54,579 nt of DNA, from positions 1-54,579 of IMG/VR virus record IMGVR_UViG_3300008262_005590, one strand, 5' to 3'. Of this stretch, positions 1 to 54,579 are shown piece after piece; the first letter of the stretch is position 1; the number at the start of each line of letters is the position of its first letter. Made by a program: the position numbers and the translations under genes. The notes beneath the pieces were generated by a model. The model worked only from the letters and a program-made list of their open reading frames with translations, was not told the origin of the DNA and searched no databases. The DNA is from a virus.

Positions 1-1
1 G

Positions 2-30
2 TTGACCATAGAGTAAATTTAGCATAAAAT
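2..30 (+). promoter_or_regulatory. Sigma-70-type promoter for the tRNA and rpoZ-nadE group
   Basis: The -35 box TTGACC (2-7) and the -10 box TAAAAT (25-30) are separated by exactly 17 bases. The tRNA begins ten bases after the -10 box, so transcription would start close to its 5' end. The same TTGACC plus 17-base layout recurs at 8261, 9115 and 10650, which supports the call. Confidence 0.7.
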
Positions 31-39
31 ATAGAATAC

Positions 40-116
<77 letters not shown>

Positions 117-133
117 ATTTGAAAGGAAGTCCT

Positions 134-265
134 ATGTTAGGCAGAGGTTTATTAACTTTAGCAGTGGCAGTTGCAGTGGTAGCATTGGTTTTTCACTCAG
201 TTCCAGCAGCCATTACCGCTGGTTTATTAGGTGTCTTTGGCGCCACAGCCAAGGGCTTAGAATAA
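134..265 (+). CDS. Small membrane protein, 43 aa
   Basis: The start ATG at 134 follows a good ribosome-binding site (AAAGGAAG, 122-129). An upstream in-frame start would run through the tRNA and is rejected. The peptide is almost all hydrophobic, with two Ala/Val/Leu-rich stretches (about residues 5-20 and 23-38) separated by a short polar turn, suggesting one or two membrane passes. No family is recognised. It lies between the tRNA and the omega-subunit homologue and is probably co-transcribed with both. Confidence 0.65.
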   Translation: MLGRGLLTLAVAVAVVALVFHSVPAAITAGLLGVFGATAKGLE

Positions 266-274
266 GGATACATC

Positions 275-529
275 ATGGCCGAAGGTCGCACATCAGAAGT
301 AGCAGTAGAAAAAATTGGCAGCAGATACGATCTAGTGTTGGCCGCTAGCCAGCGTGCCAGAGAACTAAGTCGTGGCGATGCCAGCAGAATGGAAAATCGT
401 GATCTGCACACACCATTGGTACAGGCCATCAGAGAGATTGAAGCGGGCTTGATTGGTAGAGAGTATGTAGTCAAAAGCGAGCGCACGTTGTACCAGCGTC
501 CGCGCCAAAGCAATCCCCGAGGAAAATAA
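275..529 (+). CDS. rpoZ: RNA polymerase omega subunit homologue (RpoZ-like), 84 aa
   Basis: The protein shows the omega signature in order: AVEKIGSRYDLVLAASQRARELS (abridged here as VEKIG, RYDLVL, RARELS) near residues 10-32, then AIREIEAGLIG near residues 51-61. This matches the bacterial core (VEKIG-RFDLVL-A-RRAR ... ALREIEEGLI). Omega binds the beta-prime subunit, helps assemble core polymerase and forms part of a ppGpp site. The last 20 residues are basic and unlike the acidic or Ala-rich bacterial tail. An AAGGA ribosome-binding site precedes ATG 275; nadE follows one base after the stop. A phage copy could remodel host polymerase; that role is inferred. Confidence 0.85.
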   Translation: MAEGRTSEVAVEKIGSRYDLVLAASQRARELSRGDASRMENRDLHTPLVQAIREIEAGLIGREYVVKSERTLYQRPRQSNPRGK

Positions 530-530
530 A

Positions 531-1415
531 ATGACACCACAGAAACGAGCCAAGTTTATAACAAAATGGATCAAGGATTACACCAAGCGACACAAGATTG
601 ACAAACTGGTGGTAGGTATCTCCGGTGGTATTGATTCAGCGGTGGTATCAACCTTGTGCGCCGAAACCGGAGTAGATACCATAGTGGTATCCATGCCCAT
701 ACATCAGCGCCCTGAACAACACTATCTGTCAGACAATCACGGCAAATGGCTGCAGGGCCGTTACAAAAACGTCACACACGTGACTGTGGATCTAACCAAG
801 ACCTTTGATGCTTTCAAAGATAACTTCAAAGTCCTGCCCAATCTATTGGCCTTGGCCAACAGCCGTAGCCGACTGCGCATGGCCTGTTTGTATCAGATAG
901 CGCAAAGCCACGCAGGTATCGTAGTAGGAACCGGCAACCGGGTGGAGGACTTTGGCGTAGGCTTCTATACCAAGTACGGCGACGGCGGTGTAGACATTTC
1001 GCCCATTGGCGATTGCATGAAAACCGAAGTGTGGGACATGGGCCGTGCGTTAGGAGTGGACGAAGACATTATCAATGCCGCACCCACTGACGGACTCTGG
1101 GACGATGGCCGCACAGATCAGGATCAACTCAAGGGCATTTCCTATCCTGAACTGGAACGTGCCATGATGCAGGACACCACAGGCACCAAACCTGAAGGCA
1201 AGCGCGAGCGTGAAGTGTTGAAACAGTATCGAGAGATCCGATCCAAGACACAGCACAAGATGCAGCCTATACCTGTGTGCATGATGCCTGCGGAAGAAAT
1301 CGTATACAAAAAACCCGCGAAAAAAGCAGCCAAGAAAACTGCCAAGAAAACAGCAAAATCTTATCGAAAATCAGAGAAAACAGCTGGTTTGCTCAACATT
1401 GTCCTGGTAAAATAA
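531..1415 (+). CDS. nadE: NH3-dependent NAD+ synthetase with a basic C-terminal tail
   Basis: The 294-aa protein opens with the ATP-pyrophosphatase P-loop SGGIDS (residues 31-36) in the context LVVGISGGIDSAVV. Other NadE features follow: a GTGNRVED segment, GDGGVDISPIGD, and a DGLW...D stretch typical of the deamido-NAD/AMP site. NadE makes NAD+ from nicotinate adenine dinucleotide, ATP and ammonia. No glutaminase domain is present. After about residue 258 the protein ends in a Lys/Ala/Thr-rich tail with KKPAKK-AAKK-TAKK repeats, resembling histone-H1-like tails and not part of standard NadE. The ribosome-binding site is GAGGAAA. A phage copy may keep NAD+ supplied during infection or offset NAD-depleting defences (inference). 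Confidence 0.92.
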   Translation: MTPQKRAKFITKWIKDYTKRHKIDKLVVGISGGIDSAVVSTLCAETGVDTIVVSMPIHQRPEQHYLSDNHGKWLQGRYKNVTHVTVDLTKTFDAFKDNFKVLPNLLALANSRSRLRMACLYQIAQSHAGIVVGTGNRVEDFGVGFYTKYGDGGVDISPIGDCMKTEVWDMGRALGVDEDIINAAPTDGLWDDGRTDQDQLKGISYPELERAMMQDTTGTKPEGKREREVLKQYREIRSKTQHKMQPIPVCMMPAEEIVYKKPAKKAAKKTAKKTAKSYRKSEKTAGLLNIVLVK

Positions 1416-1425
1416 TAGCTCCAGA

Positions 1426-1455
1426 TTATTTTAGGTCCTTCAGGGCCTAAAATAA
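1426..1455 (+). terminator. Hairpin after nadE, candidate terminator or processing site
   Basis: TTATTTTAGGTCC (1426-1438) pairs with GGGCCTAAAATAA (1443-1455) around a TTCA loop, giving 13 pairs with one G-U. It lies between nadE and the sugar operon. There is no T-run after it on the plus strand, so it is not a textbook intrinsic terminator and could be an attenuator or RNA-stability element. Confidence 0.55.
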
Positions 1456-1460
1456 GTATC
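1453..1460 (+). promoter_or_regulatory. TAAGTATC motif, possible T4-late-like promoter
   Basis: TAAGTATC lies 22 bases before ATG 1483 and overlaps the end of the preceding hairpin. It resembles the TAAATATC elements found before several minus-strand late genes here and the T4 late box TATAAATA. The match is short, so confidence is low. Confidence 0.3.
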
Positions 1461-1482
1461 ACTACTACTATCAGGAAATTTT

Positions 1483-2253
1483 ATGGCTACCAAAAATTAT
1501 GTTGTTTGCGCTCACCGTCGTATCAATAGCACCAAGTGGGTATGGAAAGACACTGCTGCCGAAGGCGACATCTATCAGACCTACCGCGAAATGTGCCGTC
1601 ACAGTCTGTCCAGTCTCAGACACTTTTTAAAAGGCAAATGGGAGTATATCCTGTTTGACGAAGAGATTGACAACATCAATGAAGCCATGCCGTTGAACAA
1701 TGATCGTATCTATGAACTATGGCATAAAGAACCTTGTAACATCTTGTGGGTAGGCCCAGATGTACAAGCCATTGACGATGTAGAGATCTTTGGAAAGTTC
1801 AAAGAATTCCGTTTGTTCAATTGGACTGACCCCAAGTCTTGGTCAGAACCAAATCAGTACAACAAGTCATTTGAGAACCTGTTCAACAACGATCTGCAGT
1901 ATTATCCCAGCACCATGGATCCCGAACTGTGGAAGATCGAGAGAAAAATGCGTGGTCAGTGGGATGACAGCGATGGAATGAGCAGCTACAATAATCAGCA
2001 GATCATACACAACACCATGTTTTGGAACCAAGGTTTGGAATGGGCAGATGCCCACCGTCCTTACTTATTCTATCAAGCACAATGGTTGCCCACTTGGCGT
2101 ACTCAGCAAGAACAGGATCAGTGGAATACCTGTGCCATGGAGGATGCTAAAATAGTTCATTGGCACAGCAGCCGTCACAGTCCTACCAAGTTGGCCTGTA
2201 TGCAGAAATTTACCAATCTCTTGGAAATTCCCCTGGTTGATGATCTCAAATGA
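1483..2253 (+). CDS. Unknown protein, possibly GT-A-like glycosyltransferase
   Basis: This 256-aa protein has no family I can name with certainty. The segment NILWVGPDVQAI (about residues 86-97) sits where a GT-A fold would place its metal/nucleotide-sugar site. An HWHSSRHS motif (about 226-233) follows near the C-terminus, a position where some GT-A enzymes carry a conserved His. The middle is rich in Trp, Asn and Asp. The start is set by CAGGAAA just upstream. It is the first gene of the sugar-nucleotide operon and overlaps the next gene by the ATGA at 2250-2253, so a role in transferring or handling the sugar is plausible but inferred from context. Confidence 0.45.
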   Translation: MATKNYVVCAHRRINSTKWVWKDTAAEGDIYQTYREMCRHSLSSLRHFLKGKWEYILFDEEIDNINEAMPLNNDRIYELWHKEPCNILWVGPDVQAIDDVEIFGKFKEFRLFNWTDPKSWSEPNQYNKSFENLFNNDLQYYPSTMDPELWKIERKMRGQWDDSDGMSSYNNQQIIHNTMFWNQGLEWADAHRPYLFYQAQWLPTWRTQQEQDQWNTCAMEDAKIVHWHSSRHSPTKLACMQKFTNLLEIPLVDDLK

Positions 2254-3263
2254 GAGTATGTGACTGGATAGCCCAATTCCTATACGATCGTGGAGTAACA
2301 TATGTACACGGTCTCATGGGAGGTGGTGCTGCCGGTCTCAACGATGGCTTTATCAAGAACGGCAAAATCAAATACATCTGCTATCATCACGAGCAAGGTG
2401 CCGGACACGCTGCCATTGGCGAAAGCAAGATCACTGGAAAAATATCTGTAGTGAATCCCACAACCGGTTGTGCCGGAACCAACTGTGCCACCAGTGTGCT
2501 GAATGCTTGGCAAGATTCTGTGCCTGTGCTATTTCTTTCGGGAAATGTGAGACTAGACACTTGCTCGGGTTGGATCAACGACACCAAAAACATCCATATC
2601 CGCAAGTACGGTATCCAAGAACATCATGTGGTAGATACCTATCAATCAATGACCAAGATGAGTCATTTTATTACCGATGCTAGAGATGTACCTATCACAC
2701 TAGAATATGCTTGGCACCTCATGACTGCCGACAGACCTGGTCCGGTTTGGATAGACATACCAGGTAATATACAAACCATGGCCATGCCCGATGATCCAAG
2801 ACACTACACAGGTCCTGTGCCAACTGAACCCTTGCAGTATGATTTTGATGCTGTTCGTGGAGCACTGGCTGTGGCAGAACGTCCCATAGTCTTGGCTGGC
2901 TATGGCGTAAGACAAAGCGGAACCGTTGATCAATTTTTACAATTTGTAGAAAAATATCAAATCCCTTATGTGGGAACCTACGGTGCCAGAGATTATGCCG
3001 AACACTCACACCCGTTGAACATTGGCACAGTGGGTCAGCGCGGCAGTCGGGCAGGAAACTTTGCTATGCAAAACGCAGATCTGTTACTGATCCTGGGGTC
3101 CAGTTTAAACGCCAGTGTTATAGGCTATGATCCTCGGCAGTTTAGTCCCGTGAGTTTTAAAATCGCAGTAGATATCGACGGCAATGAATTGGCCAAAGAC
3201 ATAGTCCACGTGGATGTAAATCTGCAGATGGATCTACGAGATTTCTTTCGAGGTATGCTATGA
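2250..3263 (+). CDS. ThDP-dependent enzyme, N-terminal half (Pyr and central domains)
   Basis: The 337-aa product matches the first two domains of acetolactate-synthase-like ThDP enzymes. The Pyr domain has the catalytic Glu in YHHEQGAGHAA (Glu about residue 48) and the NPTTGCAGTN loop. A central domain follows from about residue 190 (GALAVAERPIVLAGYG ... NADLLLILGSSLN). The PP domain, normally on the same chain, is encoded by the next gene, which starts in an ATGA overlap. The family includes acetolactate synthase and, in deoxysugar clusters, YerE, which attaches a two-carbon branch from pyruvate to a CDP-3,6-dideoxy-4-ketosugar. The sugar-gene neighbours make a YerE-like role reasonable. 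Confidence 0.8.
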   Translation: MRVCDWIAQFLYDRGVTYVHGLMGGGAAGLNDGFIKNGKIKYICYHHEQGAGHAAIGESKITGKISVVNPTTGCAGTNCATSVLNAWQDSVPVLFLSGNVRLDTCSGWINDTKNIHIRKYGIQEHHVVDTYQSMTKMSHFITDARDVPITLEYAWHLMTADRPGPVWIDIPGNIQTMAMPDDPRHYTGPVPTEPLQYDFDAVRGALAVAERPIVLAGYGVRQSGTVDQFLQFVEKYQIPYVGTYGARDYAEHSHPLNIGTVGQRGSRAGNFAMQNADLLLILGSSLNASVIGYDPRQFSPVSFKIAVDIDGNELAKDIVHVDVNLQMDLRDFFRGML

Positions 3264-3997
3264 CAAGACAGCAATGGATTGAGCGCTGCCAGCACTGGAA
3301 ACATAAATGGCCAGTCATGCAAGATCAATTTAGAGATGACAGCAATGGATTGAATCTTTATGCTGTGTTGGATGCTGTGAATCAGCACAGTTTGGCTGAT
3401 CAGGTTCTTATGGGCGATGCTGGCAGTATCAGTTACACAGGACCAGTGGCACTTAATCCCAAATCAGGACAGCGTATGGTGTTTAGTCCGGCGCAGGCTG
3501 ACATGGGCTGGGCATTGCCTGCTGCCATTGGAGTTGCCATTGCCAGCAACCAGCCAGTGATCAGCATCATTGGCGATGGCAGTTTCATGAGCAACATACA
3601 AGAGTTGGCTGTGGCCAGAGAGTATGAGTTAAACATCGCTTTTGTTATTTTGAATAACCGTGGATATCTCAGCATCAAGAACACGCAACAGAAATACTTC
3701 CAAGGTCGTGTGTATGGCACCAGTAGTGATACCGGTCTGTGGTTTCCTGACTTTGATCGCATCGCACAGGCCTTTGAACACAACTATTACCGCGCAGAAA
3801 CACAACAAGACCTTGACCATTTCAAGGCCTGGTTTGGTGTGCCAGGTCCTAAGATCATTGACTGCATCTGCACCACAGAACAAGAGATACAGCCCAGCCA
3901 GGCCTTAAAAGACGGCAAGCAAGCAGGTTTGCACGACATGGCTCCTTTCCTAAGCGATGAAGAATTAGCCCAGGAGATGATAGCGGAGATATCGTGA
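3260..3997 (+). CDS. ThDP-dependent enzyme, C-terminal half (PP domain)
   Basis: The 245-aa product carries the ThDP/Mg-binding motif starting GDGSFMSN (about residues 109-116) and ending in LNN about 25 residues later, as in GDG-X25-NN. It also has the QADMGWALPAAIG segment of the PP domain. With the preceding 337 residues it makes about 582 residues, the size of a normal one-chain enzyme. The two halves are therefore a split enzyme, translated through an ATGA overlap at 3260-3263 and presumably assembling as a heterodimer unit. The substrate is not proven; a sugar-branching acyl transfer is inferred from neighbours. Confidence 0.82.
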   Translation: MTRQQWIERCQHWKHKWPVMQDQFRDDSNGLNLYAVLDAVNQHSLADQVLMGDAGSISYTGPVALNPKSGQRMVFSPAQADMGWALPAAIGVAIASNQPVISIIGDGSFMSNIQELAVAREYELNIAFVILNNRGYLSIKNTQQKYFQGRVYGTSSDTGLWFPDFDRIAQAFEHNYYRAETQQDLDHFKAWFGVPGPKIIDCICTTEQEIQPSQALKDGKQAGLHDMAPFLSDEELAQEMIAEIS

Positions 3998-4791
3998 AAG
4001 TAGCAGTATTGGGAGCCAGCGGCTTTCTAGGCAGCTACATCTGTCTCAATCTACGCAATCACGTTGTCTACCCTGTATCTAGAAGCACCGTAACCTTGAC
4101 TGACTATACCAGCGTCAGTGATTGGATAGATCTTTATCAGCCCGATGTTGTAGTCAATTGTGCCACTGCTGGTGGCAAGACTCGCCTGGGCGATTGCAAC
4201 TATCAAGATCTACAAAACAATCTCGCTATCTTTTTAAACTTCTACAATCTCAGGCATAGATTCAGCAAGTTCATAAACATAGGTTCTGGGGCAGAGTTTG
4301 ACAAGTCCAAATCCATTGATCGCGCTCGGGAGTCTGAAATCTTGACAAGTGCTCCACAAGACAGTTATTCCTTGAGCAAAAATATCATTGCTAGAACCTG
4401 CCAGATGGTTGACAATTTTTACACCATACGACTGTTTGGTGTGTTTGACAGCACAGAGCCAGACTTTAGATTACTCAAAAGGTGCCTTCAACAGACAGAG
4501 ATCACGGTGCAGAACGCAGAGTTTGACATGATCTCAGCCAGTGATTTCCTGCGTGTGTTGCGCTACTACATTGAGAACGATAATTTACCGCAGGATATCA
4601 ACTGCGTGTATCAGCACAAACACGATCTAGAAAGTATTGTCAGGCATTTTGCCAGCATACATAATAATAAACTGCGCATAGAAGTGCAGATACCTGCGGA
4701 TCCAAAAAACTACACCGGCGATGGTACTGCATTGGCCGAGATGGGCATTGATCTAGCGGGCCTAGATCAAGGATTGGAACTGTATCAATGA
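3994..4791 (+). CDS. Extended SDR: NAD(P)-dependent sugar reductase or epimerase
   Basis: The 265-aa protein starts with GTG at 3994 inside a GTGA overlap with the previous stop. Residues 1-16 give a Rossmann strand and the GASGFLG dinucleotide motif. The catalytic set of the family is visible as GSGAEFD (Ser region) and YSLSK (YxxxK). Length and pattern fit RmlD-like or 4-ketoreductase members that reduce a keto-deoxysugar or the added branch. It overlaps the dehydratase gene by ATGA. It would act as the finishing reductase of the operon (inferred, comparable with YerF in yersiniose synthesis). Confidence 0.75.
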   Translation: MKVAVLGASGFLGSYICLNLRNHVVYPVSRSTVTLTDYTSVSDWIDLYQPDVVVNCATAGGKTRLGDCNYQDLQNNLAIFLNFYNLRHRFSKFINIGSGAEFDKSKSIDRARESEILTSAPQDSYSLSKNIIARTCQMVDNFYTIRLFGVFDSTEPDFRLLKRCLQQTEITVQNAEFDMISASDFLRVLRYYIENDNLPQDINCVYQHKHDLESIVRHFASIHNNKLRIEVQIPADPKNYTGDGTALAEMGIDLAGLDQGLELYQ

Positions 4792-5735
4792 GAAAAAGAG
4801 TTGTGTACGTCACAGGATGTTTGGGCTTCATTGGCTATCATGTCACACAGGCCTGCTTGAATCGTGGCTGGTATGTCTTGGGTGTGGACAAAGGTACTTA
4901 CTGTGCCAATTGGAATCTGTTGGCCAATCTTGAACGCCATCAAAATTTCAAATTCATTGCCAGTGACATCAACGATCTAGAGCGTTTGGTAGATTGCGAT
5001 TATGTTATCAACACTGCTGCAGAGACTCACGTGGACAACAGCATTGTATCTAGCAAAGTGTTTCTAGAGTCCAACATCAACGGTGTGCATCATCTGCTGG
5101 AACTGATCAGACAGAAAAGTCTGTTCACCATGCCTGTGATGCTGCATTTTAGCACAGATGAAGTGTACGGCGACATTGAAGTTGGCGCACATTCTGAGTC
5201 AGATCTGTTGAAACCCAGCAATCCTTATTCGGCCACCAAGGCAGCTGCTGATCACTTGGTCACAAGTTATGGCAGGACCTATGGTGTTCCTTACATCATT
5301 CTACGGCCTACCAACAATTATGGTATTGGACAGTATGTGGAAAAACTCATTCCCAAAAGTGTCAAGTATCTTTCATTGGGTCGTTGCATCGATATACATC
5401 AAAACGGCACTCCACGCCGTACCTGGTTGCACGTTTCGGACACTGCCAATGCTGTGTTGACCGTAATTGATGCCGGAGTCAAAAATGAAATATACAATAT
5501 TTCTGGTAACCACGAGTGTGCCAACATCGAAGTTATCCACAAGATAGTGACCCAAATCAAAGGCACCAGCAACAACATAGAACAATACCTCGAGCACATG
5601 ACCAGACCCGGTCAGGATGTTCGTTATGCCATAGATGACACCAAACTGCAGACTCTGGGTTGGCGTGCCACTGCACTATTTGACAACGAGTTAACAAATA
5701 TAGTAAAATATTATCAAGATAACTTTGTTTGGTAA
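4788..5735 (+). CDS. Nucleotide-sugar 4,6-dehydratase (RmlB/RfbG-like)
   Basis: The 315-aa product has the NAD-binding motif GCLGFIG (residues 10-16), the catalytic triad FSTDEVYG (Thr123, Asp124, Glu125) and YSATK (Tyr147, Lys151). The Asp-Glu pair marks 4,6-dehydratases and is absent from simple epimerases. The reaction turns NDP-glucose into NDP-4-keto-6-deoxyglucose, the entry to deoxysugar pathways. The pattern AAETHVDNSI is also typical. The nucleotide (dTDP or CDP) cannot be decided; the RfbH homologue nearby argues for CDP. A single base separates its stop from the next ATG. Confidence 0.88.
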   Translation: MRKRVVYVTGCLGFIGYHVTQACLNRGWYVLGVDKGTYCANWNLLANLERHQNFKFIASDINDLERLVDCDYVINTAAETHVDNSIVSSKVFLESNINGVHHLLELIRQKSLFTMPVMLHFSTDEVYGDIEVGAHSESDLLKPSNPYSATKAAADHLVTSYGRTYGVPYIILRPTNNYGIGQYVEKLIPKSVKYLSLGRCIDIHQNGTPRRTWLHVSDTANAVLTVIDAGVKNEIYNISGNHECANIEVIHKIVTQIKGTSNNIEQYLEHMTRPGQDVRYAIDDTKLQTLGWRATALFDNELTNIVKYYQDNFVW

Positions 5736-5736
5736 A

Positions 5737-6903
5737 ATGAAAGAAATAACACAGGCCGCACTGCGCATCGACGGACAACCTATGTTTAGGGTGTTGGATC
5801 GCGCACGTCGCTTAGAAGCCCAAGGCCAAGACATCATACATTTGGAGATAGGCGATCCAGACTTTGGTACACCTACCAATGTCACTGACGCGGCCATAGA
5901 AAGTCTACGTGCTGGGCACACTCACTATACCAGCAGTTATGGACTGCCAGAGTTCAGAGAAGCCATTCGTTTTGCCACACAACGCAGTCGAGGCTTTGAA
6001 CCTGACTTGTCGCAGGTGTTGGTCACGCCCGGTGCCAACACACAGATATATTATGCTGTCATGTGCTTGGTTGAACCCGGCATGGAAGTGATCGTGCCCG
6101 ATCCAGGATTCAGTACCTACTACAGTGTGATAAAGATGTTGGGTGCCAAGGCAGTGCCAGTGAGATTGAAAGAAGAAAATCAGTTTCGCATGGATCCCAA
6201 AGATATTGAAGCAGCCATAACCGATCGTACTAGATTGATCATTATCAACACACCGCACAATCCCACTGGATCGGTCATGACACAACAAGAAGTTCGCGCA
6301 GTCTATGACATAGCGGTCGGCAACGATGTGTATCTCTACAGCGATGAGATCTATGCACGTATGAGTTATGGTGATGTGTTTTACAGTCCCAGTGTATATG
6401 ATCAGTGCCGCGAACACGTGATACTCAGCAACGGATTTAGCAAAAGTTTTGCCATGACCGGCTGGCGGCTAGGCACACTGGTTGGCCCAGAAGTAGTAGT
6501 AGAACGCATGGCGGCACTGTTACAAACTGTGGCCAGTTGCGTACAACCATTTATCCAACGTGCTGGTATTCGTGCCATCAACGGAGACCAAAGTGAAGTT
6601 GCTGCCATGATGCAGGAGTATCGTGCTCGCAGAGATCTACTGGTTGCGGGCTTGAACAGCATACCGGGATTTGATTGTCTCACACCCGATGGCGCATTTT
6701 ATGTATTCCCTAATATTCGAGCCACTGGCATGACCAGTGATGCATTGGCAGAGTATCTGTTGGAGGATGCGGGAGTAGCACTATTGCCTGGCACTTGTTT
6801 TGGTGCCAACAGCGAAGGTTATCTAAGACTGTGTTATGCCAACAGCAAAGCCAACATACGAGAAGCACTGCAACGTATCAAAACATCCATGAGGAAATTA
6901 TGA
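5737..6903 (+). CDS. PLP-dependent aminotransferase, class I (aspartate-aminotransferase-like)
   Basis: The start is ATG 5737, one base after the upstream stop; a TTG at 5725 is rejected because it overlaps the upstream gene. The 388-aa protein has HNPTGS (substrate and PLP phosphate region) and the Schiff-base lysine in SNGFSKSFAMTGWRLG. The tail FGANSEGYLRLCYANS carries the family arginine. It would transfer amino groups between an amino acid and a keto acid. Its place in a sugar operon is odd, because sugar aminotransferases are usually DegT-type; it may supply an amino-acid precursor or pyruvate. It overlaps the next gene by ATGA. Confidence 0.85.
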   Translation: MKEITQAALRIDGQPMFRVLDRARRLEAQGQDIIHLEIGDPDFGTPTNVTDAAIESLRAGHTHYTSSYGLPEFREAIRFATQRSRGFEPDLSQVLVTPGANTQIYYAVMCLVEPGMEVIVPDPGFSTYYSVIKMLGAKAVPVRLKEENQFRMDPKDIEAAITDRTRLIIINTPHNPTGSVMTQQEVRAVYDIAVGNDVYLYSDEIYARMSYGDVFYSPSVYDQCREHVILSNGFSKSFAMTGWRLGTLVGPEVVVERMAALLQTVASCVQPFIQRAGIRAINGDQSEVAAMMQEYRARRDLLVAGLNSIPGFDCLTPDGAFYVFPNIRATGMTSDALAEYLLEDAGVALLPGTCFGANSEGYLRLCYANSKANIREALQRIKTSMRKL

Positions 6904-8219
6904 AAGAAATACTAGATCAAGTCAAACACTACATCGACCAAAAACAAGCAGCCAAAACCTGGGTGGCAGGTCGGGACTTTGTGAACTATGCCGGGGCATA
7001 CTACGACAGCCAAGAGTTTGTGGCCGGAGTTGAATCACTGCTGTCTGGTTGGTTGGCCATGGGCGGCAAGGGCCTAGAATTTGAACGAGCCTTTCCGCAA
7101 TACTTTGGCAAGAATCTTGGCATCGTGACCAACTCGGGTTCTTCCAGCAATCTCTTGATGATGTCATCGTTGACCAGCAAGCGTGGCCATCACTTGCCAC
7201 GTGGAACCAAGGTATTGATTCCCATAGCAGGATTTCCAACCACGCTCAATCCCACGCTACAGGTGGGATTTGAACCTGTGTTTGTTGACATCGAATTAGA
7301 TACACTGAATTTGGATCTAGCACAGGTTGAGCAGACTTTAGAAAAAAATCCCGACATCCGTGTGATCACATTTGCCCACGTGCTGGGCAATCCACCAGAC
7401 ATGGATAGACTCATGCAGATAGTCAAGCATCACAATCTCATACTGTTAGAAGACTGCTGTGACGCATTGGGCTCTACCTATGATGATCAACCCCTGGGAT
7501 CTTATGGACTCATGGCCTCCTGTAGTTTTTATCCAGCACATCATATGACCATGGGCGAAGGTGGCTTTGTGGCCACGTCAGATGTGAATCAAGATGTGAT
7601 CCTGCGCAGTTTACGCGAATGGGGTCGCGGTTGTTACTGTGTTGGTCCCGAGGCCAACAAACTCAAATGTGGCACTTGCGGCAAACGATTCTCAGAGTGG
7701 GTACCTTGCATGGCCGGAGAGATCTTTGATCACAAGTATGTTTACGATGAAATCGGTTACAATCTCAAGCCCATTGAATTACAATGTGCCATGGGACTGC
7801 AACAGTTGAACAAACTGCCAGAGATACATCAACTGCGTCGTCGCAATTATCAACTGCTGTTTGATATCTATCAACCCTACGAAGAGTTCTTCCACTTGCC
7901 ACGTGCTCGTGCCAAAAGCAATCCCAGCTGGTTTGCATTTCCCATAACCATTCGCAAAGATGCGCCTTTCAAACGCACCGACATCGTAGACTACTTGGAA
8001 GATAACCTGATCCAGACTCGGCCTTACTTTGCAGGCAATGTCATGCTGCAACCTGCTTATAGCCACTTGATGGATCCTGTTAGGGCCAGGGACGACTTTC
8101 CCAATGCCACACAGGCCATGACCAACACCTACTTCCACGGCACGTCACCTGTGATCACTCCCGAGCAGATTGCCTACATTGGTGAAAAGGTCCAAGGATT
8201 CCTTAGTTTATACGCCTAA
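6900..8219 (+). CDS. rfbH: RfbH/E1-type CDP-4-keto-6-deoxyglucose 3-dehydratase
   Basis: Start ATG 6900 follows GAGGAAATT and gives 439 aa, the family length. An upstream in-frame start inside the aminotransferase gene is rejected. The protein is a DegT-fold PMP enzyme, but at the PLP-lysine position it reads YPAHHMTMGEGG (residues 211-222). The histidine replacing lysine is the mark of the E1/RfbH dehydratases rather than aminotransferases. Cysteines at about 245, 247, 257, 260 and 270 fit the [2Fe-2S] ligands of E1. The enzyme removes the C3 hydroxyl during 3,6-dideoxyhexose synthesis with an E3 reductase, which is not seen in this window. Confidence 0.92.
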   Translation: MKEILDQVKHYIDQKQAAKTWVAGRDFVNYAGAYYDSQEFVAGVESLLSGWLAMGGKGLEFERAFPQYFGKNLGIVTNSGSSSNLLMMSSLTSKRGHHLPRGTKVLIPIAGFPTTLNPTLQVGFEPVFVDIELDTLNLDLAQVEQTLEKNPDIRVITFAHVLGNPPDMDRLMQIVKHHNLILLEDCCDALGSTYDDQPLGSYGLMASCSFYPAHHMTMGEGGFVATSDVNQDVILRSLREWGRGCYCVGPEANKLKCGTCGKRFSEWVPCMAGEIFDHKYVYDEIGYNLKPIELQCAMGLQQLNKLPEIHQLRRRNYQLLFDIYQPYEEFFHLPRARAKSNPSWFAFPITIRKDAPFKRTDIVDYLEDNLIQTRPYFAGNVMLQPAYSHLMDPVRARDDFPNATQAMTNTYFHGTSPVITPEQIAYIGEKVQGFLSLYA

Positions 8220-8260
8220 GACCTGTGTAAAATAGTGTTGTTTTTACGCAACACCCAAAG

Positions 8261-8289
8261 TTGACCAAAAACTCCAGATCTGCTATACT
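8261..8289 (+). promoter_or_regulatory. Sigma-70-type promoter upstream of 8322 gene
   Basis: TTGACC (8261-8266), a 17-base spacer and TATACT (8284-8289) stand just before a strong AAAAGGAG site at about 8308. A weak hairpin, GTGTTG (8235-8240) with CAACAC (8249-8254), lies between the sugar operon and this promoter and may separate the units. Confidence 0.75.
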
Positions 8290-8321
8290 ATGGGTATAGT
8301 AAATAAAAAGGAGCCAACAAA

Positions 8322-8708
8322 ATGCCTTCAACTCAAGAACTTGTGCTAGACTTGCAGTTTGAATCGTTTGACGTTAACGAAGCCGCAGAGAACTGGAATA
8401 TGGACAGCCAGAAAGACTGGCAGGTGTTCAACAATTTCCTGGTAGCAGATGCCACAGAGTACGAAGAAGCCATGCAGGGTTACTTTGACTTCTATGAAAC
8501 CACCGAGGATGAGTTCACAGCATTTTCCTCTGGAGTTGAGTATGCCGTAGCCAAGATGAACTCTGCATTACAGGCCGCGGGTTCAGATCTCATCATCAAG
8601 TATTGTGACCTTGTGGACGGTGGTGGCTTCATACTTTCTAACCAAGGTATGTCAGAGCGTGCCTGGGCCAAAGCAGCCTTCTCAAAGAAAACCCGGAAGT
8701 TTGGCTAA
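8322..8708 (+). CDS. Hypothetical acidic protein, 128 aa
   Basis: The start is fixed by AAAAGGAGCC upstream and a dedicated promoter. The first 75 residues are acidic and aromatic (ENWNMDSQKDWQVFNNF, YFDFYETTEDEF). The C-terminus turns basic (KAAFSKKTRKFG). No transmembrane segment or known motif is seen. Its own strong promoter and small size suggest an early takeover protein, but the function is unknown. Confidence 0.75.
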   Translation: MPSTQELVLDLQFESFDVNEAAENWNMDSQKDWQVFNNFLVADATEYEEAMQGYFDFYETTEDEFTAFSSGVEYAVAKMNSALQAAGSDLIIKYCDLVDGGGFILSNQGMSERAWAKAAFSKKTRKFG

Positions 8709-8733
8709 TTTCAAATATCAATCAGGAGATCAA

Positions 8734-8997
8734 ATGTCCGCTTTACAAGTTTACCTAGTGCATAAAAATCGTTATCGCGCAATCTTTGGCAGTCCTGCTC
8801 TCAGTCTCGACTCAGCACAGGACCGTCAATCTTTGGCTGATAGCATTGACGCCGAACTGTCGCCCGAGAACTTGACCTGCGATGGCGAACTGCCGCGCGA
8901 ATCAGTGGCCAGTCGTTATCGCACACTGACAACAGTGGCTCGTGAACTGCAGAAGTTAGACCCTGCCGTAAAGTTCTACGAGTACGACGGCGCCTAA
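8734..8997 (+). CDS. Hypothetical protein, 87 aa
   Basis: Start ATG 8734 lies behind AGGAG (8724-8728); a longer reading frame upstream overlaps the preceding gene and is rejected. The sequence (MSALQVYLVHKNRYRAIFGS at the start, then Asp/Glu-rich helices ending YEYDGA) shows no recognised motif. It is probably co-transcribed with the 128-aa gene. Confidence 0.7.
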   Translation: MSALQVYLVHKNRYRAIFGSPALSLDSAQDRQSLADSIDAELSPENLTCDGELPRESVASRYRTLTTVARELQKLDPAVKFYEYDGA

Positions 8998-9010
8998 GTC
9001 GGAGACATCA

Positions 9011-9118
9011 ATGTTTTTAAAAATGGTGAAATTTCTTGTGCTGTTACCATTTGCCGTGATTGTGGCATTTTTGATACTGACAGTGGGTTTTTGGTTTTTT
9101 GTACTTTTATTCAGTTGA
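9011..9118 (+). CDS. Micro membrane protein, 35 aa
   Basis: A 36-codon frame follows GGAGA (9001-9005) and ATG 9011. The product begins MFLKMVKFLVLL and is one long hydrophobic helix with many Phe, Val and Leu residues. Two Lys near the N-terminus suggest an inside-facing start. It resembles a single-pass membrane peptide of unknown role (holin-like activity or inner-membrane interference are possibilities). Its stop codon lies inside the -35 box of the next promoter. Confidence 0.6.
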   Translation: MFLKMVKFLVLLPFAVIVAFLILTVGFWFFVLLFS

Positions 9119-9143
9119 CTGAAAAATCAACAATCGTTATACT
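9115..9143 (+). promoter_or_regulatory. Sigma-70-type promoter for the MoxR gene
   Basis: TTGACT (9115-9120), a 17-base spacer and TATACT (9138-9143) precede the AGGAG ribosome-binding site and ATG 9177. The -35 box overlaps the stop codon of the 35-aa peptide. Confidence 0.75.
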
Positions 9144-9176
9144 AGCATTTCAACCGTAACTTGATAGGAGTAGTGT

Positions 9177-10268
9177 ATGTCCGAAGCCCGTACCGTAACC
9201 AGTAAGCAAGCCCGCAAGAGTATCCTGCGGTGCTTTAAATCCAAGCGCCCACTGTTCTTGTGGGGTCCTCCAGGCATTGGCAAGTCTGAACTGGTGGAGA
9301 ACATTGCCACTGAGATGAATGGCTATATGATTGACCTGCGCCTGGCGCAGATGGAGCCCACCGACTTGCGTGGCATTCCGTTTTACAACAAAGACTTGAA
9401 CAAGATGGACTGGGCCGCGCCCGTGGACCTGCCCGACGAAGAATTGGCCAGCCAGTATCCCATCGTTATCTTGTTCTTGGACGAGATGAACTCGGCCGCT
9501 CCGTCGGTACAGGCCGCGGCATATCAGTTGACACTTAACCGTCGCATTGGCAAGTATCGACTGCCCGACAATGTGGTAATCGTGGCCGCTGGTAACCGTG
9601 ACTCAGACAAGGGCGTGACTTATCGTATGCCCACGCCCTTGGCCAATCGCTTTATCCACCAGGAAATGAAAGTGGATTTCAACTCCTGGCAAGAGTGGGC
9701 TGTGCTGAATCGCATCCACAAAGACGTGGTAGGTTACCTGAGTTTTGCCAAGGGCGACTTGTACGACTTTGATGCTAAATCGGCATCACGCTCGTTTGCT
9801 ACACCGCGTTCCTGGACCTTTGTGAGCCAATTGCTGGACGACGAAGAAGATGATGACACGCTGATGAATCTCATCGCTGGTACTGTGGGCGAGGGCTTGG
9901 CTGTGAAGTTTATGGCTCACCGCAAAGTATCTGCCAAGATGCCCCAGCCTGAAGACATCCTAGACGGCAAAGTCAAGGATCTGCAGGTGAAGGAAGTGTC
10001 GGCAATGTACAGTTTGGTTACCAGTCTCTGCTATGAACTCAAAGAGGGCCTTGGCCGTGCCAAAGACTCCAAGAGCAAAGAAGAGTGGAACAAAAAGGTC
10101 GATAACTTCTTGGGCTATATGATGGCGAACTTTGAAACAGAGCTCACTGTCATGGGTGCTCGTGTGGCATTGACTGTGTACGAACTGCCCTTTGAAACTA
10201 CCAAACTCAAGAACTTTGACGAGTTCTACAAGAAGTTTGGCAAATACATCCTCCAGGCAGCCAACTAA
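9177..10268 (+). CDS. MoxR-family AAA+ ATPase
   Basis: The 363-aa protein has Walker A GPPGIGKS (residues 30-37), Walker B VILFLDE (about 97-103) and a sensor-1 segment VVAAGNRDSDKG (about 135-146), followed by PTPLANRF. These are typical of MoxR ATPases, chaperone-like enzymes that work with a VWA-domain partner on metal insertion or complex remodelling. Here the partner appears to be the metallopeptidase/VWA gene at 10702-11938. MoxR/VWA pairs are known in large T4-like phages, where their function is unclear. Confidence 0.9.
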   Translation: MSEARTVTSKQARKSILRCFKSKRPLFLWGPPGIGKSELVENIATEMNGYMIDLRLAQMEPTDLRGIPFYNKDLNKMDWAAPVDLPDEELASQYPIVILFLDEMNSAAPSVQAAAYQLTLNRRIGKYRLPDNVVIVAAGNRDSDKGVTYRMPTPLANRFIHQEMKVDFNSWQEWAVLNRIHKDVVGYLSFAKGDLYDFDAKSASRSFATPRSWTFVSQLLDDEEDDDTLMNLIAGTVGEGLAVKFMAHRKVSAKMPQPEDILDGKVKDLQVKEVSAMYSLVTSLCYELKEGLGRAKDSKSKEEWNKKVDNFLGYMMANFETELTVMGARVALTVYELPFETTKLKNFDEFYKKFGKYILQAAN

Positions 10269-10276
10269 AAGGCTCA

Positions 10277-10323
10277 GGGAGCGGGTGCCTGCTCGGACAC
10301 AGGCTGTTACGAAACCCGCTCCC
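10277..10323 (+). other. Nested stem-loop between the MoxR gene and the 112-aa gene
   Basis: GGGAGCGGGT (10277-10286) pairs with ACCCGCTCCC (10314-10323). Inside it GCCTG (10287-10291) pairs with CAGGC (10300-10304). The outer stem has ten GC-rich pairs and stacks directly on the inner helix on its 5' side. No T-run follows. It may be a terminator variant, a transcript-stabilising structure or a small regulatory RNA. Confidence 0.6.
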
Positions 10324-10333
10324 ACCTCTCGCT

Positions 10334-10672
10334 ATGATCATTTTCAAACTACAAGCCTTAGACCGTAGACATTCTGGAAATCATATCTACGGTTATCGTG
10401 CTGAGCGACTGCACCAGCGCAATCCCATAGAAGGTAGAGCCAGTATGAAATGCTTTGCCGAAGCCAGGGCTTACCTTTGGCAGGCCTTTGGCTGGAGTGC
10501 CGATCTTGATGAAATGTTTGCGGTGTATGGCAACGATGACAAACCGGTATGGTGCTGGCGTACCAACCATCTATCGGGACATTACATCTACCTTAAATCG
10601 CCCAAAGAGATCAGTGTATTCTTGCTTAAATATGCAGAGCAGACCCAGGTTGACCCAAAAATCAAATTCTAA
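10334..10672 (+). CDS. Hypothetical protein, 112 aa
   Basis: ATG 10334 begins 11 bases after a strong stem-loop and has no clear Shine-Dalgarno site. The protein has basic and aromatic stretches (HIYGYRAERLHQRN, YLWQAFGWSADLDEMFAVYG, VWCWRTNHLSGHYIYLKSP) and no recognised motif. Its tail overlaps the promoter of the next gene. An internal start cannot be excluded. Confidence 0.55.
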   Translation: MIIFKLQALDRRHSGNHIYGYRAERLHQRNPIEGRASMKCFAEARAYLWQAFGWSADLDEMFAVYGNDDKPVWCWRTNHLSGHYIYLKSPKEISVFLLKYAEQTQVDPKIKF

Positions 10673-10678
10673 TATAAT
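10650..10678 (+). promoter_or_regulatory. Near-perfect sigma-70 promoter
   Basis: TTGACC (10650-10655), a 17-base spacer and the consensus TATAAT (10673-10678). It stands before the GGAG site of the metallopeptidase/VWA gene at 10702 and begins within the 3' end of the previous gene. Confidence 0.82.
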
Positions 10679-10701
10679 AATAGAAATACTTAGGAGTCTA
10701 T

Positions 10702-11391
10702 ATGTCCACAGCAACTACAGAAAATAAAAAACAAAAGTTCGCTAATCTCTTGGGTCCTACAGATAGGGCCTTGGATGTCAAGATCCGTGAAAAACTCATT
10801 ACCGGCCGCGTGGGCCTGTTGATCAAGCAACCTTTCTTTGGTAACCTGGCTACTCGTCTCAAACTGACCAATGCCGACGAATGGTGTAGCACTGCCGCTA
10901 CCGACGGCAGGAATTTTTACTACAACAGCCGTTTCATCGATATGCTCAAGCCCAAGGAAGTAGAGTTCTTGTTTGGCCACGAAGTGCTCCATTGCTGTTA
11001 TGATCACTTTGGGCGACGTGGCGAGCGTGATGCTCAACTGTTCAACATCGCCAATGACTATGCTGTCAATGCTGACTTGAAGAAACACCGCGTGGGCGAG
11101 ATGATTACCACGGTACCTGCCTTGTACGACTCCAAGTTTGAAGGTTGGTCATCGGAGCAGATCTATGACTATCTGTACGAGAATGCTGAAAAGATCAGTC
11201 TAAATGATTTGCTGGACAAACTCATCGACGAACACTTGGACGGCGACGATGACGATGGCGAAAGTGAAGGCAACAGCGACGGCAAAGGCAACAAAGGCCG
11301 TCCACGGCTCAGCCATGATAAATGCGGCCAATCAGGCCGGCGCTGGCAACATTCCCGCAGGCGTGGCTCGTATGATCAAGGACATCACTGA
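10702..11391 (+). CDS. Metallopeptidase-VWA protein, N-terminal part (frame disrupted)
   Basis: The first 185 or so residues match the N-terminal putative zinc metallopeptidase domain (DUF2201-type) with HEVLH (HExxH) in FGHEVLHCCYDHFGRR, about residue 94. An acidic linker follows (DGDDDDGESEGNSDG). After about nucleotide 11295 the frame yields a meaningless Arg-rich end and stops at 11391. The expected continuation (NAANQAGAGNIPAG and the VWA domain) is read one base later. A +1 shift near 11280-11315 would restore one protein of about 411 aa. It may be a true frameshift mutation, recoding, or a sequence error. Confidence 0.7.
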   Translation: MSTATTENKKQKFANLLGPTDRALDVKIREKLITGRVGLLIKQPFFGNLATRLKLTNADEWCSTAATDGRNFYYNSRFIDMLKPKEVEFLFGHEVLHCCYDHFGRRGERDAQLFNIANDYAVNADLKKHRVGEMITTVPALYDSKFEGWSSEQIYDYLYENAEKISLNDLLDKLIDEHLDGDDDDGESEGNSDGKGNKGRPRLSHDKCGQSGRRWQHSRRRGSYDQGHH

Positions 11392-11938
11392 GCCCAAGAT
11401 GAACTGGCGCGAACTGCTTCGTATGCAATTACAGAGCACTATCAAGACCGACTTTACCTGGATGCGTCCCAGCCGGCGTGGTTGGGATATGGACGCTGTG
11501 ATGCCAGGTATGCGCAACGAAGACGCCATTGATATTGCTGTGTTCATTGATGCGTCAGGATCCATTGGCGACAAGATGCTCAAAGACTTCTTGGGCGAGA
11601 TCCAAGGCATCATGGAATCCTTTGAAAGTTATAAAATCCACGTGGTCACTTTTGATACTCACTGCTACAATCCTGTTACCTATAATTCCGATAATTTGGA
11701 TGACATTTGTGACTATGATGTCAAGGGTGGTGGTGGCACAGACTTTACCTGTATCTTTGATTATCTCAAGGACTCGGCTGTGGAGCCCAAGAAACTGGTG
11801 GTGTTCACAGACGGATTGCCTTTTGGTTCCTGGGGTGATCCCAACTACTGCGACACAGTTTGGATCATTCATAGCAATCCCGGATGCCAAGCGCCCTTTG
11901 GTCTCTCTGCAGAGTATGACAAACAGGATAAACATTAA
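11315..11938 (+). CDS. Metallopeptidase-VWA protein, C-terminal VWA part (frame disrupted)
   Basis: From ATG 11315 this frame gives 207 aa beginning MINAANQAGAGNIPAGV, the conserved continuation of the upstream metallopeptidase domain. The VWA-like domain shows the MIDAS pattern DASGSIG, then GGGTDFT and FTDG. No ribosome-binding site precedes 11315, so the start is uncertain and the part is probably made by fusion with the upstream frame or by coupling. It pairs functionally with the MoxR ATPase upstream. Confidence 0.68.
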   Translation: MINAANQAGAGNIPAGVARMIKDITEPKMNWRELLRMQLQSTIKTDFTWMRPSRRGWDMDAVMPGMRNEDAIDIAVFIDASGSIGDKMLKDFLGEIQGIMESFESYKIHVVTFDTHCYNPVTYNSDNLDDICDYDVKGGGGTDFTCIFDYLKDSAVEPKKLVVFTDGLPFGSWGDPNYCDTVWIIHSNPGCQAPFGLSAEYDKQDKH

Positions 11939-12188
11939 ACCCCAGGATTGGTTTGACACCCGGGAGCTGTCATGGGCTCCTGGTCATTTTACCCGCTGTC
12001 CGCAGACAGTATCCAAAAGTGCCCGAGTCCAACGCTGGATCGTTGAAAACACCCAGGGACGCTATGCTTTCCACGTGTGGGTAGAGCAGTTGCCCAAGGT
12101 AGTGTCTCGAGAGTGCGTGAGTTTTGAAGATCCGCAAGAAGCCCTGCTATTCTCCCTCTGGCACCAGCAAGAACCCGATCTGTTTTAA
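11916..12188 (+). CDS. Hypothetical protein, 90 aa
   Basis: ATG 11916 overlaps the last 23 bases of the VWA gene in another frame. The product is rich in Trp and Gln (WFDTRELSWAPGHF, RWIVENTQGRYAFHVWVEQL, LFSLWHQQEPDLF) and has no recognised motif. The overlapping arrangement suggests translational coupling to the VWA gene. The start is the first ATG that avoids running far into the VWA gene. Confidence 0.55.
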   Translation: MTNRINIKPQDWFDTRELSWAPGHFTRCPQTVSKSARVQRWIVENTQGRYAFHVWVEQLPKVVSRECVSFEDPQEALLFSLWHQQEPDLF

Positions 12189-12209
12189 CCAAAAAATCTA
12201 AGCATAAAA

Positions 12210-12238
12210 TTTCCATACAGTAAATATCTGTATGGAAA
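12210..12238 (+). promoter_or_regulatory. Inverted repeat covering a start codon, with TAAATATC in its loop
   Basis: TTTCCATACAG (12210-12220) pairs with CTGTATGGAAA (12228-12238), eleven perfect pairs. The right arm contains the ATG at 12232. TAAATATC (12221-12228), a T4-late-like element, covers the loop. A possible -10 TAAAAT is at 12205-12210. The site could be an operator, or an RNA hairpin that hides the start codon; no Shine-Dalgarno site is present. Confidence 0.6.
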
Positions 12239-12456
12239 ATCCTTCATTCTCTGTCAATGACTTGCTGTTCATTAAAAATCTCATTGAGGTTATAAATCGT
12301 CGCGGCGGGTTCCAGCCAGCCGAAATGGTGGCCGTGGGCGAGTTCTACAATCGTGTTAGTGCTTTCTATGATTACAGCGTACAGCAGATGCAACAATCCC
12401 CGTCAGACAAGGATATCCCAGCAACAACTACCGGCCCCGAGCCAAAGGAGAAATAA
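12232..12456 (+). CDS. Hypothetical protein, 74 aa
   Basis: The helical N-terminal part (NDLLFIKNLIEVINRRGGFQ, then AEMVAVGEFYNRVSAFYDYS) is like small conserved proteins of T4-like aquatic phages. The tail is polar and Pro-rich. The ATG sits in the right arm of an 11-bp inverted repeat and has no ribosome-binding site, so expression may depend on that structure or be leaderless. The next gene begins directly at the following base. Confidence 0.65.
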   Translation: MENPSFSVNDLLFIKNLIEVINRRGGFQPAEMVAVGEFYNRVSAFYDYSVQQMQQSPSDKDIPATTTGPEPKEK

Positions 12457-13137
12457 ATGGCATTTTTAAAACACATCGGTAAACACGGCGACAAGCGAGT
12501 CGTCATTGTTTTTAAAACCGTACCCAACGAAGATCATATGTGTTTGGTTATCTACCCAGACGTGTTGCCTGTCAGTTTCCATGACAGCATCATGAAACTG
12601 CTGGAAAGCGAAGTAGGACAGCAGGCCACTGACTTCAGCGAAGCATTACATCGTAATCTTTTGCCCGATGGACGCGGAATACTCACAGCCATCCACCAAG
12701 AAGGTTTCTTGAAAAAGATCAACACCAATCAAGTCATCGTCACACCCACACCTACCAGCAGTGTTCGCTTGGATGAACTAAACAAAATCTTGACCGAGAT
12801 GGCGCAAGGCGAAGATGCGGTCAAGCGTTTGGCTGAATTGGACAAGCAACAAGGTCTGCAAGTGCCCACTGCTAAACAATATCGTCCCACCGACGTTCCA
12901 GCAGGATCGGATCGTGCAAAAGCACTACAGGCATCAGGACAAGATGCATTAGATGACGGCAGTATCAGTAAAGGACTGCGTGATCAAGCTGCAAAAATGG
13001 CTCTGGAGGCAAAACAACTATTGGCTGAAAGCGATCGTCTTCTCAAAGAAGCGGCTGCTATGGGCGCAGGTGTAGCACCTGCGGCTGAAAAACGAGGCCG
13101 TGGTCGTCCTGCCAAGAGTGCCGCGAATGCTGGGTAA
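12457..13137 (+). CDS. Hypothetical protein with AT-hook-like C-terminus, 226 aa
   Basis: ATG 12457 follows AAAGGAG and abuts the previous stop. Residues 1-110 form a mixed alpha/beta part of unknown fold (VVIVFKTVPNEDHMCLVIYP near the start). Residues about 110-200 are helical with Ala, Gln and Lys. The end carries KRGRGRPAKS, an AT-hook-like RGRP core that would bind the minor groove of AT-rich DNA. The N-terminal region resembles conserved proteins of T4-like cyanophages. The function is unknown. Confidence 0.7.
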   Translation: MAFLKHIGKHGDKRVVIVFKTVPNEDHMCLVIYPDVLPVSFHDSIMKLLESEVGQQATDFSEALHRNLLPDGRGILTAIHQEGFLKKINTNQVIVTPTPTSSVRLDELNKILTEMAQGEDAVKRLAELDKQQGLQVPTAKQYRPTDVPAGSDRAKALQASGQDALDDGSISKGLRDQAAKMALEAKQLLAESDRLLKEAAAMGAGVAPAAEKRGRGRPAKSAANAG

Positions 13138-13459
13138 AACTGTTGATATAAATCTAGATTGCGATCATTGGGAAGAAATTGTAGAGGCCGTCGACAAGAC
13201 CGATGTGCCTGTACAGTGTCTCAAGAGACTGACAATCAAATTAGAAAACGGCAGGCGCCGGCAGATCAGCATCACTAAACTGAGAAAACAAGGTATGCCG
13301 GAAGAACAGATCCAGATCATAATCAATCATACCTTGGAAATGATGGCAGCCGAAATCAAAAGCATTGATTTTATAGTAGATGTTGAATCTGTGGCCAAGA
13401 TGGTGAAACCTTACAGCAAAGAACTGCTGGATAAGATATCAATCAAAGGTCGTGCATGA
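13127..13459 (+). CDS. Hypothetical protein, 110 aa
   Basis: I choose ATG 13127, which overlaps the previous gene by 11 bases; a GTG at 13100 is possible but overlaps more. The product begins MLGKTVDINLDCDHWEEIVE and is a charged alpha/beta protein with RRRQISITKLRKQGMPEEQI, which looks like a short helix-turn segment. No family is recognised. It overlaps thyX by ATGA at 13456. Confidence 0.65.
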   Translation: MLGKTVDINLDCDHWEEIVEAVDKTDVPVQCLKRLTIKLENGRRRQISITKLRKQGMPEEQIQIIINHTLEMMAAEIKSIDFIVDVESVAKMVKPYSKELLDKISIKGRA

Positions 13460-14136
13460 ATGTTCGTTTGCTATCCTACAGCCAACCCACAGGTGAATAT
13501 CGAGATCTGGGTATCGCAGATGCGCAGGAACTCATTGCGTATTGCGCCCGTGTCAGCAATCCTTCCAATCAACTCAACAGCGAAACATCAGAGAAACTCA
13601 TCAGATACTTGGTCAAGCACCAACACTGGTCGCCACTGGAAATGGTGTCAGCCTGTTGCGAAATCACCACCACAAGAGATATCGCAAGACAGATACTTAG
13701 ACACAGAAGTTTCTCATTCCAAGAGTTTAGCCAGCGATATGCTGACCCTACTCGAGACCTCAGTTTCGTTCGTAGAGAAGCAAGACTGCAAGATACAAAA
13801 AATCGACAAAACAGCATCGCACTTGACACCAATGATGCCAAGCATCGAGAACTGGAACGTGAGTGGCAGGACCAACAACGGGAAGTCATACGAGCCGCAC
13901 GAAACGCCTACAGCTGGGCTGTCACTAACGGCATAGCCAAAGAACAGGCCCGTGCCGTGCTACCCGAAGGCCTGACCGAAAGTAGGCTGTACATGAACGG
14001 CACCTTGCGTTCATGGATACACTTTATTGAACTACGCTCGGGACATGGCACACAGTTAGAACATCAGCAGGTGGCCCGAGCCTGCGCAGAAGTCATCGCT
14101 ACAGTATTTCCCTTGACACATGAGTTCGTCAACTGA
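13456..14136 (+). CDS. thyX: Flavin-dependent thymidylate synthase
   Basis: The 226-aa protein holds the ThyX signature RHRSFSFQEFSQRY (residues 82-95; RHRxxSxxxxSxR) and a C-terminal substrate region (NGTLRSWIHFIELRSGHGTQ). ThyX makes dTMP from dUMP using methylene-tetrahydrofolate and reduced FAD. It is common in phages, where it supports DNA synthesis. It overlaps the gene before it by four bases and the next by 17. Confidence 0.96.
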   Translation: MNVRLLSYSQPTGEYRDLGIADAQELIAYCARVSNPSNQLNSETSEKLIRYLVKHQHWSPLEMVSACCEITTTRDIARQILRHRSFSFQEFSQRYADPTRDLSFVRREARLQDTKNRQNSIALDTNDAKHRELEREWQDQQREVIRAARNAYSWAVTNGIAKEQARAVLPEGLTESRLYMNGTLRSWIHFIELRSGHGTQLEHQQVARACAEVIATVFPLTHEFVN

Positions 14137-14386
14137 CCTTCATACCTATACTGTGTTTGAATGTTCAATAGGTGATGTAGAAGATCCTGATATCTATGCG
14201 GCACAACCCATGTACGAATGGCAACAGACCGACGCAGGCAAGTGGGTCATGGAGAATGCTGCGGAAACTCCCAGTTATCACATCGGTGCCGATTACAACA
14301 CCTATGGTTATCGCTGTAGCATTCGTGCCAGTTTTGCAGAACGTCAAGCAGTAGAATACTGCTTACGATTCGTCAAAGAGAAATAG
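14120..14386 (+). CDS. Hypothetical protein, 88 aa
   Basis: ATG 14120 lies inside the end of thyX in another frame. The product reads MSSSTDLHTYTVFECSIGDV, then an aromatic middle (PMYEWQQTDAGKWVMENA) and ends FVKEK. The central part looks like a short beta-rich domain (YNTYGYRCSIRASF). It is the last plus-strand gene, and its end overlaps the tail of the converging minus-strand oxygenase gene by 24 bases. Confidence 0.65.
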   Translation: MSSSTDLHTYTVFECSIGDVEDPDIYAAQPMYEWQQTDAGKWVMENAAETPSYHIGADYNTYGYRCSIRASFAERQAVEYCLRFVKEK

Positions 14387-14950
14387 ATCCACCGGCACAC
14401 ATAGCCTTAGCGTTCCTGCATAAGGCATCACAAAATGGTACAAGAAACTGGGAAATATGTAAACATCGCCAGTTCGAGGCTGTATGCGAGTATAATCAAA
14501 TTGTTTTTGTTTTTGTTTATTATCATAGCCTCGATTGGCGTTAGATCTAGGATCGCAGAATATCAACTGTCCTCCTTGGGTGGATTCTTCGGCCAACAGA
14601 TAAAACACACCACTGTAATGACTACCACTGTGATTGTGCAGGATCAAATGATAATTTCCTTGATTTCCAGTAAGCCATGATTTAAACTTATAGGTTTGGA
14701 AGTCTGTGATATGTTTGTCAATGGTATCTACAAGATACTGATCAAAAGCAGGATATACTTCTTGATCGATCCATTGATCAAGTTCAGGTAGATTGAGATC
14801 CAAGATGTTCTCCTCATAAATTTCTTCGGTTGGCTTGGCAAAATCTACATTGACCATCAGCGCATCCACTACCTGCTGACGTATGTGATCATTCTTCATG
14901 GTTGTATACTGCACAGGTGTTGGATACAGTAGATTCATTCCTGGATTCAT
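14363..14950 (-). CDS. Putative 2OG-Fe(II) oxygenase (TIGR02466-like)
   Basis: The 195-aa product shows the pattern of TIGR02466-type oxygenases: LHNHSGSHYSGVFYLL (about residues 104-119), GGQLIFCDPR (127-135), then PRTGDVYIFPSFLYHFV (158-174). Likely iron ligands are a His of the first segment, Asp133 and His172, with Arg182 a candidate for binding 2-oxoglutarate. Such enzymes hydroxylate proteins or small molecules. It is the last gene of the minus-strand modification cluster and overlaps the 146-aa gene by ATGA. A protein substrate is inferred from context. Confidence 0.72.
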   Translation of the reverse strand: MNPGMNLLYPTPVQYTTMKNDHIRQQVVDALMVNVDFAKPTEEIYEENILDLNLPELDQWIDQEVYPAFDQYLVDTIDKHITDFQTYKFKSWLTGNQGNYHLILHNHSGSHYSGVFYLLAEESTQGGQLIFCDPRSNANRGYDNKQKQKQFDYTRIQPRTGDVYIFPSFLYHFVMPYAGTLRLCVPVDLFLFDES

Positions 14951-15387
14951 AGCATGAATTCTCTTTCAAAATAGTTTCTTATGTCGGGTATCATTCCTTG
15001 ATCCATGTTATTGGGCAAGGCCGCAATGATCTTGATGTAGGTTTCTTTGTCTTGACTGTAGGGAACAAAGTAAGGATCATTGCCGTACAGCAGATCAGGA
15101 TCATCTAGCACAGTTAAAAAATCTTCACCAAATTCTTGATTCAACCATCGAGCATATAAGACAGCAACTGCATAACTTTTACCAGGATATAACCATCCAA
15201 CTTCCTGCTCAGTAAAATACTTCACAGCAGTTGACACAACATCAGTGACTATTTCAATGTCAAACTGATTTAGATCGTCACCGTGTTCTTTGGTAAGTCT
15301 GTGATATACTTCCTGTCTTACTTTCCACTCTTTCATGATATCAAGTGTACTGGCGAGCATACCACTGTATGAGATGTTTGTATCCAT
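14947..15387 (-). CDS. Hypothetical protein, 146 aa
   Basis: The 146-aa acidic product is helical at the start (MLASTLDIMKEWKVRQEVYHRL). The middle has WLYPGKSYAVAVLYARWLNQ, and the end DQGMIPDIRNYFEREFML. No motif or family is recognised. The gene overlaps the radical-SAM gene before it by 47 bases and the oxygenase after it by 4, so it belongs to the same operon and may be an accessory or substrate-binding protein. Confidence 0.68.
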   Translation of the reverse strand: MDTNISYSGMLASTLDIMKEWKVRQEVYHRLTKEHGDDLNQFDIEIVTDVVSTAVKYFTEQEVGWLYPGKSYAVAVLYARWLNQEFGEDFLTVLDDPDLLYGNDPYFVPYSQDKETYIKIIAALPNNMDQGMIPDIRNYFEREFML

Positions 15388-16258
15388 TGCAACTCATGGA
15401 TATATCTCGCACTTCACGCAAGTGTTCGCTTAGACAGCGTCCGTGGAATTCGCAATCACGGCAGTATTCGTTCACACTAACACGTTGTTTTTCTCGTTCA
15501 CACCATTGTTGATATTCTTCAATGGAATCCATTTCTAAGAAATACTCGCGATCATTGATGTCAAATTCCAACACAGCAAATCTACCGCTGGGAGTAATAT
15601 ACACGTGATCATCACTGTAACTGTGTCCTTGCCCGTCTAATACCTGTTGTATAAGGGCGGCGTTGACAAACTGGAATTTTTTTGGCGTGGCAGCGGTGAG
15701 CCAGCGTATCACATAGTTTTCAAAATCTTTGTCGGTTATCTGGAGATCATTGGCCTGATTGCGACTATAGGGTTTGATTTCTACTGAACGTAGATTAGGT
15801 ATGAGATTGAACATATTGATCATGTAGTTGGGATCCAGTGTGATCAAGTGCGGACTGGCCAGCATGAGCACGCTGAAATCCGAAGAAATCATGGTCATGT
15901 TCTTGTAAACCAAATCATATTTTTCTCTGGCGCTGAAGTCGTAACTGACACTGAGAGAATAGTTAGGATCTTCGGTGATTTGGTTTACTGCGCTAAGGTT
16001 TGTTATCATGTTGAGATTTTTGCAGTATCGTTTCAAAATCACAGTCATGTCTTCAAAGTACTGTTTAGGCAGCAGGGCCACTTCGCCGCCGTAGACATCA
16101 ATCTGATCAATGATGCCATAATGTGCTACAACTTCTTGTAATCTAGACTCCAATTTATCAAGTTTGATTAATTTTTGACTAGACAACTGTCCTTCTGTTA
16201 GATAACAAAATTTGCAACGGAAGTTACAATAATACCAAGGATTAAGGGATATGTTCAT
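15341..16258 (-). CDS. Radical SAM protein with reduced SPASM-like end (A)
   Basis: I set the start at ATG 16258 (305 aa); a TTG 66 bases upstream lacks support. The [4Fe-4S]-SAM motif is CNFRCKFC (Cys11, 15, 18). A glycine-rich YGGE segment follows near residue 78. The C-terminus has CRDCEFHGRC plus a later SCNGYKHL. The first SPASM cysteine pair (C-x9-15-G-x4-C) is missing, so probably only one auxiliary cluster remains. Such enzymes commonly modify peptides. It is one of five radical SAM genes here and shares the YKHLI element near its end with protein D. Confidence 0.85.
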   Translation of the reverse strand: MNISLNPWYYCNFRCKFCYLTEGQLSSQKLIKLDKLESRLQEVVAHYGIIDQIDVYGGEVALLPKQYFEDMTVILKRYCKNLNMITNLSAVNQITEDPNYSLSVSYDFSAREKYDLVYKNMTMISSDFSVLMLASPHLITLDPNYMINMFNLIPNLRSVEIKPYSRNQANDLQITDKDFENYVIRWLTAATPKKFQFVNAALIQQVLDGQGHSYSDDHVYITPSGRFAVLEFDINDREYFLEMDSIEEYQQWCEREKQRVSVNEYCRDCEFHGRCLSEHLREVRDISMSCNGYKHLIQWYARQYT

Positions 16259-16264
16259 AGGTAA

Positions 16265-16272
16265 GATATTTA
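16265..16272 (-). promoter_or_regulatory. TAAATATC element before radical SAM gene A
   Basis: On the minus strand TAAATATC lies six bases before ATG 16258, with no Shine-Dalgarno site between. It resembles the T4 late box. If it is a promoter the transcript would be nearly leaderless. Confidence 0.35.
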
Positions 16273-16382
16273 GCGACCGCTCGAGGCAGATCAAAGGTAT
16301 TTGGGCAGCATAAGCCACTACCAATGATCACTGATATACTAATCAATATATGTAAGGATCTTGTTTCCTGCTCTGTCTGATC

Positions 16383-16399
16383 TTGCGTCTATAACGCAA
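16383..16399 (-). other. Short hairpin after the SGNH gene
   Basis: TTGCGT (16383-16388) and ACGCAA (16394-16399) flank a five-base loop just downstream of the SGNH stop on the minus strand. No U-run follows. The 145 bases between the SGNH gene and radical SAM gene A contain this hairpin and the TAAATATC element and nothing else I can name. Confidence 0.3.
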
Positions 16400-16403
16400 T
16401 TCG

Positions 16404-17213
16404 TTAAGCAGCTTTTGGATAATACGCTTGATTTTTCTCATTGAGGTAATCTCTTACAAGTTTAAAAGCATCTGCGTGAGCCTCTTCTGTGAAATGTTCG
16501 TCTCGGCGGGCATAACCGTTGTCTCTGGCCCACTCTACGAAACCTTTCAATGGAGGATAAAAAAACCACGGATCTTGATCAATCATGTTAATCAAGCAAT
16601 TCACGCTGGGATCATCAAAAGTTTTACGGAAAAAAGAGTGAGCCGACGTAAACATATATGGAATGCTGTTTAGTTTAAGGTAGTTCTGTAAAAACACAAT
16701 CTCTTTCACAGTGCAGTAATATTCATATACATCATCGCTACCAACATACCTATAGTAGTCTCTAAGAAACTTTATGATATCCTTGTCAAGGTGTGTAAAT
16801 ATTTTTTGCTTTGATTCATCTGGTCCAGGATAAAGATCCTTACTGTTAACACTGCGCCAAGGCCCGTGTGGCCCTAGAGCGTATCCTTCGGGATCTGTCT
16901 TTGCATCATAAGGTTTACTCATTGGATCGATAGTAAATTTAAATTCTATGCGATTCAAAAAAGACCAGCTTACCACTACAAAAATATCTTGTGCCCGATT
17001 TTGCTCACAGGCCAAAATAGTTTTTCTAGCAATCGCAGAGTTGCTATTACCTGGATAAGCTGCACAAACATACTGGCGATTCAATGACTTACTAAGCAAA
17101 GCAGGCCACGTGTTCAGACTATAGCTGAAATTGTTACTGGGATTACAATCCAGTAGATCTAATCCATAGGTGAAACTATCGCCGCCAGCTATTAGTATTG
17201 GTTGATTTGACAT
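16404..17213 (-). CDS. SGNH/GDSL-type hydrolase
   Basis: The 269-aa product begins with block I GGDSFTYG (nucleophile Ser13), has GNSNSAIAR (Asn56 region) and ends with RRDEHFTEEAH, a block V with the catalytic Asp/His pair (about residues 238-246). SGNH hydrolases cleave or form esters, for example removing or moving acyl groups on sugars or proteins. There is no signal peptide. It lies between two radical SAM genes, so a cytoplasmic role in modifying the same product is possible. A TAAGTA element is at 17239-17244 upstream. Confidence 0.78.
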   Translation of the reverse strand: MSNQPILIAGGDSFTYGLDLLDCNPSNNFSYSLNTWPALLSKSLNRQYVCAAYPGNSNSAIARKTILACEQNRAQDIFVVVSWSFLNRIEFKFTIDPMSKPYDAKTDPEGYALGPHGPWRSVNSKDLYPGPDESKQKIFTHLDKDIIKFLRDYYRYVGSDDVYEYYCTVKEIVFLQNYLKLNSIPYMFTSAHSFFRKTFDDPSVNCLINMIDQDPWFFYPPLKGFVEWARDNGYARRDEHFTEEAHADAFKLVRDYLNEKNQAYYPKAA

Positions 17214-17250
17214 AAAAGATACTCGTAACCTGTATTTTTACTTAGTTTCA

Positions 17251-18324
17251 CTACGCTGTCTCATATTCTTTTACATATTCTGTTGGTTCCAAGTCCACAC
17301 CATTGGCTTCAATGATGTCGGCAGCAAGAGTTTTCATTTTACTACAATGGCGTTCGACCAAATTGTACCGTTTGAGATCGGTTATGGTTTTGCGACAACC
17401 ATTGCAGATATCAAACATAGGGCAACTATAACAACTCTGCTTGAGAGTCTGAAGATCGGGTTGATCTTTCAGTATCCTGATTATTTTTTTGCTATTCATC
17501 TCTTGCTCAAAATCTATAGCATATTCTTTGTCGTCGCCAAAGGCTCCGCAACTGTAGTAATCTCCGGATGGCTGTAGAGTCCTAATACCTGCATCACAAT
17601 CTCTGTTTTGTGGACATATGGTTGCTTCACCGCGCAGTCGTTTCATCATGGTCTTGGTACTGTGTTCCCAAGGATATAATTCTTGTCGCCAGATTTCGAG
17701 ATATATCTCGTAGATATCTGCCAGTACAAAAGGACGACCTTGCTGGCCCATGATGATGTTACGAAACTTCACAGGAGGTCCCGAACTAAAGGCATAGTTT
17801 AACTTGCACTCCACGTTCATCTTCTTGGCCAGTCTCACATTGTCGAGAGCACGATCTGCATTTTCTTCGGTTATTACTGTGATAAAGTCTGGCCTATATC
17901 CACAATAGCGTAGCATGGCGTCGCTGCATTTCCAAAAGTCTTCTTCTGAAAATGGGGTAAGATCACCTTTGAGACGTCCTCCACCATATTGGAAGCTGGT
18001 GGTTATGCCCATACGCTCATGATTGAATAGATCTACCCACTTTTGGGGATTCTTGTAAAATGGCCAAAGATTAGTGGTAAAACTAATAGAGGTATCATAC
18101 TCATGTAAGTCCAACCAGTCAATGATCTTCCAGTAGTATGCTGGCGACATCATGAGTGGATCGCCACCGTTGACTATGATTGTTTTGGTGTCAGGAAAAC
18201 GTTCAAGAAATCTAAAAATTTGATCGTGCCCAAGTTCAGCACTTTTGTCGTCGGTGATGTTGGTACTGGAGCAAAACGTACATTTGAAATTGCAACGCTC
18301 AGTTGGTTTGATAATTAGATCCAT
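17251..18324 (-). CDS. Radical SAM/SPASM enzyme (B)
   Basis: The 357-aa protein has CNFKCTFC (Cys11, 15, 18) and a complete SPASM domain. The first half is C-x10-G-x4-C (CDAGIRTLQPSGDYYSC). The second is CYSCPMFDICNGC with a last Cys in ERHC, giving ligands for two auxiliary [4Fe-4S] clusters. IVNGGDP supplies the SAM-binding glycines. SPASM enzymes include sactipeptide and ranthipeptide synthases, sulfatase-maturing enzymes and other peptide modifiers. The ribosome-binding site is TGAGG. It follows a 26-codon remnant ORF. Confidence 0.9.
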   Translation of the reverse strand: MDLIIKPTERCNFKCTFCSSTNITDDKSAELGHDQIFRFLERFPDTKTIIVNGGDPLMMSPAYYWKIIDWLDLHEYDTSISFTTNLWPFYKNPQKWVDLFNHERMGITTSFQYGGGRLKGDLTPFSEEDFWKCSDAMLRYCGYRPDFITVITEENADRALDNVRLAKKMNVECKLNYAFSSGPPVKFRNIIMGQQGRPFVLADIYEIYLEIWRQELYPWEHSTKTMMKRLRGEATICPQNRDCDAGIRTLQPSGDYYSCGAFGDDKEYAIDFEQEMNSKKIIRILKDQPDLQTLKQSCYSCPMFDICNGCRKTITDLKRYNLVERHCSKMKTLAADIIEANGVDLEPTEYVKEYETA

Positions 18325-18330
18325 GATACC

Positions 18331-18411
18331 TCAATATTCTAAATTAAAAAAATAAGACGAAGTGACTCGAGAATTTTTTGAAACATCGGCTCTGTGCTTG
18401 AAAATAGTCAT
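18331..18411 (-). pseudogene. 26-codon remnant of a 2OG oxygenase C-terminus
   Basis: A short frame starts in an ATGA overlap with the 99-aa gene stop and reads MTIFKHRADVSKNSRVTSSY followed by FFNLEY and TGA. It aligns with the end of the neighbouring oxygenase (18694-19230), FWHRADDTKIRRRVASFDF. The shared HRAD, K, R, V and S positions include the distal iron ligand and the 2OG arginine. The DNA also shares GCACAGAGCCGAT. It is most likely the last piece of a duplicated oxygenase gene whose body was lost; a functional mini-protein is less likely. Confidence 0.6.
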
Positions 18412-18707
18412 TCAGCATTTGGCTGTTCAAATCCATATTTGTTGATACATTCAGCAGCATACTCAGTGTCACCGATACTGTCGACGCCTTTGATTTGGCA
18501 GATCTGCCTATTGACTTCACGTATACGTTCTTTGACATATGCACCATAAGGTTCCATGTTGTTGATCATGCGCATATACATATCGTACAGTTCAGGATCG
18601 TGTTGGAAATCGTGTAGTTTAGTGATCCAGACATTGTACAACTCTGCGCAAAGATCTCTTTCTTTGCTATATTCTAGTTTGAGTTTTAACAGTTCATTGA
18701 GTTCCAT
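18408..18707 (-). CDS. Small helical protein, 99 aa
   Basis: The 99-aa product is mostly charged helix (MELNELLKLKLEYSKERDLC, then YDMYMRMINNMEPYGAYVKE). No motif is recognised. It overlaps the oxygenase gene upstream by 14 bases and the remnant ORF by ATGA. Its position between an oxygenase and the remnant of a second oxygenase suggests it was part of, or was inserted into, a duplicated unit. It could be a small adaptor. Confidence 0.65.
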   Translation of the reverse strand: MELNELLKLKLEYSKERDLCAELYNVWITKLHDFQHDPELYDMYMRMINNMEPYGAYVKERIREVNRQICQIKGVDSIGDTEYAAECINKYGFEQPNAE

Positions 18708-19230
18708 TTTTCAATCCTACACAAAAATCAAAACTGGCCACTCGTCGACGTATCTTTGTATCATCGGCTCTGTGCCAAAATCCGCGAAGATTATTGACCA
18801 TGAAAACATCACCTGCCCGGGGCTGGAATGTGGCAGTCTGTTCCTGGCCTTGTAACACTCCCCATTTGAAGTTTATGCTGCCACCTGTTTCAGCATGGGT
18901 GTCATCAAAATAATACAAAAAGAAAATGTCATAGTTTTCAAACATATCTGTGTGCCAACCTTGATTGTCACGATCCACGCCATCCCAAACTATGAACTTG
19001 TTGTATTCAGCCGCGGGCCATTCGGGATCTATGTACTTGGTTTTCAAATACAAAGCCAAGGTTTCTAATCTCTTGGCCAGTTCGGCACTGACATCTTGCT
19101 TGCCGTTATCTCTAACACGTTCTTCCACATTCAACAGTTTGAATTCATCGATGTTGATCAATGCCAAGGCGTCGGGCTCACTGAGTTGTACAAATCCTTT
19201 GCTATAGATATCTTTAATGTTGTAATACAT
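18694..19230 (-). CDS. 2OG-Fe(II) dioxygenase
   Basis: The 178-aa protein has the HxD...H facial triad in GWHTDMFENYDIFFLYYFDD (His93, Asp95) and FWHRADDTKIRRR (His153), with Arg163 the likely 2-oxoglutarate ligand. GGSINFKWG and PRAGDVFMVNN complete the double-stranded beta-helix core. It would hydroxylate a side chain or a sugar. It overlaps the B12 radical SAM gene by 17 bases and belongs to the same operon. A partial second copy of its C-terminus lies at 18331-18411. Confidence 0.85.
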   Translation of the reverse strand: MYYNIKDIYSKGFVQLSEPDALALINIDEFKLLNVEERVRDNGKQDVSAELAKRLETLALYLKTKYIDPEWPAAEYNKFIVWDGVDRDNQGWHTDMFENYDIFFLYYFDDTHAETGGSINFKWGVLQGQEQTATFQPRAGDVFMVNNLRGFWHRADDTKIRRRVASFDFCVGLKNGTQ

Positions 19231-20974
19231 GATTCATGACTCCGTTCATTATCAAAGGTTTGTTGGCGTTCAACATTTCCTCTATCACAAGCACCCTAAA
19301 CCTATTGCCTAATTTCCTTATGCTACGCGGTTCAGTATCGGGATTGAAAATATCTGCTATCATATCATGTATGGGGCCGTAATCATCCAACTGTTGGATA
19401 ACCTTGTAGGCTATTCTAGCACACTCCTTGGGTGTTGTATAGTCTTTTAGTGGATCAAAAAAATGTTCTAACACATAAGGTCCTGCTTGATTCATAAACC
19501 ACATTTCTAACATTTCTTCCCTGGTAAAACTATAGCAACTCCTGATAGTTTTAAAGTAAGTGCGTTTGTTTTTGTACAGGCTGTTCCAATTGTCTACACC
19601 GTCTTCATCGATGATGTCGCTGTAGACTTCTACAGTTTCGATCTTGTATTTAATTTTATAAACATCGCTGTTGAGTTCGCTATCGGGCAGAAACATATAG
19701 TCATGTCTGAAACTGGACCAGCCGCTGTTATTGCCCACTGTGGATCGCGCTTGGAAGTTATACATGATCTCAAATTCTGTGTAGAAATCATCAATGGTTG
19801 ACCCGGGCATGGCCAGGATCAATTCCACGGCAGGAGTAGGAAAGCCCTGTTCTCTACAGCGTTGATTGATGTGTCTGCTGAGTTCTATTTTATCTTCTAA
19901 ACTAAGATCCACACGATTGGCCACTTTCATGGCTTCGTCGCTGACGCTTTGTATACTGACCGTAGGCACTACACTGATAAACTCGGTCTCTCCCCACATA
20001 TCAGTACCCCCTTCGCTGGCACTGTGCCTTTCTGGACCACGTCCCACAACATCAAACCAAGCATCTACTAATCGTTTTCTTCTAGTGAGGTCACGACTTT
20101 TTACTGTGCTGATGTCTGTGAGATTGAATTTGTTTTGCCATGCAAACCGAAACAGTTCTATATCACGTTGCTCGAACACACCAAAGTTTGCATCGGTGAG
20201 ATAAGCATCGCGGAATCCCGCGGCTTTGAGCGCCAGGATGTCTCGCTTGACCACTGCTTCTGATTTTTTGTATATTTTAGTGCCAATGCCACCGCCCCAT
20301 TCACAGAACACACAACTGTATGGACAACCCCTAGTGGACTCTAGCACTATAAAAGGCTCTATGCGTTGGGACCTGGCATATTCTACTATTTCACTCAGAT
20401 AAGGCAAATGGTCTTCGTAGACGCTGTAGTCATAGTCTATGAGATATGAACGTTCTCGTTCGCTGTTCAATTCCCAACTGATGTCTGCTTTGCGTGCCCG
20501 ACCTTGGTTGTCAAAATAACTGTTGATAAAGTCTTCAATAAATGTTTCGCCGGGCTTGGTAGGGCGGCAAATATAATCATAGTAGGTTCTGGTGGCCAAA
20601 AACTCTGGTTCGTTGGTGCCAATGTGCGGACCGCCCAGGATAGTTATCTTGCCTTGTGCTTGGGCTATCTTGGCTATTTCATCACAGATGGTATAGTTCC
20701 AAGCATAACTGCTAAACATGATCGCATCTGCTTGGGCAATTTCTTGATAGACTTCTTTATAAGTCTCATATCGATCGAACTTGTAAGGAGCCGGCAACCA
20801 CTTGACACGATCAGCATACTTGCCATTGCGCTGATAATGACTTTGACACAGCAGGTAAGTGACGTTGTTGGCCAGGCTCCAATCCGCATGGGGTGGATTT
20901 ACAAAAGCCAGGGTTAGTGAATTATGTTGTTTTTGCATCTGCATATCTAAACGCTTCTGCAAATACACAACCAT
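19214..20974 (-). CDS. B12-binding radical SAM enzyme (C)
   Basis: The 586-aa protein has an N-terminal cobalamin-binding Rossmann region (TLAFVNPPHADWS at about 21-33 and ITILGGPHIG at about 110-119). The radical SAM motif CPYSCVFC follows (Cys217, 221, 224). A long C-terminal domain runs to the end. Members of this class usually methylate unreactive carbon or phosphorus centres, or rearrange rings, including on peptides. The chosen start has AAGAG upstream but overlaps the previous gene by 53 bases; Met at 20944 is also possible. It is the only B12-type enzyme in the cluster. Confidence 0.9.
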   Translation of the reverse strand: MVVYLQKRLDMQMQKQHNSLTLAFVNPPHADWSLANNVTYLLCQSHYQRNGKYADRVKWLPAPYKFDRYETYKEVYQEIAQADAIMFSSYAWNYTICDEIAKIAQAQGKITILGGPHIGTNEPEFLATRTYYDYICRPTKPGETFIEDFINSYFDNQGRARKADISWELNSERERSYLIDYDYSVYEDHLPYLSEIVEYARSQRIEPFIVLESTRGCPYSCVFCEWGGGIGTKIYKKSEAVVKRDILALKAAGFRDAYLTDANFGVFEQRDIELFRFAWQNKFNLTDISTVKSRDLTRRKRLVDAWFDVVGRGPERHSASEGGTDMWGETEFISVVPTVSIQSVSDEAMKVANRVDLSLEDKIELSRHINQRCREQGFPTPAVELILAMPGSTIDDFYTEFEIMYNFQARSTVGNNSGWSSFRHDYMFLPDSELNSDVYKIKYKIETVEVYSDIIDEDGVDNWNSLYKNKRTYFKTIRSCYSFTREEMLEMWFMNQAGPYVLEHFFDPLKDYTTPKECARIAYKVIQQLDDYGPIHDMIADIFNPDTEPRSIRKLGNRFRVLVIEEMLNANKPLIMNGVMNHVLQH

Positions 20975-21941
20975 CTACATCTCTTATGAGATGTTTGTAT
21001 TCGTTCTTGATAAAGCAAGTGAAACTACAACGTGAATAAAACTCACAACTGAGACAATCTTTTTCTTCCAAGAATATCTGTATGATCTTGCTAGAACCAA
21101 GTTCTTGGCTGCGGGGATCTTTTAACAGCACAGTGCCGCTGCAGCCCTTGGGGGATGATCCATCTGTCATGATAGTGTGGCTGCTGCCTCTAGTACAAGA
21201 CATTTTCTTTTGTTGATTTTGATTGAGAAAGTACGCGATGTTGTTGCAGCGAGGATACTTGTCAATCATGAATCGATAGTATTCTAATAACTGGCTTTCC
21301 CGAGGCATGAGTGCTGGATTAAAATTCTTTCCAGGCAAAAGTTGATCCCAATCTGTTTCAAATGTTTGATACAGATAATCATAATAGGCATCACCTGCTA
21401 TAATTTTCTCGATGTTTTGTCGGGTGATCACAGTTGAAATCAAATGTACATAGGGTTGGAACTTTTCAATGTTGCGTTTGAATAGTGCCAGTTCCTGTGC
21501 GTTGAATCTACCAGCCGGATCGTAACTTACATTCATGGTCAATTGATTGTTGCGACAAAAGTCCAAGACTGCGTCAATTTGTTCATACACCAGATTGGTA
21601 ACAAAAAGAAAATCTACAGTTTTTCCGCTGGCCACATTGTGTTTTACAGTGTCAATAAATTCCTGATACACCTCAATGAATCCTTGTTTGATCCAATGAT
21701 CCTGGAACAGTTCTCCGCCCATGATATGTATTACAAACTGTTGCTTGGGACTGGTATTGATGTAATCTACTACCAATTGAGACTTGCCAATGATACTATC
21801 TCTGTTGGCGCCAGTGGTATCATCATGATTCTGAGGACAAAAAACACACTTCATATTGCAGTGCTCAAAGAACAGCACCACGACTTCTACATAGTCGATG
21901 ATTTTGTTCTCAATGATTTTATAAAAGTCTAGATCACTCAT
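20922..21941 (-). CDS. Radical SAM/SPASM enzyme (D)
   Basis: The 339-aa protein carries CNMKCVFC (Cys28, 32, 35), an IMGGE segment, and a C-terminal SPASM-like set. These are CTRGSSHTIMTDGSSPKGC, then CLSCEFYSRCSFTC (C-x2-C-x5-C-x3-C) and a last Cys in DVDGC. Two auxiliary clusters are likely. It shares YKHLIR near its end with protein A. A TAAGTATT element and an inverted repeat precede the start. The reaction is unknown; peptide modification is inferred. Confidence 0.88.
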   Translation of the reverse strand: MSDLDFYKIIENKIIDYVEVVVLFFEHCNMKCVFCPQNHDDTTGANRDSIIGKSQLVVDYINTSPKQQFVIHIMGGELFQDHWIKQGFIEVYQEFIDTVKHNVASGKTVDFLFVTNLVYEQIDAVLDFCRNNQLTMNVSYDPAGRFNAQELALFKRNIEKFQPYVHLISTVITRQNIEKIIAGDAYYDYLYQTFETDWDQLLPGKNFNPALMPRESQLLEYYRFMIDKYPRCNNIAYFLNQNQQKKMSCTRGSSHTIMTDGSSPKGCSGTVLLKDPRSQELGSSKIIQIFLEEKDCLSCEFYSRCSFTCFIKNEYKHLIRDVDGCVFAEAFRYADAKTT

Positions 21942-21944
21942 GGC

Positions 21945-21974
21945 AATATTGGTCCAAAATACTTAGCCAATATT
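21945..21974 (-). promoter_or_regulatory. Inverted repeat with TAAGTATT before radical SAM gene D
   Basis: AATATTGG (21945-21952) and CCAATATT (21967-21974) flank a 14-base spacer that holds TAAGTATT on the minus strand (21958-21965). The start ATG at 21941 follows immediately. The 57 bases between this gene and the 370-aa gene hold nothing else. It could be an operator at a late-type promoter. Confidence 0.4.
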
Positions 21975-21998
21975 ATCAGTGGTAATGGCAATAAAAGG

Positions 21999-23111
21999 TC
22001 AGGTGCAACCGTTGATGACAAATGGTCTCAGTAACTCACGGTTGTTTTTTCTAGCGTCGTTTATGTAATTAAACAATGTAGCATTGATTTTATGTGACTC
22101 GCTAGACGCAATAAATGGCAAAACATCCATGACACGATCTCGATACTGACTCCATTGTGCCGGATTATTGATGTGTTCTATGCCGGGGAAGAATCCAATG
22201 GGTACTTCGTTCAAAGGCAAGCCTTTGAGATCTCTAAAAACTTTGATCACTGTTTTTGACAATTTGGCAATTTCAGATTCAGATACTCTGCGCCAGTTAG
22301 CATCAAAACTAACTGTAGAAACATCTCTTGGGAAAAACCTATCGTCAAACAACAAGCGTGTGGATTCGGCTTGCTGCAAAATTCCAATCATTTCCAAAAT
22401 TGGACGATCCGAAAGATTCAAGACGCTTTTGGTTTTTTCTGACGTCAGCGTGTCAACTATGTGCTCTCTGGCTTCCAACGCACTCAAGTAGGCGTGCTTG
22501 ATACAAAAGCCTTTGATCTGTTCACTGAATATGTCTTCGCATTGACCATTGTAACTGTATGTTGCCAATACAAATTCTATGCTTAGATCGGCTCTTTTTT
22601 CAGCAAAAAAACTATAGAAATCAACAGGGTTGGTTTGTCCCTTGAAAAATTCAGCAGATACTTCGGCTTCTGTAATGGCAGCTTTATTTTTAAGGCGTGC
22701 ATGATTTTGAACAGGACTAGAGAATGTAACATTACTACTTAACAGGCTTTGTCTAACAGTGTAGAAAGCCAAGATCTGATAGATGTCCTTGACCGTGGCC
22801 AAAGGCAATGCAGCACGGAAAAAATTAGTTCCTATTTTGACAAAACTGTCTCGATCTGCGTACACTGTCACTGGCGCATTTAACTCGTCTTGTTTTGATC
22901 CAAGGAAATTCAAGAAACTCAGATAGTCTGGATAGGTTTTGCCGGCGCCAATCACACCTTCCACGCTTTCATTGTAATCTAGCAGTTGGCCAACAGAGGC
23001 AAATTCACCTCCCATTGGGTGACCAAAATCCTGACTCAATACCACACGATGTTGTGCGGTATCCAGCGTTTCATCTAAAGCTAGATATACTCTTTTAAAG
23101 AGATGTAGCAT
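21999..23111 (-). CDS. Unknown protein of the modification cluster, 370 aa
   Basis: No family is recognised. The product begins MLHLFKRVYLALDETLDTAQ, has a GHPMGGEFASVGQLLDYNES segment near residue 30 and a predicted mainly helical second half. It ends ELLRPFVINGCT. There is no signal or membrane segment. It overlaps the 243-aa gene by 17 bases and lies between the two tail-sharing proteins and the radical SAM genes. It is therefore a candidate for an accessory, scaffold or second structural protein. A Cys three residues from the end is worth noting. Confidence 0.75.
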   Translation of the reverse strand: MLHLFKRVYLALDETLDTAQHRVVLSQDFGHPMGGEFASVGQLLDYNESVEGVIGAGKTYPDYLSFLNFLGSKQDELNAPVTVYADRDSFVKIGTNFFRAALPLATVKDIYQILAFYTVRQSLLSSNVTFSSPVQNHARLKNKAAITEAEVSAEFFKGQTNPVDFYSFFAEKRADLSIEFVLATYSYNGQCEDIFSEQIKGFCIKHAYLSALEAREHIVDTLTSEKTKSVLNLSDRPILEMIGILQQAESTRLLFDDRFFPRDVSTVSFDANWRRVSESEIAKLSKTVIKVFRDLKGLPLNEVPIGFFPGIEHINNPAQWSQYRDRVMDVLPFIASSESHKINATLFNYINDARKNNRELLRPFVINGCT

Positions 23112-23826
23112 CTTGTTGTTCCTTAAGTTCTTGTGTGGCCTGACTCAACAATTCTTGCCACTGTTTACTATTTATTTTTTCTTCTAATATGCCCCAGGTG
23201 ATCAAAAACATGGGATTGTTGTTATTGGCCCAGAACGAGTAAAGATTACGCCCTTTGAACATATTTTCACTAAAATAGCGGCTGTAGTATCGCAGATTAG
23301 ATGCGTCCAAGATCTGATAAAAATAGAAAAATTCTTCGTTTTTCAATAGACTTATCCAATTGATTCCTTCAATGGAGTCTGTGTCATCTTCCGGATAATT
23401 TTTGACTTCTTGTTTGGCTAGTTCGTCATTGATAGCATAGGTGTTGAACAGAACCAGGCTATCCAATTTCTGTACCCAGCATTTGACCAATTCTATATTT
23501 TCCTGTATGAAGTTGGTAAAATATCCTGGCTGTATCAGGCCCTTGTATTCAAACAGCACGCCCATGGCTGCACGTTCCAGCGTGGGAATATTGACCAGCG
23601 TGGTGCTGGCAAAGTAGGTTTGCAATAGTTTGGCATGATCGGGATCGTTAAAATCTTCAATGTCTATATCGCAATTGAGATCCAAATTACCAAGATAAGT
23701 TAGGAGTTTTTGTTCCTGCAGTTTGGAATTTTTATAGTCTATTAGATATCTAGTGGATTTGTCACTGAAATAAATTTTCAAATTTTCCAATGATATGGGT
23801 GCGGTGGTAGTGATTACATTTGACAT
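23095..23826 (-). CDS. Unknown protein of the modification cluster, 243 aa
   Basis: The start is ATG 23826, one base after the previous stop; an ORF opening further upstream would read through the conserved tail codons and is rejected. The product begins MSNVITTTAPISLENLKIYF and contains an aromatic, acidic helical body (YKNSKLQEQKLLTYLGNLDL; YFYQILDASNLRYYSRYF). No domain is recognised. The AGAGGAAGAAG ribosome-binding site is formed by the Arg-Gly-Arg-Arg codons of the upstream gene. It directly follows the two CHxx-tailed proteins and may bind or escort them. Confidence 0.75.
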   Translation of the reverse strand: MSNVITTTAPISLENLKIYFSDKSTRYLIDYKNSKLQEQKLLTYLGNLDLNCDIDIEDFNDPDHAKLLQTYFASTTLVNIPTLERAAMGVLFEYKGLIQPGYFTNFIQENIELVKCWVQKLDSLVLFNTYAINDELAKQEVKNYPEDDTDSIEGINWISLLKNEEFFYFYQILDASNLRYYSRYFSENMFKGRNLYSFWANNNNPMFLITWGILEEKINSKQWQELLSQATQELKEQQDATSL

Positions 23827-23827
23827 T

Positions 23828-24571
23828 TTATCTTCTTCCTCTTGAATTGTGGCAGCTGGAATGGCACTGGGCATGACAGGTGCTGTATGACATTGATATA
23901 GTGCCAGCAGCGGTGTATGCCGAGGACCAATTGCTCATCAATGCAGCCCAATATGTGTTGAATGCCACTGCTGCCGCACCTCCCAAGGTTCCATTTGTGC
24001 TGGCACTAATCACACGATCAGTGGCGAAATTTACATTAGTGCCGGGATTGGTTATGTTACCTGCGGATAATGCATAGCCAGAAGTTACCAAGGCCTTGCC
24101 TGAATCTGTGTAAGTGCCTGCAGGTGCTATATCACCTGTGACTACGGTTATGGCCTGTACACGTCTATAGATAAGGTATCTTTGTAGTTCGCCGTAAAAA
24201 ATCTGGCTAAATCCTGAGAAGTTGCCTGCAGATATGGCCTGTGACGCACTGGCTGGATATGTGAGACTTACATTGGCAGTGGCAGATATGATCTGCCCAC
24301 CAACATTGGCAATGTTGCTGTCTGTGAGCACATTGGCCACTTGATTTGATGTAGGCGCAAAAATACCTAAACCGGCATAGTAGGCATTGGCTGCAGCTCG
24401 ATAAGCTGCAGGCACAGTTCTGGTAGGGTAACTACCGGTGTAGAATAACACATTGTTGTTGGGACTGTTGGCATTGGTACTGGCCAAATAGTCATTGAGA
24501 AAACTCTGGATTATACTTTGCGCATTGCCCGGATTTCGTGATCTTACTAAATCACCGGTGGAGATGGTCAT
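23828..24571 (-). CDS. Precursor-like structural protein 2 with CHxxCHxxCH tail, 247 aa
   Basis: Residues 1-231 are Ala/Ser/Thr/Asn-rich and Cys-free, like a phage fibre or tip protein (MTISTGDLVRSRNPGNAQSI start; VVTGDIAP in the middle). The last 16 residues are CHAQCHSSCHNSRGRR, identical to the preceding protein although the rest differs. The only cysteines in the protein are the three in this tail. I infer a large leader-like body and a small C-terminal core for modification by the neighbouring radical SAM and oxygenase enzymes. A metal-binding tip is the main alternative. The ribosome-binding site AGGAGA comes from the upstream gene's tail codons. Confidence 0.82.
   Translation of the reverse strand: MTISTGDLVRSRNPGNAQSIIQSFLNDYLASTNANSPNNNVLFYTGSYPTRTVPAAYRAAANAYYAGLGIFAPTSNQVANVLTDSNIANVGGQIISATANVSLTYPASASQAISAGNFSGFSQIFYGELQRYLIYRRVQAITVVTGDIAPAGTYTDSGKALVTSGYALSAGNITNPGTNVNFATDRVISASTNGTLGGAAAVAFNTYWAALMSNWSSAYTAAGTISMSYSTCHAQCHSSCHNSRGRR
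23831..23878 (-). repeat. Conserved Cys/His tail, copy 2
   Basis: These 48 bases encode CHAQCHSSCHNSRGRR. Compared with the copy at 24577-24624, 9 of 16 codons and 12 bases differ, all synonymous, including a TCA/AGT serine swap and AGA/CGC arginine swap. Cys occurs every fourth residue, each followed by His. Confidence 0.9.
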
Positions 24572-24573
24572 GC

Positions 24574-25341
24574 TTATCTCCTGCCGCGACTGTTATGGCA
24601 GCTGGAGTGGCACTGAGCGTGACAAACTGTTATACTGACATTAGTGATGGGTCTATTATTGAAAGATTTTTTAAGACTGTTGAAATAGTTATTGATACCC
24701 CAGACCTCTCTATTGGTGGGATTGGCAGTGTTTTCATTTCCTGCATAGGTGGCATTGGCAATGCTACCATCAAATGTATCTGTGTCAGTGTGTCCGCGCG
24801 GAGTGGTAGGATTTACAAAGCTGGAGGAAAATTGTGCAGTTGAAAAACTTGCTTTGAAAGGTCCGTACACAGATGGTGGTGGTGCAATATCTCCAGTGGT
24901 GATTTTTGTAGCTCTACACCAGTTCACAGTTAAAAAATTCCTGGCCGATTGATACAGCACCGCAGTTGAACTGGGCAGTCCGTTGCCCGAATAGTGGCTG
25001 GCAAAAATAACATAATCTACACTGGGATCACTTGGATATGTTTTTTTAAAATCTCCGGGCACAGCATTGGCGGTGGCCCAGGCATTGCCTGTTGAAGAAC
25101 CTGATCTTCCATTGCCGCCAAATACAGCAATCCATTGTGTATCACCTGTGGGATATTTTGCGGGCAATGTGCCCGAGGCAGGCCCCCAAGCAATGCCATC
25201 AGCAAAATTCACTGTGCTGTTGGCCACATAAGCTACACTGGTGCCGTTGCCCTGTGGGCCAGTGGCGCTGACGGCATCATAGCCAAAAGCGCTGATGAGA
25301 TTAGAAGCATTGATAATGTATCCGGACTGTAATTGAGCCAT
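24574..25341 (-). CDS. Precursor-like structural protein 1 with CHxxCHxxCH tail, 255 aa
   Basis: The body (MAQLQSGYIINASNLISAFG start) is rich in Ala, Ser, Asn, Gly and Pro, with one Cys (NWCRATKITTGDIAPP, about residue 142). It ends in the same 16-residue tail as the next protein. The two proteins also share TGDIAP in their second halves, so they are probably distant paralogues. The codons for the terminal Arg-Gly-Arg-Arg supply the AGGAGA ribosome-binding site of the next gene. The start follows TATAAATAGTATT by no gap, so the message may be leaderless. It lies between a SPASM enzyme and its paralogue. Confidence 0.82.
   Translation of the reverse strand: MAQLQSGYIINASNLISAFGYDAVSATGPQGNGTSVAYVANSTVNFADGIAWGPASGTLPAKYPTGDTQWIAVFGGNGRSGSSTGNAWATANAVPGDFKKTYPSDPSVDYVIFASHYSGNGLPSSTAVLYQSARNFLTVNWCRATKITTGDIAPPPSVYGPFKASFSTAQFSSSFVNPTTPRGHTDTDTFDGSIANATYAGNENTANPTNREVWGINNYFNSLKKSFNNRPITNVSITVCHAQCHSSCHNSRGRR
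24577..24624 (-). repeat. Conserved Cys/His tail, copy 1
   Basis: The 48 bases encode CHAQCHSSCHNSRGRR with different codons from copy 2 at 23831-23878. Outside the tail the two genes show little resemblance, so the identity is local and not a recent duplication of the whole gene. Confidence 0.9.
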
Positions 25342-25354
25342 AATACTATTTATA
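25342..25354 (-). promoter_or_regulatory. T4-type late promoter before the first precursor-like gene
   Basis: On the minus strand TATAAATAGTATT matches the T4 late consensus TATAAATACTATT at all but one position. ATG 25341 follows directly, so the predicted start of transcription coincides with the start codon and the message would lack a leader. Confidence 0.55.
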
Positions 25355-25360
25355 CAAAAT

Positions 25361-26428
25361 TTAAACTGGGACTATTTTAAACATTTTGGCGGGAATTTTG
25401 TAGGAATCTTGGGCTGTACCATACTTTAGTTCTCGCATGAGGCTCTTGGGCGCACCGCAAACGTCGCCTTGCCAGCTCAATTGATGACAATCTGATCCGC
25501 ATTTGTCAAATACATCACAGTCATAACACAGGGTATTCCTGTGCGATTCGCAGGCTATGTTGTTTATGCGCTGCGGGTGGGTCAGGACATCTTGTATGCC
25601 CATGGAAATATGTCCAAAATTTTCTTCGGGCGCAGCATTGGGACAGCCACCTATTGTTCCATCCGCATTGATGGTAAAAAGTTTTTGTTCGCAATCTCTG
25701 CAGAAAGTTCCTGCTCCAGTAATGTTACGTTCGAACTTGCTGTAGATATTTTCCATGAACTCATTGGCAAACCACGATCTTGCATCGTATTGCTGTATCT
25801 GACGGTGCATTTTTAAAAACCATTGATCCTGATCTAGATTTCGGGGGAAAATATCTGGATGCTGTCTAGCATTGCCGTTGTTGGTCAAGCGTTCTAGATC
25901 CATTTCTTGAACACCTAAATCTCGCACCCAGCGCAGCAGTTCAATGGGTTCTATATTGATAGTATCCCGTGTGACGCTGATAAACAGTTTTATGGACACT
26001 CCTAGGCTCAGCAACCTTTCAACGTTTCTGCGCCACAATGATTCTTGTCTAACATTGGCAAATCTAATAGCCGGATCCCAACTGGTGCCTATGCGTCGAC
26101 CCAATGGACCCAAGATGAAATCTTCAATGTCTTGATTTAGTTTAAAGGTTAGATTACTGGTGCAGCCAAATGAAGCAACATCAAAAGTATCACGCAATTG
26201 ATCATATACACGGATCATATCTTGCACTGGGGCCAGAAATGGTTCGCCACCGTGGAATTCATAGTGCATGGTGTGCCCTGCGCCCACGTGCTGGTGGAAA
26301 CGCTGGAAAAAATCAATCACGTGATCTGGATTCCAGAATATCTTACGCCCTTGGGTACCAGATGTAAAACAATGCCGGCAATTTAAATTACAGGTTTCAG
26401 TGGTCTTGAGATAACTTAGATAATTCAT
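25361..26428 (-). CDS. Radical SAM/SPASM enzyme (E) beside the precursor genes
   Basis: Start ATG 26428 lies in an ATGA overlap with the upstream cupin gene; a TTG two codons earlier is rejected. The 355-aa protein has CNLNCRHC (Cys13, 17, 20), FHGGEP, and a full SPASM domain. The SPASM domain shows C-x10-G-x4-C (CEQKLFTINADGTIGGC), then C-x2-C-x5-C-x3-C (CYDCDVFDKCGSDC) and GDVC. The layout is that of peptide-modifying enzymes such as the sulfatase-maturase and sactisynthase group. Its place next to the two tail-sharing genes makes it the first candidate to act on their cysteines. Confidence 0.92.
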   Translation of the reverse strand: MNYLSYLKTTETCNLNCRHCFTSGTQGRKIFWNPDHVIDFFQRFHQHVGAGHTMHYEFHGGEPFLAPVQDMIRVYDQLRDTFDVASFGCTSNLTFKLNQDIEDFILGPLGRRIGTSWDPAIRFANVRQESLWRRNVERLLSLGVSIKLFISVTRDTINIEPIELLRWVRDLGVQEMDLERLTNNGNARQHPDIFPRNLDQDQWFLKMHRQIQQYDARSWFANEFMENIYSKFERNITGAGTFCRDCEQKLFTINADGTIGGCPNAAPEENFGHISMGIQDVLTHPQRINNIACESHRNTLCYDCDVFDKCGSDCHQLSWQGDVCGAPKSLMRELKYGTAQDSYKIPAKMFKIVPV

Positions 26429-26898
26429 TGACAATCTATCAAGTAAGATTCTAAGCCAAAACTCAGCATGAGACTGTCTTCCTGGTTGACAGCTTCATGT
26501 GGTACATTGGCTGGAATCAACAGTGTATCACCTGCTGTGAGTGTGCGCCATTCTCCGTCCACAATCATATTTTTGGTGCCTTCAATCACTTCTAAAAATA
26601 CTGGCATGGGATCTGAGTGTGAGCCAAAACTCTGCGAACCCGGAAAGGCTCTGTAAGCGTGACAAGTCACTGGCCCAACATGATCATACATGATTTTCAA
26701 ACCAGCACATTTTATAGCCAACTCGCGAGAGTAGCGTTCTAGGCCTTCGAGTTTGATGGCATGACCATTGTAAAGTTTTGATAATTCAGCGTGATTGTGA
26801 ACAAGATAGTGTCCACCATTTTTTATCACGCTGATCAAATTATGCCTATAAACAAACTCTCGGCCAATAAAGGCTTTGAATTCGTTTATGCTATTCAT
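26425..26898 (-). CDS. Cupin/JmjC-like Fe(II) oxygenase
   Basis: The 157-aa protein has a beta-barrel core with SHSDPMPVF (His94, Asp96), an EVIEGTKNMIVDGEW strand, then TAGDTLLIPANVPHEAVN (distal His134). The H-x-D...H set fits JmjC-like protein hydroxylases or simple cupins. It is translationally coupled to SPASM enzyme E by ATGA and begins two bases after the stop of the 801-aa fibre gene. A hydroxylase acting on the fibre or the tail peptides is inferred. Confidence 0.7.
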   Translation of the reverse strand: MNSINEFKAFIGREFVYRHNLISVIKNGGHYLVHNHAELSKLYNGHAIKLEGLERYSRELAIKCAGLKIMYDHVGPVTCHAYRAFPGSQSFGSHSDPMPVFLEVIEGTKNMIVDGEWRTLTAGDTLLIPANVPHEAVNQEDSLMLSFGLESYLIDCQ

Positions 26899-26900
26899 CG

Positions 26901-29306
26901 TTACAGTATAACAGCCTCAACCATTGCTTCAGTACCAGGTTCTGCATAAGCATTATGTAGTGCTATGGCAATCGGTACATCATTATTTCTGGCACATACA
27001 CCAGGAACGTCACTGGGACCCAGTTTATCACCTTTATGGACCACGCCCGTGAATCTAACTGGCACGCGGCCGCGCAAGGCCACAGGAACACCGCCCACCA
27101 ATGACATATTCATTAGATATGCAGGATTGGTCGATATCACTCCCAGGGGATGATCTTGATTGGTACACTCAGTAATTTCGGCATCTCCGCCTACGGTTAC
27201 CAAGGTTCCAGCAACGTATTCTCTATCTGCTAGATAAAGTTCGGCCAAGTCAGCATAACGTGCATATGTAGCGATACCAATAAAATTGTTGGCTGTGATA
27301 TTACCGCCACTGTCTCTCAGTGCAGTGGTATTTGCTGTGCCTAGTATGGTAGCAGGATATACTGTGCTACTAAAATATGTGCCCACAGCGTTGCCTACCG
27401 CACCATTGGCGTGTAACATTCCACCAATGGCTCCACGATATAGTCCAGTGTGATAACCACCTGTGCCTGTGATATAAAGATTGCTTACCGCAGCACCGTT
27501 GAAGCTGCTGTTAGAAACGGCACCATCGGCAAAGATATTACCAGTGGCGCGTAGATCTCCTAGGCTGCCACCAACGTTGGGATAATCGCTGGTTATATTC
27601 AAACTGCGATTGAGTACCCAGCGCTGGGCATCGTAGCCCGGACTGCCCGAACCCGAGGCTTGCACCACTCCTGTGAACTTCAATTGGTTACTTGCACCAA
27701 CGTTGGCTGCATTGCCTAAAAGTATGCCAGCGCCAGTTAATCCAGTAATGATATTGGCAGTGACTGTGTTGTCCGACAATGTGATATCTTTGTCAGCAGT
27801 GGTAATGGTTTCTACGTTGGTTTCAACTGTGTTGCCCAGCACATAAAGATTACCCTGGATGCGCACATCTCTGTAAAAATCATACAGCACATTGGCTGTG
27901 AGATTGGTAAATGTCAGGATGTCGCCTACTCCACCGGGAACTGTGCTGGTGCCCCAGGTATGGATGATACCCACATTGCCGTTACCAAGATTGTTTGGAG
28001 GACGTCCAATGTATACAGCATTGTTGAAACTACCGGTGCCATTGGCACCCACGATTCGGATATTGCCTTCGCCTGTGGTAGTGTTACCGTCACCTACATA
28101 GATTCCGCCGTCGGATGGTATGGCTATGTCTGTGATGTTGGCTGCAGGCAAGTCGCCTAGCAAAGCGCCAGACAAGTTACCAAAAAATGTTTTGGCATAT
28201 ACCGCATTCAATGCTGTGCCAGTATTGGGATTCTGTCCCAGATTGACATTGCTGTATCCAGTGAATCCGTTGCCAAAACTTACAATGATGTCGCCACGTA
28301 CAGCCAAGGCAGCGTTGCCAATAGCATTGTTAGATGCATCAAAGGCTGCTTCTTGTATGCCCAGGCCTTTGACATAGGGTTGATATTTGCTGCTGGGCTG
28401 TATCACACCATATATCTGTGTGTTGGTATTGCCCATGGTATTAAATATGGCAGAATTTCCAGCCACAGATGCGAGATAACTGGCTCCATAGGCTGTGATG
28501 CCTTGACTTGTGGTAATGCCGTTGCCAGCTATCTGTGTAAATGTTCCAGGATTAGCACTGTTGCCTACAGCAATATAATTTAACAATCCACCGTTATATG
28601 CGCCCAACTGCGTAATATTAGCCTGCACTCCATTAAGATTGCCATAGATGCCTTGTCCGCGTACATCCAGGAAGGATGTGCTGTTGTTGGCACCATTGCT
28701 GAATCTACCAACGTACATACTGTCAGTGATATCTGCAGTGTTACCATATAAATTGTTGACATCGATGCGGCCGTCGCCGGTGTTGGTTGTGAAGTTGCCT
28801 ACGTTGGCATTGATCACAGCCACATTTACTGTGTCTTGACGTGTAAGCGGGCCAATGGCTTGCCAGCCCGGATTTCCAAATGTGGTTTTTGTAGTGTCTC
28901 CACTGTACACTATCAACTGCGCAATGTTGCTTGCGCTGTCAACATACATCCATTGATCACCCTTGGCAGGTGCGCTGGGCGCATTGGCCGAGCGTGCTGG
29001 CATGACTCCTTGCCAGGTAATGGCATTTCCAGTATATGTTGCTCCGTTGGGTATGTTGCCCTGTGTGGCGATTTTTAACTGTGTGTTGGTTAGATCATAC
29101 CAAAGTTGTCCTGTCAATGCGTTGGTGGGACGATTGTTGGCTGTGGCTGCACCTGATTCCAGTAAGCGTATAAAATCCTGATCTACGAACTGTCCATAGT
29201 TGGCAAAGTCGCGACCAATCAGCGTCATGGTTGACGTTTGGTTAATGGTTCCATCCGCTATGTTAGCGAATATTGCACCTCGGGTTAGCGTAACTGAATA
29301 AGGCAT
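26901..29306 (-). CDS. Tail fibre-like protein, 801 aa
   Basis: The N-terminus has LTGQLWYDLTNTQLKIATQG, a repeat common in fibre proteins of T4-like aquatic phages. The long middle is Gly/Asn/Thr-rich beta repeats (GDGNTTTGEGNIRI and similar). The end is the fibre tip domain of such phages: ARYADLAELYLADREYVAGT followed by GVISTNPAYLMN and ALRGRVPVRF. It would help adsorption to the host. CGGAGCAAG precedes the start, with a TAAATATC element further up. Its stop is followed within two bases by the cupin oxygenase gene, which links the modification genes to the fibre. Confidence 0.85.
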   Translation of the reverse strand: MPYSVTLTRGAIFANIADGTINQTSTMTLIGRDFANYGQFVDQDFIRLLESGAATANNRPTNALTGQLWYDLTNTQLKIATQGNIPNGATYTGNAITWQGVMPARSANAPSAPAKGDQWMYVDSASNIAQLIVYSGDTTKTTFGNPGWQAIGPLTRQDTVNVAVINANVGNFTTNTGDGRIDVNNLYGNTADITDSMYVGRFSNGANNSTSFLDVRGQGIYGNLNGVQANITQLGAYNGGLLNYIAVGNSANPGTFTQIAGNGITTSQGITAYGASYLASVAGNSAIFNTMGNTNTQIYGVIQPSSKYQPYVKGLGIQEAAFDASNNAIGNAALAVRGDIIVSFGNGFTGYSNVNLGQNPNTGTALNAVYAKTFFGNLSGALLGDLPAANITDIAIPSDGGIYVGDGNTTTGEGNIRIVGANGTGSFNNAVYIGRPPNNLGNGNVGIIHTWGTSTVPGGVGDILTFTNLTANVLYDFYRDVRIQGNLYVLGNTVETNVETITTADKDITLSDNTVTANIITGLTGAGILLGNAANVGASNQLKFTGVVQASGSGSPGYDAQRWVLNRSLNITSDYPNVGGSLGDLRATGNIFADGAVSNSSFNGAAVSNLYITGTGGYHTGLYRGAIGGMLHANGAVGNAVGTYFSSTVYPATILGTANTTALRDSGGNITANNFIGIATYARYADLAELYLADREYVAGTLVTVGGDAEITECTNQDHPLGVISTNPAYLMNMSLVGGVPVALRGRVPVRFTGVVHKGDKLGPSDVPGVCARNNDVPIAIALHNAYAEPGTEAMVEAVIL

Positions 29307-29322
29307 TTCTTGCTCCGTTATT

Positions 29323-29330
29323 GATATTTA
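29323..29330 (-). promoter_or_regulatory. TAAATATC late-type element before the fibre gene
   Basis: On the minus strand AATAAATATC lies 16 bases before ATG 29306, with GGAG between, in the usual distance for a late promoter and its leader. Confidence 0.4.
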
Positions 29331-29331
29331 T

Positions 29332-29937
29332 TTAGGCCGCGCTCAAGTTAGTCAGCGTCTGTATCCTAACTGTGTATTCTATCTGTATCTGTCGATTTAG
29401 ACTTTTTTGCACGGGATGGAAAATCACGTGTGTTACCAAGCGCAGGGGAAGATCTTGCCCTTGCCAGGTTTTTAGTCCTATTTCGTCAAACACATACTCT
29501 CCATTAAAATTTGTGCTGTTATCAAAAGCCTGCTGATCACTGGGCTCACCGTAGTCCAACAAACAAGTTACCACGATATCTGTGTAGACTCTACCAGGTA
29601 TGTGTACCACTGTGAGATAGTTGCGTAGTGGATCAGGATTGGCTGCTGAATTATCGTCTACTACTTTGGCATATGTTTGATTGTATAAATCAGCATTTTG
29701 ATTCACTGTGTTAGGCGGCAAGTATGTGATCACGCCTGTTGCATCTACTGTGCTGCCACCGTTGCCAAAAGCCATTTCATAGATATATCCTGTGTTGCGA
29801 TTGGCCAGGCTTTCTGCTAGACTGCGACTCATGTTCTCGTAGTGTATGGCATTCTTTTTGTCAACAAATACCTGTCCTGTTTTGGGATCCGAGATTTTGA
29901 CAAATCCTTGTATCATCGCTGGAACGCTAGACAGCAT
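29332..29937 (-). CDS. Tail-associated structural protein, 201 aa
   Basis: The product (MLSSVPAMIQGFVKISDPKT start, then ESLANRNTGYIYEMAFGNGG and a VVTCLLDYGEPSDQQAFDNS segment) resembles a conserved structural protein encoded beside the fibre genes of T4-like cyanophages. No enzymatic motif is seen. GGAGAGGATA forms a strong ribosome-binding site. It starts in a TAATG overlap with the 47-aa gene. Confidence 0.75.
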   Translation of the reverse strand: MLSSVPAMIQGFVKISDPKTGQVFVDKKNAIHYENMSRSLAESLANRNTGYIYEMAFGNGGSTVDATGVITYLPPNTVNQNADLYNQTYAKVVDDNSAANPDPLRNYLTVVHIPGRVYTDIVVTCLLDYGEPSDQQAFDNSTNFNGEYVFDEIGLKTWQGQDLPLRLVTHVIFHPVQKSLNRQIQIEYTVRIQTLTNLSAA

Positions 29938-30080
29938 TATCCTCTCCCCCGATAGTGCATCTGTTGATTTTTTGGATCAAAGATACGGATATGATCTTGT
30001 ACCAAAATACCCAGATTTTCATCCACAGGTTTTGTGGGTTTCTGGGATTGTTGTTTGTTTTGTGGCTCTTGATTTTGCAT
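29937..30080 (-). CDS. Small conserved-type phage protein, 47 aa
   Basis: Start ATG 30080 overlaps the end of the giant gene; an upstream start would overlap more. The product reads MQNQEPQNKQQSQKPTKPVD and then NLGILVQDHIRIFDPKNQQ, a segment reminiscent of the N-terminus of its neighbour (FVKISDPKTGQVFVDKKN). It is probably a small tail accessory protein. Confidence 0.55.
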   Translation of the reverse strand: MQNQEPQNKQQSQKPTKPVDENLGILVQDHIRIFDPKNQQMHYRGRG

Positions 30081-30099
30081 TCTGTTATTTATCGCTATT

Positions 30100-33000
30100 T
30101 TATACGTCACCTTGCAGGAATCGACCTGCAACTGTGGGTTGATGCTGCAGTCTTATACCATCTCCTGTGGCATTGTACCAATTTTTGCTAGAGTCAATAC
30201 CAACTACCACTGTTACCCCATTGGCTGGTGCTTCTGCCAGTGTAACTACAGCAGGCATCACACCCACTGAATAATAATCTGCGGCGATAGTGATTATAGC
30301 GTTGGCTGCGGGCGTTTGAGCAAATGCTACCTGAACTGGGTCGGTATCTATCACAGCATATGTGTCACTGATATGCACCCAAGAATTACCATTGGGTGGG
30401 GGATCTATCACTACATTGGGATGACTATTGCTCAACGAAATGCCGGTGGGTATTACCACTTGATTGTTGATCACCACTATAACATTGGCCACGTTGCTGA
30501 CAGAAACATTATTGGCTATAAACACGTTGGTATAGTTATCGCCAAAGAATACATTGGCATTGGGTGTGGGCAGCAGTGCTCCGTTGATTGCTACCATGAC
30601 TTGATCATAACGGTCAACTGCGATATTACCTATGTCGCTGCCAGAAACGTTGGAATCTGTGGCAGTAAATGTATTGACCACGCCGTCGGCTGTAATACTG
30701 GCCATACGCATGGCGATCTCTGTTCCTGCCACGGCCAATCTAACTTCTTGTTGGATATCAGCCATTATGGTAGCAGTGGCAAAAGTACGGGTGTTGCCAT
30801 CTCCTGTGAACTGCTCAGCCGTTATGCGATCTCTATAGGCTATGGGAATGATGTTGGGTGTGGCAGCATCTACTACCGTACTGCCCACTTCGTGATCCTG
30901 TGCGGCAGTTCCACCGATGCCACGTATCAATCCCGATATGGTATTATTGCTATAGTCGATGTATCTGTAGGCCAAACGCTCCGATCCTACAAATGCTACT
31001 CCAATCTGATTCAGTGACAGTTGTGGCAATGATAACTTAGATGCGTCTTCTAGATAAATGATGTCATCGGTGAATTGTACCCTTACCGTAGTCTCTGTGA
31101 CATTGAGTTCTGTCATACGGTACACAGCGGTGTTGTCATTCATGTCTTTCCAGACTTTGAAATCCAATTCATCGGGCACTGAATTCTGGCTGGAATCAAG
31201 AATTTGCACTACATCTGTGTCGGGCAGGCCGTTGGCCACGATACGCACAGCAGAGCCTTCGGCGACATAATCTTCGTTAAAGAATAATCTGTTGCCATTG
31301 AGCGTGGTCCATGGTCTGTAGCCGTTGGTCACGGGATCCTGCACAGGATAGACATTTTCGATCTGTGTGGGAGTAAATGTCACTGTTATATTAGATCTAG
31401 AAGAATACTGTGTGGTATCGATATAGACCTGACGTTGAGCATAATCTGTGCCTGTGACCAGTGTGTTGGTGCGTAGATAATTACCAGTTACCAGCATACC
31501 TGGTACGATTCTTGTAAAGTCAGGAACAAAGGACAAGGGATAGTACTCTGCTGTAAAGGTTGTGGCGATATAACTTTGCGTACCTATCTGCTGACTTCCT
31601 GCTGACTCGCCTACGCTGACAAACTGACTGGTGGTCTGATCATAGGCCACGCTGGTAATATTAGCGCTGGTCAAGGGTTGCATTTCTGTCCACGTAGAAG
31701 CGTTGTCGTAACCATTCCAAACCGTACCATTCTGTCCCACCAAGACAAATTTATTAGCACCATAAGCGACGGAATTCCAATTGATCATATCAGTGACAAT
31801 GGTTACATTGCTGTTGACGCTGACATTACTGGTCATCAGTATGGTGACATTGGGATTGATAGCAGTCACGGCATAGTCTACTCCGCGTGTCAAAGCATTG
31901 CCGTTTAATAATACTGAAATTTCCTGTGTATCTGTGGCCAGCAGTGTAGAAGTTGTGGTTGTGAATGTGCGATTGTTGGCGTTAGACTGAATAAAAGATT
32001 CTGATCCTGATTCTGAGATCAATACAAAACTGTTGCCAAATGAATCAACACTGACTACAAGTGCGCCATTTTCCCCGCCTATCACTGTCTTGACTGTGCT
32101 GCCTGTGACAGCTACATTTACACAACGTAAATTTGAAGATGTGGGTACTAACATCCTTGACCATACCTGACCATCTGCAGATTTGTAGGCCTGCCCTGAA
32201 TCGCCCACAGCGATAAATGCCATGGGACCCGAATTAGCACCTGTGTAAGTTATGTCTCTAAAGGTCGCAGTGCTACCTATGTCATACACCGTCCAAGTGT
32301 TGGCATCGGTACTGACCAAACTCTTGCCGTTGCTGCCTACTGCTACAAACTTTCCTAGTCCAAAGGTCACTGATTCGATATTTTCATCGGTGGTGGCATC
32401 TACACGCACAAAGTCGCTGCTGCTGCCAATACTGCGATATATGGTGCCGTTGTCTCCAACTAGCACGTAGGTATCTCTGGAACTTTGGTATCCATATTCG
32501 CTGTCATTCAAGGGCCATTCTTGATTATAGGCCTGCCAAGTGGCTACATTTGATGTACGTAGGATAGTACTACGGCTACCAACAGCACACCAATCTCCTA
32601 CAGTATTGCCGCTGGCTATCACACCCCAGATATCCTGTGTAGTGCCATCGCTGGTTGCAGCCTGCTGCCAAGATCCATTGGCTCCCGATGTGCTGTAAGC
32701 AATCACACCACCTGCAGCCACGTAAGCATAATTACCACTGGCATAAGCGCCCTGAGCGATATTGGCAGTAGTTCCGCTAGTTATCTGTTGCCAGCCCTGT
32801 GCCACGTCGTTGCTGAGGTAAAGATTGCCGCCTAAGCCGCCGGCTAAAAATACATTGGCGTTGCCGATGCTGCTGCCAAACACTGTGTTCAACGTTACCG
32901 CCGCATTGGGTGCAACATTGCCTTCAAACCATGTGATATTATCATCACTGTAAATGGTAGTGCTTTGGTCGCCTACTGCCAACCAATAGTTGCCTATATA

Positions 33001-36000
33001 GTTAACATCATTTAAATTTTCAGTGGTTATATCCACGATAGATGCAGTGACTTCAGCTACAGCACCACCGGCTGTTGGCGGATAACTGACAGAAACGTTA
33101 GGAGCAAATTCATATCCCGATCCACGCTCTGTGATTATGATGCCGGTTACCCCAGCATCGTAGTATTCACCAAATACCGCTGCAGCATTTCTACCGTTAT
33201 CTCTGGCAGCAAATGTTGTAAACGGATCAACTTGATAGTAAAGGGGCGGAAATACGCCAATACTGCTATTACCTGTATAAATTGTCGTGACGTTTCCGAT
33301 ATACACCTGATTGTTGCTATTGTCGGTAAACTCTATGTTCATACCAATCTGCAGTTCTGCTATGCTGTCCAGAACTATGTAACTCTGATAGACGTTACCT
33401 GTGGTAAGACTATTGCTGTATCCTGCCACTGTATAAGGAGTAAACGATACTGTAGGACTATTGTTAGCAGCTGATGTCAAATCGTAGGAACTATAGTTGA
33501 CGCCATAGCTAGTCATCTGCAAGAGATTTAAATTGCCAGTGACTGCTGCGATAGCAGTGGCCGAAATAGACGGTACATCGTTGCCCACAGGTGTTATAGT
33601 CACTTGTATGTCGTTGAATACAGTACTATATCCTGTGCCGCCTGAAAGCAGTGTGATAGAAGTAATATTGCCATTGGCGTTTAGTGTGGCCACCGCATTG
33701 GCTCCGGTACCACCTATGCTGTCGGTGAATCCAATTATGGGAGCAGTATTATAACCAGTGCCGCCGTTGACCAATCCAATATAGGTCACAGGGCCTGTCA
33801 AAGTAAGATATGCATTGGCTGTGGCTCCCGATGGTACATTACCCGAGAACGTGGTGATGTTTGACTGAGAGATTACTACGTTGGGAGGACGTCCATACAA
33901 CACACCGGTGTTGGCGATGTCGATACGACCTACTCCACCTTCGATAGCAGGAAAACCCAAAGTGGTAATACCTGTTCCGTTGAAAGGTCCTTGGAATTGT
34001 ACTGTGGGCGGTGCTACATAACTGTTGCCCGGATTAACAACAGTGGTAGCAGACACATATCCAAAGAATCTACGTACCCAGACACTGCCATCGGAACTGG
34101 CCAGCATCATAGCATTTTCACCTGCCGCGATAAATTCAGCGCCGTCATAACTAACAGAACTTAAATTTTCAACAGTACCACTGGTTTCCTGTGTCCAATT
34201 CAGTGCATCGGCGCTGGCGAATATCACGCCACTGTCACCAACAATCACAAACTTTCCTGCGCCATACGCCACAGCGCGGAAAGCATAAGTGTTCAAGGGC
34301 AGGGCGAAACCTTCCTGTGTCCAATTTACGCCATCACTACTACGCAGAATATTGCTTTCTAGACCCACCGCTATATAGTATCCTGTTCCACCTATATTAC
34401 CATAGGCCACACTACGCAATGGCAACAGTGCCACGGGATCAATGTTGGTCCACTGGCTAGCATTGTTACTCATAAGGATATTATTGTTATCGCCCAGTGC
34501 CAAGATGTTTGGACCAGTGCTGAGACCATATAGTGTGTTGTTCAAATAGGGAGCAGTGATGTTACTGTACTGTCTTGTCCATATCTGTCCATTACCTGGC
34601 AAGGCTCGATCTACTGCCACTGCCCAGTTGGTCTGCAGATCTCTGTTCTTGAACTCTCTGACTTGTTCTACTGCAGTTCCATAGGGTATACCTGCGCCGG
34701 ACACCAAGTCGCCCACATTGATATATTGTCCATCTAATACTATCAAGACGTTGCCATAACTCAACATTTCTGAAGGTATGGCAGTGTTAGCCGAGTTGCT
34801 GGTGCCGTTGGGGTAAGGATTGAGATTGCCTATGTCAATGCCCGAACCATAGGCTGCGTAGTCAAACCACAGACCCTGGCTATTCCAGATACCGGCGGTA
34901 TCAGTGCCCACTGTAATAAAGTTATTGCCGGCAGCCCAACGACCGTTGGTGCTGATAGACAATTCAGGAGTCACTGGAATAATGGTCTGTCCCAGAGATA
35001 CTGTGTTGAGGAAATTCTGTTCAGCGGTTTCTTGCCAAGTTGTCAAGCCAATATTGGAACTGGCTGCAGGCAATGCCGAGGAATAGATATGAAGATTACT
35101 GCCACCAACATCAAAGAAATATTCAGCAGCAGCCCAGACCGCAATCACTATCCTTGTGCCTGCAGCAGGAGCATCACCGAATACAATATCATAAGTGTCA
35201 GTGATCTCTTGATATCCGCTAGTCCAGATACTAGTAGTCACTGCCTCATTGTCGAGATACACTATGACGTCGTCTGAAACTATAGCGTTGGGGGCTACGT
35301 CTCTTTGCCATCCTGCAGCAAATGTAGTTTGTGTGCCATCGGCCGTGTATTCTACACAGTGCGGGCCACGCAGTCTGCTGCCTTCTAATTCTACTATAGC
35401 CGCTATGGGATTGGTTCCAGTCAATGAGTTGGTCACAGCAAACACGTTTGCACTGCTGCTGCCTGTATAGTATTCTACCACAGGTAGACTGTAACTATAG
35501 TTGGTGCTTTGATATCTTTCGCCTATCACTGTGTAATCGACTCTGCTGTTGGCTGCAACAGCGTTGGCAAAATTAATTCTAGTAATAGGATAGATGTCAT
35601 TGTCATCGGGCAATGGTTCTTCGGGACGGTAAGCAGCAATGGTATAATCTGTGCCCTGTGTCAAAGCTTGCCCATTCACAAACACTGGCAAGGACCATAC
35701 CTGTGTGTACTGCACTGGTACATCTATGTTGCCGTTGGCGCCGACACCATCCACATAAACTTCGCTGGAGCGCAATATCTGATTGCCGCCGCCCAGTCCC
35801 ACTGCGATGATCATTATCTGCTCGTTGACAGTGGGCGCAGTGGTCAATTCAATGTTTTGCAGTTGCCAGTCAATGACATAATCAACTGATTCCTGCAGGC
35901 GGAGTTTTTCTCCTGTGCCTGATTTTTTGAACACCAGTACCTGTTCGGGGAATTTAATCAACAGTTGGAAACTGTAGGTATCAGTGACTCCATCTCCTGC

Positions 36001-39000
36001 AACGATCCTGCCATTCAGTGGGCTGGAAAATCCTGCGCCTGTGTTGTCTTGGCCAGGTATGGTATACACTGTCAAGTCTAAAGTGTCAAACACCGCACCG
36101 GGTACCAGTTCCTCTGGAGCGTGGCTGCTGTAGGTATCTACATAGGCACCACCATACACATTGACATCCCAGGCATTCAACGCAGGTATGATTCCAGTGC
36201 TGCTGTCCAAGGGATATGCGCCGCCGTTGATTATGGTTTGTAGTCTTCCGCTATCGGATTCAAAAGGATCAGTGCTCCAAGGACCTGTGTCCCAGGTACC
36301 CAAGTATCTGCGATCAGTGATCACACCAGGATAGGTCAATCCAGTGATCAGTTGATCCAGGATCAGTCCTGGCTGTCCAGGTGCGCCAGTATAGTAACCG
36401 TAGGTGCGATCTACTCCTTCAAGGTCGCCTGGAGGAACTGTTGTCCAGTGATTAAAATCAAACTGTGTGTTTTGATTATAGTCAAATCTGCTGCGATAAA
36501 CCACTCCAGAAAATTTAGTCAGTTCGCCTTCACGATACACAAATCCCGGAATCCACTCTGTGAAACTGGGTCGCAGATTCATACGATTGTAAATCAAGGA
36601 TGTGTCAAAACTGCGCACTGGTCCGGAACTGGTCACTGGATAGGCAGTGGCCTGCGTGCCCGAATCTTGATCAGGCGCAGCGATGGTTATCGTGGGCTGT
36701 GAAAGATATCTGCCACCGAGATAATTTATCAATATGTTTGAGATGCTGCCATTGCCGTTTAGGATAGCAGTGGCCCTGGCAGAATCTGCTGTGGTTCCGT
36801 TGATGGTCACAGCAGGAGGTACTGTATATCCACTGCCTGGATTGGTTACCATGATGTCTACTAGATACAGGCCATAGTTGTTGTACCAGTTGCGATAAGG
36901 CAGGGTGGCCCAGATTGGATTGATTTCAATGGTGCCTACTGCGGTGGTAGTTTCGTATTGGCCAGTGATACTGTAGGTAGATTGGCCCAAAGAGTTGTAT
37001 CCAATAAAGGAAACTACCTGCGTCCTTGGAGAGATAATACTGCCCACAAGATTAGCACCAATATAAATTGATCCTTTTAACATTTCCGTCACAGTCAGCA
37101 CAGTGACACCACTACCTCCCGATGCTGTGATATAGCCTTCGAACTGAGCATAAGGACCAACACCGTAGATGCCATACTTGTCATAGTTCACATAGTCAGG
37201 ATCATTTTCCAATATGGGACTGATGTAAATGCCGTCAGCGGCATTGTAGGTTGCAGGTACATCAAAGTCTGTGATATCACCAGGATACACATCTGCCACA
37301 GTAGCGTAAACCAAACTAAAGTCTTTGATAAACACGTGATAAGGTTTGACTTCTTCTATGTAACCATACACAAAATCTTTGTTGTCTCGCTTGAATGTCC
37401 TGTAGGGCAATAACTTGCGTACAGGATGCGTAATATCGATCAGGGAAGTTTTGTAAAGCCAATTACAATCAATCTGCTCACCTAGTATAAAGTTAAACAT
37501 CAGACTCATCAGTTGATTGCGCAGGATCAGTCTGGAGCCTGTAAGTATCTCAAAGTTAATACTATCCACAATGTATCTAGTTTCCAACTTGGGATCTAAT
37601 TCTGGGTCTCTCAGTTGGGAATAGTCATAGATCTCATTACTGATTTGTATAGTACCATTTTCTAAGCCTACCCTAGTAAATTCTGTTACTGTTACCCACT
37701 CCAGTGTCACGGGATCTCTGTAACTGTCTATCACTTTGTTCTGATACAGTTCAAATCCAATGGGATTATTTCTAGTGACTCTAACTACACCGTTGTCTGG
37801 CAAAGGTATCAGTTCTGCTTGGCTGAGATAATCTACTGTGAACAAAGGCCTTTGCAAAGGATCAAATCCTTCGGCATACCAGTTCACATATGACCAATAT
37901 GCCGGAGTGTTGTATGTCTGCACACGGATCACTGTGGTTGTAGGAGTACCTGTAGAATCCAATGACACCTGATGTATGGTCCAGAAATTGTTATAACGAT
38001 TGTCGAGATCTACCAAATAACGATAGCCCACAGGAACCAACGAGAGATTCTGATATCCCAGCTCAGTCAAGTTGGCCACTTGCACATTCCACCACAGCTG
38101 TCCGTTGGCATCAGTTTGACCGTACTCGGGAGCCAATTCCTTAGAATCCAATAGTTCCATATTGGAATCTTCCACAAACGGGAAGGTCAACAATATTTCA
38201 TTGGCAGTGGTAATGTAGTTTTTCAGTGCCAGGAATCTGTCACGGAACATACTTTGTCTAGGATTAAAGTTTATACCATACAGCATACCAGGAGGTAAGT
38301 TAGGATCTGGTACTGTGTTACCCAGCGCGTCTATGCCTGACAGACTGTCCACAAACTTGGCATAGGTGGTATCGTCCATGAACTGTCTGGGATTATCCTG
38401 TTGGATTAAATCATATTCCACGTGTATGTTGTTGTCTTGTGGAACCGTATCATAGGAGATATGTAAAACATTTTCTTGGGCTACGAAATCGTTACCGCTG
38501 TTATAAATGGCCACAGTGCTGGGATTTATGGGTGCTAGATAACTTATGCCCGAACTTCTTGGATTAAAGATGTATTGAGCAATGGCAGCACAACTAAGAG
38601 TCTTGTTGGTGTAAGGTGGCACGCCTTCCAGGCCCGACACCCAGAAATAATACTTGGTAGCCACGCTATTGGTATCGGTAATGATCTGGTAGGCCGAATA
38701 ACTGGTTAAACTGCGTGGTGTCCCGGGTCCTGTATAATCTGCCGGCGGTACATCGCTTTCAATCCATTGATATATGTCGATGCTGCTGCCGGGGAAGGTG
38801 CTACCCCAAATTTTGGCAGCCTGGTTAATGTCTTGCAAGTGGTACTCTAGGAAACGCACACTGTTGATATCCCACCAGATGTATCCATATTGCGATTCGC
38901 CCCAATTTACACCAAAGTTATTGATGTCGCCTACATTATAACCCGCCGGATCAGTGGCACTGATAAGATCGATATTCTGTTGTGCCGCTCCCAAGATCCT

Positions 39001-42000
39001 GCCTTGTATGGGATCAATGAAATCGAGATAGTTCAAAGTGATCTTAGATTGTTTATTGAATATGGTTACTTCGTTCAGCAGATGTATGTCTACTTCGTTG
39101 GGCTGCTGTCTTAGATTCTTCCATCCTGTGCGGCGACCCGAAAATACCAGTGTACGACCTTGCATGACATTGTCAACTTGATATCCCGGAGAACCCACAA
39201 TGATATTGTCGCCTAATATGCTCACAGCATAGCCAAAATTTTGTCCTGCGCGAACCAAGTAGTCCACCAACTGTTGATCCCATACTAGTTTGCTGGGATT
39301 ATCCTTGCTGGCATTGGCACTGACCAACAGATCATAAACATCTACCGATCCTGATTTGGCATAAAGATCATCAAATCTCGTTGTACGGCCGTCAAATGTT
39401 GTGGTATCTAGATCAAAGGTTGTCTCGGCAGCAGCAGTACCGAACTCACTGCTGATCACTGTTTGATTGGTAATCCAGTCTTGATCTATGCGGAAGCCGA
39501 ATCTACTGCCGTATGCAGGATAACTCCCGCCTATGATCTGCGCTCCAGCACCGTAATAAGGAGACAATCCCAACTGATACATGGCCCCAGAGGTGTAAGT
39601 TGTTTCCGTTCCAGGCAGCACACTTAATAATTCATTGGGAATAGCAGCATTGGCATTTATTACCGACAGTTGTAGTTTTCCTGCAGCATTAGCGGCCTGC
39701 AGATTGGATATGCCTTGATTGTTAATTACATTTACAACTCCATCAAGGCTTCCATCAAATGCAGTGCCTTGGCTGGTACTGGCATTGTATGCTGGCGTTA
39801 ATCCCGTGGTGTCAATGTATCGTAGGACCTGACCTCCACTAGCATAGTTGCCCCATCCTGTGCCATCAATGAATATGCCCACGGTACCACCGGGTCCAGT
39901 GTTGCCTATAGGCGATACTGGAAATATCAATGCTGGATCTGTATAAAGAACGAAACTGTTATAGGTGCTGCCTGATCCGTGATTGTATACTCCTATGTTG
40001 CCAGCATAGACCACTGTGTTGTTGATGGCAGCAGAATTGCTTTCCAATACCACTGCGGTACCTCTCGTGATATTTGGATTGGTGGAAGTCAGCACCAGGG
40101 TCTGTGCCACATTACCTTCAGTGGCCGACAAGATGTCAAATATACCAACGCCGCGGAACAGTTCCATCTGTGTAGTGCTATTGCCGTTGGCTTTTCTAGC
40201 CAGCCAATAAGGATTGGCAGTGGTATTGTTGACATTGGCTATGCCCTGCACTTGGGAAATTTCCACTGGATTGAACACCTGTATAGCCAGACCCAGATCG
40301 ATATTGGCTGCTACATTACTGGTGACCACTACTTTGCTGCTGGCTGTGACATTGCTAATAGTACCATAATCAAAAATGTTAAATGTAGTCGAACCCGTGA
40401 CACGTACATAGTATGGTTTGTTATTGAGATTGAGAACGCCGCCATTTAGACCGTTGATGACAACTGTTTCGCCGTTGTAAAATCCATGCGGAGACGATGT
40501 TGTGATGCTACAGACATTGGATAATGAAACCGATGTTATATTTGCAGCATCAAATTCTACATAATAGTTGTCGAGTCTTAGACTAGAGCCTGCTGTGACA
40601 ACCGGATTAACTGTGGTCCCTGTGATGCTGCCATAAATTGCTGTTTGATTTTCGATCCTGGCTGCAAAACCTGCACCCAATACCGAAGTATTGCCGTTGG
40701 GCGCGCCTACCAAGATTGCAGATCCGCTGGAATTAAAACTTACTGCTGTGCCAAATTCGCTGCCGCTGGCATTAGACTGCGGATTGGTAACGATCTGGAT
40801 AGTAGACAGTTTGTTGTAACTGATATCTACAATATCTCCCACAGAATCAATCACGCCTTCGTTGAATCTCACAGCAGTATTGCCTGTGTAATCCGTGCCC
40901 GATACCGGTTCATAAACATAACTTCCAATGGTCATGCCTGTGTCAGGATATAATAATTGACCGTTGAGATAAACCTGCGGCTGACCAAGAATGGGAGAAG
41001 GAGTAGAGTACAGTCTAGTGCTGACATTACTAACCATGTGAGACACAGTGCCCCGGTCATAAACATAGGCCACACCGTCGGCATCTATGTCAATATTACT
41101 AGTGTTTGCATCTGCATCGCCCACCGCCAGCACTGAACCATCATTGTCAGTAGCGCAACTGATACCAAAAGACAGTCCTGCATGGTTGACAACATCTGTG
41201 ACAGCGGTAAAATAATCTTGAGCCAAGTAAGTTACTGCCTGGGATGACGTAGCAGGCGGCGTAAAGTTAAAAACTATCTGACGATTAACATAATCATAGA
41301 TGTAATCTCCGTCTACGGCTGGAGAATTATTAAATCTCATGAGTTCGCCGTTGTAGTAAACTCCCACTGATTCGGGATCAGGAGTTGCGCCTGCCAGCAT
41401 ATCAATGGGGAACGATCTAGTGATACCATTGGGTTTCAATGGATTGGCACCAAATCCCCAATATGCTGAATCAGGATCTGTGCCCCAGCGAGACACATAT
41501 ATCATGTTGGTAAACGTGATATCTACATTGGTACCCGTGAGCGTGATAGCCCGATCAATGGTCACTGCATTATTGGTGGTATCAATGGATACAACTTTGC
41601 TGCCCACTGCTATACCCATGCCAGAAACTTGTTGTCCCGCAGCCAATCCATTGATGCTGGTAACTGTAAACACAGTTGAACCCGAAGTAATACTATCTAC
41701 TGCTTGAATCACAGGAGCTGCCGGTGGTACACGGAAACTGATACGTGTGGCATTGGCTGTGTAATCTTGATTGTAGGCCTGTACTGTGCTGTTTAGAGTC
41801 ACAGACCACTGTGATCCACGATCAACCAGTACTTTATCGTCGGTTGGGAAAATAAACTGTACACCGTCACAGGTAAATTCAGTGGCTTGTTCCTGGAATC
41901 TATTACGCTGATATGCCTGTACTTTTTTATCAACCGGGTTGCTCACATAAAGCCAGTATGCATCTTGGCTGAATTTTATGTCGCCGGAGAATTTGCCATC

Positions 42001-45000
42001 TACGCCAGTGCTGCCGCCAGGCAATAACTGCCGTGGTTCAAATCCACGATCAGTTTTCTGCATGATCACAACACGGAAATCAGTGTTGAAACCAGGCACA
42101 GTACCTAGTCCTACACTAAACGCAGCCCAAATATTGCCAGCAGCATCGCCCACACGTCCAAAATCACTGTAGTTGGTCCAAACAGAAGGCACAGCCACAG
42201 GAGACTCGGCAGTGTAAACATTGCCATCGAGATAGTAGGGTATGACCACTCCTGTGGTATAACTGCCTGGAGCACCTATCAATATGTTGGCATTATCGCT
42301 GGTTTGGCACACTGCTGAACCAAATAATTCTGTGCCAGCATATTCGTAATCTTTGATATCAGTATAAGGCGTTTGTTTTTCTAAAGTTTGCCAGCGGCCT
42401 GATCCATTGTTATCTACCCATACCTTGTTGGTCTTGGTCAAGTCAAACAATATAGGTAAATCGGCAATGTCGCTGGGCTGTGCCACGTGTACTGAAGACA
42501 GTTCAAAAACCACGCCTTCGCCCACAAGTGTGGTCACGCCGTCGGGCAATTGGCTGTCTATCAACACTGTGCTGGTACTAGGAACGCTGTTGACTCTGAA
42601 CGCGCCCTGTAAATCTACATTGAATTCTTTGATGATTATGGTCTGATCTGCAGTAAGTCCGTGATTGCCAGAGAATATAAGTAGAGTCTGGCCATCCAGA
42701 TTGTCTTGTGCCAAGACCAGTGTGTTGACTAGATTCTGGCATTTGTATACGTCCCAGTCCGATTGATTGATCTTGGCCACCCATACTTCTGCAAGATTGG
42801 TGACTTTGTCTAATTCAGCACTTAGACTGTTGAGGTCGTCGATGCTGAACAACTGTATTTCAACATCGCGGCTGTCAACATATCCTGCCGTGGGCAAAAA
42901 CTTGTCAGGGTATGTCTGTTGTAATTGTGGCAGTATCTGTGTGGTATTCACCGGCTGACTGACTGCATACAAGTCTGTGATCAATGTGGCTTGATCGGCT
43001 TCTGTGGATTCGCCCAGGACCACAAACTGGCTGGTACTGGGATTGCCGGTAAGTTTGGTAGCATCTAATGTAAAATCAACAAAGGCGTTGGTAGCCGTGG
43101 CACCATAAGTGGCACGCTGTATAGCCCAGTTTTCGTAAACATCGTAACTGAGATCATCGCCATTGACCACTGCCTGATCGTAAAAATAAAGACTGCGCGG
43201 TGTGCCTTTGGTACCGATAAAATCTTGATAGGCATTCATTTGACTCACAGTATCAAGTTCGATACTGGCCATGTATTCTCTCGGGCGGAATCCTGTGAGT
43301 CCAAATCCCAAAAGTTCTGAATCGGCGTCTAAGTTATCAGCGTGCTGATCGTAAAACTGTGTGCTTTGTATGGCCTTGAGGGCAAGGTTGGGCAGCATAC
43401 CTTCTTGGTCTGGACGATAAACTATTTTGTTCCAAAGATTGTAATCAAATGTATCCGCAGGATCCACAGTGACATTGGCCTGATAATAAAAATTTTTGAA
43501 CTTGACCACTTGGCCTTTGGCATACTTTAGGCCCGAATCCCATTCGGTCACGCTGGGCAAGTTTATGATAAAGCCGGGTGCATCCATGGTGCCATCCCAT
43601 TCGGCCGACTTGATACCTTGATATATCAAGCGCCCCTGGCGCAGTCCTGTCAATGGCTGATAAATGATATCATCAAAGTCTGTGACGTTGTCAACGATGA
43701 TGATATGTTCATAGTTGGTGAGTTTGAGATTAACATATCCAACAGTGTTTTCATTCAGCGCAGTGAGTTCAAACAAGTTGCCATCTCTGTACACGCTGTA
43801 GTCTCGCAAACGCAGGGCTTGCTTGTTTTGATTGACCAGAATGTCTTCGCGTTTGGATTCCAGTAGATTCACTACCACTGCATTCTGTTTATAAAATTCT
43901 AATTTGGCGCTGCTGGGATTGAGCTGTATCAGTGCGCCTACGGCCCATCCTTGATTGTACCAGTACACAAATTCCTGTGCCATCTGCTCCCAGTTTAGCA
44001 GTACAGTGTTTTCTAGTGTGTTATAAGCGAATCCCGATGTGTTCAAGAATTTGCCATAACTCAACAAGAAGTCTACCACTGCGTTAACACTGCGAAAGAT
44101 ATAACCATAGGGAATCAAGACCACTGTGTCTGAAAAATCTTTTTGCATACGTATGGTAGTATTACCAATGTTCAGTGTGGTATAGTTGTTGTTGATGATG
44201 CTGGGCAGGATTTGAAAATACGGATTGGCTATGCTGTTGCCGTACACAGCCCAACCCGATTCGGTGCGTTCAATGGTCACTGCCGAATAGTTGATGCTGT
44301 CAAACACTTCATTGCGATACAAAAGTATGTTGTAGTTTTCGTCAGGAATCAGCAGACTGCGATTGTAAGTGGCCGGACTTGTGCGATCACTCAGCAACTG
44401 CAGATATCTTTTGTCAGTGAAACCTGCCACACGATAGGCCAATCGTATGTCTAGATTGTTGATCCTGGCTTCAAGATTGGCAGTACCGGGCAATCCATAA
44501 CTCTTGTTGTAGTCAATAATGAAATTAACATAAGAATTAACTGCTGTGCCCTCGCCATAGATCTGTAAATCATTTGATGTCAGTCTTTGGCGACCGTTGT
44601 AGAGCCATTGATCAAATTCAGTGTTGAATTTATATTGATCCCGATCAATGTAATAGTTTAGATACTGAGCTGGCTTTAATAAAAACAAAAGTCTTTGTAT
44701 GGCAAACGGCCAAGCAGAGGATTTGCGCCACGCTGTTTCTGCAGGCGATCCGCCACCAATGCTCCAATTGGCCTGATAAGTGGCTGGGTTGTAGTCTGCG
44801 ACGATGGTGGTAAAAGGCAACAACAGATTGCCCTGCGCATCCACAGGCAAGATGTCTAACAGGCCAGGACGTGCATAAACTGTGTCAATCCTGTCATTGC
44901 CTGGCTCGCGGATGCGGCCCGCGGCAATGTCTTCCCACATATAGAGATTACCTGAGGTATAAGGTGCTGGTCCATATTCAGCGTCCCACCATAGGGGCTT

Positions 45001-48000
45001 GTTGCTGAAACCCAGCATCTGCCAAGGAAAGTTCTGTGGCTCATCGGTGTCGTAAAACAACCAATAGATCTGGCGCCAGTAACCAGGCATGGGAATAGCA
45101 TCACCGGCGTCCAGTCCTTGGGGATACGTGATTTTAGCACCAGTCTGGCTGTAGTTCCAGGTTTTTTCGTTGGTGACCAAGAAATCTTGTTGCTTGTAGT
45201 CCACACGATTGCTGCCTAACCAGCGTACAAATTCATTGTTCAATATAGTCTGGCTATTGATATTGTCTGCTGTGACACCACGAAAGGCGCCAGGCAAAAA
45301 TTCATTGTAGTCTAGCGGATAGTCGGCGGTGCCCTTGATGTTGCTGTAGATACGTGTTTCGAATTCTAATAGTACCTGATCCCTGTAGTCGCCAAACGCA
45401 GGCGTGATTGAGCCGTCGTGTCCACGTATCACAGTGGTGGGAGTGGTATAGGTAGTGTCTACATATATCTCTGGAAAGTATGCAGGAAACAGTCTCAGAC
45501 TGCTGGGAGTGGCAGGAACAAAGTTGCCATAGGTCTGTTGATATTCACGTATGACCACGATATCTTCGTCGGCCAGCACACTGGGTACCAGAGTCACAGT
45601 ATTGGTCACAGTATCAACTACATAATCTCTGTCCCGGCACAGTATCACATCATTCACATACACATTCAAACCTTGATAATTGGCTTCGCTGTAATTATAT
45701 GTGTAAATGAGATCAAAACTGGTGCTGCTTTCTTCGTACCAGGTATATGTGGTGCTTTCAAAAATACCTGCTGTAATACAATCACTCCAGTAAAAAGGAT
45801 TATCGCTGGAACGATTGGACTTTAAGGCATCAATGGCCGAGTCTAATATTTCTGCTGTGGTTTCATTGATAAATTCGTTTTTCCAAACGTAATCTAAAAC
45901 AAGATCTTTATATCGTTGGTACTCCACAGCACTGTAATACAATGCGCTGGATATAGAATAATCCTGCTCGCGCAAGAATACTGCTGGTATGGCCAATGCA
46001 GCCGAGTGTTGTATAAGGTCGATGCCATAAGGCACTAGGTTGCCTAAATCGCGGCTGTTGTTGGCAGCCAGAACCTGACCTTCAAAGCCTTGTATATTTT
46101 GACAAATGCCTATATAATGATCTCGCAATGTGCCCAAGGTGCATTCTGTGACATCTTGATTGAGAGCATTTACTGTCAAATTAGTGGGCACTGAAAAATA
46201 TCCTGTGCTGCTGGTCTGAGCGCTCAATGCTGCCACTACCACCAGACTGGTGGGCTCGGGATCAACTGCAAAAGTTATTTCGGTTTGTACGCCTGTACCG
46301 GCTCCGGATTGTGCATTTGGGTAAACTTCTAAATTACTGCCATCCAAGATTCTATAGGTATATGTTCCTGGATCCTGCAGCACATCATTGACTGATATGC
46401 GCACGATGTTGGTGATGCTGGGATATTGATCTTGCTCCAGTACTGCAACATCTATCTTGATGCTGCCTTCGGTATAATCAAATTCAAAAATTTGCGGCTG
46501 CTGGCTCAGCAAAGGAACATTGGTAGTATTAGGTGTAAGGCTGGCAGTTTGATAACCTATCAATCTATCATAATTCACACGATCAGTATATTGATGTACA
46601 AATCCGGTGCGCAGTCCCACTAGATCTACAGTGAGATTATTGAGATAGGTAAACGAATCTCTGTAGAAATTAAAGAAAAATAGTATGTCTCCCACATTGT
46701 TGACGCCGCTGTACTGCAGTGGAAATTTCAAAACAGCGTCGGCCACTCCGGTGCCAACTGCATAACTGAACAGCGGAGATCCCACAAAGTTGGTGTCGGG
46801 ATACACTGTGGCGTTGCTGAAACTGGTTCCGTCTTGATCAAAAACATCAAACAATGGTGCTTGATTGGGATGGGTCTTTTGCTGTGTCTGTTGGATGGTG
46901 CTCCACTCACCGTTGCTGTAGTAAAAACTATAGCCCTGCTGGCTCTCACCCAAGGTACACACTGTGACCGATCCTTCGGCAGCCACTTGGCCTTCAATGG
47001 CTTCAAGATACAGTAGGCTTTGTCCACCCGGCACAGGAGTGATCTGCTGTACCAGATATACTTGCCGTGCGACTTCGGGATTTTCGTCCGCAGCAAAAAT
47101 AACTTTCATTCCTGCAAACAACTCAATGCCGTCAATGGTAAAACTGGGCTGACCTGCCACTTGTGTAAAAGCATTGGTCACTGAGTAGTCTATCAAACTG
47201 ATGGGCTCCAGTCCTTGGGTACCAAAGCGTATGAGTTTGATGTCAGGACGGAATTCCAAGATAGGACGCTTGCCGCGGAAGTTGTCGTCGATCACTGCCA
47301 CGGTGCCGTTGATTTCGGCAGAATAAGTCAGCACATCCACGTGGAACCAACGGTTGCTCCTGGTCCAAGGATTTAGATCTCGGCTGGCGCGATTGATGGT
47401 CACATAGTCTATGTCGGATCCAGGAACCAGTCTTGCTCCGTCCCACAGTGTGGTATCCCAAGGATAAACGTCCCAAGGAATAGGCTCACGTTGAACTGTG
47501 GCAGGATAATTGTAAATTTCAGGAATAACAAAATCATCCACTGGCAGCAATTTAATACCCCCAGCAGTGCCCACACCTTCTACATAAAAATCTCGATTCC
47601 TATAAAACGCAGGAGTGATATTGCCAACAAATTGGATACGCATACCATTGCTGAATGAGATTGTTTTGTTCCAGGTGGCAGGACTGACCAGCCGCACATT
47701 GTCAGTGGTATAGGTCTGCTTGCCTACAATTTGCTGTTCAACATTAAAAGACTGCAGTGTGGCAGGGGCAGTTAATCTTACAGTTTCGGGTCCTTGGAAC
47801 TGCCAGTAATATTGATTGTAGTTGACTGACTTGTCCCAGTCGATGAAAAAATCCACAGCATAATATTCTTGCTCAAACAGTTCGTCAGGACGTGTGATAG
47901 GACCGTTTATTTTTTTCAGCGCATCAAGATATCCGGGATAGGTCAGTGCATCGATAACACGCCGGCTGCCGTCTTCCAAGAATATGGTGGCAGGTTCCAA

Positions 48001-48201
48001 CTGATAGTCTCTGCGTGTTTTGTCTGGTTCAACGATGTAACGATCTTCGGTGGTCACACCTGGACCAAACTTCTGTCCTATAAAACCCTGCGCACGCTCA
48101 TAGCGCGGCTCTTGTACCAATTGATCCAAGGTGGCGTGTAGCACCTGTTTGTTGGTGGGTGTGCGGAATATTTCAGGTAAAAAATCTACTGTGCGTGCCA
48201 T
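30100..48201 (-). CDS. Giant tail/adhesin structural protein, 6033 aa
   Basis: The N-terminus (VDFLPEIFRTPTNKQVLHAT ... RRDYQLEPATIFLEDG) matches the large structural protein that follows gp6 in T4-like cyanophages. The protein has no signal peptide. Residues about 1960-3000 contain at least four FG-GAP-like propeller blades (FGTAVSFNSSGSAILVGAP, FGYAVSILGDNIIVGSPG and relatives). Residues about 4560-5500 hold at least ten Asp-box-like blades of the form VAVGDNGTIYRSSDG-W. Short direct repeats near the end read VNSYTTTVxVGVDSS-like. The stop is at 30100. At 18.1 kb it is a third of the window. It probably forms a long tail fibre or baseplate arm binding host glycans. Confidence 0.85.
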   Translation of the reverse strand: MARTVDFLPEIFRTPTNKQVLHATLDQLVQEPRYERAQGFIGQKFGPGVTTEDRYIVEPDKTRRDYQLEPATIFLEDGSRRVIDALTYPGYLDALKKINGPITRPDELFEQEYYAVDFFIDWDKSVNYNQYYWQFQGPETVRLTAPATLQSFNVEQQIVGKQTYTTDNVRLVSPATWNKTISFSNGMRIQFVGNITPAFYRNRDFYVEGVGTAGGIKLLPVDDFVIPEIYNYPATVQREPIPWDVYPWDTTLWDGARLVPGSDIDYVTINRASRDLNPWTRSNRWFHVDVLTYSAEINGTVAVIDDNFRGKRPILEFRPDIKLIRFGTQGLEPISLIDYSVTNAFTQVAGQPSFTIDGIELFAGMKVIFAADENPEVARQVYLVQQITPVPGGQSLLYLEAIEGQVAAEGSVTVCTLGESQQGYSFYYSNGEWSTIQQTQQKTHPNQAPLFDVFDQDGTSFSNATVYPDTNFVGSPLFSYAVGTGVADAVLKFPLQYSGVNNVGDILFFFNFYRDSFTYLNNLTVDLVGLRTGFVHQYTDRVNYDRLIGYQTASLTPNTTNVPLLSQQPQIFEFDYTEGSIKIDVAVLEQDQYPSITNIVRISVNDVLQDPGTYTYRILDGSNLEVYPNAQSGAGTGVQTEITFAVDPEPTSLVVVAALSAQTSSTGYFSVPTNLTVNALNQDVTECTLGTLRDHYIGICQNIQGFEGQVLAANNSRDLGNLVPYGIDLIQHSAALAIPAVFLREQDYSISSALYYSAVEYQRYKDLVLDYVWKNEFINETTAEILDSAIDALKSNRSSDNPFYWSDCITAGIFESTTYTWYEESSTSFDLIYTYNYSEANYQGLNVYVNDVILCRDRDYVVDTVTNTVTLVPSVLADEDIVVIREYQQTYGNFVPATPSSLRLFPAYFPEIYVDTTYTTPTTVIRGHDGSITPAFGDYRDQVLLEFETRIYSNIKGTADYPLDYNEFLPGAFRGVTADNINSQTILNNEFVRWLGSNRVDYKQQDFLVTNEKTWNYSQTGAKITYPQGLDAGDAIPMPGYWRQIYWLFYDTDEPQNFPWQMLGFSNKPLWWDAEYGPAPYTSGNLYMWEDIAAGRIREPGNDRIDTVYARPGLLDILPVDAQGNLLLPFTTIVADYNPATYQANWSIGGGSPAETAWRKSSAWPFAIQRLLFLLKPAQYLNYYIDRDQYKFNTEFDQWLYNGRQRLTSNDLQIYGEGTAVNSYVNFIIDYNKSYGLPGTANLEARINNLDIRLAYRVAGFTDKRYLQLLSDRTSPATYNRSLLIPDENYNILLYRNEVFDSINYSAVTIERTESGWAVYGNSIANPYFQILPSIINNNYTTLNIGNTTIRMQKDFSDTVVLIPYGYIFRSVNAVVDFLLSYGKFLNTSGFAYNTLENTVLLNWEQMAQEFVYWYNQGWAVGALIQLNPSSAKLEFYKQNAVVVNLLESKREDILVNQNKQALRLRDYSVYRDGNLFELTALNENTVGYVNLKLTNYEHIIIVDNVTDFDDIIYQPLTGLRQGRLIYQGIKSAEWDGTMDAPGFIINLPSVTEWDSGLKYAKGQVVKFKNFYYQANVTVDPADTFDYNLWNKIVYRPDQEGMLPNLALKAIQSTQFYDQHADNLDADSELLGFGLTGFRPREYMASIELDTVSQMNAYQDFIGTKGTPRSLYFYDQAVVNGDDLSYDVYENWAIQRATYGATATNAFVDFTLDATKLTGNPSTSQFVVLGESTEADQATLITDLYAVSQPVNTTQILPQLQQTYPDKFLPTAGYVDSRDVEIQLFSIDDLNSLSAELDKVTNLAEVWVAKINQSDWDVYKCQNLVNTLVLAQDNLDGQTLLIFSGNHGLTADQTIIIKEFNVDLQGAFRVNSVPSTSTVLIDSQLPDGVTTLVGEGVVFELSSVHVAQPSDIADLPILFDLTKTNKVWVDNNGSGRWQTLEKQTPYTDIKDYEYAGTELFGSAVCQTSDNANILIGAPGSYTTGVVIPYYLDGNVYTAESPVAVPSVWTNYSDFGRVGDAAGNIWAAFSVGLGTVPGFNTDFRVVIMQKTDRGFEPRQLLPGGSTGVDGKFSGDIKFSQDAYWLYVSNPVDKKVQAYQRNRFQEQATEFTCDGVQFIFPTDDKVLVDRGSQWSVTLNSTVQAYNQDYTANATRISFRVPPAAPVIQAVDSITSGSTVFTVTSINGLAAGQQVSGMGIAVGSKVVSIDTTNNAVTIDRAITLTGTNVDITFTNMIYVSRWGTDPDSAYWGFGANPLKPNGITRSFPIDMLAGATPDPESVGVYYNGELMRFNNSPAVDGDYIYDYVNRQIVFNFTPPATSSQAVTYLAQDYFTAVTDVVNHAGLSFGISCATDNDGSVLAVGDADANTSNIDIDADGVAYVYDRGTVSHMVSNVSTRLYSTPSPILGQPQVYLNGQLLYPDTGMTIGSYVYEPVSGTDYTGNTAVRFNEGVIDSVGDIVDISYNKLSTIQIVTNPQSNASGSEFGTAVSFNSSGSAILVGAPNGNTSVLGAGFAARIENQTAIYGSITGTTVNPVVTAGSSLRLDNYYVEFDAANITSVSLSNVCSITTSSPHGFYNGETVVINGLNGGVLNLNNKPYYVRVTGSTTFNIFDYGTISNVTASSKVVVTSNVAANIDLGLAIQVFNPVEISQVQGIANVNNTTANPYWLARKANGNSTTQMELFRGVGIFDILSATEGNVAQTLVLTSTNPNITRGTAVVLESNSAAINNTVVYAGNIGVYNHGSGSTYNSFVLYTDPALIFPVSPIGNTGPGGTVGIFIDGTGWGNYASGGQVLRYIDTTGLTPAYNASTSQGTAFDGSLDGVVNVINNQGISNLQAANAAGKLQLSVINANAAIPNELLSVLPGTETTYTSGAMYQLGLSPYYGAGAQIIGGSYPAYGSRFGFRIDQDWITNQTVISSEFGTAAAETTFDLDTTTFDGRTTRFDDLYAKSGSVDVYDLLVSANASKDNPSKLVWDQQLVDYLVRAGQNFGYAVSILGDNIIVGSPGYQVDNVMQGRTLVFSGRRTGWKNLRQQPNEVDIHLLNEVTIFNKQSKITLNYLDFIDPIQGRILGAAQQNIDLISATDPAGYNVGDINNFGVNWGESQYGYIWWDINSVRFLEYHLQDINQAAKIWGSTFPGSSIDIYQWIESDVPPADYTGPGTPRSLTSYSAYQIITDTNSVATKYYFWVSGLEGVPPYTNKTLSCAAIAQYIFNPRSSGISYLAPINPSTVAIYNSGNDFVAQENVLHISYDTVPQDNNIHVEYDLIQQDNPRQFMDDTTYAKFVDSLSGIDALGNTVPDPNLPPGMLYGINFNPRQSMFRDRFLALKNYITTANEILLTFPFVEDSNMELLDSKELAPEYGQTDANGQLWWNVQVANLTELGYQNLSLVPVGYRYLVDLDNRYNNFWTIHQVSLDSTGTPTTTVIRVQTYNTPAYWSYVNWYAEGFDPLQRPLFTVDYLSQAELIPLPDNGVVRVTRNNPIGFELYQNKVIDSYRDPVTLEWVTVTEFTRVGLENGTIQISNEIYDYSQLRDPELDPKLETRYIVDSINFEILTGSRLILRNQLMSLMFNFILGEQIDCNWLYKTSLIDITHPVRKLLPYRTFKRDNKDFVYGYIEEVKPYHVFIKDFSLVYATVADVYPGDITDFDVPATYNAADGIYISPILENDPDYVNYDKYGIYGVGPYAQFEGYITASGGSGVTVLTVTEMLKGSIYIGANLVGSIISPRTQVVSFIGYNSLGQSTYSITGQYETTTAVGTIEINPIWATLPYRNWYNNYGLYLVDIMVTNPGSGYTVPPAVTINGTTADSARATAILNGNGSISNILINYLGGRYLSQPTITIAAPDQDSGTQATAYPVTSSGPVRSFDTSLIYNRMNLRPSFTEWIPGFVYREGELTKFSGVVYRSRFDYNQNTQFDFNHWTTVPPGDLEGVDRTYGYYTGAPGQPGLILDQLITGLTYPGVITDRRYLGTWDTGPWSTDPFESDSGRLQTIINGGAYPLDSSTGIIPALNAWDVNVYGGAYVDTYSSHAPEELVPGAVFDTLDLTVYTIPGQDNTGAGFSSPLNGRIVAGDGVTDTYSFQLLIKFPEQVLVFKKSGTGEKLRLQESVDYVIDWQLQNIELTTAPTVNEQIMIIAVGLGGGNQILRSSEVYVDGVGANGNIDVPVQYTQVWSLPVFVNGQALTQGTDYTIAAYRPEEPLPDDNDIYPITRINFANAVAANSRVDYTVIGERYQSTNYSYSLPVVEYYTGSSSANVFAVTNSLTGTNPIAAIVELEGSRLRGPHCVEYTADGTQTTFAAGWQRDVAPNAIVSDDVIVYLDNEAVTTSIWTSGYQEITDTYDIVFGDAPAAGTRIVIAVWAAAEYFFDVGGSNLHIYSSALPAASSNIGLTTWQETAEQNFLNTVSLGQTIIPVTPELSISTNGRWAAGNNFITVGTDTAGIWNSQGLWFDYAAYGSGIDIGNLNPYPNGTSNSANTAIPSEMLSYGNVLIVLDGQYINVGDLVSGAGIPYGTAVEQVREFKNRDLQTNWAVAVDRALPGNGQIWTRQYSNITAPYLNNTLYGLSTGPNILALGDNNNILMSNNASQWTNIDPVALLPLRSVAYGNIGGTGYYIAVGLESNILRSSDGVNWTQEGFALPLNTYAFRAVAYGAGKFVIVGDSGVIFASADALNWTQETSGTVENLSSVSYDGAEFIAAGENAMMLASSDGSVWVRRFFGYVSATTVVNPGNSYVAPPTVQFQGPFNGTGITTLGFPAIEGGVGRIDIANTGVLYGRPPNVVISQSNITTFSGNVPSGATANAYLTLTGPVTYIGLVNGGTGYNTAPIIGFTDSIGGTGANAVATLNANGNITSITLLSGGTGYSTVFNDIQVTITPVGNDVPSISATAIAAVTGNLNLLQMTSYGVNYSSYDLTSAANNSPTVSFTPYTVAGYSNSLTTGNVYQSYIVLDSIAELQIGMNIEFTDNSNNQVYIGNVTTIYTGNSSIGVFPPLYYQVDPFTTFAARDNGRNAAAVFGEYYDAGVTGIIITERGSGYEFAPNVSVSYPPTAGGAVAEVTASIVDITTENLNDVNYIGNYWLAVGDQSTTIYSDDNITWFEGNVAPNAAVTLNTVFGSSIGNANVFLAGGLGGNLYLSNDVAQGWQQITSGTTANIAQGAYASGNYAYVAAGGVIAYSTSGANGSWQQAATSDGTTQDIWGVIASGNTVGDWCAVGSRSTILRTSNVATWQAYNQEWPLNDSEYGYQSSRDTYVLVGDNGTIYRSIGSSSDFVRVDATTDENIESVTFGLGKFVAVGSNGKSLVSTDANTWTVYDIGSTATFRDITYTGANSGPMAFIAVGDSGQAYKSADGQVWSRMLVPTSSNLRCVNVAVTGSTVKTVIGGENGALVVSVDSFGNSFVLISESGSESFIQSNANNRTFTTTTSTLLATDTQEISVLLNGNALTRGVDYAVTAINPNVTILMTSNVSVNSNVTIVTDMINWNSVAYGANKFVLVGQNGTVWNGYDNASTWTEMQPLTSANITSVAYDQTTSQFVSVGESAGSQQIGTQSYIATTFTAEYYPLSFVPDFTRIVPGMLVTGNYLRTNTLVTGTDYAQRQVYIDTTQYSSRSNITVTFTPTQIENVYPVQDPVTNGYRPWTTLNGNRLFFNEDYVAEGSAVRIVANGLPDTDVVQILDSSQNSVPDELDFKVWKDMNDNTAVYRMTELNVTETTVRVQFTDDIIYLEDASKLSLPQLSLNQIGVAFVGSERLAYRYIDYSNNTISGLIRGIGGTAAQDHEVGSTVVDAATPNIIPIAYRDRITAEQFTGDGNTRTFATATIMADIQQEVRLAVAGTEIAMRMASITADGVVNTFTATDSNVSGSDIGNIAVDRYDQVMVAINGALLPTPNANVFFGDNYTNVFIANNVSVSNVANVIVVINNQVVIPTGISLSNSHPNVVIDPPPNGNSWVHISDTYAVIDTDPVQVAFAQTPAANAIITIAADYYSVGVMPAVVTLAEAPANGVTVVVGIDSSKNWYNATGDGIRLQHQPTVAGRFLQGDV

Positions 48202-48203
48202 GC

Positions 48204-51200
48204 TTAGTAACTAACCGTGGTTTGAATACGTAACTCAGATGGTGTCAGTGCTGCGATAATCTCCACGTCATTGACTGTGGTGGCATTGACAAATATCTCT
48301 GTGGGGGCAGAACGTATTTCATACAAATTACCAAAGGCCTTGTTGGGATCCTGTGGTACCAATACCACAGACGAAATCAGCGTGCCCAGGGTATCGTGTA
48401 AATAGGCCGACAACTCAGAAGCATAAAAAGTTTGACCAAAGTTCCAGTTGTCTATGTCAAAATAGGTATTGAGGCTGGCCACCACAGCAGACTTGACTTC
48501 TTGATCTGATGCAGTGGTGTTGGAATTTTTCACCACTTTGAACAGAGCTCTGAGTTCAGGATCGGCCTTGGCGCCAAACAAAGGTTTAAAGGTCACAGAA
48601 TTCAACACTATGTTGTCACTGAGCATTTTGTATTCATTGAGTCCTTGATATGCCTGTCCTAATTCACTCATGGTAGGCACAGCGGGTTTAGGCACAGTGT
48701 TGGTAGTGTCTGTGATCCAGTTGCGATATTCATTGTAGTAACTGTTTGTGACCACATAGATATCAATGATATTGCTGGTACCGGGATCTATCCTGCGTGT
48801 GTTGGGACTGTTATGCCGATACTGGAAATACAAGCCCGCACGCCCAACTTTGTATTGGAAATCACTTCTGGCAGTAAGGCTGCGTCCACCATAGACATCT
48901 ACTTTCAATTCCCAAAAAGTCTTGTCTTGATAGGCAAAAAATAACTGTCCAGCCGGATATGCTGCCATCTGTGCTTCAATGGCTTCTTTGGTTGCATACA
49001 CCTTGTTCATTACATATTCGGGTATCAAGAGATATCTTTCTAGATCATCAAAATCTAGTGTTCTCTGCAGGAAAACATATTTGCTGTCGGGATCCACATC
49101 AGGTGCTACCACTATATTAAACACGTCAGGATCATCCGCAACTGTGTCTTGATCATAGTCGCCAAATGATACTTCTACGCCAAAGTCGTTGACGTAGCCA
49201 TCGCTTTCGGTCTGCTGACCAATGATATCTAATATCACATCTTCTAATAGACTGGCACTGTACGGTGGTGTGGCGTTGGCATCGGGATTGCTGCGTAGCA
49301 CACTGATGTAGTCATTGACTATGCTGCCTTTTTTGACATCAAATATACGTCCTGCAGAATCAAAAAAGAATCTACACTGGCTCACCGATCCAAAGATATA
49401 TGTGAGATTGCGATAAGTCACAGTATAGTTGACACCGTCGGTGATGAATTGAAACATCCAAGCAGCGTCGCTGTTGGTATTGCTGAGATCTTTTGCTGTG
49501 GATATGTTAAAGGCAGCATCTACGTCAAGATTGGTGTTGCTGATAAAATACCATTCGCCAGCAACATTGTCATAGCCTAGACCAAAGTTTCTATAGATCA
49601 GAATATTTTGCACCATGAGATTGGTCAATTCAGTGCCGAACGTGTTGACAAACACAGGAATAACTTGAGTAGGTATAGCGCCCTGTGGTACGAAATTGTT
49701 GAGGCTCACTGGACCTGTACCGTCACTGTTGTCGCCGCGACCTTGGTTGCTGCCGTCGCGGATCACACGAGTAATAGTAGCCCAGATCACTGTGTGATCG
49801 CCCTGTTGTACAGGTGTGCGTGTTTGCAGTCTATTGGTAGCGTCAAAACAACTGCCCAAGGGTGCTTCAAATTTTACCAATGCGCTTTGTTTGATATATG
49901 CTAGATTGCCACTGGCGCCTGCGCCAATGGCCACAGGATATTGCTGTCCACCTGCTGCAGGAATGTTGGCAAACCAACCAGTACAGGTATTGGTAGTGGC
50001 TGAAGTCTGATGCCAGAACAAGTAGGGCACAGCAGGCTCAGGCAAACCGCTTTGTCCATAAGGATTGATCACGCTGTTCAATGCTGGTCGTGGAAAATTC
50101 TCATAATAGAACTGCAGCATCTCTTTGGTGCGTGTTATAGGTTGTACTCCGTTGATGATCACTGAATTGATATCTGACACATCTAAAAAGTCAAAAGCAA
50201 AGTCCGGAGTCTGTTCTTCTTCATACAGCACGCCATCGTCGGCAAATATATTAGTTGAAGAATATTTGCCAGTGATGTCCAGGAAATCTAAATTACGAGC
50301 AGCACCTATCACACTGCGCACAATAGATTTGGATTTGATGATTGAATTATATTGGCTATAGGGAAACTGATTGTAGTCCTCACCGTTGACCATGCGATTC
50401 TGTGTGTAAAATCTCGACGGAGCACGCTGCTTGATTTCAGTGATGCCTTCTCTGGCCTGGCTGTTGGTAATATTCTGCTGTAGATTCAGAGTGTATGTTA
50501 TGGTCTGTATTTTGTTGTTGCGGTCAACATACCCCAGCTGCAGTACCACTGACTGCATTTCTTCAGGATTGATGGTATAGGTTAGGCCATTGCTTTGGCG
50601 AACATATGTGCGGAATGTGCCCACAGGTGCTTCGGCAAAAGTGTTATCTCCAAAGTTAAACTGTATTTGATCATTGGATCTGCTGGTAATTGAATAAATG
50701 GTACGCAGACTGCGCTCGGAACTGCCCAATTGGCTAGCAGTATAGATACTTTCTTTTGGAGTCCAAAGTCTGGTGATATTGCCCACTTCATCCAGTTGAT
50801 AAAGCCATACGTCTTGGTCATTGATACCTTCGATATTGATATTTTGATTGTTGTTGTTGATTTTTTCAGGAAAATTAAAATCCTGATTCAGCAATATACC
50901 CTGTTTGAAATACAAAAACCAGCCAGTGTTGGTAGAACCATAGCCCTGGCGATCGTTGCGATACAGGATATTAAACACTGAATTGGGCCTGGGCGCACGC
51001 TCAACGATGGCGTCCTGATTTTGAATACTGACCGACACTGATTCAAAAGGCATGGATATGCCATCCACAGTGGCAGTAAACGGAATAACAGGCAGATAGC
51101 CTGCTTGCATATTCACCGAATATTCTTCAGTCAACACATTTAATATAGTGGCAGTACCGCCGGGTTTGCCCACACGCTGGCTGTTGACCAAGGTAGCATT

Positions 51201-51680
51201 GATTATAGAAGTAAATTGATCATACCAACTTTCGTTGGTCAAATCATTCCAATTGATTGTGACGCCGGCTAGATTATTGCCTTGATAATCATACACATTT
51301 TCCGTGGTGCTCACTGACACCACCTTGAGATAGCCCTGTGCTGGTATATTGCGTTTGGGAGTGTAGTCTACTAGGTTGGCCAATTTAACCACCGAGTCTC
51401 TGCGCTCGGCTGTGTCAATGAAATTTTCTCTTGCATTTAAATCATTGCGGAAGGCCAGAGCCTGACCCATGAATGCCATGACATCCAGCAGTGCGATAAA
51501 TTCTGAAGATTCTGTATAATCGTTGAATGTTTCGGGATAGTACAGACGCAGATAATCTACAAAGGTCTTGCGTATGGTTTCAAAGTCATAGCTTTGAAAG
51601 TCAGCCTGGCTGTAGTTTTGATAAAAACGTTTCCAGTCTTCCAACCCAAATACTGCAGTCTGTCTAGTTGTTGTGGCCAT
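48204..51680 (-). CDS. gp6: Baseplate wedge protein gp6-like, 1158 aa
   Basis: The N-terminal 300 residues are the T4 gp6/gpJ-type wedge core: DYLRLYYPETFNDYTESSEF, ALLDVMAFMGQALAFRNDLN and LANLVDYTPKRN. The protein is clearly longer than T4 gp6 (660 aa), with extra central beta-rich material after about residue 500. gp6 forms the ring joining baseplate wedges. It ends two bases before the giant gene and starts behind a TAAATATT element. Confidence 0.9.
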   Translation of the reverse strand: MATTTRQTAVFGLEDWKRFYQNYSQADFQSYDFETIRKTFVDYLRLYYPETFNDYTESSEFIALLDVMAFMGQALAFRNDLNARENFIDTAERRDSVVKLANLVDYTPKRNIPAQGYLKVVSVSTTENVYDYQGNNLAGVTINWNDLTNESWYDQFTSIINATLVNSQRVGKPGGTATILNVLTEEYSVNMQAGYLPVIPFTATVDGISMPFESVSVSIQNQDAIVERAPRPNSVFNILYRNDRQGYGSTNTGWFLYFKQGILLNQDFNFPEKINNNNQNINIEGINDQDVWLYQLDEVGNITRLWTPKESIYTASQLGSSERSLRTIYSITSRSNDQIQFNFGDNTFAEAPVGTFRTYVRQSNGLTYTINPEEMQSVVLQLGYVDRNNKIQTITYTLNLQQNITNSQAREGITEIKQRAPSRFYTQNRMVNGEDYNQFPYSQYNSIIKSKSIVRSVIGAARNLDFLDITGKYSSTNIFADDGVLYEEEQTPDFAFDFLDVSDINSVIINGVQPITRTKEMLQFYYENFPRPALNSVINPYGQSGLPEPAVPYLFWHQTSATTNTCTGWFANIPAAGGQQYPVAIGAGASGNLAYIKQSALVKFEAPLGSCFDATNRLQTRTPVQQGDHTVIWATITRVIRDGSNQGRGDNSDGTGPVSLNNFVPQGAIPTQVIPVFVNTFGTELTNLMVQNILIYRNFGLGYDNVAGEWYFISNTNLDVDAAFNISTAKDLSNTNSDAAWMFQFITDGVNYTVTYRNLTYIFGSVSQCRFFFDSAGRIFDVKKGSIVNDYISVLRSNPDANATPPYSASLLEDVILDIIGQQTESDGYVNDFGVEVSFGDYDQDTVADDPDVFNIVVAPDVDPDSKYVFLQRTLDFDDLERYLLIPEYVMNKVYATKEAIEAQMAAYPAGQLFFAYQDKTFWELKVDVYGGRSLTARSDFQYKVGRAGLYFQYRHNSPNTRRIDPGTSNIIDIYVVTNSYYNEYRNWITDTTNTVPKPAVPTMSELGQAYQGLNEYKMLSDNIVLNSVTFKPLFGAKADPELRALFKVVKNSNTTASDQEVKSAVVASLNTYFDIDNWNFGQTFYASELSAYLHDTLGTLISSVVLVPQDPNKAFGNLYEIRSAPTEIFVNATTVNDVEIIAALTPSELRIQTTVSY

Positions 51681-51697
51681 AGTTATAGTTGTGTTTT

Positions 51698-51705
51698 AAT
51701 ATTTA
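51698..51705 (-). promoter_or_regulatory. TAAATATT late-type element before gp6
   Basis: On the minus strand GATAAATATT lies 17 bases before ATG 51680. The stretch between the gp25 gene and gp6 (46 bases) holds only this element, and no Shine-Dalgarno site is obvious. Confidence 0.4.
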
Positions 51706-51726
51706 TCTGACAAAAAAACAGGGGTT

Positions 51727-52101
51727 TTATACCTGCCCAGCCACGCCTGTGTTGCCGTCAAAAAATACCTGCAGCAACTCTACATCAGTGTTGGGAAGGA
51801 ACTGTACTTCAATTTCCATGAGCATACCATTGTCAAAAGGAAACACGTTGATGGTCTGCAGGCTCAGTCTAGGGTCTTGTTTGATGATATCTATGCAACT
51901 CTGGCGTATGTTTTGCTGCACGTCCGGGGTCATTTGCTCAAAAATCATGGCCCAGATAGGCGACCCATATTGAGGGCGTCCTGGCAGTTCGCCTTGCTTG
52001 ATGTTGAAAGCATTCAACAAATCCCTGATCACCAACTGCTGATCAACCAAGGTAAATTTTTTGTATGCCTGCTGTGTGTTGTATCCGATGAATGTTGCCA
52101 T
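51727..52101 (-). CDS. gp25: Baseplate wedge protein gp25-like
   Basis: The 124-aa product has the GPW/gp25 family layout. It begins LVDQQLVIRDLLNAFNIKQG, then PGRPQYGSPIWAMIFEQMT, and ends with ELLQVFFDGNTG. T4 gp25 (132 aa) nucleates sheath assembly on the baseplate with gp6 and gp53. It starts five bases after TAAATACT and is followed by gp6. Confidence 0.93.
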   Translation of the reverse strand: MATFIGYNTQQAYKKFTLVDQQLVIRDLLNAFNIKQGELPGRPQYGSPIWAMIFEQMTPDVQQNIRQSCIDIIKQDPRLSLQTINVFPFDNGMLMEIEVQFLPNTDVELLQVFFDGNTGVAGQV

Positions 52102-52105
52102 GGTC

Positions 52106-52115
52106 TAGTATTTAA
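52106..52115 (-). promoter_or_regulatory. TTAAATACTA late-type element before gp25
   Basis: On the minus strand TTAAATACTA stands directly in front of the gp25 start (52101) and contains the stop codon of the gene before. It matches the T4 late box TATAAATACTA at most positions. Confidence 0.45.
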
Positions 52116-53281
52116 CCGCCCGAATAAGCAGGATTGCTGTATTTTTTAGCATATTCGCTGTCTTCAGCAGGTCTGGGATTGGGCAAGCCGCTGAGGCCGC
52201 GTTTTAATCGCTCATTGTTGATGTCGTCCCAGACCTGCGTGTCAGGTCCTGAATAGGTCAGATCCTCGTCTTTGGTGTTTTTGAATCTAGCAGCATTGAT
52301 AGATGCACCGGCCTGCTGTGCTGCAGATATAGTACCAGGATCAAAACTGGGCAGTCCCGGCGGCAGTGCTGATAAAAATGCACTATCTAATTTTGAACGA
52401 TCGATAGCGCCAATTTTGGTACCAGCAGTGGCCAAGGGATTGGGCGGATTTTGTGCTGCTTCTATGGCAGCCGTGGCTGCTTTTAATTTTGCAGGATCTA
52501 TGGCAGGTATGCCGCCTGGCAGTCCTGGTATGGCAGGTATGCTGGGTATGGCTGGTAGCCCACCGGGCAAGGCTACACCTGGTGCTGATATTTTCAGTGC
52601 CTGGCTGAGACTGCTCACAGCACCAGTCAGCTGCTGATTGGCAGCAGCTATCTGTGCGGTGTTGACTCCCACAGTGGCTCCTGCCTGCTGCAGTGAATTT
52701 ATAGTGTTGGTAACAGCCGCTGCGGCGTTGGTATTGATAGAGCCAGTCTGCGCCAGAGCAGCGCCAGCACCGGGTATGTAACTGCTCACTGTTTTGGCCG
52801 CTGATGACACAGCCGAAGTCACGGATGATGTCACAGATCCCACCACATTGGTCAGACTGGACAATCCCGAAGTGGCCGACTTGGCCAAGGATGTGGGATC
52901 CACACCTGATGCGATTTTATCTGCCACGGCCTTGACATCGCTGGCTATCTTGTCTGCTGTTTGCTTGGCTGCTTTGAAGAAATCAGTGGCAGTGGCCGCA
53001 GCTCCCTGTGCAGAAAAAGTGCTTTCTAAACCAACTTTTGCCTTGCTCAAGGCCGCATCCACGGTCAGTGTGCTGTTGGGCAAGAGGCCTTGCACAGCAC
53101 TGGTGGCCTGCTGATTCAATTTCAACAAGTTGGCCCCAGCTGCTGTGAGATTGGTAGCAGCCTGGGTCATGCTAGATAAACCGTTGATGTTGATGCCAGC
53201 AGCAGTGACCGAACTGGCTATGTTCTGCACAGCGCCCACGGTCTGGCCTATGCTGGTAGGTATGGTTACAGGAGCAGCCAT
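52112..53281 (-). CDS. Ala/Ser/Thr-rich structural protein, 389 aa
   Basis: The protein (MAAPVTIPTSIGQTVGAVQN start) is rich in Ala, Ser, Thr, Val and Gln, with helical repeats such as AAQQAGASINAARFKN. A Gly/Pro-rich stretch lies near residue 240 (GLPAIPSIPAIPGLPGGIPA). The end is polar (PAEDSEYAKKYSNPAYSGG). No domain is named. Its position between the hub/spike and gp25 genes suggests a baseplate or tail-tip component, perhaps with a coiled, extended shape. Confidence 0.65.
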   Translation of the reverse strand: MAAPVTIPTSIGQTVGAVQNIASSVTAAGININGLSSMTQAATNLTAAGANLLKLNQQATSAVQGLLPNSTLTVDAALSKAKVGLESTFSAQGAAATATDFFKAAKQTADKIASDVKAVADKIASGVDPTSLAKSATSGLSSLTNVVGSVTSSVTSAVSSAAKTVSSYIPGAGAALAQTGSINTNAAAAVTNTINSLQQAGATVGVNTAQIAAANQQLTGAVSSLSQALKISAPGVALPGGLPAIPSIPAIPGLPGGIPAIDPAKLKAATAAIEAAQNPPNPLATAGTKIGAIDRSKLDSAFLSALPPGLPSFDPGTISAAQQAGASINAARFKNTKDEDLTYSGPDTQVWDDINNERLKRGLSGLPNPRPAEDSEYAKKYSNPAYSGG

Positions 53282-53874
53282 TACAGTTGATTTCCTAAAA
53301 ATTGAACCACTGCGGCAAAACCATAGATGCTGGTCAGCCCCACGGTCATGGCCAAGACTTCGATGTCTTCGGTGCCGTTGATTATATTGCCACTGATCAA
53401 AGCGTTATAACTCAAAATATAACTGTCTTGTTGTAGAATATATTGTAAAGTTGGTCTGGACAAAATATCCTCGATGCTGTTCACATTGTATTGTCCGGTC
53501 CAGGCGGTGCGTAAGTTAAGCGCGTCATACACCTGGGATTCATTGAAATTCAAACTGGGTGGAACCAGTCCCACACTGTCTAGATTGGTATTGCCTGTGA
53601 CGAATTGATCAAACAACTGTGGTTTGATCAGGCCAAGATCGTAGATCTGCAGCAGATTCAATCCCAGGATGCCTATGCCACGATCCGTGCTCCAGGCAGC
53701 AGAAGGTTGTTCTACTGTTCTGATTCTTTGTGCCATCATTATTTGTTGTACCGCAGGTGTCAATGTGCCCAACAGCCTTGGCGGCAATGGCACATCTGAC
53801 ACATCCACAGTCTGTACTATGACTGTTTTGACGCCAAGATTTAATTGAGCTGCCAATTCAGTGAGATTATTCAC
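53281..53874 (-). CDS. Unknown baseplate-region protein, 197 aa
   Basis: The start is GTG 53874, supported by GGAG nine bases upstream; it overlaps the gp5-like gene by eight bases. The product reads MNNLTELAAQLNLGVKTVIV, then STDRGIGILGLNLLQIYDLG and a hydrophobic end (MTVGLTSIYGFAAVVQFLG). It may be a small hub or tail-tip protein. No family is recognised. Confidence 0.65.
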   Translation of the reverse strand: MNNLTELAAQLNLGVKTVIVQTVDVSDVPLPPRLLGTLTPAVQQIMMAQRIRTVEQPSAAWSTDRGIGILGLNLLQIYDLGLIKPQLFDQFVTGNTNLDSVGLVPPSLNFNESQVYDALNLRTAWTGQYNVNSIEDILSRPTLQYILQQDSYILSYNALISGNIINGTEDIEVLAMTVGLTSIYGFAAVVQFLGNQL

Positions 53875-54579
53875 TGGTGTCTACTCCATAGTTGTGCATG
53901 GGATATGGTTCGTGAGTGGGCGCACGAGTGGCCACTGTTTGGATCACGTCTTTTTGTATGATCCAATTGCTGCCTTCAAACTCTGTGTCGGGCAGGCTGT
54001 TTTTCACCAACTCTGGAACCACTGGTACTGTTTCCGAACCTCCGGAATTAAGGCCTATCAAACTGGCGTCCATGCGCAGTTCTGCACCGCACTTCCAGGA
54101 ACCCTTGCCGCCGGCTTCCAACAACAGGGTACCATCGGCCTTGACTTCGAATGTGGCCTGTGTGTAAACATTGATATTTTTATCGGCACGTAGATTAAAC
54201 ACATCCTGTGTTTCCAGATTCATGGCGCCTTTGCTGCGCATACGGATCTGACCCTCGGCATTGATGTTGATGTCTTTGTCCGCGTGCAGATTCAGCGTGC
54301 CGGCTGTGCGCAAGTTAATGCTGTTTTCCGCATAGATGTCCAAGGCACCTTCTCTATTGAGTTCGATCCAGACATCGCCGCGCTTGCTGATGATGTGTAA
54401 AAAACTATCTGAATCATTCATCAGAATCTGATGCCCTTGACAACTGCGAAGTCTGAACAGTTTGTTGTTGCCGGATAGATCACCGTCGTCCATGGCCAAG
54501 GTATGACCGCCTGTACGTGCAATGACTTCTAACTCAGAGGGTGCCACGTCGCCTGAATCAATGTCAGACGGTATTTCAT
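53867..54579 (-). CDS. gp5-like baseplate spike/hub protein, C-terminal part (partial)
   Basis: The frame is open to the window edge, so the 5' end is missing; the GTG at 54547 is only an internal codon. The product has the conserved SCQGHQILMNDSDSFLHI segment. It then has beta-helix blades of about eight residues (NLHADKDININAEGQIRM, NLRADKNINVYTQATFEV), the pattern of gp5/VgrG-type spikes. A linker ends in THEPYPMHNYGVD. It forms the central needle of the baseplate. Confidence 0.85.
   Translation of the reverse strand, partial: EIPSDIDSGDVAPSELEVIARTGGHTLAMDDGDLSGNNKLFRLRSCQGHQILMNDSDSFLHIISKRGDVWIELNREGALDIYAENSINLRTAGTLNLHADKDININAEGQIRMRSKGAMNLETQDVFNLRADKNINVYTQATFEVKADGTLLLEAGGKGSWKCGAELRMDASLIGLNSGGSETVPVVPELVKNSLPDTEFEGSNWIIQKDVIQTVATRAPTHEPYPMHNYGVDTSE

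Follow-up and report, generated by a model that had tools for sequence, protein, structure and literature searches.

Bacterial polysaccharides are the known place of branched 3,6-dideoxysugars. The yersiniose A pathway of Yersinia pseudotuberculosis O:VI combines CDP-3,6-dideoxy-4-keto-glucose with pyruvate through the carboligase YerE. The phage operon described here shares with this pathway a 4,6-dehydratase, an RfbH 3-dehydratase, a YerE-like ThDP carboligase and a reductase. It differs in that the ThDP enzyme is split in two, the dehydratase is of the RmlB type and an extra aminotransferase is present, and in that neither an NTP_transferase-family enzyme nor an E3 was found in the window, that is, the whole 54,579-nt stretch analysed.

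The YerE-like carboligase JanthE of Janthinobacterium sp. HH01 (PDB: 8rph) joins fragments of 2-oxo acids to ketones (PMC12188165, PMC12247030). It has the domain order and the C-terminal tail of the two phage halves, but it is a single chain with CDG in place of GDG, and it sits far off in the tree, with an end branch of 1.2-1.4 changes per column. ErwE of the erwiniose system, compared here by its description, is likewise a YerE-like carboligase, with a 4-keto-3,6-dideoxy sugar as acceptor and a 2-oxo acid other than pyruvate as donor. Glycan islands of the cyanophages S-H68 and RN05-S, which infect Synechococcus, resemble the present locus in carrying RfbH among glycosyltransferases and a 4,6-dehydratase, but they have no ThDP enzyme annotated near RfbH. 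A 2025 review names viruses among the possible sources of unexplored orthologs (PMC12247030). The open-access papers searched contained no description of a virus-encoded branching step or of a phage operon of this kind.

Operon layout and enzyme families

The window encodes a tightly coupled operon of seven co-directional genes (1483-8219, Table 1). Overlaps of 4 nt join neighboring genes at 2250, 3260, 3994, 4788 and 6900, and the ATG of the aminotransferase lies 1 nt behind the stop codon of the 4,6-dehydratase. RfbH starts at the ATG at 6900 and not at the TTG at 6795. The first-pass annotation had described a coupled operon with a 4,6-dehydratase, RfbH, a split ThDP enzyme and an SDR, and all four are present in this interval; its gene list lacked the aminotransferase and the first gene, an orphan. 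Relatives of the SDR also occur close to YerE-like genes, in phages and bacteria alike.

Table 1 Genes of the operon and its upstream neighbor
Feature	Coordinates	Strand	Basis
NAD synthetase NadE, upstream neighbor	531..1415	+	PF02540; homologs in 46 loci
Predicted GT-A fold glycosyltransferase (GT8/GT24/GT6-like)	1483..2253	+	AlphaFold2 model, Foldseek, VIA
ThDP enzyme, N (pyrimidine-binding) and middle domains, YerE-like	2250..3263	+	PF02776, PF00205
ThDP enzyme, C (diphosphate-binding) domain, YerE-like	3260..3997	+	PF02775
RmlD-like/extended SDR	3994..4791	+	PF01370, PF04321
NDP-glucose 4,6-dehydratase, RmlB type	4788..5735	+	TIGR01181, 292.6 bits
Class I/II PLP aminotransferase	5737..6903	+	PF00155, 252.6 bits
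RfbH/E1-type NDP-4-keto-6-deoxyglucose 3-dehydratase (PMP, [2Fe-2S])	6900..8219	+	NF011936

RfbH scores 440 bits against NF011936, above the cut-off of 423, and its best PDB match is the E1 enzyme of the CDP-ascarylose pathway (3bcx, 327 bits). The histidine that replaces the PLP-binding lysine, which had already been noted in the first pass, is genuine: the catalytic His214 and the Fe-S ligands Cys187, Cys245, Cys247 and Cys260 are kept in all 142 phage RfbH copies.

The 4,6-dehydratase scores best against TIGR01181 among the models matched, although its 292.6 bits fall below the cut-off of 365, and its best PDB matches are dTDP-glucose 4,6-dehydratases. With 68 bits against the CDP-glucose model TIGR02622 (cut-off 278), it differs from the CDP-specific type found in bacterial YerE-like clusters. 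An initial RmlB/RfbG-like assignment thus narrows to the RmlB type.

In the window, itself a fragment, no NTP_transferase-family nucleotidylyltransferase (RfbF/RmlA-type) was found. Weak matches to that family occur in 2 of 19 related records, all actual or possible fragments. The E3 domains Fer2 and NAD_binding_1 were not found in the 20 records formed by the window and these 19 relatives, which are possibly fragments. PF01467 proteins, which could be cytidylyl- or NMN-adenylyltransferases, occur in 10 of 12 records, in larger relatives and not in the window. We infer that NDP-glucose and electrons are supplied by the host.

The orphan (Table 1) has no match in Pfam, NCBIfam, PHROG or known phages, and its homologs occur in 77 loci. 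Its AlphaFold2 model is of high confidence (pLDDT 89.8). Glycogenin was the best Foldseek hit (E = 2.9e-6) and aligned by VIA with Z = 14.2 over 198 of 256 residues; UGGT, WbbM and the capsid glycosyltransferase of PBCV-1 are further structural matches, with Z 13-14 across the set. We assign the protein, from its predicted structure, as a GT-A fold glycosyltransferase, a fold that makes sugar transfer to an acceptor likely.

Identity and linkage of the split ThDP enzyme

Both halves of the ThDP enzyme find JanthE as their best PDB match, the N half with 166 bits (next match 142) and the C half with 109 bits (next match 57.5). The catalytic Glu48 and the GDG and NN of the ThDP motif are present in 71 of 71 split homologs. 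A C-terminal tail, LxDxxPxL, is common to the split enzymes, JanthE and the bacterial relatives, and is absent from IlvI, IlvB, Gcl and PoxB of Escherichia coli.

In a careful tree the YerE-like set, with JanthE as its characterized reference, stands apart from IlvB, IlvI and Gcl of E. coli at 100/100 support. A quick tree with more rows, in which the basal order of long-branched phage forms was disregarded, agrees on this separation. In the careful tree the split enzymes form one phage clade (100/99) whose sister group consists of fused phage enzymes, and together with these, further phage enzymes and bacterial aminotransferase-linked enzymes they form a clade with 100/100 support. The bacterial sample was picked by likeness to the phage enzymes and JanthE stands in for YerE itself; both points limit the test of grouping, not the separation from acetolactate synthase. 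Grouping with amino-acid or carboxylate enzymes, the outcome that the first-pass annotation had named as speaking against a role in sugar synthesis, was not seen. These results support the ThDP pair as a YerE-like carboligase with a predicted sugar-branching activity.

The two genes of this enzyme overlap by 4 nt, and both sister phages and bacteria have fused versions. The split gene is, judged by sequence, a variant of a usually single-polypeptide YerE-like enzyme. A frameshift or pseudogene is ruled out by the recurrence of the 4-nt overlap in 67 loci and by the well-supported clade.

Operons of this kind are widespread among viral contigs, which yielded 72 ThDP loci and 452 RfbH loci. All 72 ThDP loci were fetched with just the N half as query, and 69 of them also carry RfbH, at a median distance of 2.5 kb; in the other three the match sits at the locus edge. 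Reciprocally, the ThDP enzyme is present in 66 of 80 viral loci fetched by RfbH alone and absent from 14; these counts are not independent, the loci being partly overlapping and related. With linkage of this extent in both directions, the association is not due to chance. In some phages a pair of E1alpha/E1beta-like proteins (~207 and 180 aa) occupies the position of the ThDP enzyme. Their superfamily, that of the alpha-keto-acid dehydrogenases, represents a further kind of ThDP enzyme with members that put branches on deoxysugars (PMC12247030).

A genome scan with a phage-only alignment returned 80 bacterial genes with 35-41% identity. Their loci encode RfbH-family proteins in 46 cases, RfbG-cluster proteins in 41 and RfbF-cluster proteins in 37; true RfbG (469 bits) and true RfbF (375 bits) are among them. 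The nearest bacterial relatives thus lie mostly in clusters for polysaccharides that also hold RfbF, RfbG or RfbH.

In four bacterial genomes the YerE-like gene adjoins an aminotransferase that is 55-60% identical to the phage protein, whereas all other aminotransferase matches in these and eight further genomes reach 23-38%. The four loci, from Sulfurospirillum (L157), two Patescibacteria (L162, L175) and an alphaproteobacterium (L177), thus resemble the phage operon in having an orthologous aminotransferase beside the ThDP gene. Their ThDP enzymes fall within the same supported clade as the phage ones in a tree that includes L157, L162 and L177 and leaves out L175. Unlike the phage operon, all four clusters have a fused ThDP gene and RfbG/RfbF-type CDP chemistry.

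Proposed pathway, branch donor and alternatives

We consider it likely that this freshwater-type phage uses the operon to build a C-branched 3,6-dideoxyhexose by a route of the YerE type and to link it to an acceptor. From the enzyme families, catalytic residues, phylogeny and gene linkage, all of them read from sequence, we infer a reaction order with branching at C-4. The RmlB-type enzyme would convert host NDP-glucose to NDP-4-keto-6-deoxyglucose, from which RfbH would strip the 3-hydroxyl group with electrons probably drawn from host reductases. The aminotransferase would turn an amino acid into a 2-oxo acid, and the two-subunit ThDP enzyme would decarboxylate it and place the acyl fragment on the ketone at C-4, which would become a tertiary alcohol. 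The SDR may then reduce the ketone of the new branch or the ring keto group. Finally, the GT-A enzyme would move the sugar onto an acceptor, probably a glycan of the host surface or the virion; DNA had been a third candidate in the first pass.

The enzymes neighboring the ThDP gene differ between loci and mostly form or use 2-oxo acids. The aminotransferase occurs in 37 of 71 split loci and in none of 44 fused loci, and its presence requires at least seven changes of state on the tree of the split enzymes. With about half of the split loci lacking it, the pathway can evidently do without the aminotransferase. Other loci carry a module in which an HpcH/HpaI-type aldolase is accompanied by an SDR and an AroB-like protein, with identities to bacterial counterparts of up to 57, 40 and 43%, or else a PanB-like protein, or NeuB-like proteins with 60% identity between phages and bacteria; a 4-hydroxy-2-oxovalerate-aldolase-like protein lies near the ThDP gene in bacteria.

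These neighbors may make the branch donor that the ThDP enzyme decarboxylates, which is the least proven step of the scheme. A donor supplied by such variable enzymes need not produce the two-carbon branch of yersiniose. Since the aminotransferase or another 2-oxo-acid enzyme so often adjoins the ThDP gene, the donor is probably something other than plain pyruvate, and ErwE, with its preference for 4-hydroxy-2-oxo acids over pyruvate, is a precedent (PMC12247030). The first-pass idea of a yersiniose-type route therefore survives as a branched 3,6-dideoxysugar pathway, backed by the ThDP tree and the genuine RfbH, with yersiniose itself as a less likely candidate for the product.

A true yersiniose pathway, with pyruvate as donor, a two-carbon branch and an aminotransferase that serves something else, is somewhat unlikely. 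YerE and JanthE both accept pyruvate (PMC12247030), and the patchy occurrence of the aminotransferase would fit. Pyruvate requires no supply enzyme, yet enzymes that form or use 2-oxo acids recur next to the ThDP gene, in bacteria as well as in phages, and ErwE takes 4-hydroxy-2-oxo acids instead of pyruvate (PMC12247030). It is improbable that the operon serves two products, with the RmlB-type enzyme and RfbH making a plain 3,6-dideoxy sugar while the ThDP enzyme and aminotransferase make an unrelated metabolite. The 14 RfbH loci that lack a ThDP gene could be read in this way, but a ThDP gene without RfbH is confined to the three viral loci with a match at the edge, the same linkage recurs in bacterial relatives, and the characterized YerE-like enzymes use exactly the RfbH product (PMC12247030).

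RfbH could alternatively act as a C-4 aminotransferase and yield an amino sugar, and here the lack of E3 domains in the 20 possibly fragmentary records would be explained. SpnQ, a relative of RfbH, transaminates without a reductase. We regard this as quite improbable, given the histidine in place of the PLP lysine and the four Fe-S cysteines in every phage copy, and the location of the bacterial counterparts in 3,6-dideoxy clusters. The names attached to the ThDP enzyme point elsewhere again: its best NCBIfam matches and nearest annotated relatives are acetolactate synthases, and a viral gene survey gives the same assignment (PMC8226683), which would imply branched-chain amino acid synthesis that boosts host metabolism. 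This is extremely unlikely. All scores against the NCBIfam acetolactate synthase models lie far under their cut-offs, IlvC and IlvD are not among the identified recurrent neighbors of the gene, and the linkage to RfbH speaks against it; we reject acetolactate synthase on the sub-cut-off scores together with the position outside IlvB, IlvI and Gcl.

Distribution and genomic context

With the branched 3,6-dideoxyhexose as the preferred product, we speculate, a little short of even confidence, that aquatic phages combine a constant core (RmlB-type enzyme, RfbH, ThDP enzyme and glycosyltransferase) with exchangeable donor enzymes, and that each combination yields a different branched sugar. One clade would have evolved a heteromeric carboligase, and the viral 'acetolactate synthase' genes of this clade would be misnamed sugar-branching enzymes. 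This bears on the reading of viral 'ilvB' genes in aquatic surveys, where genes like these may appear under the label acetolactate synthase. K01652 is listed alongside rfbG in viral contigs (PMC8226683), and may putatively be the same gene as here.

Operons of this kind are common in aquatic viral contigs and may thus be a regular phage tool for altering surfaces. From the enzyme that adjoins the ThDP gene, the structure of the branch can be predicted in a form open to testing, and the predicted two-subunit YerE-like enzyme would be a natural one for use in biocatalysis.

Upstream of the operon, NadE is often found as a companion, with a putative part in the pathway. Genes at the far end of the virus record include one for a baseplate wedge protein (phrog_10646, E = 4.6e-274) and another that is tail-fibre-like.

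Enzymes at and near the ThDP position

A NeuB-like synthase adjoins or lies close to a YerE-like ThDP gene in phages (related locus L077) and bacteria (L182, L205, L223), which hints at very long 2-oxo acids as donors. In some RfbH operons (L109, L120, L133 and others), the ThDP position is occupied by an E1alpha and E1beta pair. Both proteins are very short (~207 and ~180 aa), and the pair is apparently a minimal enzyme of the alpha-keto-acid dehydrogenase type. The glycan islands of Synechococcus phages S-H68 and RN05-S (L154, L155) encode RfbH, a small cytidylyltransferase and a 4,6-dehydratase, without a ThDP enzyme among their annotated genes.

NAD supply

In many relatives, the gene next to the sugar operon encodes NAD synthetase. 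Related loci carry clusters with NadE and a phosphoribosyltransferase, and larger relatives encode PF01467 nucleotidyltransferases. NAD synthetase and these nucleotidyltransferases possibly form a phage route for NAD supply.

Other genes of the window

No direct repeats of at least 40 bases were found within the single 6033-aa open frame. Genes of unknown function surround three that encode radical-SAM-like proteins. A MoxR-like ATPase gene is followed downstream by two overlapping frames that resemble the N and VWA portions of a single protein; a frameshift, a sequencing error or a natural split would account for the division.

Coordinates of features in the window and related loci
Feature	Position	Strand	Remark
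NAD synthetase	531-1415	+	
MoxR-like ATPase	9177-10268		
Frame resembling N part of VWA protein	10702-11391	+	
Frame resembling VWA part of that protein	11204-11938	+	
Radical-SAM-like 1	15341-16324	-	PHROG match
Radical-SAM-like 2	17251-18324	-	PHROG match
Radical-SAM-like 3	25361-26434	-	Weak Pfam match
6033-aa open frame	30100-48201	-	Adjoins baseplate wedge gene
Baseplate wedge	48204-51680		
NeuB-like synthase	L077:6886-7989		
E1alpha/E1beta pair	L109:1695-2857
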